From positions 1-43,374 of the forward strand of contig CANRDX010000012.1 in the NCBI GenBank assembly GCA_947629485.1: a stretch of 43,374 nucleotides of DNA, read 5' to 3'. The DNA comes from an uncultured Clostridia bacterium (GTDB lineage Bacteria > Bacillota > Clostridia > Christensenellales > Borkfalkiaceae). A program made the position numbers and the translations under genes. Of the stretch, positions 1 through 43,374 are shown in pieces; position 1 is the first letter of the stretch; every line of letters begins with the position of its first letter. The notes beneath the pieces were generated by a model that saw only the letters and a list, made by a program, of their open reading frames with translations, was not told the origin of the DNA and ran no database searches.

Positions 1-123
1 CTAATCGAACAAAATGTCCCCCAAGCAGAGCGTTTGCAACGTCTCAATGATATGGCGCGCTCTCAACTGCGCGTGTTACAACAAATTGACACTTCGCATT
101 TGCTTGGCAAGAAAGACAGCTAA
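1..123 (+). CDS. 3' end of an unidentified gene (partial)
   Basis: An open frame enters from the left edge and runs 40 codons to a TAA stop at 121-123. The visible residues are polar and helix-like, rich in Gln, Leu and Arg, and end in GKKDS. I do not recognise the family. The stop lies only 15 bases before the ATG of the HEPN-domain gene and both stretches are less GC-rich than the rest of the window, so the two were probably transcribed together and acquired together. It could be a partner of the HEPN protein, such as an antitoxin, but nothing seen here proves that. Confidence 0.55.
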   Translation, partial: LIEQNVPQAERLQRLNDMARSQLRVLQQIDTSHLLGKKDS

Positions 124-138
124 TTGAGGAATATAATT

Positions 139-720
139 ATGGGAACAAAAAAATACGCTTGGGATGATTTTGATAGATTTACCAAAAACGGATCGTTGGT
201 TGTATACGAAATACAGCAAATCAGTAATGCTTTGGCTCAATATAAAAGTTTATATAGCCATTTTCAAACGGAATTGGATTTAATAAATATAGCTCCATGT
301 TTTTTTATCGAGTCGTTCAGAGCGTTAGAATACAAAGTAATCGTTGGAACTATGCGTTTTTATGACAACAAAAATAACAGTGGCTCCTTATCTTTGAAAC
401 GAATATTAGAGAAAGCAAAACGAAAATATCCCAAAAACCAGAAATTGCAAAGCTATGTTGATGAAAAACTTTGTGAATTACAATCATTAAACACAGGCGA
501 TATTAGAAAATTACGCAATAAATACTATGCACATCTCGAAGAATTGGCGTTTTCTGAAAATAAATGTTTACCAGACTTTGATACAAAAGAAATCGAGGCA
601 TTGTTAGATAAAGCAGAGCAAATTTTATATGAATTATTTGACATTGTGGACGTTGCTTTTCCGCCTAAAATGCCATTCGTAGACGACTTAGGTAAGTTGT
701 TCTCAAAAATTCAGTCGTAA
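139..720 (+). CDS. HEPN-domain protein, AbiU2-like
   Basis: A 193-residue soluble, mostly helical protein. The key feature is RNKYYAH at residues 126-132, which fits the HEPN R-x(4-6)-H motif with a polar Asn after the Arg. HEPN proteins with this motif are usually metal-independent RNases found in toxin-antitoxin, abortive-infection and RNA-targeting systems. Length and layout resemble the AbiU2 HEPN family. I chose the ATG at 139 because GAGGA at 126-130 precedes it at good spacing; an in-frame TTG at 124 lacks a ribosome binding site. The gene is strikingly AT-rich compared with its GC-rich neighbours, a sign of horizontal transfer. The motif is seen directly; AbiU2 membership is from memory, and toxin or defence function is inferred. 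Confidence 0.68.
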   Translation: MGTKKYAWDDFDRFTKNGSLVVYEIQQISNALAQYKSLYSHFQTELDLINIAPCFFIESFRALEYKVIVGTMRFYDNKNNSGSLSLKRILEKAKRKYPKNQKLQSYVDEKLCELQSLNTGDIRKLRNKYYAHLEELAFSENKCLPDFDTKEIEALLDKAEQILYELFDIVDVAFPPKMPFVDDLGKLFSKIQS

Positions 721-780
721 GGCGAATTTAGTCCTATCTTGATATAAATTTAGTTCAAATTCGGATGCCGACGTGCCGCC

Positions 781-817
781 AAATTGAGCGGGGTACTTGT
801 AGTACCCCGCTCAATTT
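781..817. repeat. Perfect 17-base inverted repeat with 3-base loop
   Basis: The arms are 781-797 and 801-817, with only TGT between them. This is the strongest hairpin between the HEPN gene and the repeat cluster. No T-run follows on either strand, so it is not a standard intrinsic terminator. It lies 61 bases past the HEPN stop codon and could protect an mRNA 3' end or be a mobile palindromic repeat unit. Confidence 0.8.
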
Positions 818-898
818 GAATGAGGGAATGAAGAACCCCCGCGGGGTTCGCGCGAGCAAAGCGAAGCTTTCGAGCCCGAAGGGCGAAGAAAATCCCTC

Positions 899-929
899 AC
901 GCATTGGCGGAGTTCCTACGCCAATGCGT
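899..929. repeat. Inverted repeat, 11-base arms
   Basis: The arms at 899-909 and 919-929 are perfectly complementary around a 9-base loop. No T-run follows. It belongs to the palindrome-rich intergenic block and has no visible link to a gene. Confidence 0.7.
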
Positions 930-1184
930 CATACAGTTCAAACATCAACGCCAGTACCCCGCCCGCACGTTCTTTATGTCGTCGAAGGGCGGCACGAGGA
1001 GAATGTAGCGACGAAGTAGCGAAGGCGAAGCCAAAGTTGAAACATCACCGCATTATAATAAGGTGATACTTCGACTTCGCTACGCTCCGCTCAGTATGAC
1101 GTGATTGGAATGACACCCCTTCCGTCGCCGTTGGCGACACCCACCCCTCGAAGGGGTGGGCAAGGGGCACAACAGTATGACGGG

Positions 1185-1316
1185 ATTGGAAGTCAACCCC
1201 CACCTGTCACGGCTGCGCCGTGCCACCCGCCCCCTTCAACGGGGGCAGGTTCCCTCATCAGTCACCTACGGTGACAGCTTCCCCCGTAGACGGGGGAAGC
1301 CTTCAAAGGGGGCAGG
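1185..1316. repeat. Dispersed modular palindromic repeat, copy 1 (two modules)
   Basis: Module A (1191-1250) is almost identical to 17761-17821: one substitution inside the short palindrome and one inserted C. Module B (1257-1300) aligns with 17440-17484 and consists of the palindrome GTCACCTACGGTGAC followed by a C-run/G-run hairpin (arms 1277-1286 and 1291-1300). Both modules have the same grammar: a lead ATTGGAAG-CAACCCCC, a short palindrome based on GTCAC/GTGAC, then a C5/G5 hairpin. The repeat is outside genes in every copy seen here. It does not encode a transposase. Confidence 0.8.
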
Positions 1317-1329
1317 TCGCCTCTGTTTT

Positions 1330-1363
1330 TGCAGAAAAGATAAGGGCCGCGGAAGCGGCCCTT
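1330..1363 (-). terminator. Intrinsic terminator of the ABC/giant-protein operon
   Basis: On the minus strand, 24 bases after the stop of the last operon gene, the hairpin AAGGGCCGC-TTCC-GCGGCCCTT (1342-1363) is followed by ATCTTTTCTG, a T-rich run. Placement and shape fit a rho-independent terminator. Confidence 0.75.
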
Positions 1364-1386
1364 ATTCTTCATTCATTTTTCCGTCA

Positions 1387-4300
1387 TCAAAACGCAAGTT
1401 CCACGGGGGAAACGCCCTTGTATTTCAAGCCCTTCAACTCGTCGTTTTCCTGCTTGACGAAGTTGAGCTTGCTCTCCGTACTGTACATATAGAAGTTGAA
1501 ATCGTGCGTGCCTGCCGCTCCGGGAAGAATATCCCCCTGTTTCGGCATGAAGCCCGTGCCGTCTTTGAGCACGCTGATATTGATGTTGAAGTGCTCCAAA
1601 TCGGAGGAATTCTCCAACTTCGTAAGATCGACGGAGGAATAGTTTCTGCCGCCGCCGTAGAGGGCGATGCCGCCGTGCACGTACTGCTTTCCGCTCGAAG
1701 TCGTTTCGATCATATTCCCGTAGACGCTCGGATTTTTCTTGGATACGAGATCGATCATGCCCTTGATATCGAGTTTGAGCCATTCGCGAAGTTCTCCGAT
1801 AGGCGACTCTATGAGCGTGGAAGCATCGATGAGGGAAATATCCTTCCAATCGTACAGCCGCACATCCCCTTCGAGGCGAAGCACGGAGGCAAAGGAGGTG
1901 CCGCCCGATCTCTCCCATTCCCTTGTGAAGGTACGCCAGTCATGGTTCGATGCGCCTTCGTATAAGAACTCGCCCGAGAAGTTGCTCTCGATGCCGACGG
2001 TAAATAGACCGCTCGTCTCCAAAACGCTGTTTTTGAGCGTGACGTCCGTCATCACATAATGATCGTAGAAGTAGTCGCCGGGGGTATAGGAGATGCCGCT
2101 GTATTGGTTGGAAGTTCCGCTTTCGGTATAGGCGCGCGCGTTGGCATCGCGCAAGACAGGCTCCTGTCCGTTCAGTCTGGAGGCGCGGAGCGCTCTGTTC
2201 GCCCCGATCTTCAAGATGAACTCTCTCCCCTGCGAGAGAATGCACCCTTCGATCTGCACCGTGATGCGCTCATCGTTCACGCCCGCGCTGTTTTCGGAGA
2301 GCGAATCGATGAAATACTTGTTCCCGTTGCGGTTGCCGCCGTACGCCCGTACGACGTTCCTTCCGTTCCGCACGCGGCAGTTGAGGATCTTACAGGAAGC
2401 GTTGATTTCGAGCGTCGTGCCCGTTTTATTGAGCTTGGTAAGATCGTATTCTCCGTTCTCGTTTTCGAGGAGGGAATCGCTGCAACCGAGAAGGTTGACG
2501 CCGTACAGCGTCACACCGTCGGTGCGGATGAGGAAGGCGCAGTTATCCTGCCCTGCCACAGACGCCATCTCCCTGTACTTCACGAAGTAGAGCGGGCCTT
2601 TATAGAACAGCGCCTTGCCGGTACCGTCGAGGGCGTGGGTGAACTTACTCGCGTCGATGGACTTGCCGTTTCCGTACACGCTGTTTGTGAATTCCAAAGC
2701 GTAATAGAGCTTGGAGCTATCCTCCGTGATACCCGCTTCCCCTGTATTCTTGTACCATTCGGTATTGTAAGTGGACTTGATCCGATGCGATTGGAGGATC
2801 GCGCGCCGCTCCTCGACGGAGAGTTCTTTGCCGGCGGCGTCCGTTCCCAGCGTGATATTCTCGGTGAGGACGACGGGCAGCTTATCATCGGTCGCGCGGA
2901 CAAGCTCGGGCGAATTCTTCACGGCAACGGCGTCTGCGACGACGTTGAAGGTCAAAGTGCCGCGCACGTTCTTGCCGAATGCCGCATTGCCCTTCCATGA
3001 CGCGGTGATCGTCACCACGCCCGTCCCGCACGGGACGATCACGGGAGATCCGTTTTGAAGCTCGACGCGGGCGATCGCATCATTTGAGGAGGAGTATTCG
3101 ATCTCCTCTCCCGCAGGCTGCAAACCGCTGCTGCCGTATGTGTCTACGGAAAGAGGATACGAGTTATTTACAAGCGCTAACTTATCGTTGTATTTCTTTC
3201 CCGCGATCGTATAGTTTTTGGCGAGATCGACTTTCACATTGTTCGTGATCTGGATGACGCTGATCATTTTGACGATCACGATCTCGATCGTCTCGCTGAG
3301 CGTCGTCTTCGTCTCTCCCTCTCCGTATTCCGCCGTGACGGTGAGGGAATACGTCCCCGTATCCGTGACTTTGATCTTGGCGGAGGCGCCGTCGATCTCG
3401 ATCTTATCCTGCGGCCCCGTGTAGTCCCACGTGTATTTGACGTCCTTTGCACCGCTCGATGCGACCGCATAGAATGTAACGGATGTCCCCGTGGGCGTCG
3501 TGACCCTCTTGCCGCTGCCGTCTTCGAGCGTTTCCACCGTGCGGTCGGAGAAGACGGAGAATGCAAAATCGGTGAAGGAAATAAGGAATGGATATGTCTC
3601 GCGGTTCGCAACGATCTCGAACTCGATCGGCTCCTCTTCTTTGTCGAGGATGGTGATATCGACAATATATTGCCCCTCGCCCGTGATCGTCGCCTTCGCG
3701 CGATTGGAAGCGCATTTGAACGTGGGCCGTCCGCCCGCGCACTCAACGAAGAGCTGCGCCTCGGTTGCGCCCGTCGAAAGTTCCAATCCTCGGAAAGCAT
3801 CGTCACCTTTCGTGGATTTTCCGTTGAAAATAACTTCGCTGCCCGCGGGTTTTTCGACCGTGAGGCTCAACGTTTTTTCGACTGTGCCGTTTACGCCGTT
3901 GGGCACGGTGATCTTGTATTCCGCCTTGCCCGAGAACGGGAAGAGCATCGTATGCGAACGCGGATCGAACCCCGTCGCGTACATATCGGACTCTTCCGAT
4001 ATAGAATATTCGGTAAAATCCACAGGATGAACGGAGACGCCGTAGCTATACTGCCGCCCCGTGGAGACTGTCGCGGAGTATCCCGTCGCCGTCTTCGTGA
4101 GGGGAACAGGCCGCGCGTCGGCTTCCGTCACGTCCGTCATCGTAAAGTCGAAGTCGTAGGGCAGGCGGGATGTAATGACGACGTCGAGATCGTCGGTATG
4201 GCCGCCATCGTTGCTCGTCGCGACGATCTTCGTCGTGCCTTCGCTCTTCGGAACGATCTTCCACCTCTCCCCTTCCTTCGTCAGATCGGCGACTTCGGGA

Positions 4301-4551
4301 TCGCTTGATACGAGGTTATAGCCCTTCTGCGTTGCGTTGGCGGGAGAAACTTCGGCGGTGACGTAGCTCTCGGGCAGATCCGCCATGTCGAGATGCAACG
4401 TGTTGTTTCCCGCAAGCGGGGTATCCGACCTGATCGTAATACCGTTTACCGAAACGGGCACGTTGAGGCTTACCGCGTTGCCGATGGCAAAAATGGCGAT
4501 CACAAATGCCATCGGTATGACAAGAATAAGTGCAAGAACTGTTTTCCGCAT
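1387..4551 (-). CDS. Membrane-anchored Ig-like / beta-helix surface protein
   Basis: A 1054-residue protein with one N-terminal hydrophobic helix (about residues 5-27), no lipobox and no other membrane segment, so it is probably anchored with the bulk outside. Residues about 30-125 look like a bacterial Ig-like (Big_2-type) domain, about 375-425 like a PKD/Ig-like domain and about 435-535 like another Big_2-type domain. From about 690 to 900 short alternating hydrophobic strands with Asn and Gly turns suggest a right-handed parallel beta-helix. There is no recognisable catalytic motif. The ATG shares one base with the stop of the upstream permease gene (TGATG), and GGGAGGGA sits just before it, so it is translationally coupled to the transporter. 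It is the last gene of the operon. Binding to glycans or other surface material is inferred only. Confidence 0.75.
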   Translation of the reverse strand: MRKTVLALILVIPMAFVIAIFAIGNAVSLNVPVSVNGITIRSDTPLAGNNTLHLDMADLPESYVTAEVSPANATQKGYNLVSSDPEVADLTKEGERWKIVPKSEGTTKIVATSNDGGHTDDLDVVITSRLPYDFDFTMTDVTEADARPVPLTKTATGYSATVSTGRQYSYGVSVHPVDFTEYSISEESDMYATGFDPRSHTMLFPFSGKAEYKITVPNGVNGTVEKTLSLTVEKPAGSEVIFNGKSTKGDDAFRGLELSTGATEAQLFVECAGGRPTFKCASNRAKATITGEGQYIVDITILDKEEEPIEFEIVANRETYPFLISFTDFAFSVFSDRTVETLEDGSGKRVTTPTGTSVTFYAVASSGAKDVKYTWDYTGPQDKIEIDGASAKIKVTDTGTYSLTVTAEYGEGETKTTLSETIEIVIVKMISVIQITNNVKVDLAKNYTIAGKKYNDKLALVNNSYPLSVDTYGSSGLQPAGEEIEYSSSNDAIARVELQNGSPVIVPCGTGVVTITASWKGNAAFGKNVRGTLTFNVVADAVAVKNSPELVRATDDKLPVVLTENITLGTDAAGKELSVEERRAILQSHRIKSTYNTEWYKNTGEAGITEDSSKLYYALEFTNSVYGNGKSIDASKFTHALDGTGKALFYKGPLYFVKYREMASVAGQDNCAFLIRTDGVTLYGVNLLGCSDSLLENENGEYDLTKLNKTGTTLEINASCKILNCRVRNGRNVVRAYGGNRNGNKYFIDSLSENSAGVNDERITVQIEGCILSQGREFILKIGANRALRASRLNGQEPVLRDANARAYTESGTSNQYSGISYTPGDYFYDHYVMTDVTLKNSVLETSGLFTVGIESNFSGEFLYEGASNHDWRTFTREWERSGGTSFASVLRLEGDVRLYDWKDISLIDASTLIESPIGELREWLKLDIKGMIDLVSKKNPSVYGNMIETTSSGKQYVHGGIALYGGGRNYSSVDLTKLENSSDLEHFNINISVLKDGTGFMPKQGDILPGAAGTHDFNFYMYSTESKLNFVKQENDELKGLKYKGVSPVELAF

Positions 4552-6338
4552 CAGATCCCTCCTCCCGAAAATTCGTAATACTTCTTTTTAAGGCGGAACA
4601 AAAGGTAGAAGAGCGCAAGCCCTGCGACGATCAGCACAAGTCCGCCCGAAATAATGTAAGTCAAATAGCCGAGCGCCATCCCCCGAAGCTGGAAGAGGAT
4701 ATTGAGCAGAAGAACAACGCCTCCGACCACAAACGAGAGGAGCATGCCCACGACGATCACCATCGAAACGGTGCCCGAGGACTCCTTGATCTCGCCGTCG
4801 TCCTCCGTGGAAAACTTGGCGTGATTGAAATCGTAGCGCGTCGCCACGGCGATGGTGGCAAAGCTGAACAAAAGCCCGATGACGCAGATAAAGAGCGCGT
4901 TGGCAAGCCCCGTCATTCCCGAAGCGAAGAGCATGACCGCCGAGGCGACCTGCGAGATCGCCGTCACGATGAGGCAGAGCGCGATCTTCGAGAAGAACAC
5001 CGTCTTGAAATTGATCGGCATCGCCTTGACCGCATAGAACATCTCCCCGTCGCGGCTGATGTTCGTCGCGCAGAAGATGTTGGTGAGCGCGCCGAACAAG
5101 ATCGTGAGAAAGAGCGCAAGTTCGAGCTTGCAGTCGATCCCGACGAGTTTATCAATAAGGGAGGCGCCCACATCCATACAGAAGTAGACCATGAGCGGCA
5201 TGATGAACGCCACCGAAAAGTAGGAGAACATGTACGAAGGGGTGCGGAAGATAAGCAGAAATTCCCGTTTCAACAGGGCGACGAACTTCTTTTTCCGCAC
5301 CGTGATAAAGCTGTTGCGGAACAAGGCGGGCGAACTGCTCTGGTTGCGCGCTTGAAGCGCGCGCACAAGAATTCTCCTGATGATGAGAATGGAGAGCGTA
5401 ATGCCGACGATCGCGACGGCGGCAAGCCCCACCCAGCCCCAAATGGGATCGGAACCCGCTATGATCCCTGCGAGCCACCGCGCGGGATAGAGATAGCTGC
5501 AAACCGAGGCGATCGCATTCATCACCTGCTCGTTGAAGAAGTCTTCGAGCGAATTGCCGAGAAGCAGTTCCTTCACGCCCCCGAGGAGGATGGAGTAAAG
5601 CCAGATGCCCACCCCGAGCAGCGCCGTGATCACGATGAAGAGAAGGACATACCTCTCCCGCAGAAAGCGCTTGACGGCCTGAAAGAGCGGGACGATCACC
5701 GCCGCTATGCCGATCGTGATGAGGGGGAGCAAAAAGCACATCGCCGCCGAAATGACCCAAAAGGCAGCGGTGACCCCCACCTTCCATGCGAACGTCGCGT
5801 TCACCGTCATCACGGCGACGACGGCGATCGTGAACTGCGCCTTGTAGACGGAGAGGAGCTTCGCGATGAACAGCGTCCGCGCGTTGATCGGCATTGCCGA
5901 GAAGATCTTCATATCGTCGGCGGAGAAGAGTTCCCTGCCGAGCTGCCCGACGCCGCCGATCACCATGCCGAGGATGACCGCGGAGTAGAGAATCGTAAAG
6001 AGTTCGGTCGCACGGGCGACAAGATTGGTCTTTCCGTCCGTCTTGACGTCAATATACACTCCGACGAATCTTCCGAAGAAGATGACGAACAGCGCGACGA
6101 TGGCGGCGGCGAGCAAGAGGCGCAGGAGAAAGCCGAAGAAATCGAATTGCCCCGCCTTGAACATCGAGCGGCGTTCCTCTCTCCCCTTACGGAGCAAAGC
6201 TTTGACGATGCGCGGCTTGACGCCGCTCATCTCTGCCGTCTGAGCTGTCTCCATAGCTTGCGCTGTTTCCGCGGCTTGCGCCGCCTCCGCAGCACGCGCC
6301 GCCCTTTCTTTATTTTCCCTCACTTTCTGCTTGTTCAT
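4551..6338 (-). CDS. ABC transporter permease (ABC-2-like exporter type)
   Basis: A 595-residue protein with roughly a dozen hydrophobic helices, arranged as two halves separated by a basic cytoplasmic stretch near the middle (around the RKKKF segment). It pairs with the ATPase gene just upstream. The N-terminus before the first helix is odd: about 25 residues made almost only of Ala, Gln, Glu and Thr (AARAAEAAQAAETAQ and onward), likely an exposed helix. I chose the ATG at 6338; a longer frame would start with TTG at 6365. The chosen start gives a 29-base overlap with the ATPase gene and has GAGGAG about 13 bases upstream. No substrate can be read from the sequence. It is unlike MacB/FtsX permeases because it lacks a large extracytoplasmic domain. 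Confidence 0.8.
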   Translation of the reverse strand: MNKQKVRENKERAARAAEAAQAAETAQAMETAQTAEMSGVKPRIVKALLRKGREERRSMFKAGQFDFFGFLLRLLLAAAIVALFVIFFGRFVGVYIDVKTDGKTNLVARATELFTILYSAVILGMVIGGVGQLGRELFSADDMKIFSAMPINARTLFIAKLLSVYKAQFTIAVVAVMTVNATFAWKVGVTAAFWVISAAMCFLLPLITIGIAAVIVPLFQAVKRFLRERYVLLFIVITALLGVGIWLYSILLGGVKELLLGNSLEDFFNEQVMNAIASVCSYLYPARWLAGIIAGSDPIWGWVGLAAVAIVGITLSILIIRRILVRALQARNQSSSPALFRNSFITVRKKKFVALLKREFLLIFRTPSYMFSYFSVAFIMPLMVYFCMDVGASLIDKLVGIDCKLELALFLTILFGALTNIFCATNISRDGEMFYAVKAMPINFKTVFFSKIALCLIVTAISQVASAVMLFASGMTGLANALFICVIGLLFSFATIAVATRYDFNHAKFSTEDDGEIKESSGTVSMVIVVGMLLSFVVGGVVLLLNILFQLRGMALGYLTYIISGGLVLIVAGLALFYLLFRLKKKYYEFSGGGI

Positions 6339-7302
6339 TGCGTAAGAAATACTCCTCAAAGTCAAAATTCGGATTGCTTGCGTAGATGGACTTCACATCA
6401 AGCTCGTTCACTTGGCGCCCCCTTCTGATCAGCACCACGCGGTCGCAGAGTTTCGCGACGGTGTTGAGGGCGTGCGAGGAAAAGATAATGGCGTTGCCTT
6501 CGGCGACATAGCGGTGCATAAAATCCTGCACCGCGCGCATCGTACGCGGATCGAGACCGGTCATCGGCTCGTCGAGGATCCACAGCTTGGGGCGGTGGAT
6601 GAGGGAGCCCATCATGCAGATCTTCTGCCGCATGCCGTGCGAATAGGAGGAAATGAGGTTCGAGATGGGTTTCCCGAGCTGGAAGATCGCGTCGAGCTCT
6701 TTGAGGCGCTTCATGCGCTCCCCCGAGGGAACCTCATAGACGTCTGCCATAAAGTTGAGGTACTGTACGCCCGTCATCTTGATAAAGGTCGCATGGTTAT
6801 CGGTGACGAACCCCATCTGCGCCTTCGCCGCTTCGGGCTGTTTGCGGATATCGTACCCTGCGATCTTGATCTCGCCGCGCTCGTAGGGAAGCATTCCTTC
6901 GAGGCATTTGAGCGTGGTGGACTTTCCCGCGCCGTTGTGCCCGAGAAGCCCCACGATCTCCCCTTCGCGGCAGGTGAAGGAGACGTCCGTCACCGCCCAG
7001 TCCGCTTTTTTGGAGTACCTCTTATAAAGCCCCTGTACCTTTACGACCTCCTTTCCGAAGCGGTCGGCTCCGTACGGCGATTGCGCGTAGGCAGTTTGCG
7101 TATAGGGGGTTTGCGTATAGGGGATCTGTTGCAAAGGCTGCGGAATATTTACGACAGGCGCCGCAAACTGCGGTCCGCAATAGAGTGCGCCCCGCACGCT
7201 CCCCTTTTGATAGATGGGACGCGTATTCGTCGCGCAGAAGCAACGGGGGCACACGACCGCTTTGTCGTCGAGCGCCGCGCCGCAATAGGTGCAGTACTTC
7301 AT
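6310..7302 (-). CDS. ABC transporter ATPase with N-terminal zinc ribbon
   Basis: A 330-residue protein. Residues 1-25 form a zinc ribbon with two Cys-x-x-Cys knuckles (CTYC at 4-7 and CPRC at 18-21). A low-complexity linker with repeated YTQT/YAQS units follows to about residue 80. The rest is a standard ABC ATPase: Walker A GHNGAGKS, the Q-loop region, signature YSHGMRQK, Walker B LWILDEP, and a switch His in SSHAL. It energises the permease encoded next and resembles the CcmA/drug-exporter ATPase class. AAAGGAG precedes the ATG, 21 bases after the lipoprotein stop. The zinc ribbon fusion is uncommon for this class and may provide dimerisation or sensing; that is inference. Confidence 0.9.
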   Translation of the reverse strand: MKYCTYCGAALDDKAVVCPRCFCATNTRPIYQKGSVRGALYCGPQFAAPVVNIPQPLQQIPYTQTPYTQTAYAQSPYGADRFGKEVVKVQGLYKRYSKKADWAVTDVSFTCREGEIVGLLGHNGAGKSTTLKCLEGMLPYERGEIKIAGYDIRKQPEAAKAQMGFVTDNHATFIKMTGVQYLNFMADVYEVPSGERMKRLKELDAIFQLGKPISNLISSYSHGMRQKICMMGSLIHRPKLWILDEPMTGLDPRTMRAVQDFMHRYVAEGNAIIFSSHALNTVAKLCDRVVLIRRGRQVNELDVKSIYASNPNFDFEEYFLRNEQAESEGK

Positions 7303-7323
7303 GCTGTTTTCTCCTTTATGCCG

Positions 7324-7941
7324 TCAGTATGTGAATTTTAACGTAATGTTTACATTTGATCTGTTCGAGTCGTATGAGACCGCGATCTCGGTGACATGCT
7401 CGCCCGCCGTTGCGATTTTGAGTTTCATGCCGTGCGGCGCGGCGGTCACGGGGATCTCCTCAGTGATGCCGAACACGTTCTCGACGCTGTCGTCTTTCAC
7501 GTTCGCCTCAAACACGCCGTCGCGGAACGTGGGCGTGCCCGAGAAGTAAAGTTCGTTGAATCCGAGCTTCACCGTAAACGCCCCCGCTTCCACCGTCTCG
7601 TCGATCTCGCGCGACGTATAAGGCTCTCCGTCCGGCTTCACAACGTTGATCTTCTGTTCCGTGCCCGTCACGGTATAGCCGGAGGAAGTCTTTACGAACG
7701 TCTTGTCGCTGCTGAACTGCAACAACTCGCCCGCGGTGATCTCGATCGTTTGCTCGATCTTCGTTGCGTCGGGAAGATTTCCGTACTTCTCCTCGACAAG
7801 CTCCAAATTGGTCTTACCGTCGCCTCCGCCGCCGTCATCGTGGTTCCCGTCGTCGGGGCCGTTCGGCGTAAGCGTCGAACAGGCAGACAATAATCCAATG
7901 CACAGTATCGCGGATAAAATCGCGATCAACAGCTTTTTCAT
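7324..7941 (-). CDS. Small lipoprotein of the ABC operon
   Basis: A 205-residue lipoprotein with a signal peptide and lipobox LSAC (Cys21). A Gly/Asp-rich linker (about 27-43) leads to a soluble domain of about 160 residues with beta-strand-like alternation and no Cys or obvious active site. I do not recognise the family. Its ATG overlaps the TAA of the giant protein gene by one base (TAATG), with GGAGGGA just upstream, so translation is coupled. Position between a secreted giant and a transporter suggests a surface accessory role, but the sequence does not prove it. Confidence 0.75.
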   Translation of the reverse strand: MKKLLIAILSAILCIGLLSACSTLTPNGPDDGNHDDGGGGDGKTNLELVEEKYGNLPDATKIEQTIEITAGELLQFSSDKTFVKTSSGYTVTGTEQKINVVKPDGEPYTSREIDETVEAGAFTVKLGFNELYFSGTPTFRDGVFEANVKDDSVENVFGITEEIPVTAAPHGMKLKIATAGEHVTEIAVSYDSNRSNVNITLKFTY

Positions 7942-10900
7942 TACAGAATCCCTCCTTTTGTCACGATATAGGCAAGCGCGGTGAGCGCCGAAATCGCCGC
8001 AAGGCTTGCAAACAAGGCGTCGATGGGTGCGTTCGCAATGGTCTTTGCCGTCGCTACCACGTCGTCGATGTCCGCAAGTTCATTCCATGCGTCCACCAAC
8101 GCCTGATACTCGGCAAGCTGCGAGGCGCCTACTTCGCGCTCGTCTTCGTTCAGCCCATTGATCGCCTCTAAGATCGCTACGAGCTTCTCGTAGTCGTCCG
8201 CGGTGAGATGAGCGGCGTCAAGCCCCTCCGCAAGTTCCGCGAGCCGATCGAGCGTATCCAACAGATTCTTCGTATATCCGTCTGCATCCGTCGCGATGAC
8301 GGTGAATACCGTCGAACCGCTGTAATTCTTATCGTTGACGGTCACGGTCACTTCAAACTCACCGATCTCCGTAAGCTTCGCGGGATCGATCTCGACCGTA
8401 AGCTCCTTTTGATCCTCGCCCTCGTTGACGTATGCGCGCCCCGAGTAGACGTAGCCGTCTTTGCTCGCGAATTTTACATGGATGGTGCGGTCGCCTTCCG
8501 TGTCGAAGTCGGTATCCAAAGTGAGGAAGAAACGCGCGATCTTGGAAACGTCTTGCTTCTCCACGGTGTACACGCCCGCTTCTCCGCCCTCGTAGCTGCC
8601 CTCGAAGGTCACGGTGTAGTTGCCGTTGTCCCATGCGCCCTCGATCGCATACGTTCCGACGTCCGTGAGCGTGGGCTTCGTGAGGGTGACGGCGAGGACA
8701 TCCTTCTCCTCGTTTTCGGCGAGGCCGTCCCCGTCGTCTTTTACGTACCACTCGTCCGCATGGAAGTCGTAGTTGTGCTCGAAGTCGTAAGTTGCCTTCT
8801 GATCCTCGATGAAGACGGTGAGCGTACGGGCGTTGACGGTGAATTTGCCTGCGGTGCCCAAAGTGCCCACGAAGGTCACGTTGTAGTTGTCGTTGGTGAA
8901 CGCGCCGTTGATCGCATAATCGCCCGCGTCCGCGCCCTCATCTTTTGTGAACGTGAGGTGGAGGTCGTCGCCGACGATGATATTGCCGTCTGTGATCGTC
9001 CAGCCTTCCTCCTGCTTCTGCGAAACGGAAGGCTCCGTTCCGTCGTAGAGGGAAGTTTGGTCGATGATCTTCACGGTGATCTCACGCTCTTTGACGGTGT
9101 AGGTGCCGGGCTGCACATCGAAGGTGTAGTTCGTCGCAGAGCCGGTACCCGTGATGTTGTAGGTGCCCGCTTCCTCGATGGTGCGGTCCGCTTGCAGCTT
9201 GACGTTCAAGACATCCTTCGCCTGCTCGCCTTCGATAAGCCCTTCTGCCGTATAGGTGAGTTCCGCGGGCGTATCGCCGTAGTAGCTCCAAAGGTCGTTC
9301 GCCTTGACGGTGAGCTCTTTCTGCTTGACGGTGAGCTTCGCGGTCGCGTCGAATTCGACGTCGTAATCCGTGTTGGAAGCCGTGGCTTTAAGCTCGTAAT
9401 CGCCGTGATCCTTATTCCCTGCAACGAGAGTGATGACCACGCCGAGGTCGTCCTTTTTGCCGTTCTTCGAGCACAGTTCTTGCTCGTCGACGGTGTAAGC
9501 CTTGCTGTCCGGCGTGGGAACTTCGCCCGAGTACTCGACTTCTTGCTTATTCAGCGTGACTTTGATGTGCTTCGCGCCGATGGTGAACTGCGCCCCGACC
9601 TCGCCCGAATAGTTGTTGCTCTTCGCCTTGACCGTGACGTTCACGGTGCCCGCGCTCACGCGGTCTGCACCCGTATAGTCGATCGTGAAGTCGCCCTCTT
9701 TCACGGTGAGGTCGCCCTCCGCCTTGACGGTGAAGGTCGGCGTCTGCTCGGTTCCGTCGTAGGTGTAGCTGCCATTGACGGTGGCTTCGGTGAGCGCCGC
9801 CGCCTCGATGACGAAGGCTTCTTTAATGATGCTGTCCGCGACGGTGAGACCGTCTGCGCCCTTGAAGGTCACGGCATAGTTGGTGTTGCTCCACGTTGCC
9901 GTGATGTCGTATTTGCCCGCGTCCGTCGCGTTTGCCGTGAGTTTGACGTTGAGTTCAGAGGCTTCGTCGCCCTCGGCGAGATCCGTGACCGTCCAATCCG
10001 TCTCGTGCCTGCTTTGGGCGGACTGCAATTTCTGGTTGTAGGTCACCGTTTGCTTGTTGACGGTGACGGTGATCGGCCGCGCCGTAATGGTGTAGACGCC
10101 GTCTTTCACCGTGATGGTGTAATTTTGAAGCTCGGGCGTATTTTCCGTCGTGATCTTGTAACTGTGCTGCCCGTCGCTCACATGAGAAGTCTTCTCTGCA
10201 TCCGTATGAGGGTTCGCCGCCGTGATCGCCGCTTCAAAGGCGGTGTTGTCGTCCGTGAGCACCGTATCGCCCGACGTTTCGTAGGTGAAGTCCGTCTTCA
10301 CGTCGTCGCCGTAAGCGGAGCTTTCGGGGTTGAACGTTACGGTCACCTCACGCGCCGTGATGGTGATGGTGTACTTCCCTGTAAACGAAGAAGTATAGCC
10401 CTGCGCTTTGATGGTCACGGTCACTTCGTATGTGCCCACATTCTTTGCGCCCGTGAAGGGGGTATTCTGTTCCCCAAACGTCTGCGTAATCGTCGTCTTG
10501 CCGTCGAGAAGCTCATCGTTGCCCACCGTAATGGTGAGTTTGTGCTCCTTGCCGTCGTACTTGATCGCCTGCTCCCAGCCCGTTACGCTTACATTCTTCC
10601 AAATGGTGTCGTCGACGTAATACGTGCCGTTCTTAAATGTCACCGTGTAGTTGTCAGGCACATACGCGTTCAGCCAGCCAATGATGATATCCGATTCCGC
10701 TACCGTATCTTTATCCGCTGTCGTGGTGACGGTGATATGCTCTTTGAGCGTCGCACGGTCGTCCTCGAAGAATTCGCCCTTGCCGTTCGGCGTCTTTGTC
10801 ACCGTCCAAGTCAGCTTGTCGCCCGAGAGAATCGGCTCGCCCTGCGGCGTATGCTGATTGTCTGCCGTAATGGTGATCTCCGCTTTCGCCACGGTGAACG

Positions 10901-13900
10901 TAGCCGTCGTCACATCGCCGAGCTGATAGTTCTTGCATTCATCGGTGAGCGTAACCGTCACGGTGTACTCGCCCGCGTTCTTTACTTCAATATCCTGCTT
11001 GGTGCTGTGCTTATAAGCGACGGTGTAGTCCCCCGCGACGAGGGTGAGCGCGCCCGACTTCACAACGATCGTAGGCGTCAACTCGGTGCCGTTGTAGGCG
11101 AGGCTATCTTTGTTCGTGATCTCGATCGCCGTAACCGTCGCCTTTCTGATCGTGAAGGTCACTTCCTTTGTGCCGGAGAAGTTGCCCGTCGCGGTGACGG
11201 TGAGGCTCGCCCCATTCGTCGTCGCATCGATATTGTTCTGATAATTCCCCACGGTGAAGGTGACCTTGTGATCACCGTCATAGCCGCCAAGCGTAACGGC
11301 GATATCTTCCACGCCCGGCTGCTTCGCCGTATTGTCGTAGGTGTAAGGCGTTGTGACGGTGAACGTCGCGCCGCTGATATCCTTCGCCTTAACGGTATAG
11401 GCGTTCGTGCCGCCCGAGACGGTCACCGTATAGTTTTTGAGAACGTCGTCGTTTTCGGCATTGAGCGTGTTCTTAATTTCCGAACTGCTGTACCACGCCG
11501 TGATGTCATACTTCCCGACGGTCTGCCACTGCTCTGCGCCCGTCGACTGCAACGTGATGAGCTTCTTGATCGCCCCTTCTTCCTCATTCTGCACGCCGTC
11601 GAGCGTATAGGAAAGCTGTACGGCCTCCTCGCCGTAGGTGTGCCCCTTCTTCTCAATGTTCACGGTGAGCGGCGCACGCGTGATCTTGTACGTGCCCTCG
11701 GTCACCGTCACGGTATAATTGGGGTTGGAAGCCTCGCCCGTCACGGTGTAGTCGCCCACGTCCGCGCTCGACGCCCCAACCGTGAGGCGAAGCCCGATGT
11801 CGTCGCTCTTATAAATCTGCCCGTCCGCAACGGTGAAATCCGTCGTCTGTTGGGCATTTTCAACTCCTGCCCACGCGGTGCCGTCGTACGTCTTGGTCTT
11901 GTCAACAACGTTCACCGTAAGGGTTGCCTTTGCAATGGAGAAGTTGACGGTGAGGATGCCTGTGAAGTTTTCACCTGAACCCTTGATCGTCACGCTTGCG
12001 GTATCCTCGCCCGCATTCGTGTTGTTCTGCCAATCAAATGCCGCGTGCGAAACCGCGCCCGTCAGCCCTTCCGCCCGCAAAGTCAAATCGGGCGTATGCG
12101 CTTCGCCGTTGTAGACAAGCCCGCTCAGGCTCTTTTCGATCGCGGCTTGGTCGAGATTGGCGACATTGAACTTCTCAACCGTGAAGTCGAAGGTCTTGGA
12201 AGTGTTTGTCGCATTGCCGCCGAAGAAACCGTTCGTGAGGGTCACGGTGAGGTTGTTGTAGGCCGCGGCATTTCGGATACTTTGATTGTTGCCCGTGCTC
12301 ACGCTCGCGGAGAATTCGCAGTTCTCCAAAACTTCGTCGAGCACCGTCGTGCTACCAAAATAATATTGATAGAAGAGTTTGAGCACATCATCGCCGCTGA
12401 ACTCACTGCCCTTGTAGGTGCCGCTGAGGGAGAATTCTTCCGAAAGAAGAAGTTTGTGCTCCCTGTCGGTGCAGCCAAGCTCGGTGCATTGACGGTCTAA
12501 ATCTTTATACTTTGCATTACCGAGGTTCGTTTCCTCTGCGGTCAGCTGCGACCAATCGAAGGTGTGCGCGTCATGCTCAATCATCCACGAGCCTACCATG
12601 TCCGAGTTGAGGCTCAAAGTTTGATTCTCTTCGCCGCCCTCCGCATTCGTGTATTTGAGCGCGTCGAGCGTGAAAGAATCGCCGTCCTTCGCCGTGTAAG
12701 TGTGCCCCGCTTTGAGGTCGCCGAAACAGCTGTGCGCAGCGTCCCACACCCGCGCAGTCGTGGTGTAAGCGAAGTAGTTGGTTCCGTTAGCACCATCGAC
12801 AATTTGTCCGGAAAGCTCCGTTCCTTCCGGAATGATGATCGTCCCCGTTCCGTTCGTTTGAATGATACCGAGGAAAAGCGCAGGTATGATTTTCGGCACG
12901 AACGGCTCGGCAGGTTCAAAAAGTTCAAACTGTTGAACGGTCGTCTTTTGTCCGATTTTGAGCGTGCCGTCTACGATGAGGTTGCCGCTCTTGGAATAGA
13001 TCCCGTTTAATTGTGTGGCAGTCGGATACCCTTTGCCCGAAAGTTTTTTCTGTTCAAGGCCGTCATAAATCCAAGTATTTGCGTTGAGCGTGAGTGTCGC
13101 GCCCTTGCCGACCTTTACGATCGCGCCCGGCATGAGCATGAAGTCCGTTTTGGTCACATACTGCGCGTGAACTTCGCCCTGCTGTACTGCAAAGTCGTTC
13201 ATCTCCACCTCATAGTTGTAGGGAATGGAGAAGTACACCGAGTTCGTCGGCACCGAAATGCCCATTGCCGAGAACAGCATGTAACTGAAATCTGCGCCGC
13301 CCTCGAACACCATTTTGATCTTCCCGATGCCCTCGGTGCAATCGGCAGTCGTCGGGCTTCCGATCACTTTCGTGGGGTCATAGGTGATCGTCACGCTTGC
13401 GCCGTCATGAAGCATGACAAACGTATCGTTTCCGTTGCCGTCGCCGCCGAGTTTTTCGCCCATATAGTAGGAAACGAAGGGCTGGTCAAGCGACGCCAAC
13501 ATTTTGAACGTCTCGATCCAAAGGCTTGCATGCCCATAAAGCATGCCGCCGTAATTGATCGTCGTCGGCACTTCGATATTGATCATTGCATACCGTCTGA
13601 ACGGTGTTTGCCCCGCCATGAAAAGCCCGAGCGCATTCGTGCCGCCGGTGTAGTCGAGAATGAGGAACGGCTGATAGAGCTTGCCGCCATCGGCAACGTC
13701 GATGGTACCCATGTCCGTGCCTTCATGCCCTTCTCCGCCCCAAACGCGGCCGTAGACGTCCATCACGCCGCCCTTTGCGACTTGGATTTTACTGCCTGTT
13801 TCAAGGATGAGTTCGGCATATGCGCCCGAGGTGTGCCCTTGATAGCCCTGCCCTTTCGGGTAGTTCACAATACCGCCGACGGCAAGCGTTCCGCTCACGG

Positions 13901-16900
13901 TGATCGTGACATTCCCTTTTACGGTAACCGTCAGATAGCGATACGTCGCGCTATCTTTGATCCAAGCGATTCGGTCTTTGGAATTCACGTCGGGCGTACC
14001 CGTCGCGGTGAGTTTGTTCTCATTGCTGTAAGGAAGGAGCAGCGTCACACCTGTTTTGATCTCAAAGCTCGTTTCGATCGTTGCGCCATCCTCGATGACG
14101 ATAACAGTCTGTCCTGAACTTGCCGCATTGACTGCTTCTACGATGGAGGTGTAGAACGTACCCTCCGTGCGCGCTTCGTATGTTCCCTCATCCGCGATCC
14201 ATGCCTTGATCACGGAATCGGCATTGATGAAAATACTTGCGTTCGGCTCCGTCGAAACAAGCTGTCCGTTCACCGACCAGCCGTAGAATTTCTTTCCCTT
14301 TGTGTCTGCGGAAAGATTGACCATTGTACCTGCGTTGACCTTGAAACTGTCGCTCCCGTTTTGATGCTGCACATCGCCTACGGTAACGGTCGCCGTCGCG
14401 TCGTCCGCCTCTGCGCTCGTGGAGACGGAGACTGTCTTTTCACCCGTAACAACGCGCACGTCGCGGATCGAAGCCGAAGCAATGGGAATCCGATCAATGG
14501 GATAAGAGCTGTTGGTCGGATAGTAAGTGATGAACAGCAAGTAAATATTATTGGCGAAACCTTGTTTGATAGGAACGCTCGCCTGATACCATCCGTCGTC
14601 GAGCGGGACGACGGTGCTTCCATACTCCATTCCGCCTTCGGGACGCGGTTTCGCCAAAAGGGTCACGGCGGAATCTGGATCTGTCCACTTGATGCCGTCT
14701 GACGATGTGCAGTAAGGTTTATAATTCGAAAGACTATTAACTGCCGACTGCGGAGCAGCATAGAGCAAGCCGCCGCGGTAAGAGCCGCTGAGCACCTCTT
14801 GCCCGATGTAGCCGCTCGCGCGAAATTGGAACGTCAAGCTACCCTGAGCCTCGCCGGAAAGTTCAAACGTGATATATTTGAGATTGCTCTCGCCCTGATA
14901 ATATTCACCATTCTGATTCACTTGCGAAGTGGTCGTATAGGCATAGTTCCCCTCTGCGGAAAGTTCGGGATCGAATAACCATCTAGGCGGTTTATTATAG
15001 CTCACCATATCCATAGCAGTCATGTCCAAACTTGCCCTGCCGGAATTTTCGTCGAGATGGACAGCCTTTGTTATGTCCGTCCCGTTCTTATCTTCTTCGG
15101 GAAATTCCCCGAGACGGAAAGAGAGCGAATAAGCCGAGAAATCGATCGTTTCGCTGCTCTTTAAGTAGCGAATTACGACCTGTGTGTTGCCCACGTCCTG
15201 AATGGGAAGAAGGAAAATATTTTCGTAGTCTTGAAGAGACGCATTGCGTTCTACATTGTTTACCAACACGCTGAAATCGGTCTGCGCAAGCCCCTCTATT
15301 TTCTGAATGCGAATCGAGAGCGAATTATTGTGAAGGAACGGGAAATCAATTACCTGCCCGTCTGTAATGGATTCGATCTCGGTCTCTTCGTTATCTATTG
15401 TTTTGATTGCGGAAACCTTCGGAATGGGCGCACGCTCCATATAGTTGATTTCCAACACCAAAGTCTCTGCGCCTTCGTCCAAATTGAAAGATTTTTTTGC
15501 CGTTGAACCGTCGAGTTTCGTGTTGATTGCATACTGGTTATCGAAGCGGCTGATCGTAAACGTAACGGATTTATCTGCTTGCGACTGAAATGCCGGTTTT
15601 CTATACTCACCATCGCCACCACTTCCGTAATAATATGTTGCATTTGCCGTACCGTTTTTATAGACGACCTCTGCCATCTGCAACGGATCCAGAGAAGAGG
15701 TCACTTCCGCTTTCGGCTTTAACTGAATGGTATATTCATCGGCGAGCGGAACGGTGAGCGTAGTTTCGATCACGACATTGGTATCTTCTGCTTCTTGAAG
15801 AGCCCCGTTATAATAAAGCTCCGAATAATGGGGATTGTATTTTACCGTAATGGTTTCCGTAAACGGGTTGCCGCTTTCTTGGAAGCGAATGTTTTTAATG
15901 GTATAGCTGTCCCCATCTTGAATCGCAGAACGTTCATCCGAACCAAGCAAGCCGAAGTCACTGAATTTAACCGTAATCCTTATAACGTGATATCCTTCTC
16001 CGGTGACGTGAAAATAGATACATTCAGACCCATTAGTAATGGTTTTGGATTCACCGTCAACAGAGCACCCATCGAAAAGAGCGCTTAAACTTCCGGTTTT
16101 CACCATGACGCGCTCGTAAGAGACATATTTCTCCCCCGTAAATTCAATATAGAGGGAAACTGTATCGTTTTTTGTCAGGTTCTTTAAGTCTGCAACGGTA
16201 TACACATCGATCTCGTCTTGTTGACTTTTTTCGAAGTGTGCCTTCCCCTCGCCCGGATCGTCGAAGGAAATTTTTGTTCCGTTTTCATCGAGCTTGACAA
16301 AATAGACGGTGTAAACATATGCACCATCATCCTTGCTCTGCGTAATATTCGAAACAGTAAATTCTGCCACATGGCTCACGAATTTTCCGTCACTGCTTTT
16401 CCAATATGCCGTATATCCATCTTCGGGAACTGCCGTAAAAGTCACACTCTCGCAGTAGCCACGTTGTGCGATCAGTTGGTGGCTGCTTTCATCGAAAGTT
16501 TCTTCGGGCTTCTCCGTCTTGATTGTACCGTGATCGATGGAATCTGCGGCAACTTTTGCTGTGATTGAAAATTGGTTGGTAGGTGGATTCAAGCCCTTTA
16601 TCATCAAACAATAAGACGAACTTGAAGTAGAAGAATTTGACGTCCATTTGAATTCGACCACATCGCCATTCTGCAAGTTTGATATCGTGACAGGGCTTGA
16701 ATAACTTGTATATTCCTTCCATACAGAAGATGTTAGTTCTTTTTTATCAACAATTGTTTCGACCTCTTCCTCCGCATGTGTTTTTGTGATCAGAACCGAT
16801 GTGTTGCCACTTGAAGAACCGACTTTCCAGGAAAATACCATATTCCCCGGCTCCACAACCGTGAGTTTAATAGAGGTACCGTTTTTGATCTTTCCGTATT

Positions 16901-17132
16901 TTTTCGAGGACCTCCATTCGTTCGTTTCGCGATCATAAGTCCACCTTGAGTCATCGTTTTGATTGACCGTCGTCATATCGTTCTCGACTGTGAACGTTGC
17001 CGTATTGCCGTCGAGGACAGGTTCCTCTGCGCTCGCGGGGACAAGTTCGCCCAACGCGAAGCCCGTGCAGAGCATGAGCGCGGCTGAAAGCGCCGACACG
17101 ATCAAGACTTTTAACTTCTTCGTTTTACTCAT
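7941..17132 (-). CDS. Giant secreted MBG-repeat protein, 3063 residues
   Basis: The largest gene here. A signal peptide (about residues 1-36, ending near PASAEE) shows export. Residues about 40-950 are a series of beta-rich domains without recognised catalytic motifs. About 990-1380 looks like a beta-helix/stalk region with short repeated strands. About 1655-2860 holds some 14 tandem MBG-type domains of about 80 residues, marked by YDGT, YNGT or YGD near the start of each and ending in Y-x-I/V strands. After a helical segment, the last 25 or so residues are hydrophobic, giving a C-terminal membrane anchor; there is no LPxTG motif. I start at the ATG preceded by AAAGGAG; the open frame extends 42 codons further upstream without a signal for starting. 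It heads the ABC operon. An adhesin or surface fibre role is inferred. Confidence 0.85.
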   Translation of the reverse strand: MSKTKKLKVLIVSALSAALMLCTGFALGELVPASAEEPVLDGNTATFTVENDMTTVNQNDDSRWTYDRETNEWRSSKKYGKIKNGTSIKLTVVEPGNMVFSWKVGSSSGNTSVLITKTHAEEEVETIVDKKELTSSVWKEYTSYSSPVTISNLQNGDVVEFKWTSNSSTSSSSYCLMIKGLNPPTNQFSITAKVAADSIDHGTIKTEKPEETFDESSHQLIAQRGYCESVTFTAVPEDGYTAYWKSSDGKFVSHVAEFTVSNITQSKDDGAYVYTVYFVKLDENGTKISFDDPGEGKAHFEKSQQDEIDVYTVADLKNLTKNDTVSLYIEFTGEKYVSYERVMVKTGSLSALFDGCSVDGESKTITNGSECIYFHVTGEGYHVIRITVKFSDFGLLGSDERSAIQDGDSYTIKNIRFQESGNPFTETITVKYNPHYSELYYNGALQEAEDTNVVIETTLTVPLADEYTIQLKPKAEVTSSLDPLQMAEVVYKNGTANATYYYGSGGDGEYRKPAFQSQADKSVTFTISRFDNQYAINTKLDGSTAKKSFNLDEGAETLVLEINYMERAPIPKVSAIKTIDNEETEIESITDGQVIDFPFLHNNSLSIRIQKIEGLAQTDFSVLVNNVERNASLQDYENIFLLPIQDVGNTQVVIRYLKSSETIDFSAYSLSFRLGEFPEEDKNGTDITKAVHLDENSGRASLDMTAMDMVSYNKPPRWLFDPELSAEGNYAYTTTSQVNQNGEYYQGESNLKYITFELSGEAQGSLTFQFRASGYIGQEVLSGSYRGGLLYAAPQSAVNSLSNYKPYCTSSDGIKWTDPDSAVTLLAKPRPEGGMEYGSTVVPLDDGWYQASVPIKQGFANNIYLLFITYYPTNSSYPIDRIPIASASIRDVRVVTGEKTVSVSTSAEADDATATVTVGDVQHQNGSDSFKVNAGTMVNLSADTKGKKFYGWSVNGQLVSTEPNASIFINADSVIKAWIADEGTYEARTEGTFYTSIVEAVNAASSGQTVIVIEDGATIETSFEIKTGVTLLLPYSNENKLTATGTPDVNSKDRIAWIKDSATYRYLTVTVKGNVTITVSGTLAVGGIVNYPKGQGYQGHTSGAYAELILETGSKIQVAKGGVMDVYGRVWGGEGHEGTDMGTIDVADGGKLYQPFLILDYTGGTNALGLFMAGQTPFRRYAMINIEVPTTINYGGMLYGHASLWIETFKMLASLDQPFVSYYMGEKLGGDGNGNDTFVMLHDGASVTITYDPTKVIGSPTTADCTEGIGKIKMVFEGGADFSYMLFSAMGISVPTNSVYFSIPYNYEVEMNDFAVQQGEVHAQYVTKTDFMLMPGAIVKVGKGATLTLNANTWIYDGLEQKKLSGKGYPTATQLNGIYSKSGNLIVDGTLKIGQKTTVQQFELFEPAEPFVPKIIPALFLGIIQTNGTGTIIIPEGTELSGQIVDGANGTNYFAYTTTARVWDAAHSCFGDLKAGHTYTAKDGDSFTLDALKYTNAEGGEENQTLSLNSDMVGSWMIEHDAHTFDWSQLTAEETNLGNAKYKDLDRQCTELGCTDREHKLLLSEEFSLSGTYKGSEFSGDDVLKLFYQYYFGSTTVLDEVLENCEFSASVSTGNNQSIRNAAAYNNLTVTLTNGFFGGNATNTSKTFDFTVEKFNVANLDQAAIEKSLSGLVYNGEAHTPDLTLRAEGLTGAVSHAAFDWQNNTNAGEDTASVTIKGSGENFTGILTVNFSIAKATLTVNVVDKTKTYDGTAWAGVENAQQTTDFTVADGQIYKSDDIGLRLTVGASSADVGDYTVTGEASNPNYTVTVTEGTYKITRAPLTVNIEKKGHTYGEEAVQLSYTLDGVQNEEEGAIKKLITLQSTGAEQWQTVGKYDITAWYSSSEIKNTLNAENDDVLKNYTVTVSGGTNAYTVKAKDISGATFTVTTPYTYDNTAKQPGVEDIAVTLGGYDGDHKVTFTVGNYQNNIDATTNGASLTVTATGNFSGTKEVTFTIRKATVTAIEITNKDSLAYNGTELTPTIVVKSGALTLVAGDYTVAYKHSTKQDIEVKNAGEYTVTVTLTDECKNYQLGDVTTATFTVAKAEITITADNQHTPQGEPILSGDKLTWTVTKTPNGKGEFFEDDRATLKEHITVTTTADKDTVAESDIIIGWLNAYVPDNYTVTFKNGTYYVDDTIWKNVSVTGWEQAIKYDGKEHKLTITVGNDELLDGKTTITQTFGEQNTPFTGAKNVGTYEVTVTIKAQGYTSSFTGKYTITITAREVTVTFNPESSAYGDDVKTDFTYETSGDTVLTDDNTAFEAAITAANPHTDAEKTSHVSDGQHSYKITTENTPELQNYTITVKDGVYTITARPITVTVNKQTVTYNQKLQSAQSRHETDWTVTDLAEGDEASELNVKLTANATDAGKYDITATWSNTNYAVTFKGADGLTVADSIIKEAFVIEAAALTEATVNGSYTYDGTEQTPTFTVKAEGDLTVKEGDFTIDYTGADRVSAGTVNVTVKAKSNNYSGEVGAQFTIGAKHIKVTLNKQEVEYSGEVPTPDSKAYTVDEQELCSKNGKKDDLGVVITLVAGNKDHGDYELKATASNTDYDVEFDATAKLTVKQKELTVKANDLWSYYGDTPAELTYTAEGLIEGEQAKDVLNVKLQADRTIEEAGTYNITGTGSATNYTFDVQPGTYTVKEREITVKIIDQTSLYDGTEPSVSQKQEEGWTITDGNIIVGDDLHLTFTKDEGADAGDYAINGAFTNDNYNVTFVGTLGTAGKFTVNARTLTVFIEDQKATYDFEHNYDFHADEWYVKDDGDGLAENEEKDVLAVTLTKPTLTDVGTYAIEGAWDNGNYTVTFEGSYEGGEAGVYTVEKQDVSKIARFFLTLDTDFDTEGDRTIHVKFASKDGYVYSGRAYVNEGEDQKELTVEIDPAKLTEIGEFEVTVTVNDKNYSGSTVFTVIATDADGYTKNLLDTLDRLAELAEGLDAAHLTADDYEKLVAILEAINGLNEDEREVGASQLAEYQALVDAWNELADIDDVVATAKTIANAPIDALFASLAAISALTALAYIVTKGGIL

Positions 17133-17174
17133 GAATTTCTCCTTTTTGCGCCTTTTTTGCGCAGGATTTTCTCC

Positions 17175-17191
17175 ACCATATAATATATGGT
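17175..17191. promoter_or_regulatory. Palindrome in the leader of the giant-protein operon
   Basis: The sequence has perfect 8-base arms (ACCATATA and TATATGGT) around one central base. It lies about 43 bases upstream of the giant gene start, just downstream of the predicted transcription start. It could be an operator; the AT-rich arms would form only a weak RNA hairpin. Confidence 0.45.
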
Positions 17192-17205
17192 GAGGATTCG
17201 CCGTG

Positions 17206-17234
17206 ATTTTAACACGGAACGTTTCAAAAATCAA
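17206..17234 (-). promoter_or_regulatory. Predicted sigma-A promoter of the giant-protein/ABC operon
   Basis: On the minus strand, -35 TTGATT (17229-17234) and -10 TAAAAT (17206-17211) are separated by 17 bases. The predicted start is near 17198, giving a leader of about 65 bases. The -10 box is framed by a 5-base inverted repeat CCGTG/CACGG (17201-17205 and 17213-17217), which suggests a repressor site over the -10 element. Confidence 0.5.
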
Positions 17235-17403
17235 CGAAATTTTTTGCCCCTTTATCACCCCCCCCCGTTTGTAAAGAACTATCGTTTTTTGAACGGATTT
17301 GTCGAGATTTTAAGTTTTATAGCGCAAATTTGTTCGATTTTTGTAAATCTTTGCCATTTTCAATTTATTGTGATAAAATTAGAACGCCCCTCAGGGGGGG
17401 ATT

Positions 17404-17698
17404 GGACTGCGTTTGAGGGGAGATTGGAAGCCAACCCCCATCAGTCACCTGCGGTGACAGCCTCCCCCTTCCAAAGGGGGAGGCCTTGCGGACTGCGTTT
17501 GAGGGGGCGGGAAAGCCTTCCCCCCTCGGGGGGAAGGTGGCGCGGCAGGCTTGCCGCGACGAATGAGGGGCATTGGGGGGCGCGTCGCCCCTGCAAGGGG
17601 AGATGTCACGAAGTGACAGAGGGGTTTTAACCCTTTCCCCCGCTGCGTGGGTACTTTCCCTTTCAGGGACAGCAAGAATGCGGACTGCGTTTGAGGGG
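17404..17698 (+). repeat. Three direct copies of a 17-base unit
   Basis: GGACTGCGTTTGAGGGG occurs exactly at 17404-17420, 17490-17506 and 17682-17698. The copies bracket palindromic modules, so they may mark insertion or recombination joints between repeat units. Confidence 0.8.
17423..17484. repeat. Dispersed modular palindromic repeat, copy 2
   Basis: It has the lead ATTGGAAGCCAACCCCC, the palindrome GTCACCTGCGGTGAC (17444-17458) and a C5/G5 hairpin with arms 17460-17468 and 17476-17484. It matches module B of copy 1 with a single substitution inside the palindrome and a changed hairpin loop. It is flanked on both sides by GGACTGCGTTTGAGGGG. Confidence 0.8.
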
Positions 17699-17760
17699 AT
17701 TCTCTCGGGGCGGTGCCCCTCGGAATGACGCGGGAAACGGGGCGGAATGACGATTTTAGA

Positions 17761-17821
17761 AGTCCAACCCCCACCTGTCACGGCTACGCCGTGCCACCCG
17801 CCCCCTTCAACGGGGGCAGGT
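17761..17821. repeat. Dispersed modular palindromic repeat, copy 3
   Basis: This copy matches 1191-1250 except for one extra C near its start and one G/A change inside the short palindrome. It ends 44 bases upstream of the -35 box of the metalloprotease gene. Confidence 0.8.
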
Positions 17822-17864
17822 CTGACCAACGGCGCTTGACGCGGGGGGTTTTTCGAAAAAATAC

Positions 17865-17893
17865 TTGCATTTTCCATTGCTTTGACGTATAAT
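17865..17893 (+). promoter_or_regulatory. Strong sigma-A promoter of the metalloprotease lipoprotein gene
   Basis: -35 TTGCAT (17865-17870) and a consensus -10 TATAAT (17888-17893) are 17 bases apart. Transcription should start near 17900. AAGGA at 17918-17922 is 9 bases before the ATG at 17932. Confidence 0.8.
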
Positions 17894-17931
17894 ATTGTCA
17901 CAAAAATATTCAGCGTCAAGGATGCGGACAT

Positions 17932-20900
17932 ATGAAAAAACGAAAATTTTTAGTCGCGGTTCTTGCAATTTTGGCGATGCTCGCCTGCCTCTGCGCTTGC
18001 GCGCTTCGTCCTAACGACGGTTCCGATAAGAATCCGACCGATCCCGATACTTCCACCGATCCTACGGATCCGACCGATCCGAGCGATCCCGCAGGCCCGA
18101 GCGATCCCACAAACCCGACGGATCCGAGCGACCCCACAGGCCCGAGCGGAACGATCGATCTTTCCGACATCTTCGCAAAATATTCGGATCCCGCAACGCA
18201 GAACTTTGCGGTGACGCTGGATGACGGCGAAAGCACGGATTATTACGAATATCTCGGCTACGATATCCTCAACCGCTATGAGGCGACGGACGGCAACTTT
18301 TACATCGACTATCTTACATACGATCCCGCGGAGGACGTCTACACTTTTTATGCGGATCTCGGCGAGGGAGAATATGAGATCTACCCCGAAGGCACCGACG
18401 ATTTCGACGCAGCCTTTTCCTATTTATATATTATTGACCTTTCCGCGATCGGCGACTACGACTTCACCGAGAGCGGAAACAAGTATGTTGCGGACGATCC
18501 CGACGCGGCGGGCAATGCCGTTCTCGGAGAATATGTCGACGAAGACGGCAACGCCATTGCGTGGACGTCTTTTGAGCTTTCTATCGCAAACGGGGATATC
18601 GCGAAGATCGTGGGCGTGATGGAGGACGGCGTGACGTTCGCCTATACCTTCTCCAAGCAAGGCGCCGTTAGCTTCACCCTTCCCTCGGGCGGCACGACCC
18701 CCGTGGATCCCGACGACCCCACCGACCCCGACACGGACGGCTATGTGCTCGAACTCACGAGGGATTCGCTCTTCCCCGATTTGAACGATACCGTTTACGA
18801 GCACCACAACGGGAGCCACGCCGTAGGCGGCTTCACGGTGACCACGACCAACGTGCTCGGAAACACGCACCATGACTACGACGTGCTGCAATTCAAGAAA
18901 GAGACGGGTACCATGTCCGTGAGCGGCGAGTTTACGCAGATCGTCGTCGTCATCGAATCCACCTATGACTATAACAATCTGAACAAGCTCACGGTGAGCG
19001 TCGGCTCCGCCGCGCTTGCGGTATCCGAACACGCCACCGAGCACACGGGAGTGAAGGACGGGAATTACGAGATCCTCATCCACACGCTCGTGTACGATGT
19101 GAACGCGACGGGCGTGCAACAAATTACGGTTACGAACACGAACAGCAATGCGGTCTATGCGCTCTCCATCGGATTTGTGGGCGAGGGCGGTTCGGCTCCC
19201 GTAGAGCCTGACGAGCCTGCGGACTCCTCCGTGTTCGAGGCCTATGCCGACCGTTCTACTTGGAATTTCTCGGTCTTTGTGACTGACAACGAGGACGCCC
19301 TCGAAGATTATTACGAATACGACGGCAACCGCATTCTCAATTATTATGTGGGATATGATGCGGACTACACCGACTACTTGACGTATGACGAGGCTTCCGA
19401 CCTCTTCACCTATTACTCCGACAACGGGGACGGCACTTACACGGTGTACGACGAGGCGTCTTCCGAATTTGAGGAATACTATACCTATTGCTGTATCGTC
19501 GATCTGACCTATCTCGCCGATTTCAGCTACACGTTGAGCGGGAACGTCTATTCCGCCCTCTCCCCCGACGAAGTGGGCGTCGCCGTCCTCGGCGATTACG
19601 GCATTGCATGGACGAGCTTCACCGTGACGGTCACGGACGGCAAGATCATGATGATCGTTGCGAGAATGAGCGACGGCTACGAGATGCAATATGAGTTCTC
19701 CGATCATGGAACAATCCACATCACCCTTCCGGATGCGGAGGGCGGCGGTTCCGACGTCGACCCCACCCCTTCCGGTACGATGGAGAAGCAGACTTACAAT
19801 TCTTCGACCTTCGATAATGAGAGGTTGCAGGATAAACTTCTTAAAGAAGACGGCGCCATCGGGCTTCCCTCCACGGGCGATTACCATGCCCTCGTCATTC
19901 CCGTGCAGTTTGTCGGCGACACCATTTCCAAGACGCAGCTCGACAACCTGAACATCGCCTTCAACGGCACCGAGGAGCAGACGGGTTGGGAGAGCGTGAA
20001 AACATATTACCAAAAGGCTTCCTACGGCAACCTTAATTTGACGTTCGATATCCAAGAAGTTTATAAGGCGGCGCACAATGCTTCTTACTATGCAGGTATC
20101 GGGGACGGAGATCTGACCATTCTCAACGAGGCGCTCGCCTACTACGAAAGTAAACTCGACCTCACCAAGTACGACACCAACGACGACGGCGCGATCGACG
20201 CAGTCTACCTCATCTATTCGGCGTCCGTCGACTATGACAGTGCCGACTTCTATTGGGCGTATGTGTATTGGGATACTGCTACGAAAACGTACGACGGAAA
20301 GGATGTGTATTACTATCTCTTTGCGGGCTTCGACTTCATGGACGAAAAGACCTCGAACGACAAAGGCTCGGGATATGACATCGTTCTCGGGATGAAGATC
20401 AACGCCGAGACGTATATCCACGAATCGGGGCACCTTCTCGGGCTGGACGACTACTACGACTACTACACAGAGGACACTTATGACGCGGAGTACGGCGGAA
20501 CCATTAAGGCGGGAAGCAACGAAGGGCTTGGCGGCGCGGACATGATGGACTACAACATCGGCGATCACGATGTGTATACCAAGATCATGCTCGGCTGGCT
20601 CACCCCCACCGTTGTGACTGAAAACAAGACGGTCACGATCGACTGCTCCGGCTCCTCCGCCTCGGCGATCCTCATCCCGCTCAACTTCGACAATTCGTAC
20701 TTCTGCGAGTATCTCCTCATCGATCTGTACGCGGCGACGGGTCTCAACAGGGCGCATGCCTCCGATCTCTACGACGGGGCGGCGTTCGGCGTGCGCATCT
20801 ATCATGTGTCCTCGTCGATCGACAACCCGTATCAAAATGACGGGTACAGTTCCTTTACGGACAATAACAACTCCGTCTCGGAACATGCGCTCATCAAGCT

Positions 20901-21096
20901 CGTGGAAGCGGACGGGGAAAAGCGGTTTGCAAGTTCAGACGGCTACGCCGCCGAGACCGACCTCTGGCAGGCGGGAGATACGCTCTCCGAAGCCTTCCCC
21001 TCCTATACGCGCAACGACGGGAAAACGCTCAACTTCGATATTATCATCGAGAACGTCTCCGCGACCTCGGCGACCGTTCAGATCGTGTTTTATTGA
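17932..21096 (+). CDS. M6-type zinc metalloprotease lipoprotein
   Basis: A 1054-residue lipoprotein. The signal peptide ends in a Cys-rich stretch; Cys23 or Cys19 is the likely lipidated residue. A linker of Asp-Pro-Thr/Ser units follows (about 34-73). Two related modules of about 170 residues (about 76-245 and 432-600) share DYYEY, DYLTYD and AWTSF landmarks and flank a beta-sandwich (about 268-420). The C-terminal part (about 620-1054) is the protease: HESGHLLGLDDYYDY begins at His830 and matches HExxHxxGLxD of the M6 (immune inhibitor A-like) family, with His830, Glu831 and His834 seen. It should cleave proteins outside the cell while tethered to the membrane. It is a single-gene unit with its own promoter and terminator. 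Substrate is unknown. Confidence 0.88.
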   Translation: MKKRKFLVAVLAILAMLACLCACALRPNDGSDKNPTDPDTSTDPTDPTDPSDPAGPSDPTNPTDPSDPTGPSGTIDLSDIFAKYSDPATQNFAVTLDDGESTDYYEYLGYDILNRYEATDGNFYIDYLTYDPAEDVYTFYADLGEGEYEIYPEGTDDFDAAFSYLYIIDLSAIGDYDFTESGNKYVADDPDAAGNAVLGEYVDEDGNAIAWTSFELSIANGDIAKIVGVMEDGVTFAYTFSKQGAVSFTLPSGGTTPVDPDDPTDPDTDGYVLELTRDSLFPDLNDTVYEHHNGSHAVGGFTVTTTNVLGNTHHDYDVLQFKKETGTMSVSGEFTQIVVVIESTYDYNNLNKLTVSVGSAALAVSEHATEHTGVKDGNYEILIHTLVYDVNATGVQQITVTNTNSNAVYALSIGFVGEGGSAPVEPDEPADSSVFEAYADRSTWNFSVFVTDNEDALEDYYEYDGNRILNYYVGYDADYTDYLTYDEASDLFTYYSDNGDGTYTVYDEASSEFEEYYTYCCIVDLTYLADFSYTLSGNVYSALSPDEVGVAVLGDYGIAWTSFTVTVTDGKIMMIVARMSDGYEMQYEFSDHGTIHITLPDAEGGGSDVDPTPSGTMEKQTYNSSTFDNERLQDKLLKEDGAIGLPSTGDYHALVIPVQFVGDTISKTQLDNLNIAFNGTEEQTGWESVKTYYQKASYGNLNLTFDIQEVYKAAHNASYYAGIGDGDLTILNEALAYYESKLDLTKYDTNDDGAIDAVYLIYSASVDYDSADFYWAYVYWDTATKTYDGKDVYYYLFAGFDFMDEKTSNDKGSGYDIVLGMKINAETYIHESGHLLGLDDYYDYYTEDTYDAEYGGTIKAGSNEGLGGADMMDYNIGDHDVYTKIMLGWLTPTVVTENKTVTIDCSGSSASAILIPLNFDNSYFCEYLLIDLYAATGLNRAHASDLYDGAAFGVRIYHVSSSIDNPYQNDGYSSFTDNNNSVSEHALIKLVEADGEKRFASSDGYAAETDLWQAGDTLSEAFPSYTRNDGKTLNFDIIIENVSATSATVQIVFY
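18031..18150 (+). repeat. Coding tandem repeat (Asp-Pro-Thr/Ser linker)
   Basis: Imperfect 9-base units of the form GAT-CCG-ACC/AGC encode about 40 residues of xDPxDP linker after the lipid anchor of the metalloprotease. Such linkers usually span the cell wall. The number of units may vary by slippage between strains. Confidence 0.8.
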
Positions 21097-21204
21097 GAAG
21101 GTAACATATCGGAATGCGTGATAAGGCGATTCTTCGACACGCTCGTTCCGCGCGGCTCGGAATGACGATTGGGAACGCACAAATCAGAATGACAAAATGA
21201 AAAA

Positions 21205-21240
21205 GGCGCTGCGGCTATGCCGCGGCGCCCCTTTTTGTTT
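21205..21240 (+). terminator. Intrinsic terminator after the metalloprotease gene
   Basis: The stem 21205-21215 pairs with 21219-21229 (one G-T pair) around a 3-base loop and is followed by CCTTTTTGTTTT. A run of As on the left side gives a T-run on the other strand, so it may act in both directions. Confidence 0.8.
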
Positions 21241-21260
21241 TCCGCTCTCGGCGCGGACCC

Positions 21261-21280
21261 ATAAAAGGCGCAACGGCGCC
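21261..21280 (-). terminator. Terminator after the 50-residue protein gene
   Basis: On the minus strand a short stem GGCGC/GCGCC (arms 21267-21271 and 21276-21280) is followed by TTTTAT. It lies 4 bases past the stop of the small gene and close to the opposing terminator at 21205-21240. Confidence 0.55.
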
Positions 21281-21283
21281 CTC

Positions 21284-21436
21284 TTATGACTCCGATTCGT
21301 AGTGACAGCCGGAATACTGTGTGGGAGGCATGGTCTCGCCCTCGCCGACATAGATCGTGTTGACGACCTTGCCTTCCCGATCGACCACCTTGTACGCGCC
21401 CGTCTTGGGGCAGACGTCTCCGCAGTTCAATCTCAT
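21284..21436 (-). CDS. Small protein, 50 residues, YjzC-like layout
   Basis: The true start is the ATG at 21436, 7-8 bases after a perfect GGAGGTGA; the open frame upstream has no such signal. The protein starts MRLNCGDVCPKTG and ends in PPTQYSGCHYESES, with three Cys and one His (Cys5, Cys9, Cys44, His45) that could bind a metal. A GD-x-C-P-x-TG-x-Y-x-V opening and a PPT segment recall small YjzC-type proteins of Firmicutes, but I only see a loose resemblance. It follows uppP on the same strand with a gap of about 56 bases and has its own strong ribosome binding site. Function unknown. Confidence 0.7.
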   Translation of the reverse strand: MRLNCGDVCPKTGAYKVVDREGKVVNTIYVGEGETMPPTQYSGCHYESES

Positions 21437-21492
21437 GTTTTCACCTCCGATACATGCAGTATGGGCGGTTCGGCAAAGGTTATGCTGCGGCA

Positions 21493-22299
21493 TTAAAGCG
21501 TCATGTCCAGCCAAAGGGTGCAGACGGAGAGAAGCAACAGGTAGAGCGCAAACCATTTATAGTTTGCCCGCCCCATCGCCTTCAACATGATCTTGATGGC
21601 GAAGAACCCGAAGATCGCCGACGACGCGATCCCCGCAAGCATTCCGCACACGCCCGCCGCGCTCCAAGCCGCAGTCCCGGAAGAAGCGGCCTTCAAAATC
21701 CCCACCGCGGCGCTGCCCAAGATGATGGGAATACTCATGAGGAAGGAAAAGCGCGAGCTTTCCTCCGCGTCCGCGCCCGAAAAGACGCCCGCGGCGATCG
21801 TCGAGCCGCTGCGCGAAAGCCCCGGCAGGATCGCCGCCGCCTGCATGAAGCCCATCGAAAGGGCGTTGCGCCAGCCGAAGGGACGGACTTTTTTCCGCCG
21901 CAGGGCGCAGAGTTCGCAAATAAGAAGAAGGACGGCGGTCACGCCGAAGAGAAGGCAGACGGCCGCGATCCCCCGCTCCCCGCCGAAGAGCGCGTCGATC
22001 TTGCTCTCGAAGAGCAGCCCCGCGACGCCCGCGGGAACCGTCGCGACAAGCAGCATCGCGATCTTGCGCGGACAAGAAAAGAGCGCCCGTATATCCTTCC
22101 GAAAGGCGATGAGAACGGCAAGGAGCGTTCCCAAATGCAGCATGACGTTGAAAAGCGTCGTGCCGCCGCCCTCGACGGAATAGCCGAGCGCATGCTCCAA
22201 AAGGACGAGATGTCCGCTTGAAGAAACGGGCAGGAACTCTGTGAGTCCCTGCACCGTACCGAGAACAATAGATTTGAAGAGTGTTTCCCAAAAGCCCAT
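21493..22299 (-). CDS. uppP: Undecaprenyl-diphosphatase UppP (BacA)
   Basis: A 268-residue membrane protein that dephosphorylates undecaprenyl diphosphate so that the lipid carrier can be reused for cell wall synthesis; extra copies give bacitracin resistance. Both family signatures are present: GLTEFLPVSSSGH at residues 18-30 (Glu21 and His30 are the expected catalytic pair region) and LPGLSRSGSTI near residue 170. About eight hydrophobic helices and the overall length fit the family. It lies 17 bases after the SurA-like lipoprotein gene, so the two probably share a transcript. No clear ribosome binding site is visible before the ATG, which may rely on coupling. Confidence 0.95.
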   Translation of the reverse strand: MGFWETLFKSIVLGTVQGLTEFLPVSSSGHLVLLEHALGYSVEGGGTTLFNVMLHLGTLLAVLIAFRKDIRALFSCPRKIAMLLVATVPAGVAGLLFESKIDALFGGERGIAAVCLLFGVTAVLLLICELCALRRKKVRPFGWRNALSMGFMQAAAILPGLSRSGSTIAAGVFSGADAEESSRFSFLMSIPIILGSAAVGILKAASSGTAAWSAAGVCGMLAGIASSAIFGFFAIKIMLKAMGRANYKWFALYLLLLSVCTLWLDMTL

Positions 22300-22316
22300 G
22301 CAACGACCGAAAAAGG

Positions 22317-24437
22317 TTAGTCGCCGAGTCTCTTGAGGTCGCTGAACTTGGATTCGTCGATCGTTGCCGAATCGTCTTTATTCTCCTTGACGAACTTCTG
22401 GAACTGCTTGGAGACGTACGTTTCGATCTGATCGGATTTGAGCTGCTCGAAGAAGAGATAGGAGAAGGTATCCTCATCCTCCCTCTTTTCATAATCGAAC
22501 GAGAAAGCGTTGTTCCCTTCGGGATCGTAGTCCGCGAAGGAGAACGTGCAGTAGATGAAGTGCCAACCGAATTGGCTGGGAACGACCGCATAGGAACCCG
22601 CGCCGTTCCGTACTGCCCATTGCGCCGCATACTCATACTCGCTCACATAGTCCGTCTTGTTCGGAGTGACCGAATAACCGAGATAGGTGTTGAGACCCGC
22701 CGTATCCGTATTGTATGCAAACGACAGCTCGTTTATGACGGAGAGAACTTGATTCTCCTCTGTCCCCGCGACGAACATCTCGTTCGCGTTGTAATGGAAG
22801 CCGCCGTCCCAATCCACTTTGCCCTTCTCGTAGATGAACTTCTCGTAGTCGTAGTCCGTTCTATCTTCATTCAGATAATCGGAGCGGGAGAAGTACTCAT
22901 CGGGGTTTGCGGCTTCCCCGTTATAGGGAACGAGCGTGTGATCCGTCGCAAATTCGAGATAGCCTTTCACTTCGTTGAGGAACCCGCCGATGTTGATCTT
23001 GTTCGGGACAAGGTAATCGATGTCGCCGTCGTCGTCGAGCACGACCTCGCCGTTGTAGGTGTACTGCCCGAGGTAGTTCTTGACGCGCTGATAGCGGGTA
23101 TTCCCTTCGCCGAAGTTATCCTCGAAGAAGAGATATTTGCGCACGTCGTCGTTATTCGTGAACGCCTTGTCGCCCTCTTCCGCAAGATAGGAATAGTCGG
23201 TGTGACCCGTGAACCATGTGCCGCGCTGATCGGTCGCCGTCAGCTTTTCGAGGAGCTTGGTGCGCGTCGCATACTTGCCGCCCTTCGGATCGTTGTAGTC
23301 CTGCGAAGCATTTTCGAGCTGTTTGCTCTGCGCGTCGGAGAAGGGAAGAAGAATGTTGATGACGTACCCGTATGCCTCGTATTCATTGTTCGTCTTCTTG
23401 GGCGCGGTGAGAATGAAGGAGGTATCCGACATGCCGTCGAACGCCGTTTCAAAGGAAGATCTGTCGCGGTTGAACAAGTCCGTCTGATTGTCGAGCGTTT
23501 CGTCGAAGTGAGCCTGCGCCCAGTCCTCGGTGAGATTTGCCGTCGCCTCGTCTTTGAGGGCATCTTCCATCTTGTCGATGACGGCGGTCTCGTATTGAGA
23601 GGCGAGCAGGGAGAAGTAGTAGCTCGTTTCCTCGAAATTGCGGGTGTTCTCCCCTTTCTCGATGTAGTTGTTGCTGTAAAGACGGGAGACGAACTCCTTG
23701 TATGCCTTCTTGCGGGTGGAGGGCAGAGATCCGTCCACAGCCTCGTAGCTGCCGCAATCCTCTGCCTTGTTGAGACCCGTATAGATCGCGTATTCCGTAT
23801 CGTAGTAGTCCTCGTTCTCCGTCTCCGCGCCGGTGGGAAGGGTGCGGACTTCGGAGTCGGGCGTGTGCTCGTGTTCGTCGAGAACGTCGATAATTCCTTC
23901 CTCGATGGTGTCGATCTGCGAATTGACGCTCACGCGGAGATCGTATTGCGCCTTATCCTTCTCCTCTTGGTCGAGGAAAAAGCCTAAGCCCGCGGCCTGC
24001 TTTTCGTAATAGCTCTCGCCCCCTTCGGCGACGGCGGTCGTATAGGCGTTGGCGTCGAGATTGTTCTCTTTGGCGAGGAACGCCTTCGCGTACTGCACGT
24101 TGATCTGCCGCTGGACGAGGGAATCCATGATGTAATCGAACGCGTCGGCAAAGCTCATGCCGTAGTACTGCACGAGCGTCTGCCCCGTGGAAAGGAATCC
24201 CTGTACGAGCTGGCGCTTCAAGATCACGGTCTCCCCGATAAATTCGTCAAGCCCGAGACCGTAGAATTCGCCGCCCTCCTCCGTGAATGCCTTGCTTTTG
24301 GAAATATCGACGGTGGCGACGGTCTGCGCATAGTCCTTCGCGTTGTCGTGCGTGGTGAGCGCGTCGCACCCCGCGAGGGCGCCGCAGGCGAGCACGGCGG
24401 AAAGAGCAATGGCGACCGCTTGTTTTTTTCTCTTCAT
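22317..24437 (-). CDS. SurA/PrsA-like foldase lipoprotein
   Basis: A 706-residue lipoprotein with signal peptide and lipobox LAGC (Cys24). The first 200 residues contain helices typical of SurA_N-type chaperone modules (a segment with VLKRQLVQ, then DYIMDSLVQRQINVQYA). Near residues 605-640, AAQWAVRNGAGSYAVVPSQF followed by GWHFIYC resembles the end of a parvulin (PPIC) domain, where a Gly-x-His-x-Ile motif is common. It is longer than usual PrsA (about 300 residues) because of a large Asp/Tyr-rich middle section. Gene order mfd then a parvulin-type lipoprotein is common in Clostridia. It would help fold exported proteins, fitting a cell that secretes giant proteins. Isomerase activity is not certain. 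Confidence 0.7.
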   Translation of the reverse strand: MKRKKQAVAIALSAVLACGALAGCDALTTHDNAKDYAQTVATVDISKSKAFTEEGGEFYGLGLDEFIGETVILKRQLVQGFLSTGQTLVQYYGMSFADAFDYIMDSLVQRQINVQYAKAFLAKENNLDANAYTTAVAEGGESYYEKQAAGLGFFLDQEEKDKAQYDLRVSVNSQIDTIEEGIIDVLDEHEHTPDSEVRTLPTGAETENEDYYDTEYAIYTGLNKAEDCGSYEAVDGSLPSTRKKAYKEFVSRLYSNNYIEKGENTRNFEETSYYFSLLASQYETAVIDKMEDALKDEATANLTEDWAQAHFDETLDNQTDLFNRDRSSFETAFDGMSDTSFILTAPKKTNNEYEAYGYVINILLPFSDAQSKQLENASQDYNDPKGGKYATRTKLLEKLTATDQRGTWFTGHTDYSYLAEEGDKAFTNNDDVRKYLFFEDNFGEGNTRYQRVKNYLGQYTYNGEVVLDDDGDIDYLVPNKINIGGFLNEVKGYLEFATDHTLVPYNGEAANPDEYFSRSDYLNEDRTDYDYEKFIYEKGKVDWDGGFHYNANEMFVAGTEENQVLSVINELSFAYNTDTAGLNTYLGYSVTPNKTDYVSEYEYAAQWAVRNGAGSYAVVPSQFGWHFIYCTFSFADYDPEGNNAFSFDYEKREDEDTFSYLFFEQLKSDQIETYVSKQFQKFVKENKDDSATIDESKFSDLKRLGD

Positions 24438-24507
24438 AGTTAGAAAAACTCCTGCATGGTTCGTTCGAATCGTGCGCGCATGGGGGCGCGCATATCAAGC
24501 TCCCATT

Positions 24508-24536
24508 ATTATAACCTATTTTTCCGAATTGTGCAA
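24508..24536 (-). promoter_or_regulatory. Sigma-A promoter of the foldase-uppP transcript
   Basis: On the minus strand, -35 TTGCAC (24531-24536) and a consensus -10 TATAAT (24508-24513) are 17 bases apart. The start would be near 24501, with a leader of about 64 bases and AGGAG before the ATG at 24437. No terminator is visible between the mfd stop and this promoter, so some read-through is possible. Confidence 0.75.
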
Positions 24537-24553
24537 ATAATTCTCGGCAAAAT

Positions 24554-27500
24554 TCAGTGAAAAGTTGAAGCAAATTTCAAAAATCTCGTCATCTGCACCA
24601 TCGTTTTCCCGCCGTCGCCCATATTTTTGAAGCGGAGCACGGGCGCCGTCGTCATATCGAGGCTCAAAATGGGAGAGTACCGCTCCATCGCGGCGCCCAT
24701 GCGGGGATCGGAAAGGGCGCTCAAAGCCGTGAATTCCAGCGCGCCGCCCTTCGCCCCCACCGAGATCTTCTTCACGCGGAGGCGGGAGGCATAGCTCTTC
24801 ATGACGGCGATCACGAGAAGGTTGAGCGTGGGCTGCGGAAGAGGCCCGTAGTTCTCCTCCATCGAAGCGCACACACGCTTGTAATCGGCGGCGTCGCGGA
24901 TCTCGGCGATCTGCTTGTAGCAGTCCATTCTGCCCGCGTTGGACTCGATGTACGTCTCGGGAATGTATGCCGTCGTCTTGATATCGAGATCGACTATCTC
25001 CTGCCTTTCGCCCGTCAGCTCCTCTTTGAGGATCTTGGCGTAAAGCTCGTAGCCCACCTTGTCCATATGCCCGTGCTGTTCGGCGCCGAGCACGTTGCCC
25101 GCGCCGCGGATCTCGAGATCGCGCATCGCGATACGGAACCCCGAGCCAAGCTCCGTGAACTGCATGATGGCTTTGAGCCGTTCGGCGGCGTTTTCCGTCA
25201 TGACGCGCTCGGGCTTGAAGGTAAAGTAGGCGTGCGCGAGCCGCGTGCCGCGCCCCACCCGCCCGCGGAGCTGGTAGAGCTGCGAGATGCCGAGGCGCTC
25301 GGCGTCGATGACGATGAGGGTGTTGGCGTTGGGAAGGTCGATGCCGTTCTCGATGATGGTCGTCGTCACGAGCAGGTCGTAGTCGCCCCGATAGAAGCCG
25401 AACACGTTCTTTTCGAGGGCGGCGCGTTCCATTCTCCCGTGGGCGATCGTGACGCGCGCCTCGGGAACGATCTCCGCGATCCGTGCCGCAAACGCGCGGA
25501 TCGTCTCCACATGGTTGTATAAAAGAAAGATCTGCCCCTTCCGCGCGATCTCCCGCACGCAGGCGTCGCGGATCAGCGTCTCCGTCTCCTCGGCGACATA
25601 GGTCTGCACGGGCAGACGGGCGTTGGGCGGCGTCTGGATCGTGGAGATATCCCTGATCCCCGAAAGGGAGAGATGCAGCGTGCGCGGTATGGGCGTCGCG
25701 GTCATGGTGAGGCAGTCGACGTCGCGCTTGATGCTCTTGATCTTCTCCTTGTGCTCCACGCCGAAGCGCTGTTCTTCGTCGAGAATGAGAAGCCCGAGGT
25801 CGCGGAATTTCACGTCTTTGGAGAGAAGGCGGTGCGTGCCGATGAGTAGATCGACCTCCCCTTTCTCCGCCGCCGCGAGGATCTCGCGCTGTTCGCGCTC
25901 GGTGCGGAAGCGGTTGAGGCAGGCGACGCGCACGCCGAAGCCCTGCATGCGCTCTTTCGCCGTGACGAGGTGCTGTTCGGAAAGAACAGTGCTCGGGCAC
26001 ATGAACGCGACCTGCCGCCCCGCAAGGATACAGCGGTACGCCGCGCGGAGGGCGACTTCCGTCTTGCCGAAGCCCACGTCGCCGCAGAGAAGGCGATCCA
26101 TCACCTTCTCCGAACACATATCCGATTTGATCTCCGCGATGGATTGGAGCTGATCCGCCGTCTCCTCATAGGGAAACGCCGCCTCGAATTCCTCCATCTC
26201 CTCGTCGTATTCGGGAAAGACGTACCCCTTCTTCTCCTGCCGCTCGGCATAGAGCGCTTTGAGGTCGAACGCCATTTTTTTGAGCGAGGCGCGGACGCGC
26301 GCCTTCACCCGCTCGAATTCGCCGCCGCCGATCTTGGAGAGGGCGGGCGCATCTCCCCCCATGTATTTCGAGAGGATATCCATCTGCTCGACGGGAACGT
26401 AGAGCGCGTCGCCGCCCTGATATTCGAGGGCGACATATTCCTTCACGCCGTCCGTCGTCTCGATTTTTTTGGTGCCCACGATGCGCCCCACGCCGTACGT
26501 CTCGTGGACGGCGTAGTCCCCCACCTCGGGCGCGAGAAAGAGGTCTCCCCGCCTGCGCCTGACGCGCTTTTGAGAGACCGCTTTGGTGAAGAGATCGCCC
26601 GTGCCGATGACGGCAAGTTTGCATTCGTGCAAGAGAAAGCCGCTCGCAAGCGTCTCGGCAAGCGCCGCAACGCCGCGGAAGTCCGTGAGCCTTTCCCCGG
26701 GCGAGGAGAGAAAGATCCCCGCCTCGTTCAGTTCTTCGCCGAGCTTTTGCGCCCGCTGCTCGCTGCCGCAGAAGAGCAGGACGCGGTAGCCCGTCCTTTT
26801 CCACGCCTTGATATCCGAGATGAGATCGGGCAGAGAGTTGAGGTAGCGGCGGGGCGGCGCGGCGGTGAAGTTATAGATCTTCATCGGCTCGAAGAAGCCC
26901 ACATTGCCCGCAAACGTCTGCAAGGCAAGACAGCGGCGGGAAGAGAAGGAGGCGAACGTCTCCGCGGGGACGTACTGCTCTTGGGAGAACTTCATACATT
27001 CCCCGCCCGCGAGCAGCACGGAAAAGCGTTCCGCATGCTCGGAATACAGCCCCTTCAACTTATCGCGGATGAGCTTGCATTCGTCGAACACGAGGAGCGC
27101 GTCGGCGGGGAGCAGTTCGGGAAAATCCGTCGTATTTTCGAGAAGGGGCAGCAAAAAATCGGAGCGATATTCATCCCGCGCAATATTTTCGGCGACGGAC
27201 TGCATGCGCGTATAAGCCTCGGGCGAGGGCGCGCGGCGAAATTCTTCTTCAAAAACGCGCCGAATGCGCGCAATATCGTCCTCGGAGGGGATCGCGTCCG
27301 TCGCGGCGACGATGTCGAGGGAGGAAAGGCGCGGGTAGCGTTCCGCCGTCACTTCGTCGTACGGCTTGATGGCTTCCACCTCGTCGCCGAAGAAATCGAT
27401 GCGCACGGGGTGTTCGCAGTTGACGGGAAAGATATCGAGGATATCGCCGCGCACCGAAAAGGCGCCGCGGCTCTCCACGGTATATTCGCGGGTATAGCCC

Positions 27501-27943
27501 GCGCGCACAAGGTCTTCGACAAGGGCGCGCATCTCGGTCTCGCGCCCCGTTTCGAGGTGAAAACAGGGAACGCGGCGCGGCACGCGCTGGACGAGCGCTT
27601 CGACGTCGGCGACGAGCACGTCCGCCCCCTGCTGCCATTCGTAGAGCGCGGTCAGGCGGCGGTAGAGCGCGTCCTTTGAGAGCGCCTTGCGGTAGATGAG
27701 CACCTCGTCCTTTGCCGCAAGCAGGGCGACTTTCTTCCCCGAAAGCACGGAGATCGCCGCCGCCGCGCGCTGTGCGGAGAGCGCGTCTGCCGTAATGTAG
27801 ACCGCCCGCCCGCAGAGCTGCGCGCAGGTGAGGTATTTGAGGGGATCGGAAAGCCCGAACGCCGCGACGGGAACACCGTTTTTCAGATCGGCGCCGAGGA
27901 ATGGATATTCCCCGCCCAACTGTTCAAAGGAAAAAAAGTTCAT
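24554..27943 (-). CDS. mfd: Transcription-repair coupling factor Mfd
   Basis: A 1129-residue ATPase, normal for Mfd. It pushes RNA polymerase stalled at DNA damage and recruits UvrA for nucleotide excision repair. The N-terminal part is the UvrB-like region; about residues 470-545 is the RNA-polymerase-interacting CarD-like domain (GDYAVHETYGVGRIVG). The RecG-like translocase follows, with Walker A GDVGFGKTE near residue 618, DEEQRFG near 720, and the TMTATPIPRTL motif. A C-terminal TRCF/D7 domain closes the protein. The start overlaps the pth stop by four bases (ATGA), so pth and mfd are coupled. The B. subtilis-type fin gene between them is absent. Confidence 0.97.
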   Translation of the reverse strand: MNFFSFEQLGGEYPFLGADLKNGVPVAAFGLSDPLKYLTCAQLCGRAVYITADALSAQRAAAAISVLSGKKVALLAAKDEVLIYRKALSKDALYRRLTALYEWQQGADVLVADVEALVQRVPRRVPCFHLETGRETEMRALVEDLVRAGYTREYTVESRGAFSVRGDILDIFPVNCEHPVRIDFFGDEVEAIKPYDEVTAERYPRLSSLDIVAATDAIPSEDDIARIRRVFEEEFRRAPSPEAYTRMQSVAENIARDEYRSDFLLPLLENTTDFPELLPADALLVFDECKLIRDKLKGLYSEHAERFSVLLAGGECMKFSQEQYVPAETFASFSSRRCLALQTFAGNVGFFEPMKIYNFTAAPPRRYLNSLPDLISDIKAWKRTGYRVLLFCGSEQRAQKLGEELNEAGIFLSSPGERLTDFRGVAALAETLASGFLLHECKLAVIGTGDLFTKAVSQKRVRRRRGDLFLAPEVGDYAVHETYGVGRIVGTKKIETTDGVKEYVALEYQGGDALYVPVEQMDILSKYMGGDAPALSKIGGGEFERVKARVRASLKKMAFDLKALYAERQEKKGYVFPEYDEEMEEFEAAFPYEETADQLQSIAEIKSDMCSEKVMDRLLCGDVGFGKTEVALRAAYRCILAGRQVAFMCPSTVLSEQHLVTAKERMQGFGVRVACLNRFRTEREQREILAAAEKGEVDLLIGTHRLLSKDVKFRDLGLLILDEEQRFGVEHKEKIKSIKRDVDCLTMTATPIPRTLHLSLSGIRDISTIQTPPNARLPVQTYVAEETETLIRDACVREIARKGQIFLLYNHVETIRAFAARIAEIVPEARVTIAHGRMERAALEKNVFGFYRGDYDLLVTTTIIENGIDLPNANTLIVIDAERLGISQLYQLRGRVGRGTRLAHAYFTFKPERVMTENAAERLKAIMQFTELGSGFRIAMRDLEIRGAGNVLGAEQHGHMDKVGYELYAKILKEELTGERQEIVDLDIKTTAYIPETYIESNAGRMDCYKQIAEIRDAADYKRVCASMEENYGPLPQPTLNLLVIAVMKSYASRLRVKKISVGAKGGALEFTALSALSDPRMGAAMERYSPILSLDMTTAPVLRFKNMGDGGKTMVQMTRFLKFASTFH

Positions 27944-28503
27944 CCGTTATATTTGGTCATCACGAGGTCGATCTTCTCCCCCGCCGCGATCGCGAGCGCG
28001 GCTTCCGCCGCCCGCCTGCATGCGGAAGAGAACAGATCGTAATCCTCTCTTCTCACTTCGGAAAGAACGTAATTCATGAGCGGGATCGAGACGGCTTCGT
28101 CGCGTATCCCGATGCGGATCCGCGCGAACTCCTCCGTCCCCGCTTCGGCGACGACGGAGCGCATGCCGTTGTGCGAACCCGCGCTTCCCGAGGGGCGGAT
28201 GCGGACATGCCCCTTCGGGAGATCGTAATCGTCGTAGATGACGATGAGTTCTTCGGGCGAAATTTTGTACTTGCGCATGAGCTGATACACCGCCCTTCCC
28301 GAAGCGTTCATATAGGTGAGCGGACGGGCGAGAATGATCTTTTCCCCGCCCGACGACGCCTCCGCGACGCGCGCCTCGCACTCCTTCTTTTTGAACTTTG
28401 CGCCGAGAAGCGCGGCACAGTCGCCCACGGCGAGAAAGCCGAGGTTGTGGAACGTCTTTGCATATTTTTCCTCGGGATTCCCGAGACCGACGATCAAAAA
28501 CAT
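27940..28503 (-). CDS. pth: Peptidyl-tRNA hydrolase
   Basis: A 187-residue enzyme that releases tRNAs from prematurely dropped peptidyl-tRNAs. It opens with FLIVGLGNPEEKY, then catalytic His19 in FHNLGF and Asn9 in GLGNP; YMNASG, DDYDLP and GSAGSHNGM complete the conserved set. The active site matches family expectation throughout. It lies between prs and mfd in the classical Firmicutes order and overlaps mfd by four bases. Its ribosome binding site is weak. Two hairpins separate it from prs. Confidence 0.96.
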   Translation of the reverse strand: MFLIVGLGNPEEKYAKTFHNLGFLAVGDCAALLGAKFKKKECEARVAEASSGGEKIILARPLTYMNASGRAVYQLMRKYKISPEELIVIYDDYDLPKGHVRIRPSGSAGSHNGMRSVVAEAGTEEFARIRIGIRDEAVSIPLMNYVLSEVRREDYDLFSSACRRAAEAALAIAAGEKIDLVMTKYNG

Positions 28504-28520
28504 AATTTACCCGTTTGAAA

Positions 28521-28543
28521 TGCCGCCGCTCGGCGCGGCGGCA
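28521..28543. repeat. GC-rich hairpin between prs and pth
   Basis: TGCCGCCG and CGGCGGCA form a perfect 8-base stem around a GC-rich loop, about 20 bases upstream of the pth start. It has no T-run, so it may attenuate or process the mRNA rather than end it. Confidence 0.5.
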
Positions 28544-28560
28544 TTGTTCGTATCCGAATG

Positions 28561-28596
28561 AAAAAGTCCGTCCGAAGCCTCATGGAGCCTTCGGCG
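28561..28596 (-). terminator. Possible terminator after prs
   Basis: On the minus strand CCGAAG pairs with CTTCGG (with an imperfect inner stem) and TTTTT follows six bases later. The gap between stem and T-run makes it a weak candidate that may let through transcripts into pth and mfd. Confidence 0.4.
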
Positions 28597-28619
28597 GTCG
28601 CAGGGCAGGAGCCTGCGGG

Positions 28620-29567
28620 TCAGTCGTAAATCTTACTCATGGGCTTATCGAGATAGACGTTCTCGATCGCCGCCGCAAAGATATCCGCCGTCGTGAGGAT
28701 CTTCATCTTGGCGAGCCGCTTCTCGGGGGGAAGCTCGATGGTATCGAGCATGACAAGCTCGTCGATGGGCGAATCCTCCAACCGCTCCAATGCGGGACCC
28801 GAGAGCACGGCGTGCGTGCAGCATGCCTTGATCTCCTTCGCGCCCGCGTTGACGAGCGCCTGCGCGCCTTGTACGATGGTGCCCGCGGTATCGATCATGT
28901 CGTCCACGAGGAGGCACTTCTTGCCCTCCACGCTGCCGATGATGTTCATGACTTCCATGACGTTCGCCTTCGGGCGGCGCTTATCGATGATCGCGAGCGG
29001 ACAGCCGAGCCGTTCGGCGACCTTCCTCGCCCTTCCGACGGAGCCGACGTCGGGAGAGACGACGATGAAATTTTCGTCCACCTTGTCGGCAAAGTAATTA
29101 TAGAGGGTAGGACCGCCGAGAAGGTTGTCCACGGGAATGTTGAAAAACCCTTGTATCTGGGGAGCGTGCAGATCCATCGTGAGCACTCTGTCCGCGCCCG
29201 AGGAGGTGAGCAGATCGGCGATGAGTTTCGCGGTGATGGGATCGCGGGAACGCGCCTTGCGATCCTGCCGCGCATAGCCGAAATAGGGGATCACCGCCGT
29301 CACTCTTCCGACCGAAGCGCGCTTTGCCGCGTCGATCATGATGAGCAGTTCCATGAGATTGTCGTTGACGGGCGACGAGGTGGATTGGATGATGAAGAGA
29401 TCTCTTCCGCGCACCGTTTCGCAGATGTGGACGCTGATCTCCCCGTCGGAAAACTTCCCCACTTCGCATTCTCCGAGGCTTGTGTTGAGCTTTTTTGCGA
29501 TCGCTTCCGCCAAAGGACGGTTGGAATTGCCCGCAAACAGTTTGATTTCGTTGCCGTGTGTGATCAC
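28620..29567 (-). CDS. prs: Ribose-phosphate pyrophosphokinase (PRPP synthase)
   Basis: A 315-residue cytosolic enzyme that makes PRPP from ribose 5-phosphate and ATP for nucleotide, His and Trp synthesis. Conserved parts are [17 protein letters not shown], the [11 protein letters not shown] metal-binding segment, the [11 protein letters not shown] flexible-loop region, and the PRPP-binding [13 protein letters not shown] near residue 220. I place the start at GTG 29567, with GGAGG five bases upstream: this gives the normal family length. A longer frame beginning with TTG at 29630 would start inside the -35 box of the promoter, so it is rejected. Confidence 0.97.
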
Positions 29568-29601
29568 GCTGACCTCCGAAGTACGTTGAGCTTGCCTATT
29601 T

Positions 29602-29630
29602 ATTGTAGTCTGTTTTGCCCCTTTCGTCAA
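29602..29630 (-). promoter_or_regulatory. Sigma-A promoter of prs
   Basis: On the minus strand, -35 TTGACG (29625-29630) and -10 TACAAT (29602-29607) are 17 bases apart. The transcript would begin near 29595, leaving a leader of about 28 bases before the GTG start. Confidence 0.8.
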
Positions 29631-29669
29631 CCGATTGAACGCTCTTTTTCGGAGGAAGGAAGGAGTTTT

Positions 29670-31142
29670 TCAAATATGAAGGCGGGCGCGCGCCACCGCG
29701 AGGCGATACAGGCGGTAGCTCTCCTCCGCCGCCGCGCGGTCGGGCGAGGGAGAAAAGATCTTTTCCGTCTTTCTCTTCGCGGCAAGCTCCTTCGCCGAGG
29801 CAAGCCCCAGCGAGACCGCGCAGAGCTGCGCCGCCCCGAGCGCCGTGCTCTCGCGCTCCTCGGGACGATCCACGGGAATGCCTAACACGTCCGCCTGAAA
29901 CTGCATGAGGAAGCCGTTGGCGGAGGCGCCGCCGTCGCACTTCACGGAGCGAAGGGAAATGCCGCTGTCCTTCTGCATGCAATCGGCAAGATCTTTGGCG
30001 CCGTGCGCGATGCTTTCGAGCACCGCCCGCACGAGATGTTCCTTGCGCGTCCCCCTCGTGACGCCCGCGATGAGGGCGCGCGCTTCGCTGTCCCAATAGG
30101 GGGCGCCCAGCCCCGTGAAGGCGGGCACGAAGGAGACGCCTCCCGCGCTCTCGACGGAGAGGGCGAGCCGCTCCGTCTCCCCGGCGCTCTCGATAAGCCC
30201 CATCTCGTCGCGCAGCCACTGCACGCCGCTCCCCGCGTGAAAGACGCTCCCTTCGAGGGCGTACGTCGTTTTTCCCTCCACGCTGCCCGCGACCGTCGTC
30301 AGAAGCCCGCTCTGCGTGGTGACGGGCGCGCTTCCCGTCGGGAAGAGCATGAAAAGCCCCGTGCCGTATGTGATCTTCGCGTCCCCTTCCGAAAGGCATG
30401 CCTGCCCGAAGAGCGCCGCCTGCTGATCCCCCATCGCTCCCGCGACGGGAATGCGGCTGCTGCCGAGGATTGCCTCGCCCATGCGGGCATCCGAGGGGAG
30501 CGCCTCGGGCAGGATCGCGCGCGGGACTCCGAAGAAGCCGAGCAGTTCTTCGTCCCAATCGAGGGTGCGTAGATTGAAGAGCATCGTGCGGGAGGCGTTG
30601 GTGACGTCGGTCACGAACCGCTTTCCCCCCGTCAGCTTCCAGATGAGGAAGGAATCCACCGTTCCCGCGCAGAGCTTGCCCTCGCGCAGCAGCCTGCGCG
30701 CCGCGGGTACATGGTCGAGCAGCCACTTTATCTTGCTCGCGGAAAAGTACGCGTCGGGAAGAAGCCCCGTCTTGGCGCGGATGGTCTCGGCGACGGGCGC
30801 GGGAATGGACGCGCAGAATTCGCTCGTGCGGCGGCACTGCCACACGATGGCGGGGGCGACGGGTTCGCCCGTCTCCCTGTTCCACAAAACGACGGTCTCC
30901 CGCTGATTGGTCAGCCCGATGCCCGCCACTTCGTCGGCACCCGCGGCGCTCATGCACCCCGAGACGACATAGGCGGCTTTGAACCAGATCTCGCTCGCGT
31001 CCTGCTCCACCCAGCCCGGGAAGGGATAGTCGCTCCCCACCTCCTGCTGCACGCGGTGGACGAATTTGTTCGACGCGATATCGTATAAAAATGCGCGGAC
31101 GCTCGTTGTGCCCGCGTCGAGGGCGATGATATATTTCTTCAT
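29670..31142 (-). CDS. glpK: Glycerol kinase
   Basis: A 490-residue FGGY-family kinase that phosphorylates glycerol to sn-glycerol 3-phosphate. The start LDAGTTSVRAFLYD is the phosphate-binding loop. Residues expected for glycerol binding are present: Arg-Glu in NQRETV, Trp in IVWQCRR, and Asp in GDQQAALFG. GTVDSFLIWKLTGG, DVTNASRT and GLGAPYWD also match. Length is normal. AGGAAG precedes the ATG. It follows the aconitase-like gene by 50 bases on the same strand. No glpF, glpD or glycerol regulator is adjacent. Another FGGY sugar kinase is possible, but these motifs favour GlpK. Confidence 0.93.
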   Translation of the reverse strand: MKKYIIALDAGTTSVRAFLYDIASNKFVHRVQQEVGSDYPFPGWVEQDASEIWFKAAYVVSGCMSAAGADEVAGIGLTNQRETVVLWNRETGEPVAPAIVWQCRRTSEFCASIPAPVAETIRAKTGLLPDAYFSASKIKWLLDHVPAARRLLREGKLCAGTVDSFLIWKLTGGKRFVTDVTNASRTMLFNLRTLDWDEELLGFFGVPRAILPEALPSDARMGEAILGSSRIPVAGAMGDQQAALFGQACLSEGDAKITYGTGLFMLFPTGSAPVTTQSGLLTTVAGSVEGKTTYALEGSVFHAGSGVQWLRDEMGLIESAGETERLALSVESAGGVSFVPAFTGLGAPYWDSEARALIAGVTRGTRKEHLVRAVLESIAHGAKDLADCMQKDSGISLRSVKCDGGASANGFLMQFQADVLGIPVDRPEERESTALGAAQLCAVSLGLASAKELAAKRKTEKIFSPSPDRAAAEESYRLYRLAVARARLHI

Positions 31143-31192
31143 ATGTTCTTCCTATGGGCGGTCATGCTGTTCGCGCGGGGCGGGCGAAGCGC

Positions 31193-32386
31193 TCAGGCGT
31201 TCTCCCCTTTTCCGCTTTTTGCGATCTCGCGCCCCTTCCAGAGTGCGCCGTCGGGGAGATATTTTCTGACGCGCGCGTTGTAAGAGACGGAGAGCGCGGA
31301 GACGAGTTTCCCGCCGTTTTTCGCCGTTGCCGCAAGGGTGCGCGCGTCGACGGCGGCTCCCTCCCCTCCGTCTGTGAGAATACAGCCTTCGAGAAAGTCG
31401 CCAAGCTCTGCGCCCGCTTCGACAAGGGCGGCGAGCGCACCGCTCCGCGCAAGCCCCCTCCATGCCGAAAGACGGGGTGCTATCCCGAGGCGGAATGCCC
31501 CGAGCGCGCTCCCGCGGACGATCTCGGCGATCTCGGAGACCGTCTCATAGCTTGCGTCGCGCCCCGCGGCCGTGCCGCCCGTGAACAGGGCGTTGCCGCC
31601 GCCTTCGAGATATTCCCGCACGGTAAAGATACCGCCGCAGTCTATCATGGGTTCGGTGCGGGTGAGATCGAGCAGGATCCCGCTCTCGTAGAAGGCGGGC
31701 GCGCGGGGGGATTTTACGGCGATCTCCCTTCCCGTCGCCGCCGCATAGCCGCATGCGCGTTCGTCCGTCGCCCAAACGGTGGCAAAGCCCAGCTCTTGCA
31801 GGGCGGCGTCGAGCGCGAAGCGCGCGTCCATCGAGAGGGAGGAAAGCCCGCTGCCGAACACCTCCAAGATCGTTCCCGCCGCATACTTCCGCTTTTGAAG
31901 GGCGCGGCGAAGGGAGAGGATCGCGTCGGTCTGCCCCACGCCGCGGCGCAGTTTGCCCCTTAAATACAGGGCGGCGACGGGGCGATCTTCCCATTTCTCC
32001 GCCCCGAAAGGCTCTTCGCACCGCGCCGAGAGAATGCCGAGCGGCCCGCAAGAGGGAAACATGCCGCGCGCGAGAAGGGTCTCGCCCGCCGCCCGTTCGC
32101 AAAGGCAGTCGGCGGCGTCCCACGCGCTGTCCGCGCGCACCGCGGCGTTTTCGACATCCGATTCAAGCGAAAAAACTGCGTCTTCGCAGCGGGAAAAGAG
32201 CAAGACGTCGGGCGCGGCAACGCCGTATGCGGCATACAGATCGCGCCGCTCTCCTTCGTGCAGGAGAGCATGGGAGAGGACGTTCTTCTGCGCCGCCCTC
32301 TTCTTTTCCGACGTCATGAACGCCTGCCCCTCCTTTACGAGCTTCTCCTCCATGAAGTACACGCCCTGACGAATGACCTTTACCAT
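31193..32386 (-). CDS. Shortened aconitase-like protein lacking evident Fe-S ligands
   Basis: A 397-residue soluble protein. Landmarks in the order of the aconitase-type hydratase family of Clostridia (usually about 750 residues) are seen: QGVY near the N-terminus, GVGQTDAILSLRR then EVFGSGLSSLSMDAR and a V/I-W-x-TDE near residues 150-215, and near the end a segment resembling ARSGALAALVEAGA followed by VDARTLAATAKNGG. In functional family members the region between those last two carries CGPC-type Fe-S ligands and the DSHT-type loop occurs earlier; here both are missing, leaving LEGC and SCGPLG only. So it should not hold a [4Fe-4S] cluster and may be a regulator or scaffold. GGAGGAG precedes the ATG. 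It is the first gene of the glpK unit. Family placement relies on my memory of the pattern. Confidence 0.55.
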   Translation of the reverse strand: MVKVIRQGVYFMEEKLVKEGQAFMTSEKKRAAQKNVLSHALLHEGERRDLYAAYGVAAPDVLLFSRCEDAVFSLESDVENAAVRADSAWDAADCLCERAAGETLLARGMFPSCGPLGILSARCEEPFGAEKWEDRPVAALYLRGKLRRGVGQTDAILSLRRALQKRKYAAGTILEVFGSGLSSLSMDARFALDAALQELGFATVWATDERACGYAAATGREIAVKSPRAPAFYESGILLDLTRTEPMIDCGGIFTVREYLEGGGNALFTGGTAAGRDASYETVSEIAEIVRGSALGAFRLGIAPRLSAWRGLARSGALAALVEAGAELGDFLEGCILTDGGEGAAVDARTLAATAKNGGKLVSALSVSYNARVRKYLPDGALWKGREIAKSGKGENA

Positions 32387-32419
32387 ACTTTCTCCTCCGC
32401 GATGTGGTTTTCATGATGT

Positions 32420-32448
32420 ATCATACCATTTTTCTCCCCTCTTTTCAA
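32420..32448 (-). promoter_or_regulatory. Sigma-A promoter of the aconitase-like/glpK pair
   Basis: On the minus strand, -35 TTGAAA (32443-32448) and -10 TATGAT (32420-32425) are 17 bases apart. Transcription would begin near 32413, about 27 bases before the ATG at 32386. Confidence 0.7.
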
Positions 32449-32505
32449 CCCCCGCCCGAGAAAAACACGCCCCGAACGGAAATTTTTTCCCCGCCGCGCA
32501 AACAC

Positions 32506-32534
32506 TTGCTTTTTGCGGAGAAATCGGATATACT
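32506..32534 (+). promoter_or_regulatory. Promoter of the PH-like membrane protein gene (leaderless)
   Basis: -35 TTGCTT (32506-32511) and -10 TATACT (32529-32534) are 17 bases apart. The expected start point falls at or next to the A of the ATG at 32541, and no ribosome binding site is seen, so the mRNA is probably leaderless. Confidence 0.6.
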
Positions 32535-32540
32535 TGCGGT

Positions 32541-33053
32541 ATGGAAACGTTGCAGCCCGCGCCGACGGAAAAACGGTATCGGTTCAAATTTTCTCCGCTC
32601 ATGTATGCGCTGATCGCGCTCGGCCTCGCCCTCTCCGCCGCGGGGATCGGGCTTACGACGTGGCAGTTCGCGGGGTTCCTCGGCGGGGATATCTCCTCCG
32701 TCTACGAATGGATGAAGTATATCCTTCTCTATCTCGTGAGCGTGCTCCTCGCCGTGCTGCTCACCGCCATGCTCATCCGCTCGCAATACAAGGTGGACGC
32801 GAAATATCTCACGATGCAGTTCGGGCTTATCCGCTCGAAATACGAGATCTCTTCGATCTACTCCGTGCACTACTTCCGCGGGGCGAGAAAGCTCGCCGTC
32901 TACTTCGACGATTTCAAGACGAAGTACATCGTCATCGTCGTGAAAGAAGTCTGGTTCGACGATTTCGTACGCGCGCTCACCGAGCGGAACGAGCGCATCG
33001 CCTTCTCCTTTTCCACCGCGGAGGAAGAGGCGGAATTCAAACGAAAAAAATGA
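32541..33053 (+). CDS. Membrane protein with PH-like domain
   Basis: A 170-residue protein. After about 20 polar residues there are two transmembrane helices (about 21-47 and 58-82) with a short loop, then a cytoplasmic domain of about 85 residues opening with RSQYKVDAKYLTMQFGLIRS. That segment is typical of bacterial PH (bPH-type) domains, where a strand-turn-strand is followed by I-S-S-I-Y-S-V. It ends in a Glu/Lys-rich tail. The ATG at 32541 is supported by the promoter; the upstream in-frame ATG at 32373 would put a stretch without a start signal and overlapping the divergent promoter in front. Function is unknown; such proteins often act in envelope stress or membrane organisation. Confidence 0.75.
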   Translation: METLQPAPTEKRYRFKFSPLMYALIALGLALSAAGIGLTTWQFAGFLGGDISSVYEWMKYILLYLVSVLLAVLLTAMLIRSQYKVDAKYLTMQFGLIRSKYEISSIYSVHYFRGARKLAVYFDDFKTKYIVIVVKEVWFDDFVRALTERNERIAFSFSTAEEEAEFKRKK

Positions 33054-33059
33054 GAAAAA

Positions 33060-33100
33060 AGATACGCCGCGCCTCCCTATGAAGGCGCGGCTTATTTTTA
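33060..33100. terminator. Bidirectional terminator between convergent genes
   Basis: GCCGCGCC (33066-33073) pairs with GGCGCGGC (33084-33091) around a 10-base loop. TTATTTTTAATA follows on the plus strand and a T-rich run (from AAAAAA upstream) on the minus strand. It serves the PH-like gene and the converging SDR gene. Confidence 0.8.
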
Positions 33101-33886
33101 ATAATAATTTTTCTCTTCTCTCTTCCATCGGCGCGCGATGAAGCGGAGCTTCACGGACATGGGCGCCACGTTTGTTGCGAAAGCGATCACCTTGTTCCAA
33201 AATCCGACGATCTTCTTCCGCTTGTTTTTTTTGACCGCTTTCAGCGAAGCCCGCGCGACGTCGCGCGGGGATTTCGCGGAGATCTTCCCCCAGAATCCGT
33301 GCATGCGGATGCTCTCTTTGATATCCTCCCGCGTCGGGATCCCCCCGGGGAGAACGCAGGTGATCTTGGCGCGCCCCTTGTACTCCGTTCTGATCCCCGC
33401 CGTGAAGTATTCAAGCCCCTTCTTGGTGGCGCTGTACAGCGCGAAATAGGGCATGGGCGTCGCCGCGGAAAGGCTCCCGATAACGAGAAGTTCGCTCGTG
33501 CCGTCGAGCGGGCAGCGGGCGAGCACGCCGCGCAAAAAGGAGACCGCCCCTTCGAGGTTGACGCGCGTCTGCATGACGAGCTTTTCCTCGCCGTACTTTT
33601 CAAACGCCATCTGCGTATCCACGCCCGCAACGTAGACGAGGCGGCAAAAGCGGATCCCCTCTTCGTCGCAGGCGGCAAAGAACGCCTTGCGGTCTTTTTC
33701 GTCGGCGAGATCGCACGCGCGCGTCCGTATCTCGACGGAGGGAAAGCGGGCGAGAAGGGAAGCTCTCAAAGCGGCGAGCCGCTCCTCGCTCCTTCCCGTG
33801 AGATACAGCGCCTCTCCCCTCTCGGCGAGAAGTTCCGAGAACGCGCCGCCCAGCCCTCCGCAGGCGCCCGTGATCAACGTAAACAT
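33098..33886 (-). CDS. SDR-family oxidoreductase
   Basis: A 262-residue short-chain dehydrogenase. The NAD(P)-binding motif TGACGGLG is at residues 6-13, an acidic/basic strand end LTGRSEERL follows (Arg suggests NADPH), and the catalytic set Ser (IGSLSA), Tyr-x-x-x-Lys (YSATK, about residue 150) is intact. The last 50 residues are basic and hydrophobic (KKNKRKKIVGFWNKVIAF), which may bind membranes. Such proteins often reduce acyl or keto groups in lipid metabolism. It starts 12 bases after the thioesterase stop, so both are in one operon; a role in acyl-chain metabolism is inferred from this pairing. Substrate unknown. Confidence 0.88.
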   Translation of the reverse strand: MFTLITGACGGLGGAFSELLAERGEALYLTGRSEERLAALRASLLARFPSVEIRTRACDLADEKDRKAFFAACDEEGIRFCRLVYVAGVDTQMAFEKYGEEKLVMQTRVNLEGAVSFLRGVLARCPLDGTSELLVIGSLSAATPMPYFALYSATKKGLEYFTAGIRTEYKGRAKITCVLPGGIPTREDIKESIRMHGFWGKISAKSPRDVARASLKAVKKNKRKKIVGFWNKVIAFATNVAPMSVKLRFIARRWKREEKNYY

Positions 33887-33898
33887 GGTTTTCTCCCC

Positions 33899-34405
33899 CT
33901 ATTGCGGCAACGCGATCTCGCAGACGCCGTCTTCGATGAGATAGCACATCTCCTCGTGTTCGTTGACGCCCTCTTTGATCTGCTGCGGCGTGAGTTTGAG
34001 ATAGCGCACGGTCGCGTTGGCGAGAACTTCGAGTTTCTCGGAGAGAATGGCGCACTCCGCCGTGAGGAAATTCCCCGAGTCCTTTACGATCTTGCCCGTC
34101 CCGACGAGGGGCACGCCGTAGGGCACGGGACGGCGATACTTCGTTTCCAGCGAAATGGTGACGCCGTAGGTAAATTCGCCGCCCTCCTTCGCCCAGAGCG
34201 CCCGCAGACCCATTTCGTCGAGCATGGCGGTGATCAGCCCGCCGTGCACCCGCCCCGGGTAGCTCTGATGCCACGCCTTATACGAAAAGAGGGTGGCGAC
34301 GGAGCCGTCTTCCATCGAATAGAAGGGCGCGCGGAGGCCGTATTCGTTGTCCAGCCCGCACACGGCGCACATTCTGCTGTTGCGCTGTTTTTTGATCACT
34401 TTCAT
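33899..34405 (-). CDS. PaaI-type hotdog thioesterase
   Basis: A 168-residue protein. The hotdog-fold motif GRVHGGLITAMLDEMG (about residues 52-67) is the acyl-CoA thioesterase signature, with the acidic residue of LDE as likely catalytic base. The N-terminus has CAVCGLDNEYGL, the Cys-x-x-Cys opening seen in many PaaI-like proteins. I use the ATG at 34405 because GGAGGAAAG precedes it; the in-frame ATG at 34432 lies in the terminator hairpin of the neighbour gene. It lies in an operon with the SDR gene. It probably hydrolyses a CoA or ACP thioester; the acyl group is unknown. Confidence 0.87.
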   Translation of the reverse strand: MKVIKKQRNSRMCAVCGLDNEYGLRAPFYSMEDGSVATLFSYKAWHQSYPGRVHGGLITAMLDEMGLRALWAKEGGEFTYGVTISLETKYRRPVPYGVPLVGTGKIVKDSGNFLTAECAILSEKLEVLANATVRYLKLTPQQIKEGVNEHEEMCYLIEDGVCEIALPQ

Positions 34406-34421
34406 ATTCTTTCCTCCGAAA

Positions 34422-34443
34422 GAGCGGGGCATGTGCCCCGCTC
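34422..34443 (-). terminator. Hairpin after the 1598-residue lipoprotein gene
   Basis: GAGCGGGGC pairs with GCCCCGCTC around a 4-base loop, 8 bases past the stop. On the minus strand only a short TTTC follows, so termination may be partial, allowing transcription into the thioesterase and SDR genes, for which no separate promoter is visible. Confidence 0.5.
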
Positions 34444-34450
34444 CCTTTTT

Positions 34451-37400
34451 TCAGTCGTTTGTCTGTGCGTCGACGTTCAAGATCCACGTTCCGTCGTCGT
34501 ACGTCTGATGGCTCCCGTCCTCGTTGAAGAGGAAGGTGATGATGTAGTCGTAGCCGTCGGAGCACGAGACGACGATGGAACCGTCGCCGCGGAATTCCAC
34601 CCCTTCGATCTCGCAGAACAGATAGCCGCCCGTCTCCTGATCGCTGATCGCGAGCGCGACGACATGTTCGACTTCGCCCCCTTCATCGAGGAAGAAGTTC
34701 GCAAATAGCGCGCTCGAATACATGCCCTGCGCGAAGGCGTACTTCGTGACGGTTGCCGCGGTGTATGTTCCTCCTTCGGCGGTAAGCTCCACGAGATACC
34801 CCGCTTGTTCGGCTTCGTCGCCCTCCGCGATGACGCTAAGCGGAAGCATCCACGCCGTGTCGTTATAGCGGTTGACGCCCGAATTGAAGAGCACAACGGG
34901 CGCTTTGACCCCGTTCTTCGTCTCGAAGAGCACGGCGTCGGCGAGCATGCCCTGCGTGAGATCGCTGCTGAACTCGAAGGCGTCGTTGGAGTAGAAATAC
35001 CTGTTCAGCCCGACCGTGTATTCGCCCGAAGCAAGTTCGCTGTACTCGGCGATGAGATAGAGTTCGTAGTACTCGTTCGCCTCGTAGTAGGAGACGGAGT
35101 ACGTTTTCCCTTCCGCCGTGAAGATCGCCATGCGGCGCGCGCCGTTCGTATCCTCCGCCACCGTGAGGATGGCTGCGTCCTCAAAGGTGAGAGCGTGCGC
35201 GGCGGAGCCGGTCGCGTCGAAATCGTAGTAGAGCGTGCCCGAGAGCCGAGGCTCCGTGAGCTTGATGGGGCCGAAGCCGATATACGACTCGGTGAGGGTG
35301 CTGATATCGCCGCTCCCGCCCACAAGAGCATTGGCAAAGTCGCTGTAATCGGTGCGCACGGCTTTGATCGCGCCGCCCTCCGCGGTGAAAGAGTTCTCCG
35401 CGTCCGCACGGCCGAAGCGGAAGTCGAGCGCGATGGGATAGTAGTCGTAGTTTTCCGAATAGAGCGCCGCGCCCTCCCTGTTGGTATTGAGAAGGTCGGG
35501 ATCGGGATAGCGGTTGGTAAAGCCCATGACGAATCTTCCCACGCCCGAAACTTCGAGCGTCGCCGTCACCGAACCGAACACGGGATCGGGCCGCTCGCCG
35601 AGCGTGAAGGAGAGCGTGGCATGAAGATCTTCGTACCCCTCCTCGCCGATCGCGATGACGCCTTCGACGCGCACGCTGCGCGAGCCGTCCCAGAGATAAT
35701 AGGTCTCGCCGTTGTAGCGGTATTCCTCTCCCGCGGGGACGTCAAGCTTCGTCTTGCGGTAGCCCCCGTCCGCCATGAGATAGACGTAGATCTTGTTCCC
35801 CTTGACAAAGTAGGGGCCGGAGTTGTTGTTGAGGTAGGCGAACTGCGCGCCGAAGTACACCGCCTTGAAGTCGGGCGCATAGTAGATGTCGTCGAGATAT
35901 TCGACGGTGGAGAAGGTGTGCGCCTCACCGTCGTAGTTGAAGTAGATCTCGGAATAATCGGTGAAGCGGATCATGGCAAAGTGTTCGGACTCGTCGATGA
36001 ATTCCACAAAGACGTTCTTGCCCGCGCTGCCGTCCGCGCCGTAGTAGACGCCGCCGTCGTATCCGTCGAGACGGAGCACGCTGCCGTCGTTCCCGACGAA
36101 GAGACCCTGCGCGCCGTCGTTGAGAATGACGCAGTTCCCGAGCGAATCGAAGGTGACCGTGAAGCGGAAGGGAATGCTGTTTACCGTAAAGACGATCTCG
36201 TATTCCCCCCTTTCCGCCGTCTCGGAGTAGCTCCCCGCAGGGCGCCCGCCGATCGTGATCGTGCCCGTTCCGCTGAACGTCAGATCGTACCCGTCCATCG
36301 ACGTCTCGATATAGTGCACGCCGTAGGCGCCGTCTAACTTCGTGAGGAGCACGCCGCTCGTTTGGAAGGCCGTCGTCCCCTCGTCTGTCACGAGATAGAC
36401 CGTCGTTCCGCCCGCCGCGGAATAGATGCCGTAGAGGGCGCCGCCCGCCGCGTCGGTATAGACCGCCGTGCCGAACCCGTCCGTTTCGAGGGTGCTGCCG
36501 TCCGCCGCGGTGTATTTTTTCGCACCGCTCTCGCTCCCGCGGAACCAAACGGTGACGGGAACGGTCTCATAGATATCCTGATAGATGTAATCGCGCGTGG
36601 TGAAGCGGAAAAGTTCGACGCCGCCCTCGGAATCGAAGGCATAGACGATCTCGCCGAGCGAGGAGACGCCCGCCTCGCGGTATGTGCCTGCATGGAAAAC
36701 GGTGTAGGAACCCGCCGCGTTGTCGTCGGTGTAGTAGCCCGCTTCGCCGTTGGCGCGAAGAAGGAGGGTGACCTGCGTGAGCATTTCGCCGTTCTCGAAG
36801 GGATAGAGGGAGACGTCGGCGCCGCCCAAGACGGTGAAGGCGGAGTATCCGCCCAGCGCGTCGAGTTGGACCTTGACGTAGAGGGAGAGCGTTCCGACCG
36901 CGGGATCGTAGTAGACAAAGGAACCCGAGATGCCGCCGAACGCGTCGTCGGAGACGGAGAGATACCCTTCAAACACATTCCCCTCGGGCGTGACATAGAG
37001 GGAGCCGAACGCGACGCCGCTCAATTCGCGGTAGTAGATCGTCCCATCCCCGCCGCCGTCGAGCACGGTAAAGACGGAATTGCCGTCGATGGAGAGAAGA
37101 TAGTAGACGTCGCGGAGAAGATAGGAACTATCGGGCACGACGCTGCGAAGGAAGGTGAAGGTCTCCGCCTCCGCGGTCGGGATCCCCGCGCACTTTGCCG
37201 CGTCCTGCCATACGGCGACATAGGTCGCCACAAGAAGGCTCGAAGTCTCCTCTTCGGTGTAGTAACCGCGGGAGATGCAGACGGAGCCGCCGCTCTCGGG
37301 GAGCCAAAGCTCCGCCTTTCTGCCGAGCGTCTTGTTGTCCGCGTCGGTATATTCCTCGTCCAAGAGCACGAGGGCGGGCGCATAGAAGCCGCCGTCGCGC

Positions 37401-39247
37401 AGTTCCAAATACTCCGCGCCTTCGGGCCGGATCGCCTCGATCGTGACGTCGTTCGCGCCCGAACCGAACACGAAGCGGAAGAAGAATTCCTGCGCGACGC
37501 CGCCCTCCGACGATAGCTGTGCCGCGATCGCCGTGCCGTAGCGGGAGGTCGCGTAGAGGGTGTACGCCCCCTGCCAAGTATGCCCTTCGCCGTCGGTGTA
37601 CGTCAGACTGTCGGGGAAGCTCCCGAAGCCGTCGAGGACAAAGGTCTCCCCTTCTCCGTTCGAGAAGGTGCCGTAGAGATAGTTCGGAATGACGAAGCCG
37701 TATTCCCCGCTTGCAAGGGGCGTGAGATAGAAGGGGAAGCGCATGGCGTCGCCCGTAGGCTCTTCATTCGCGTCTGTCGCATAGATCACCCCTTCCATTT
37801 TGATGATGAAATTGCCCGCGTTCTCATACGCCTGTACGGGGACGTAGGAACCGACATAGTAACGAAGGTCGCCGTCGAGATAGGCGAGGCCGCCGAAGCC
37901 GTCGAGTTCGAGCATGCCGCTCCCCTCCCAGCCCGAGCCGCCGTCTACCGTGACGAACTGATAGAACGTGCCCGACTCGTTGTAGCCCGAGTTGGCGCAG
38001 AACACGGGGCGGGAGACGCCGTCCGCCGCGGTGTAGGTATCGAGGTAGAAATAGAAGGCGAACAGTCCGTCGTCGGAAGCAAAGTAGTAGACGCCGTCCG
38101 TTCGGCGCACGTAGCCCTGCGCCGTGCCCGCTTCCACCGCTTCGACGGCGGGGTGAGTGTATTCCGCCGAGCCGAATTCGTCGATCTTCAACACGATGGT
38201 CTCATCTAAACGCTCGTCGGGATCGGGCGAGGAGAAGAAATCGGCGGGAAGATAGGGATCCAAATAGAAATAGGAGCCTGCGAGATCGCGTTCGGCATAG
38301 GCATAGACGTTTCCGAATACCTTGCCCTCCAAGACGTTCCCCCCCACCGTCACGGTGAACGTACCCTCTTCGGCGTCGTACTCCCCTTCAAAATCGTAGC
38401 CCCCGCGCACGAGGATCGCCTTGCCCTCTTCGAGCTTGGGAAGGAAGAGGAGATCGGAGCCGCTGTAACGGTTGCGAAGCGCCACGTCCCACACCGCAAA
38501 GAGGCGGAGATTGGAGGAGATCGAGGGGATATTATCGCCCGGGAGATAGTCTATTTCGCCGTTCTCGCTCGACGACCAGCCCAAGAAGCGGTGATCTTCG
38601 GGGACGTTGAAGCCGCAGTCCGAAACGGGGACGCTGCTTTCGTACAGACCCTCGCCCGCGGGCATAGAACCCGCGTTTTCAAGCCCGTTGGCGTCGTAAG
38701 AGACATAATAGGTGCGCCGCGCGAGATAGATCTCGAACGTCTCGTTCAGATTGAGACGGTCGACCGTCGTTTTGGAGCGGGCGCCGTCTACGAGGTAGTG
38801 CTGCGGAACTTCGACGTCGGGCGTGCAGCTTTCCAAATAGAAGCCCGTGCCCGTGGCGGTATCGCCGCGGTCGAAAGCGCCGCTTGCATTCTGCACCCAA
38901 AAATTGACGGTGTACGAGACGGTGTATCGCGCTTTCAGCGTGAGCGCGCTCTCGGGCATGGTATCGCCCTCGCCGACGCGCACGTTGGAATCGGCGCGGT
39001 ACCAACCGTCGAAGGTCACCCCTGCTTGCGTGGTGACGTCGATATCTTTCAAAAAGTCCGAAAGGCGCGCGCCCGCCTCCAATTCGTACTCGGTTTCAGA
39101 AAGCGAGCCGCCCTCTCCCGCGTCGAGGAAGAGGGAGACTTTTTCGCCGCCCCCGCCGCACGCCGCAACGAGCGCGAGCGCACAGGAAGCGATCGCCCCG
39201 AGAAGGAACGTAAGCCACAGTTTTTTGAATTTCTTTAATCGATCCAT
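34451..39247 (-). CDS. Large repeat lipoprotein, 1598 residues
   Basis: A lipoprotein with lipobox VAAC (Cys30) and a following Gly-rich stretch. Residues about 35-110 and about 185-260 resemble Listeria-Bacteroides (InlB B-type) repeats: YDANG..., FLGWSS..., LRLFAVWD. From about 270 to 1560 there are many units of a motif like LDGFG-x-x-x-Y-x-D-x-x-G with a following YxGxY strand (for example LDGFGGLAYLDG and ETDGFGTAVYTDAAGG), each about 80-100 residues and rich in Tyr, Gly and Asp. There is no enzyme motif. ATG is preceded by AAAGGAG. It lies 41 bases after the redoxin gene in the same direction. A display or binding role on the cell surface is inferred. Confidence 0.8.
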   Translation of the reverse strand: MDRLKKFKKLWLTFLLGAIASCALALVAACGGGGEKVSLFLDAGEGGSLSETEYELEAGARLSDFLKDIDVTTQAGVTFDGWYRADSNVRVGEGDTMPESALTLKARYTVSYTVNFWVQNASGAFDRGDTATGTGFYLESCTPDVEVPQHYLVDGARSKTTVDRLNLNETFEIYLARRTYYVSYDANGLENAGSMPAGEGLYESSVPVSDCGFNVPEDHRFLGWSSSENGEIDYLPGDNIPSISSNLRLFAVWDVALRNRYSGSDLLFLPKLEEGKAILVRGGYDFEGEYDAEEGTFTVTVGGNVLEGKVFGNVYAYAERDLAGSYFYLDPYLPADFFSSPDPDERLDETIVLKIDEFGSAEYTHPAVEAVEAGTAQGYVRRTDGVYYFASDDGLFAFYFYLDTYTAADGVSRPVFCANSGYNESGTFYQFVTVDGGSGWEGSGMLELDGFGGLAYLDGDLRYYVGSYVPVQAYENAGNFIIKMEGVIYATDANEEPTGDAMRFPFYLTPLASGEYGFVIPNYLYGTFSNGEGETFVLDGFGSFPDSLTYTDGEGHTWQGAYTLYATSRYGTAIAAQLSSEGGVAQEFFFRFVFGSGANDVTIEAIRPEGAEYLELRDGGFYAPALVLLDEEYTDADNKTLGRKAELWLPESGGSVCISRGYYTEEETSSLLVATYVAVWQDAAKCAGIPTAEAETFTFLRSVVPDSSYLLRDVYYLLSIDGNSVFTVLDGGGDGTIYYRELSGVAFGSLYVTPEGNVFEGYLSVSDDAFGGISGSFVYYDPAVGTLSLYVKVQLDALGGYSAFTVLGGADVSLYPFENGEMLTQVTLLLRANGEAGYYTDDNAAGSYTVFHAGTYREAGVSSLGEIVYAFDSEGGVELFRFTTRDYIYQDIYETVPVTVWFRGSESGAKKYTAADGSTLETDGFGTAVYTDAAGGALYGIYSAAGGTTVYLVTDEGTTAFQTSGVLLTKLDGAYGVHYIETSMDGYDLTFSGTGTITIGGRPAGSYSETAERGEYEIVFTVNSIPFRFTVTFDSLGNCVILNDGAQGLFVGNDGSVLRLDGYDGGVYYGADGSAGKNVFVEFIDESEHFAMIRFTDYSEIYFNYDGEAHTFSTVEYLDDIYYAPDFKAVYFGAQFAYLNNNSGPYFVKGNKIYVYLMADGGYRKTKLDVPAGEEYRYNGETYYLWDGSRSVRVEGVIAIGEEGYEDLHATLSFTLGERPDPVFGSVTATLEVSGVGRFVMGFTNRYPDPDLLNTNREGAALYSENYDYYPIALDFRFGRADAENSFTAEGGAIKAVRTDYSDFANALVGGSGDISTLTESYIGFGPIKLTEPRLSGTLYYDFDATGSAAHALTFEDAAILTVAEDTNGARRMAIFTAEGKTYSVSYYEANEYYELYLIAEYSELASGEYTVGLNRYFYSNDAFEFSSDLTQGMLADAVLFETKNGVKAPVVLFNSGVNRYNDTAWMLPLSVIAEGDEAEQAGYLVELTAEGGTYTAATVTKYAFAQGMYSSALFANFFLDEGGEVEHVVALAISDQETGGYLFCEIEGVEFRGDGSIVVSCSDGYDYIITFLFNEDGSHQTYDDGTWILNVDAQTND

Positions 39248-39288
39248 AAGATTCTCCTTTTATGTTATGAGGATCTGCATGCAACTTA

Positions 39289-40935
39289 TCAAAGTTGCGG
39301 CTTGCGCCGATAGGGAAGCGCATACGTCGATGCGCCGCTTGCGGGAAGATAGCGCTCGAACAGCTCCTTGAAGAGGCGCTCGGCATGATATTCCCCGTCG
39401 TCGCCGCGCTCCACAAGCGCGTTCATGTGCAGGAAGCTCACCGCCCCTTCGCCGTCGATCACGACGGTCGTCGGATATCCGCGGGTGCCCGTGCCGCCCA
39501 CGTTCATATCGAAGTAGCGATAGAAGCTATCGTCTTTTACGACGGGGAACGTGAGGCGGTGCGCATTGACATAACTGCGGATCTGCGCCGCCGATTCGCC
39601 CATAGGGTCGATCGCGATGACTGCGATATCGCTCTTGTAGAGCTGATACGCCGCTTCGAGACCGGGGAATTCCACTTCGCACCAGGTGCAGCCCGTGTAC
39701 CAGAAGTTGAGGACGACGGCGCTCTTCGTTTCGAGCAATTCGCTGAGCGTGAGCGTTTCTCCGTCGATCGTCGTGAGGGTGAAATCATACATCGCCGAGC
39801 CGACGGAATAGCCGCGGAAGGCTGCGGGCGGCGCGGACGGGATCACGGAAGCCGTGAGCGGGATGACGCAATTCATGGTACCCATGTCTACGGTATAGCT
39901 CTCCTGCGCGGTGTATCCGGGCGGGCAATCTTCCACAGTGACCGTGTAGTTTGCGGGTACGAGTTCCATCTTGACGAGACCGCCCTTTACCTTGCCGCGC
40001 CCCATTTCGGCGCCGCTTGCGTCCCTGACGACGATCGTGACGTCGGAGACGTTCAACTTTTCGCCGTTGTTGCGCACGAGACGGAACACATATTCGGTGG
40101 GCACGTCTTCTTCAAGTTTGGGGATCGCCGTCACGTCGCGCGTTTCGTCGCACCGCGTGCAGTGAACGGATTTGGAACCCGATGCCGCGAAGGTGGGCAC
40201 TTCGTCGATGGTGAACTCCGTCTCCCAATCGTGGCCGAGCGGCTCGATGGGAAGTTCGCCCTCTTCGCCGCACCGCTTGCAGGTCATCAGCGCCGTGCCC
40301 TCCCCCGTGCAGGTGGGTTCCGCAACGACCGCGCTGTTCTCCGTATCCCAATCGTGCCCGAGCGCTTCAACGTCGAGCTGTCCGCTCTCGCCGCACCGCT
40401 TGCAGATGGCATTGATCAGCCCCGCCTCCGTGCAGGTAGGCTCCCGCCCTTCAACGTAGCCGAGCGTGCCCCAATTATGGCCGAGGGGTTCGATCTCCTG
40501 CGTTTCCGTCGCCGTGCAGCGGCTGCAACGGACGGTGCGGCTCCCCGCTTCGGTGCAGTTCGCCTCTTTTTCGACGGAGACCGTCACCCACGCGTGCCCG
40601 AGGGAGGCGATCGGGATCTCCTCCCTTTTGCCGCAGCCCGTTCTCCGACAGGTGCGCACGGAAAGCCCCGGCTTCTCGCACGAGGCGGGCGTTTCCGTCA
40701 CGGGATCGCCGAAGTCGTGCCCGAGCATGTCGGTTTGGCGCGTAGTCTCTTCGCCGCACACTTCGCAGACGCCCTTCTGCACCCCTTGCGTCGTGCAAGC
40801 CGGGGCGGTGACGTCTTCCCATTTATATTGATGCTCGTGGTCTGCAACGTCTGCCTCTCCGCAGGCGGCAATGCCCGCGCACGCCGCGATCGCCGCAAGC
40901 GCGCCGAGAAGCAGCCCGATCTTTATCTTTTTCAT
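39289..40935 (-). CDS. Lipoprotein with six Cys repeats fused to a TlpA-like redoxin
   Basis: A 548-residue lipoprotein with lipobox IAAC (Cys25; Cys19 is an alternative). Residues about 30-275 hold six units of about 42 residues, each with A/P-x-C-T-x-x-G and C-x-x-C, five separated by LGHxW/F. About 280-370 is a beta-sandwich linker. About 375-540 is a thioredoxin-fold domain with WYTGCTWCEVEFP; the active cysteines are Cys416 and Cys419, and a cis-Pro is in RGYPTTVVID. It would exchange disulfides outside the membrane. The ATG at 40935 follows GGAGG; the open frame goes 8 codons further without a signal. The Cys repeats could bind zinc or be redox partners. It heads the operon with the 1598-residue lipoprotein. 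Confidence 0.85.
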   Translation of the reverse strand: MKKIKIGLLLGALAAIAACAGIAACGEADVADHEHQYKWEDVTAPACTTQGVQKGVCEVCGEETTRQTDMLGHDFGDPVTETPASCEKPGLSVRTCRRTGCGKREEIPIASLGHAWVTVSVEKEANCTEAGSRTVRCSRCTATETQEIEPLGHNWGTLGYVEGREPTCTEAGLINAICKRCGESGQLDVEALGHDWDTENSAVVAEPTCTGEGTALMTCKRCGEEGELPIEPLGHDWETEFTIDEVPTFAASGSKSVHCTRCDETRDVTAIPKLEEDVPTEYVFRLVRNNGEKLNVSDVTIVVRDASGAEMGRGKVKGGLVKMELVPANYTVTVEDCPPGYTAQESYTVDMGTMNCVIPLTASVIPSAPPAAFRGYSVGSAMYDFTLTTIDGETLTLSELLETKSAVVLNFWYTGCTWCEVEFPGLEAAYQLYKSDIAVIAIDPMGESAAQIRSYVNAHRLTFPVVKDDSFYRYFDMNVGGTGTRGYPTTVVIDGEGAVSFLHMNALVERGDDGEYHAERLFKELFERYLPASGASTYALPYRRKPQL

Positions 40936-41016
40936 AATACCTCCGCGAAAGCAAATCAAGATTGAATATATACAAATCGATTCACATTATATAAATAATT
41001 TCTTTAATTTATTATT

Positions 41017-41046
41017 ATATTACCATTTTATATCATTTCATGTCAA
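41017..41046 (-). promoter_or_regulatory. Sigma-A promoter of the redoxin-lipoprotein operon
   Basis: On the minus strand, a consensus -35 TTGACA (41041-41046) and -10 TAATAT (41017-41022) are 18 bases apart. The start near 41010 leaves an AT-rich leader of about 75 bases. The region 40960-41040 contains no gene. Confidence 0.65.
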
Positions 41047-41163
41047 GTCAGAGACGGGCGCATTTTGAAATTTCACACGAAATTTACAATATGCGGCCTG
41101 AAACGAAGCGCGGAGGGCTTTCAAAAAAGATTGGGCAAAATTTCTTTTTTTCATGGAAATCGG

Positions 41164-41192
41164 TTGCAATTTGCGGGAAATTCGTGTAAAAT
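41164..41192 (+). promoter_or_regulatory. Sigma-A promoter of tRNA-Ser
   Basis: -35 TTGCAA (41164-41169) and -10 TAAAAT (41187-41192) are 17 bases apart, ending 10 bases before the tRNA. Confidence 0.75.
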
Positions 41193-41202
41193 AAGAGAGC
41201 TT

Positions 41203-41293
41203 GCAGAGTTGTCCGAGTGGCTTAAGGAGCACGATTGGAAATCGTGTGTAGGTCAAAAGCTTACCCGGGGTTCAAATCCCCGACTCTGCGCCA
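41203..41293 (+). tRNA. tRNA-Ser (anticodon GGA)
   Basis: A 91-base tRNA with a perfect 7-base acceptor stem (41203-41209 with 41283-41289), a discriminator G, and an encoded CCA end. The anticodon stem is CACGA/TCGTG (41230-41234 and 41242-41246) with loop TTGGAAA; GGA at 41237-41239 reads UCC and UCU. The long variable arm is typical of class II Ser tRNAs, and GGTTCAAATCC is the T-arm. The integrase gene starts a mobile element immediately downstream, so the 3' half is the likely attachment site. Confidence 0.97.
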
Positions 41294-41336
41294 GGGGCAA
41301 AAATCGTGATTTTTTCTCGGTTTTTGCCCCTTTTAT
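41294..41336 (+). terminator. Terminator after tRNA-Ser
   Basis: GGGGCAAAAA (41294-41303) pairs with TTTTTGCCCC (41321-41330) and TTTTAT follows. The stem starts on the base after CCA. Confidence 0.8.
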
Positions 41337-41365
41337 ATTGTCATGACATGACACTTTTCCTCAAT

Positions 41366-41388
41366 TTTTGGGTACGATTTTGGGTACG
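41366..41388. repeat. Two 11-base direct repeats beside the integrase stop
   Basis: TTTTGGGTACG occurs at 41366-41376 and 41378-41388, a 12-base period, immediately past the integrase stop and toward the tRNA. This is where arm-type binding sites of tyrosine recombinases may lie. The role is inferred only. Confidence 0.6.
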
Positions 41389-41390
41389 GT

Positions 41391-42692
41391 TTAAGATAAA
41401 CCGTTTAGAAATTCTTCGATCATTTTCATAATTTTCGCTTTCCTTTCGCGCATAATAGCGAGCTTCTCTTGGTCGGACAGATCTCCGCGCAGAAACAAAC
41501 CTTTATCAAGCTGCTCCGGGTGGGTATATCGCCCGAGCGTCGTATTGATATTCGAATGCCCCATGATGAGCGAAACAGTCTTGGGGTCTAGCTTATCGAT
41601 ACAGATCTGCAATGTCCCGAAAGTATGGCGGAGATCGTGCAGTTTATGCTTTTCGGTTATTCTTCGGAACCCGGCGTCAACAGTCTCTTTACTCATCAAA
41701 AAGAAACGATCGTTCCGAGGAACGATCAGAGCAAGAAGTTTCTCCACCAAAGGATATAGCGGAATATCCCGATCTGAGCCGCCCGTCTTTGTCCCGGGCA
41801 AATGCAAGAGCTTTGCACGGAAATTGACATCGCTTATACGAAGATCGAGAGCTTCGCACCGTCGGGCGCCCGTCAGAAAGACGAAAATATAGTACAATTT
41901 CAAAAGCAGCTTCACGCGCTGCGAAGCAAAAAGCGTTTGGAAGAAATCCTCTTGCTCCAAAAAAGAAAGCGCCGTCCCCTCTTCGCCCGTATGCTTCACA
42001 GGATCCAGAGCGGCAAGAGGATTGACTTTCACCACGGAAAGCGCAGCCGCGCGCTGGAACATATTATTCAACAGCCCCTTGATAAGTTGACGTTTTCGCG
42101 TCGAGGGAATAGAGTAGATAAATTCCTCGATCATAGCGGGCGTATAAGAATCCATGCGCTTATCAAACCCGCTTTTTACGATAAAGCTGAAATTGTACGA
42201 TATGCCTTTCAGAGTGCTCTCAACCCGATTTTGATTCTTTTTGTAAGGCAAATATTTCTCCTCGAAGAATTCAGAAAGCAACGGTGCGCCGATCCGCTTT
42301 GGTCGCGATCGATCTCGCACGCGCAAAAGGCCAATTTTATCTCGTAACTTCTTTTCAAGCTCCTCCTTCGAACGCCCGTAAATGGATCCGATCTGAGCGG
42401 ATCTAAATTCCAAAAGCCCGTTGCTCCGTTCACGCAGCGAACCTTTTACATCGAGCTTCACAAGCACAGCCTTTACCTCCTCGATCAGGCTTCTATGCAA
42501 TACTTGTTTTTTGCCCGGCGTACCCGTTTTTTTTGTAAATGGAAGATAGATAATGCCGTCGTCGGTTTCGGCGCTCTCAATTTGCAGTTCGCGCCGATCC
42601 GCGCGCCCTTGAACAAGCCCGATGATCCCTGCAACGCGTTCGAGCGCAGAAATCATCTCGGCAACCTCTTCCTCAGTGATCCTGATATCCAT
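41391..42692 (-). CDS. Tyrosine recombinase / integrase
   Basis: A 433-residue phage-type integrase. All catalytic residues are present: Arg277 in TGARRCEAL, Lys302 in TKTGGSDRD, His352 and Arg355 in HDLRHTFG, His379 in GHSNI and Tyr389 in LGRYTH. A small arm-binding segment (GRSKEELEKKL, about residues 110-120) and a core-binding domain (about 145-235) precede the catalytic domain. The first 95 or so residues are an extra region not usual in short integrases. I use the ATG at 42692 with AGGAGG upstream, because the next ATG (42719) lies in the -10 box. The gene points at tRNA-Ser, so it most likely inserts its element into the tRNA 3' end. The element extends to the right of the window. Confidence 0.95.
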   Translation of the reverse strand: MDIRITEEEVAEMISALERVAGIIGLVQGRADRRELQIESAETDDGIIYLPFTKKTGTPGKKQVLHRSLIEEVKAVLVKLDVKGSLRERSNGLLEFRSAQIGSIYGRSKEELEKKLRDKIGLLRVRDRSRPKRIGAPLLSEFFEEKYLPYKKNQNRVESTLKGISYNFSFIVKSGFDKRMDSYTPAMIEEFIYSIPSTRKRQLIKGLLNNMFQRAAALSVVKVNPLAALDPVKHTGEEGTALSFLEQEDFFQTLFASQRVKLLLKLYYIFVFLTGARRCEALDLRISDVNFRAKLLHLPGTKTGGSDRDIPLYPLVEKLLALIVPRNDRFFLMSKETVDAGFRRITEKHKLHDLRHTFGTLQICIDKLDPKTVSLIMGHSNINTTLGRYTHPEQLDKGLFLRGDLSDQEKLAIMRERKAKIMKMIEEFLNGLS

Positions 42693-42717
42693 TGCGCCCC
42701 CCTCCTGTGGGGAGCGC

Positions 42718-42746
42718 ATGATATCAAAAATTTAACTTTTCTTCAA
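42718..42746 (-). promoter_or_regulatory. Promoter of the integrase gene
   Basis: On the minus strand, -35 TTGAAG (42741-42746) and -10 TATCAT (42718-42723) are 17 bases apart, with the start near 42711 and the ATG at 42692. Confidence 0.6.
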
Positions 42747-42809
42747 CCGATTTCTACATGAGTTTATTCAAAAGCCCTATTGAAAGGCTCAGCAGGGACG
42801 ATTGAGATC

Positions 42810-43178
42810 TCAACCGTCTGATTTCCGCGCTCGGGAAGAGATCCCCAAAATCCCCTCTCCGTATGCCGTAAAACGCGCCCGCTCGATCACCGACATCTGA
42901 CGATAAAGCTGTAAAAGCATAAGCTCATCGTCGGTGAGTGTGGACGGAGAAGCCGCTGTTCGATAGGGAGCAATCGAAGCTTCGAGCAAGGCGTCGTATG
43001 TCACGCCATTATATGCCCTCTCCGCAATTTTTTTCAAGAACTGCGGCGAAGGCGTATGCTTACCCTGCATGATATGCGAAAGTGTAGCAGAGCTAACGCC
43101 ACAATGTAGAGCAAATTGATTTTGAGAGCGATCGCCTTGTGCAAGTTTCAAGAGGCGCACCAACGAAGTGTTTACCAT
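42810..43178 (-). CDS. XRE-family transcriptional repressor
   Basis: A 122-residue DNA-binding protein. An XRE-type helix-turn-helix spans about residues 5-60: RSQNQFALHCGVSSATLSHIM is the turn and recognition helix region, followed by GKHTPSPQFLKKIAE. The C-terminal half (about 80-120) is helical and may dimerise. Such genes next to an integrase are normally the regulator of a prophage or conjugative element. The ribosome binding site is GGGGGTG. The gene faces away from a divergent gene at 43314, and the space between has repeated motifs that could be its operators. Confidence 0.88.
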   Translation of the reverse strand: MVNTSLVRLLKLAQGDRSQNQFALHCGVSSATLSHIMQGKHTPSPQFLKKIAERAYNGVTYDALLEASIAPYRTAASPSTLTDDELMLLQLYRQMSVIERARFTAYGEGILGISSRARKSDG

Positions 43179-43204
43179 TTGTTAACACCCCCTATTTCAA
43201 TGGT

Positions 43205-43286
43205 AGCAAAATTTTTAGCAAAAGAGCAAAATTTTTTACTTAAACTGTTGACAAATTGTAAATGAGCATGATAAACTGTTTATAAT
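43205..43286. promoter_or_regulatory. Divergent control region with direct repeats
   Basis: AGCAAAATTTTT is repeated at 43205-43216 and 43225-43236, close to the XRE gene. TAAACTGTT is repeated at 43241-43249 and 43272-43280, 31 bases apart or about three helical turns. The second pair overlaps or flanks TTGACA (43248-43253) and TATAAT (43281-43286); spacing between these two is 27 bases, so the exact promoter is unclear. The repeats are candidate operators for the XRE protein. Confidence 0.5.
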
Positions 43287-43313
43287 TTCTAAATGGCAAG
43301 GGAGATCTTCCAT

Positions 43314-43374
43314 ATGACGGCGGGACTAATTCTGACAGTTATTGCGATCTTGCTTTTCACGGTTGCGGCGGCGA
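43314..43374 (+). CDS. Start of a small membrane or secreted protein (partial)
   Basis: The frame begins ATG-ACG-GCG and runs off the right edge after about 20 codons. The residues MTAGLILTVIAILLFTVAAA form a hydrophobic helix, probably a membrane anchor or signal. AGGGAG at 43299-43304 is 9 bases before this ATG; an in-frame ATG at 43293 has no ribosome binding site. The family cannot be known from this fragment. Confidence 0.5.
   Translation, partial: MTAGLILTVIAILLFTVAAA

Follow-up and report, generated by a model that had tools for sequence, protein, structure and literature searches.

A conserved ATPase–PERM–HELIX triad linked to giant surface proteins in an order of uncultured gut Clostridia

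We describe a five-gene operon of an uncultured gut Clostridia bacterium, encoding a giant secreted protein (GIANT), a lipoprotein (LIPO), an ABC ATPase, a putative permease (PERM) and a membrane-anchored ectoprotein (HELIX). The ATPase–PERM–HELIX triad is the fixed, near-obligate part of a conserved, unnamed system present in one order, and its link to giant client proteins, which are encoded beside the triad or elsewhere in the genome, is well supported at the genomic level. Most clients are tied to a lipoprotein, and the type of client follows the lineage of HELIX. A literature search found no description of this gene set.

Results

Architecture of the operon

The window, i.e. the whole 43,374-nucleotide stretch that was analysed, represents the whole of contig C12 of a 1.55-Mb genome. 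The operon consists of five minus-strand ORFs in the order GIANT, LIPO, ATPase, PERM and HELIX, running from position 17132 to 1387 (Table 1). The first-pass annotation had described five genes of the same direction with tightly coupled junctions, and direct reading confirmed each of them: GIANT and LIPO meet at TAATG, a gap of 21 bases separates LIPO from the ATPase, the ORFs of the ATPase and PERM overlap by 29 bases, and PERM and HELIX meet at TGATG. The 3063-residue protein without LPxTG, the lipoprotein and the 1054-residue anchored protein were likewise recovered as ORFs. In related loci, whose genes were called by a simple caller that may miss or misstart genes, the PERM/HELIX overlap is mostly -1 or -4 and the ATPase/PERM overlap mostly -17, with exceptions in both. 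Since such close overlaps recur, the arrangement is not a matter of chance. The conserved tails of GIANT (KGGIL) and PERM (SGGG(I)) double at the DNA level as ribosome-binding sites for the genes that follow, so that their conservation says little about the proteins themselves.

A pattern scan of the minus strand found no promoter-like site of at least 9 of 12 from the GIANT stop to HELIX; two promoter-like sites lie within GIANT and several before it. Counting both strands, there are 18 such sites versus 11.2 in shuffles. The hairpin that follows HELIX has the longest stem of the terminator-like sites, which overall show no enrichment (22 versus 22.8 in shuffles). A single transcript for the five genes is plausible.

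Table 1. Features of the operon in the window
Feature	Position	Strand	Remark
GIANT, 3063 aa from ATG	7941..17132	-	Proposed client; secreted surface protein with MBG repeats, a Sec signal and a C-terminal TM helix
CORE region of GIANT, aa 957-1444	12801..14264	-	Contains the ~400-aa domain conserved among giants; parallel beta-helix by prediction
GIANT C-terminal TM helix and KGGIL tail	7941..8030	-	Tail codons double as the LIPO ribosome-binding site
LIPO, 205-aa lipoprotein	7324..7941	-	LLSAC lipobox; partner of giants with C-terminal TM helix
ATPase, 330 aa	6310..7302	-	ABC ATPase; Walker A GHNGAGKS, signature-type YSHGMRQ
ATPase N-terminal C4 zinc ribbon	7240..7293	-	Accessory
PERM, 595 aa from ATG	4551..6338	-	11 hydrophobic segments by simple count
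HELIX, 1054-aa ectoprotein	1387..4551	-	Anchored by one N-terminal TM helix
HELIX TM anchor, aa 1-25	4477..4551	-	Better conserved than the protein average
HELIX C-terminal domain, aa 544-1054	1387..2922	-	Beta-helix-like coil pattern in the model
Nearest promoter-like site before GIANT	17206..17234	-	Pattern only; 9 of 12, TG before the second hexamer
Terminator-like hairpin, 11 pairs, T-rich tail	1340..1365	-	Directly 3' of the HELIX stop

The operon is flanked by a G+C-rich 57-base repeat (window 1194-1250 and 17765-17821, 98% alike), which belongs to a family with 61 matches in the genome. The left end of the window carries an AbiU2-like HEPN gene (139-720; PF18734, 3.1e-17). On the other side, a divergent gene (17932-21096) encodes a lipoprotein-like M6-type metalloprotease of 1054 aa (TIGR03296, 6.9e-24; 85 bits, below the cut-off of 110.8), equal in length to HELIX with no similarity noted. 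Further lipoprotein-like genes of 1598 aa (Flg_new match) and 548 aa (AhpC/TSA-type domain) occupy 34451-40935, and 41203-43178 holds a tRNA-Ser and, after it, genes for a phage-type integrase (PF00589, 1.1e-13) and an HTH protein; this last region resembles an element that has integrated at the tRNA.

The ABC pair

Compared with solved chains, the ATPase matches ABCA ATPases best (7.9e-49) and NosF chains much less well (1.4e-26). Its best NCBIfam match is the DrrA drug-resistance ABC subfamily (2.2e-55; 188 bits, below the cut-off of 312), and because the protein matches 187 families, matches of this sort are generic. The zinc ribbon by which the ATPase had first been characterised is present here, but the motif occurs in 10 of 81 ATPases of related loci; it is a minor accessory, rare in the family. 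The DrrA match would fit a role in sensing or self-protection akin to that of lantibiotic or bacitracin systems, with the surface proteins recognising a peptide or toxin that the ABC pair then clears. We regard this as very unlikely in view of the generic nature of the ATPase matches and of the two genes adjoining the operon, neither of which is a sensor or regulator by family. To our knowledge, moreover, such systems include neither an obligate HELIX nor giant clients.

PERM is putatively of ABC-2 type, judging from weak family matches of its relatives. Its close relatives contain 11-13 hydrophobic segments, and at E<=0.1 PF16949 was matched by 5/20 relatives (best 2.8e-7) and PF12730 by 9/20; the PERM of the window itself matched no Pfam family at E 0.1. 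A tandem nature is not evident from the PERM sequence.

HELIX is an anchored ectoprotein with Ig-like domains

The predicted model of HELIX (mean pLDDT 88.2, pTM 0.82; pLDDT low in residues 13-26) comprises a TM helix (residues 2-23), Ig-like domains extending to about residue 543, and a C-terminal half of repeated short strands. Read from its strand pattern, the C-terminal half may be a beta-helix. Fold searches with HELIX were filled by Ig domains and left the C-terminal half unmatched, the second search covering mainly residues 36-127 and 236-539; Pfam gave a match in 1 of 30 members (E 0.019). The first-pass annotation had called the 1054-aa protein a beta-helix protein, whereas by prediction this may apply to the C-terminal half (~544-1054) only, and it had made no mention of the predicted beta-helix domain of GIANT.

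Conservation is highest in the anchor (0.74), compared with 0.46 in the Ig part, 0.63 in the C-terminal part and 0.48 in the signal of LIPO; in five loci the anchor scored 0.84 versus 0.55 for the signal peptide of GIANT. Many invariant polar residues are found in the C-terminal half. Outside the order, the C-terminal domain was detected in none of 291 genomes of the class and none of 299 of the phylum, samples in which further members of the order were scarce or absent. At one locus (L165, G083:C81) HELIX occurs as two genes, one for a TM-anchored part of 403 aa and the other for a lipoprotein of 935 aa that holds the C-terminal domain.

The giant, its CORE domain and the lipoprotein

GIANT is a secreted protein with MBG domains, in which MBG_2 was matched in five stretches (107 bits versus a cut-off of 25). 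It starts with an N-terminal signal and closes with a C-terminal TM helix that ends VTKGGIL; no LPxTG was found when its C-terminus was read for a sortase signal, which places it outside the LPxTG-anchored class. The giants have in common the CORE, a domain of ~400 residues predicted to be a beta-helix. The CORE has no PDB sequence relatives at E<1, and lyases, epimerases and SRRP adhesins are among its fold neighbours. The N-terminal part of GIANT (window 15001-17000) has a G+C content of 0.43-0.45, versus about 0.52-0.55 around it, as if it were of another origin.

LIPO carries the signal peptide and lipobox cysteine of a bacterial lipoprotein (MKKLLIAILSAILCIGLLSAC), and this cysteine is invariant (26/26). 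LIPO matched no Pfam family above cut-off and no PDB relative at E<0.1.

Binding or cleavage of sugars is common among beta-helix domains. One alternative reading is that the ABC pair exports a lipid-linked glycan, a lipid or a peptide, with HELIX binding or cutting carbohydrate and the giants acting as adhesins that carry or bind the product. The fold neighbours of the CORE point in this direction, as do the invariant polar residues in the C-terminal half of HELIX, which are active-site-like, and the existence of triads without any CORE. We nevertheless find this reading doubtful, since no catalytic motif was identified, the genes flanking the window's operon are AbiU2-like and M6-protease-like, and neither the lipoprotein tie nor the match between client types A/B and HELIX described below is predicted by it.

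The triad is conserved across the order

A HELIX profile was scanned against one genome per species, and the best 80 of 122 relatives were kept. These best 80 of 122 come mostly from isolates named Lapin, a word that probably refers to rabbit, and from Candidatus genera, e.g. Borkfalkia, Coproplasma and Fimimonas. PERM lies directly before HELIX in all 75 testable loci (5/80 being cut by an edge), and the ATPase precedes PERM in 73/74 (6 cut), with L147 as the one locus without the ATPase. Starting from PERM instead, 59 of the 63 close PERM genes in 297 genomes of the order have HELIX within 300 bases downstream. Among the four exceptions, one PERM sits at a contig edge (G140:C80), and in three a HELIX copy was perhaps missed; the HELIX search of the 297 genomes scored at most two candidates per genome, so that copies are undercounted. 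HELIX was counted only at E<=1e-30, which gives 54 of 297 genomes. A threshold of E<=1e-3 gave 157/297 among the matches listed, mostly with the N-terminal Ig-like part alone, and was therefore not used.

Among the matches listed, 31/47 distant PERM relatives have no adjoining HELIX. Paralogous operons of the type found at C38 (L032, which is G000:C38, L054, L055, L065, L066 and L068) comprise an ATPase, a PERM and a long TM-anchored protein of 1692-2480 aa where complete, which has HELIX residues 1 to about 134 in common; in the loci read, the upstream sequence (limited to 1.2 kb at L032) contains no giant. The piece common to these triads thus looks to be the HELIX anchor plus the first Ig-like domain. 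Because HELIX genomes without CORE, PERM relatives without a listed HELIX and C38-type paralogues without a giant all occur, the triad looks like the oldest part, and the giants like a later or additional group of clients.

Two side observations concern these relatives. The genes upstream of the C38-type operon at L065 are glycosyltransferase-like by eye, and the related ABC operons at L056 and L061 contain an ATPase ORF with 8-9 hydrophobic segments, a TM protein of 139-150 aa and a lipoprotein of 970-1418 aa.

Triad and clients occur together, in cis and in trans

With a CORE match threshold of E<=1e-20, the 297 genomes comprise 42 with both HELIX and CORE, 12 with HELIX only, 4 with CORE only and 239 with neither (Fisher p 1.9e-35); counted by genus, the corresponding numbers are 16, 3, 2 and 104 (p 2e-15). 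Vertical descent and near-copies inflate this co-occurrence, as well as the result on client types A and B below, which the genus table lessens and does not remove; with sampling from one order, descent as well as function feeds all counts.

In cis, 3 kb or more could be seen upstream of the ATPase for 58 triads, and a CORE lies upstream in 46 of them and only downstream in 2. The other 10 have no CORE on either side. Three of these (L090, L101 and L123) show a giant and LIPO pair with the core part off the stretch, and one (L143) has a core giant upstream by another reading. The remaining six (L071, L072, L085, L092, L110 and L119) are without an adjoining giant; the genomes of all except L072 have a CORE elsewhere (5/6), and that of L072 (G898) has none. 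Similarly, CORE was found in 8 of 9 genomes of loci labelled 'no giant', a set in which the visible sequence is short at L077 and L078 (about 0.5 kb before the contig ends) and at L098 (1.7 kb). The labels 'type B' and 'GIANT' were assigned by the best BLAST hit to a core-bearing protein, and the CORE counts of 48/48 and 21/29 are partly circular, with some loci entered twice and the profile trained on them; we therefore prefer the count over the 58 triads.

In trans, the 80 CORE places divide into 38 within 20 kb of HELIX and 42 that are not, and for 35 of the latter the genome has HELIX. Subtracting two that adjoin a PERM with an unscored HELIX leaves 33 trans CORE places in 21 genomes, some of which contig breaks may have separated from a triad. 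The trans clients that can be read to the C-terminus (L173, L174, L190, L191 and L195) are giant and LIPO pairs with no adjoining triad in 5/5 cases, and all other trans clients are cut by contig ends. One genome (G229) has a single HELIX match and six COREs.

Conversely, CORE was not matched at E<=1e-20 in 12 of the 54 genomes with HELIX. Eight of these were read: six loci (L161-L164, L166 and L168) show no giant next to the triad, a giant lipoprotein lacking CORE is present at L165, and L167 has a weak CORE (6.1e-16). Since these 12/54 genomes are coreless and 31/47 distant PERM relatives stand without a listed HELIX, the triad does not serve these giants only.

The initial proposal had been that the operon forms a single surface system whose ABC pair is dedicated to it. 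The order giant-(LIPO)-ATPase-PERM-HELIX in dozens of loci and a co-occurrence of CORE and HELIX far beyond chance speak for this proposal, and core proteins encoded elsewhere in HELIX genomes bear it out as well. An ABC pair found in many genomes without giants had been named as evidence against it; this is partly the case, as the coreless HELIX genomes and the distant PERM relatives demonstrate.

Client types and the tie to lipoproteins

Clients usually come either as a TM giant with a small lipoprotein or as a giant that is a lipoprotein itself. A giant of type A, defined by its C-terminal TM helix, has LIPO as the next gene in 16/18 cases. Giants that lie before the ATPase and have no C-terminal TM helix (type B) carry a lipobox by pattern in 14 of the 18 with a called N-terminus; among the remaining four, a lipobox is visible by eye in L070 and L121, and the starts of L103 and L122 are doubtful. 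In a third arrangement, with core genes after HELIX, a lipobox is present in L095, L167 and L180 and absent from L097 and L127. No lipobox was seen in trans clients such as L169, L171 and L172, whose C-termini are cut.

The client type tracks the lineage of HELIX. On a tree of 72 HELIX proteins, from which 10/80 loci were omitted (type not visible or protein too short) and to which two rows from the window's genome were added, a single change accounts for types A and B across 60 rows; all four client labels together require 8 changes versus a shuffled mean of 29.9. The window's genome has both types, type A here and type B at C4.

These data bear on the further alternative that the triad acts as a machine of general envelope or stress function and that the giants are merely co-induced during host-attached growth, with no physical contact. 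Genomes with HELIX only, the distant PERM relatives that are often without a recognised HELIX, and the C38-type paralogues without an upstream giant where read are all in keeping with it. Nevertheless, a single change of client type over 60 rows of the HELIX tree and the fact that clients away from the triad still accompany it at the genome level make this explanation unlikely.

Discussion

Our preferred reading, which we put forward tentatively and at somewhat less than even chances, is that the ATPase, PERM and HELIX constitute an ATP-driven machine that acts outside the membrane on its own giant client. The client, a giant MBG-repeat protein built around the beta-helix CORE, would cross the membrane by Sec, as suggested by its signal peptide, and would be held there by its TM helix and lipoprotein partner. 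HELIX would be seated on PERM by way of its TM anchor and its first Ig-like domain, a placement suggested by the conservation of these parts and by the constant gene order. Cycles of the ATPase would shift PERM and, via PERM, the HELIX ectodomain, which in turn would work on the CORE of the client or on its lipoprotein. This work might consist in folding or assembling the beta-helix, or in extracting the anchored giant from the membrane and drawing it across the cell wall, and one machine could serve several clients encoded elsewhere. We infer the physical complex, the energy coupling and the action on the client from gene content and conservation; on the same footing, the transporter may serve, move or sense the giants.

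A bolder version of this proposal is a new type of surface-assembly machine, in which an ABC motor drives a membrane-tethered Ig/beta-helix arm that recognises the conserved CORE of many clients, encoded in cis or elsewhere, and uses ATP to assemble or move these giant repeat proteins with their lipid anchors, independently of sortase; we consider this conceivable but rather improbable. Gram-positive gut bacteria display surface proteins of very large size, and Sec and sortase are the main explanation for how these are assembled. Many members of this uncultured gut Clostridia order keep the ATP-driven triad together with giants, and the GIANT of the window is without a sortase signal. If the link is causal, the system would represent an unrecognised route for building the bacterial surface, its client family would be findable by one domain, and the fixed triad would offer a clear complex to solve.

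Several known systems resemble parts of the operon. GIANT belongs with the MBG-repeat surface proteins, being a secreted protein with MBG domains. Unlike beta-helix adhesins such as SRRP, TibA and Ag43, the CORE lies within MBG repeats and has a link to an ABC triad; we claim no kinship of the CORE with them, because many other beta-helix proteins score alike. PF16949 (ABC_tran_2) is matched by a quarter of the PERM family members compared, whereas the window's PERM matches no family at E 0.1, and we know of no function for PF16949. The type VII ABC systems (FtsEX-EnvC, MacAB, LolCDE and YbbAP-TesA) likewise perform ATP-driven work outside the membrane, in the case of LolCDE on lipoproteins; in contrast, PERM has 11-13 hydrophobic segments and its relatives are weakly ABC-2, as judged by hydropathy and Pfam.

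The closest working model for the operon would be NosDFYL, of which the operon is not a member. NosD is itself a beta-helix protein. The NosD family TIGR04247 reached at best 25.3 bits in the window's genome against a cut-off of 300, at C16 and outside the operon, in a search that yielded none over the cut-off in 14 control genomes either and hence had no positive control. In NosDFYL, an ABC pair, the extracytoplasmic NosD and the lipoprotein NosL mature nitrous oxide reductase, a secreted client (PMC7558416). The likeness extends to the ABC pair, an extracytoplasmic partner, a lipoprotein with a lipobox and genes that adjoin the gene of the secreted client (PMC7558416). The ATPase of the operon hits NosF chains but scores better with ABCA chains. 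The operon differs from NosDFYL in HELIX, which has its own TM anchor and Ig-like domains, and in its client, which is a giant repeat protein.
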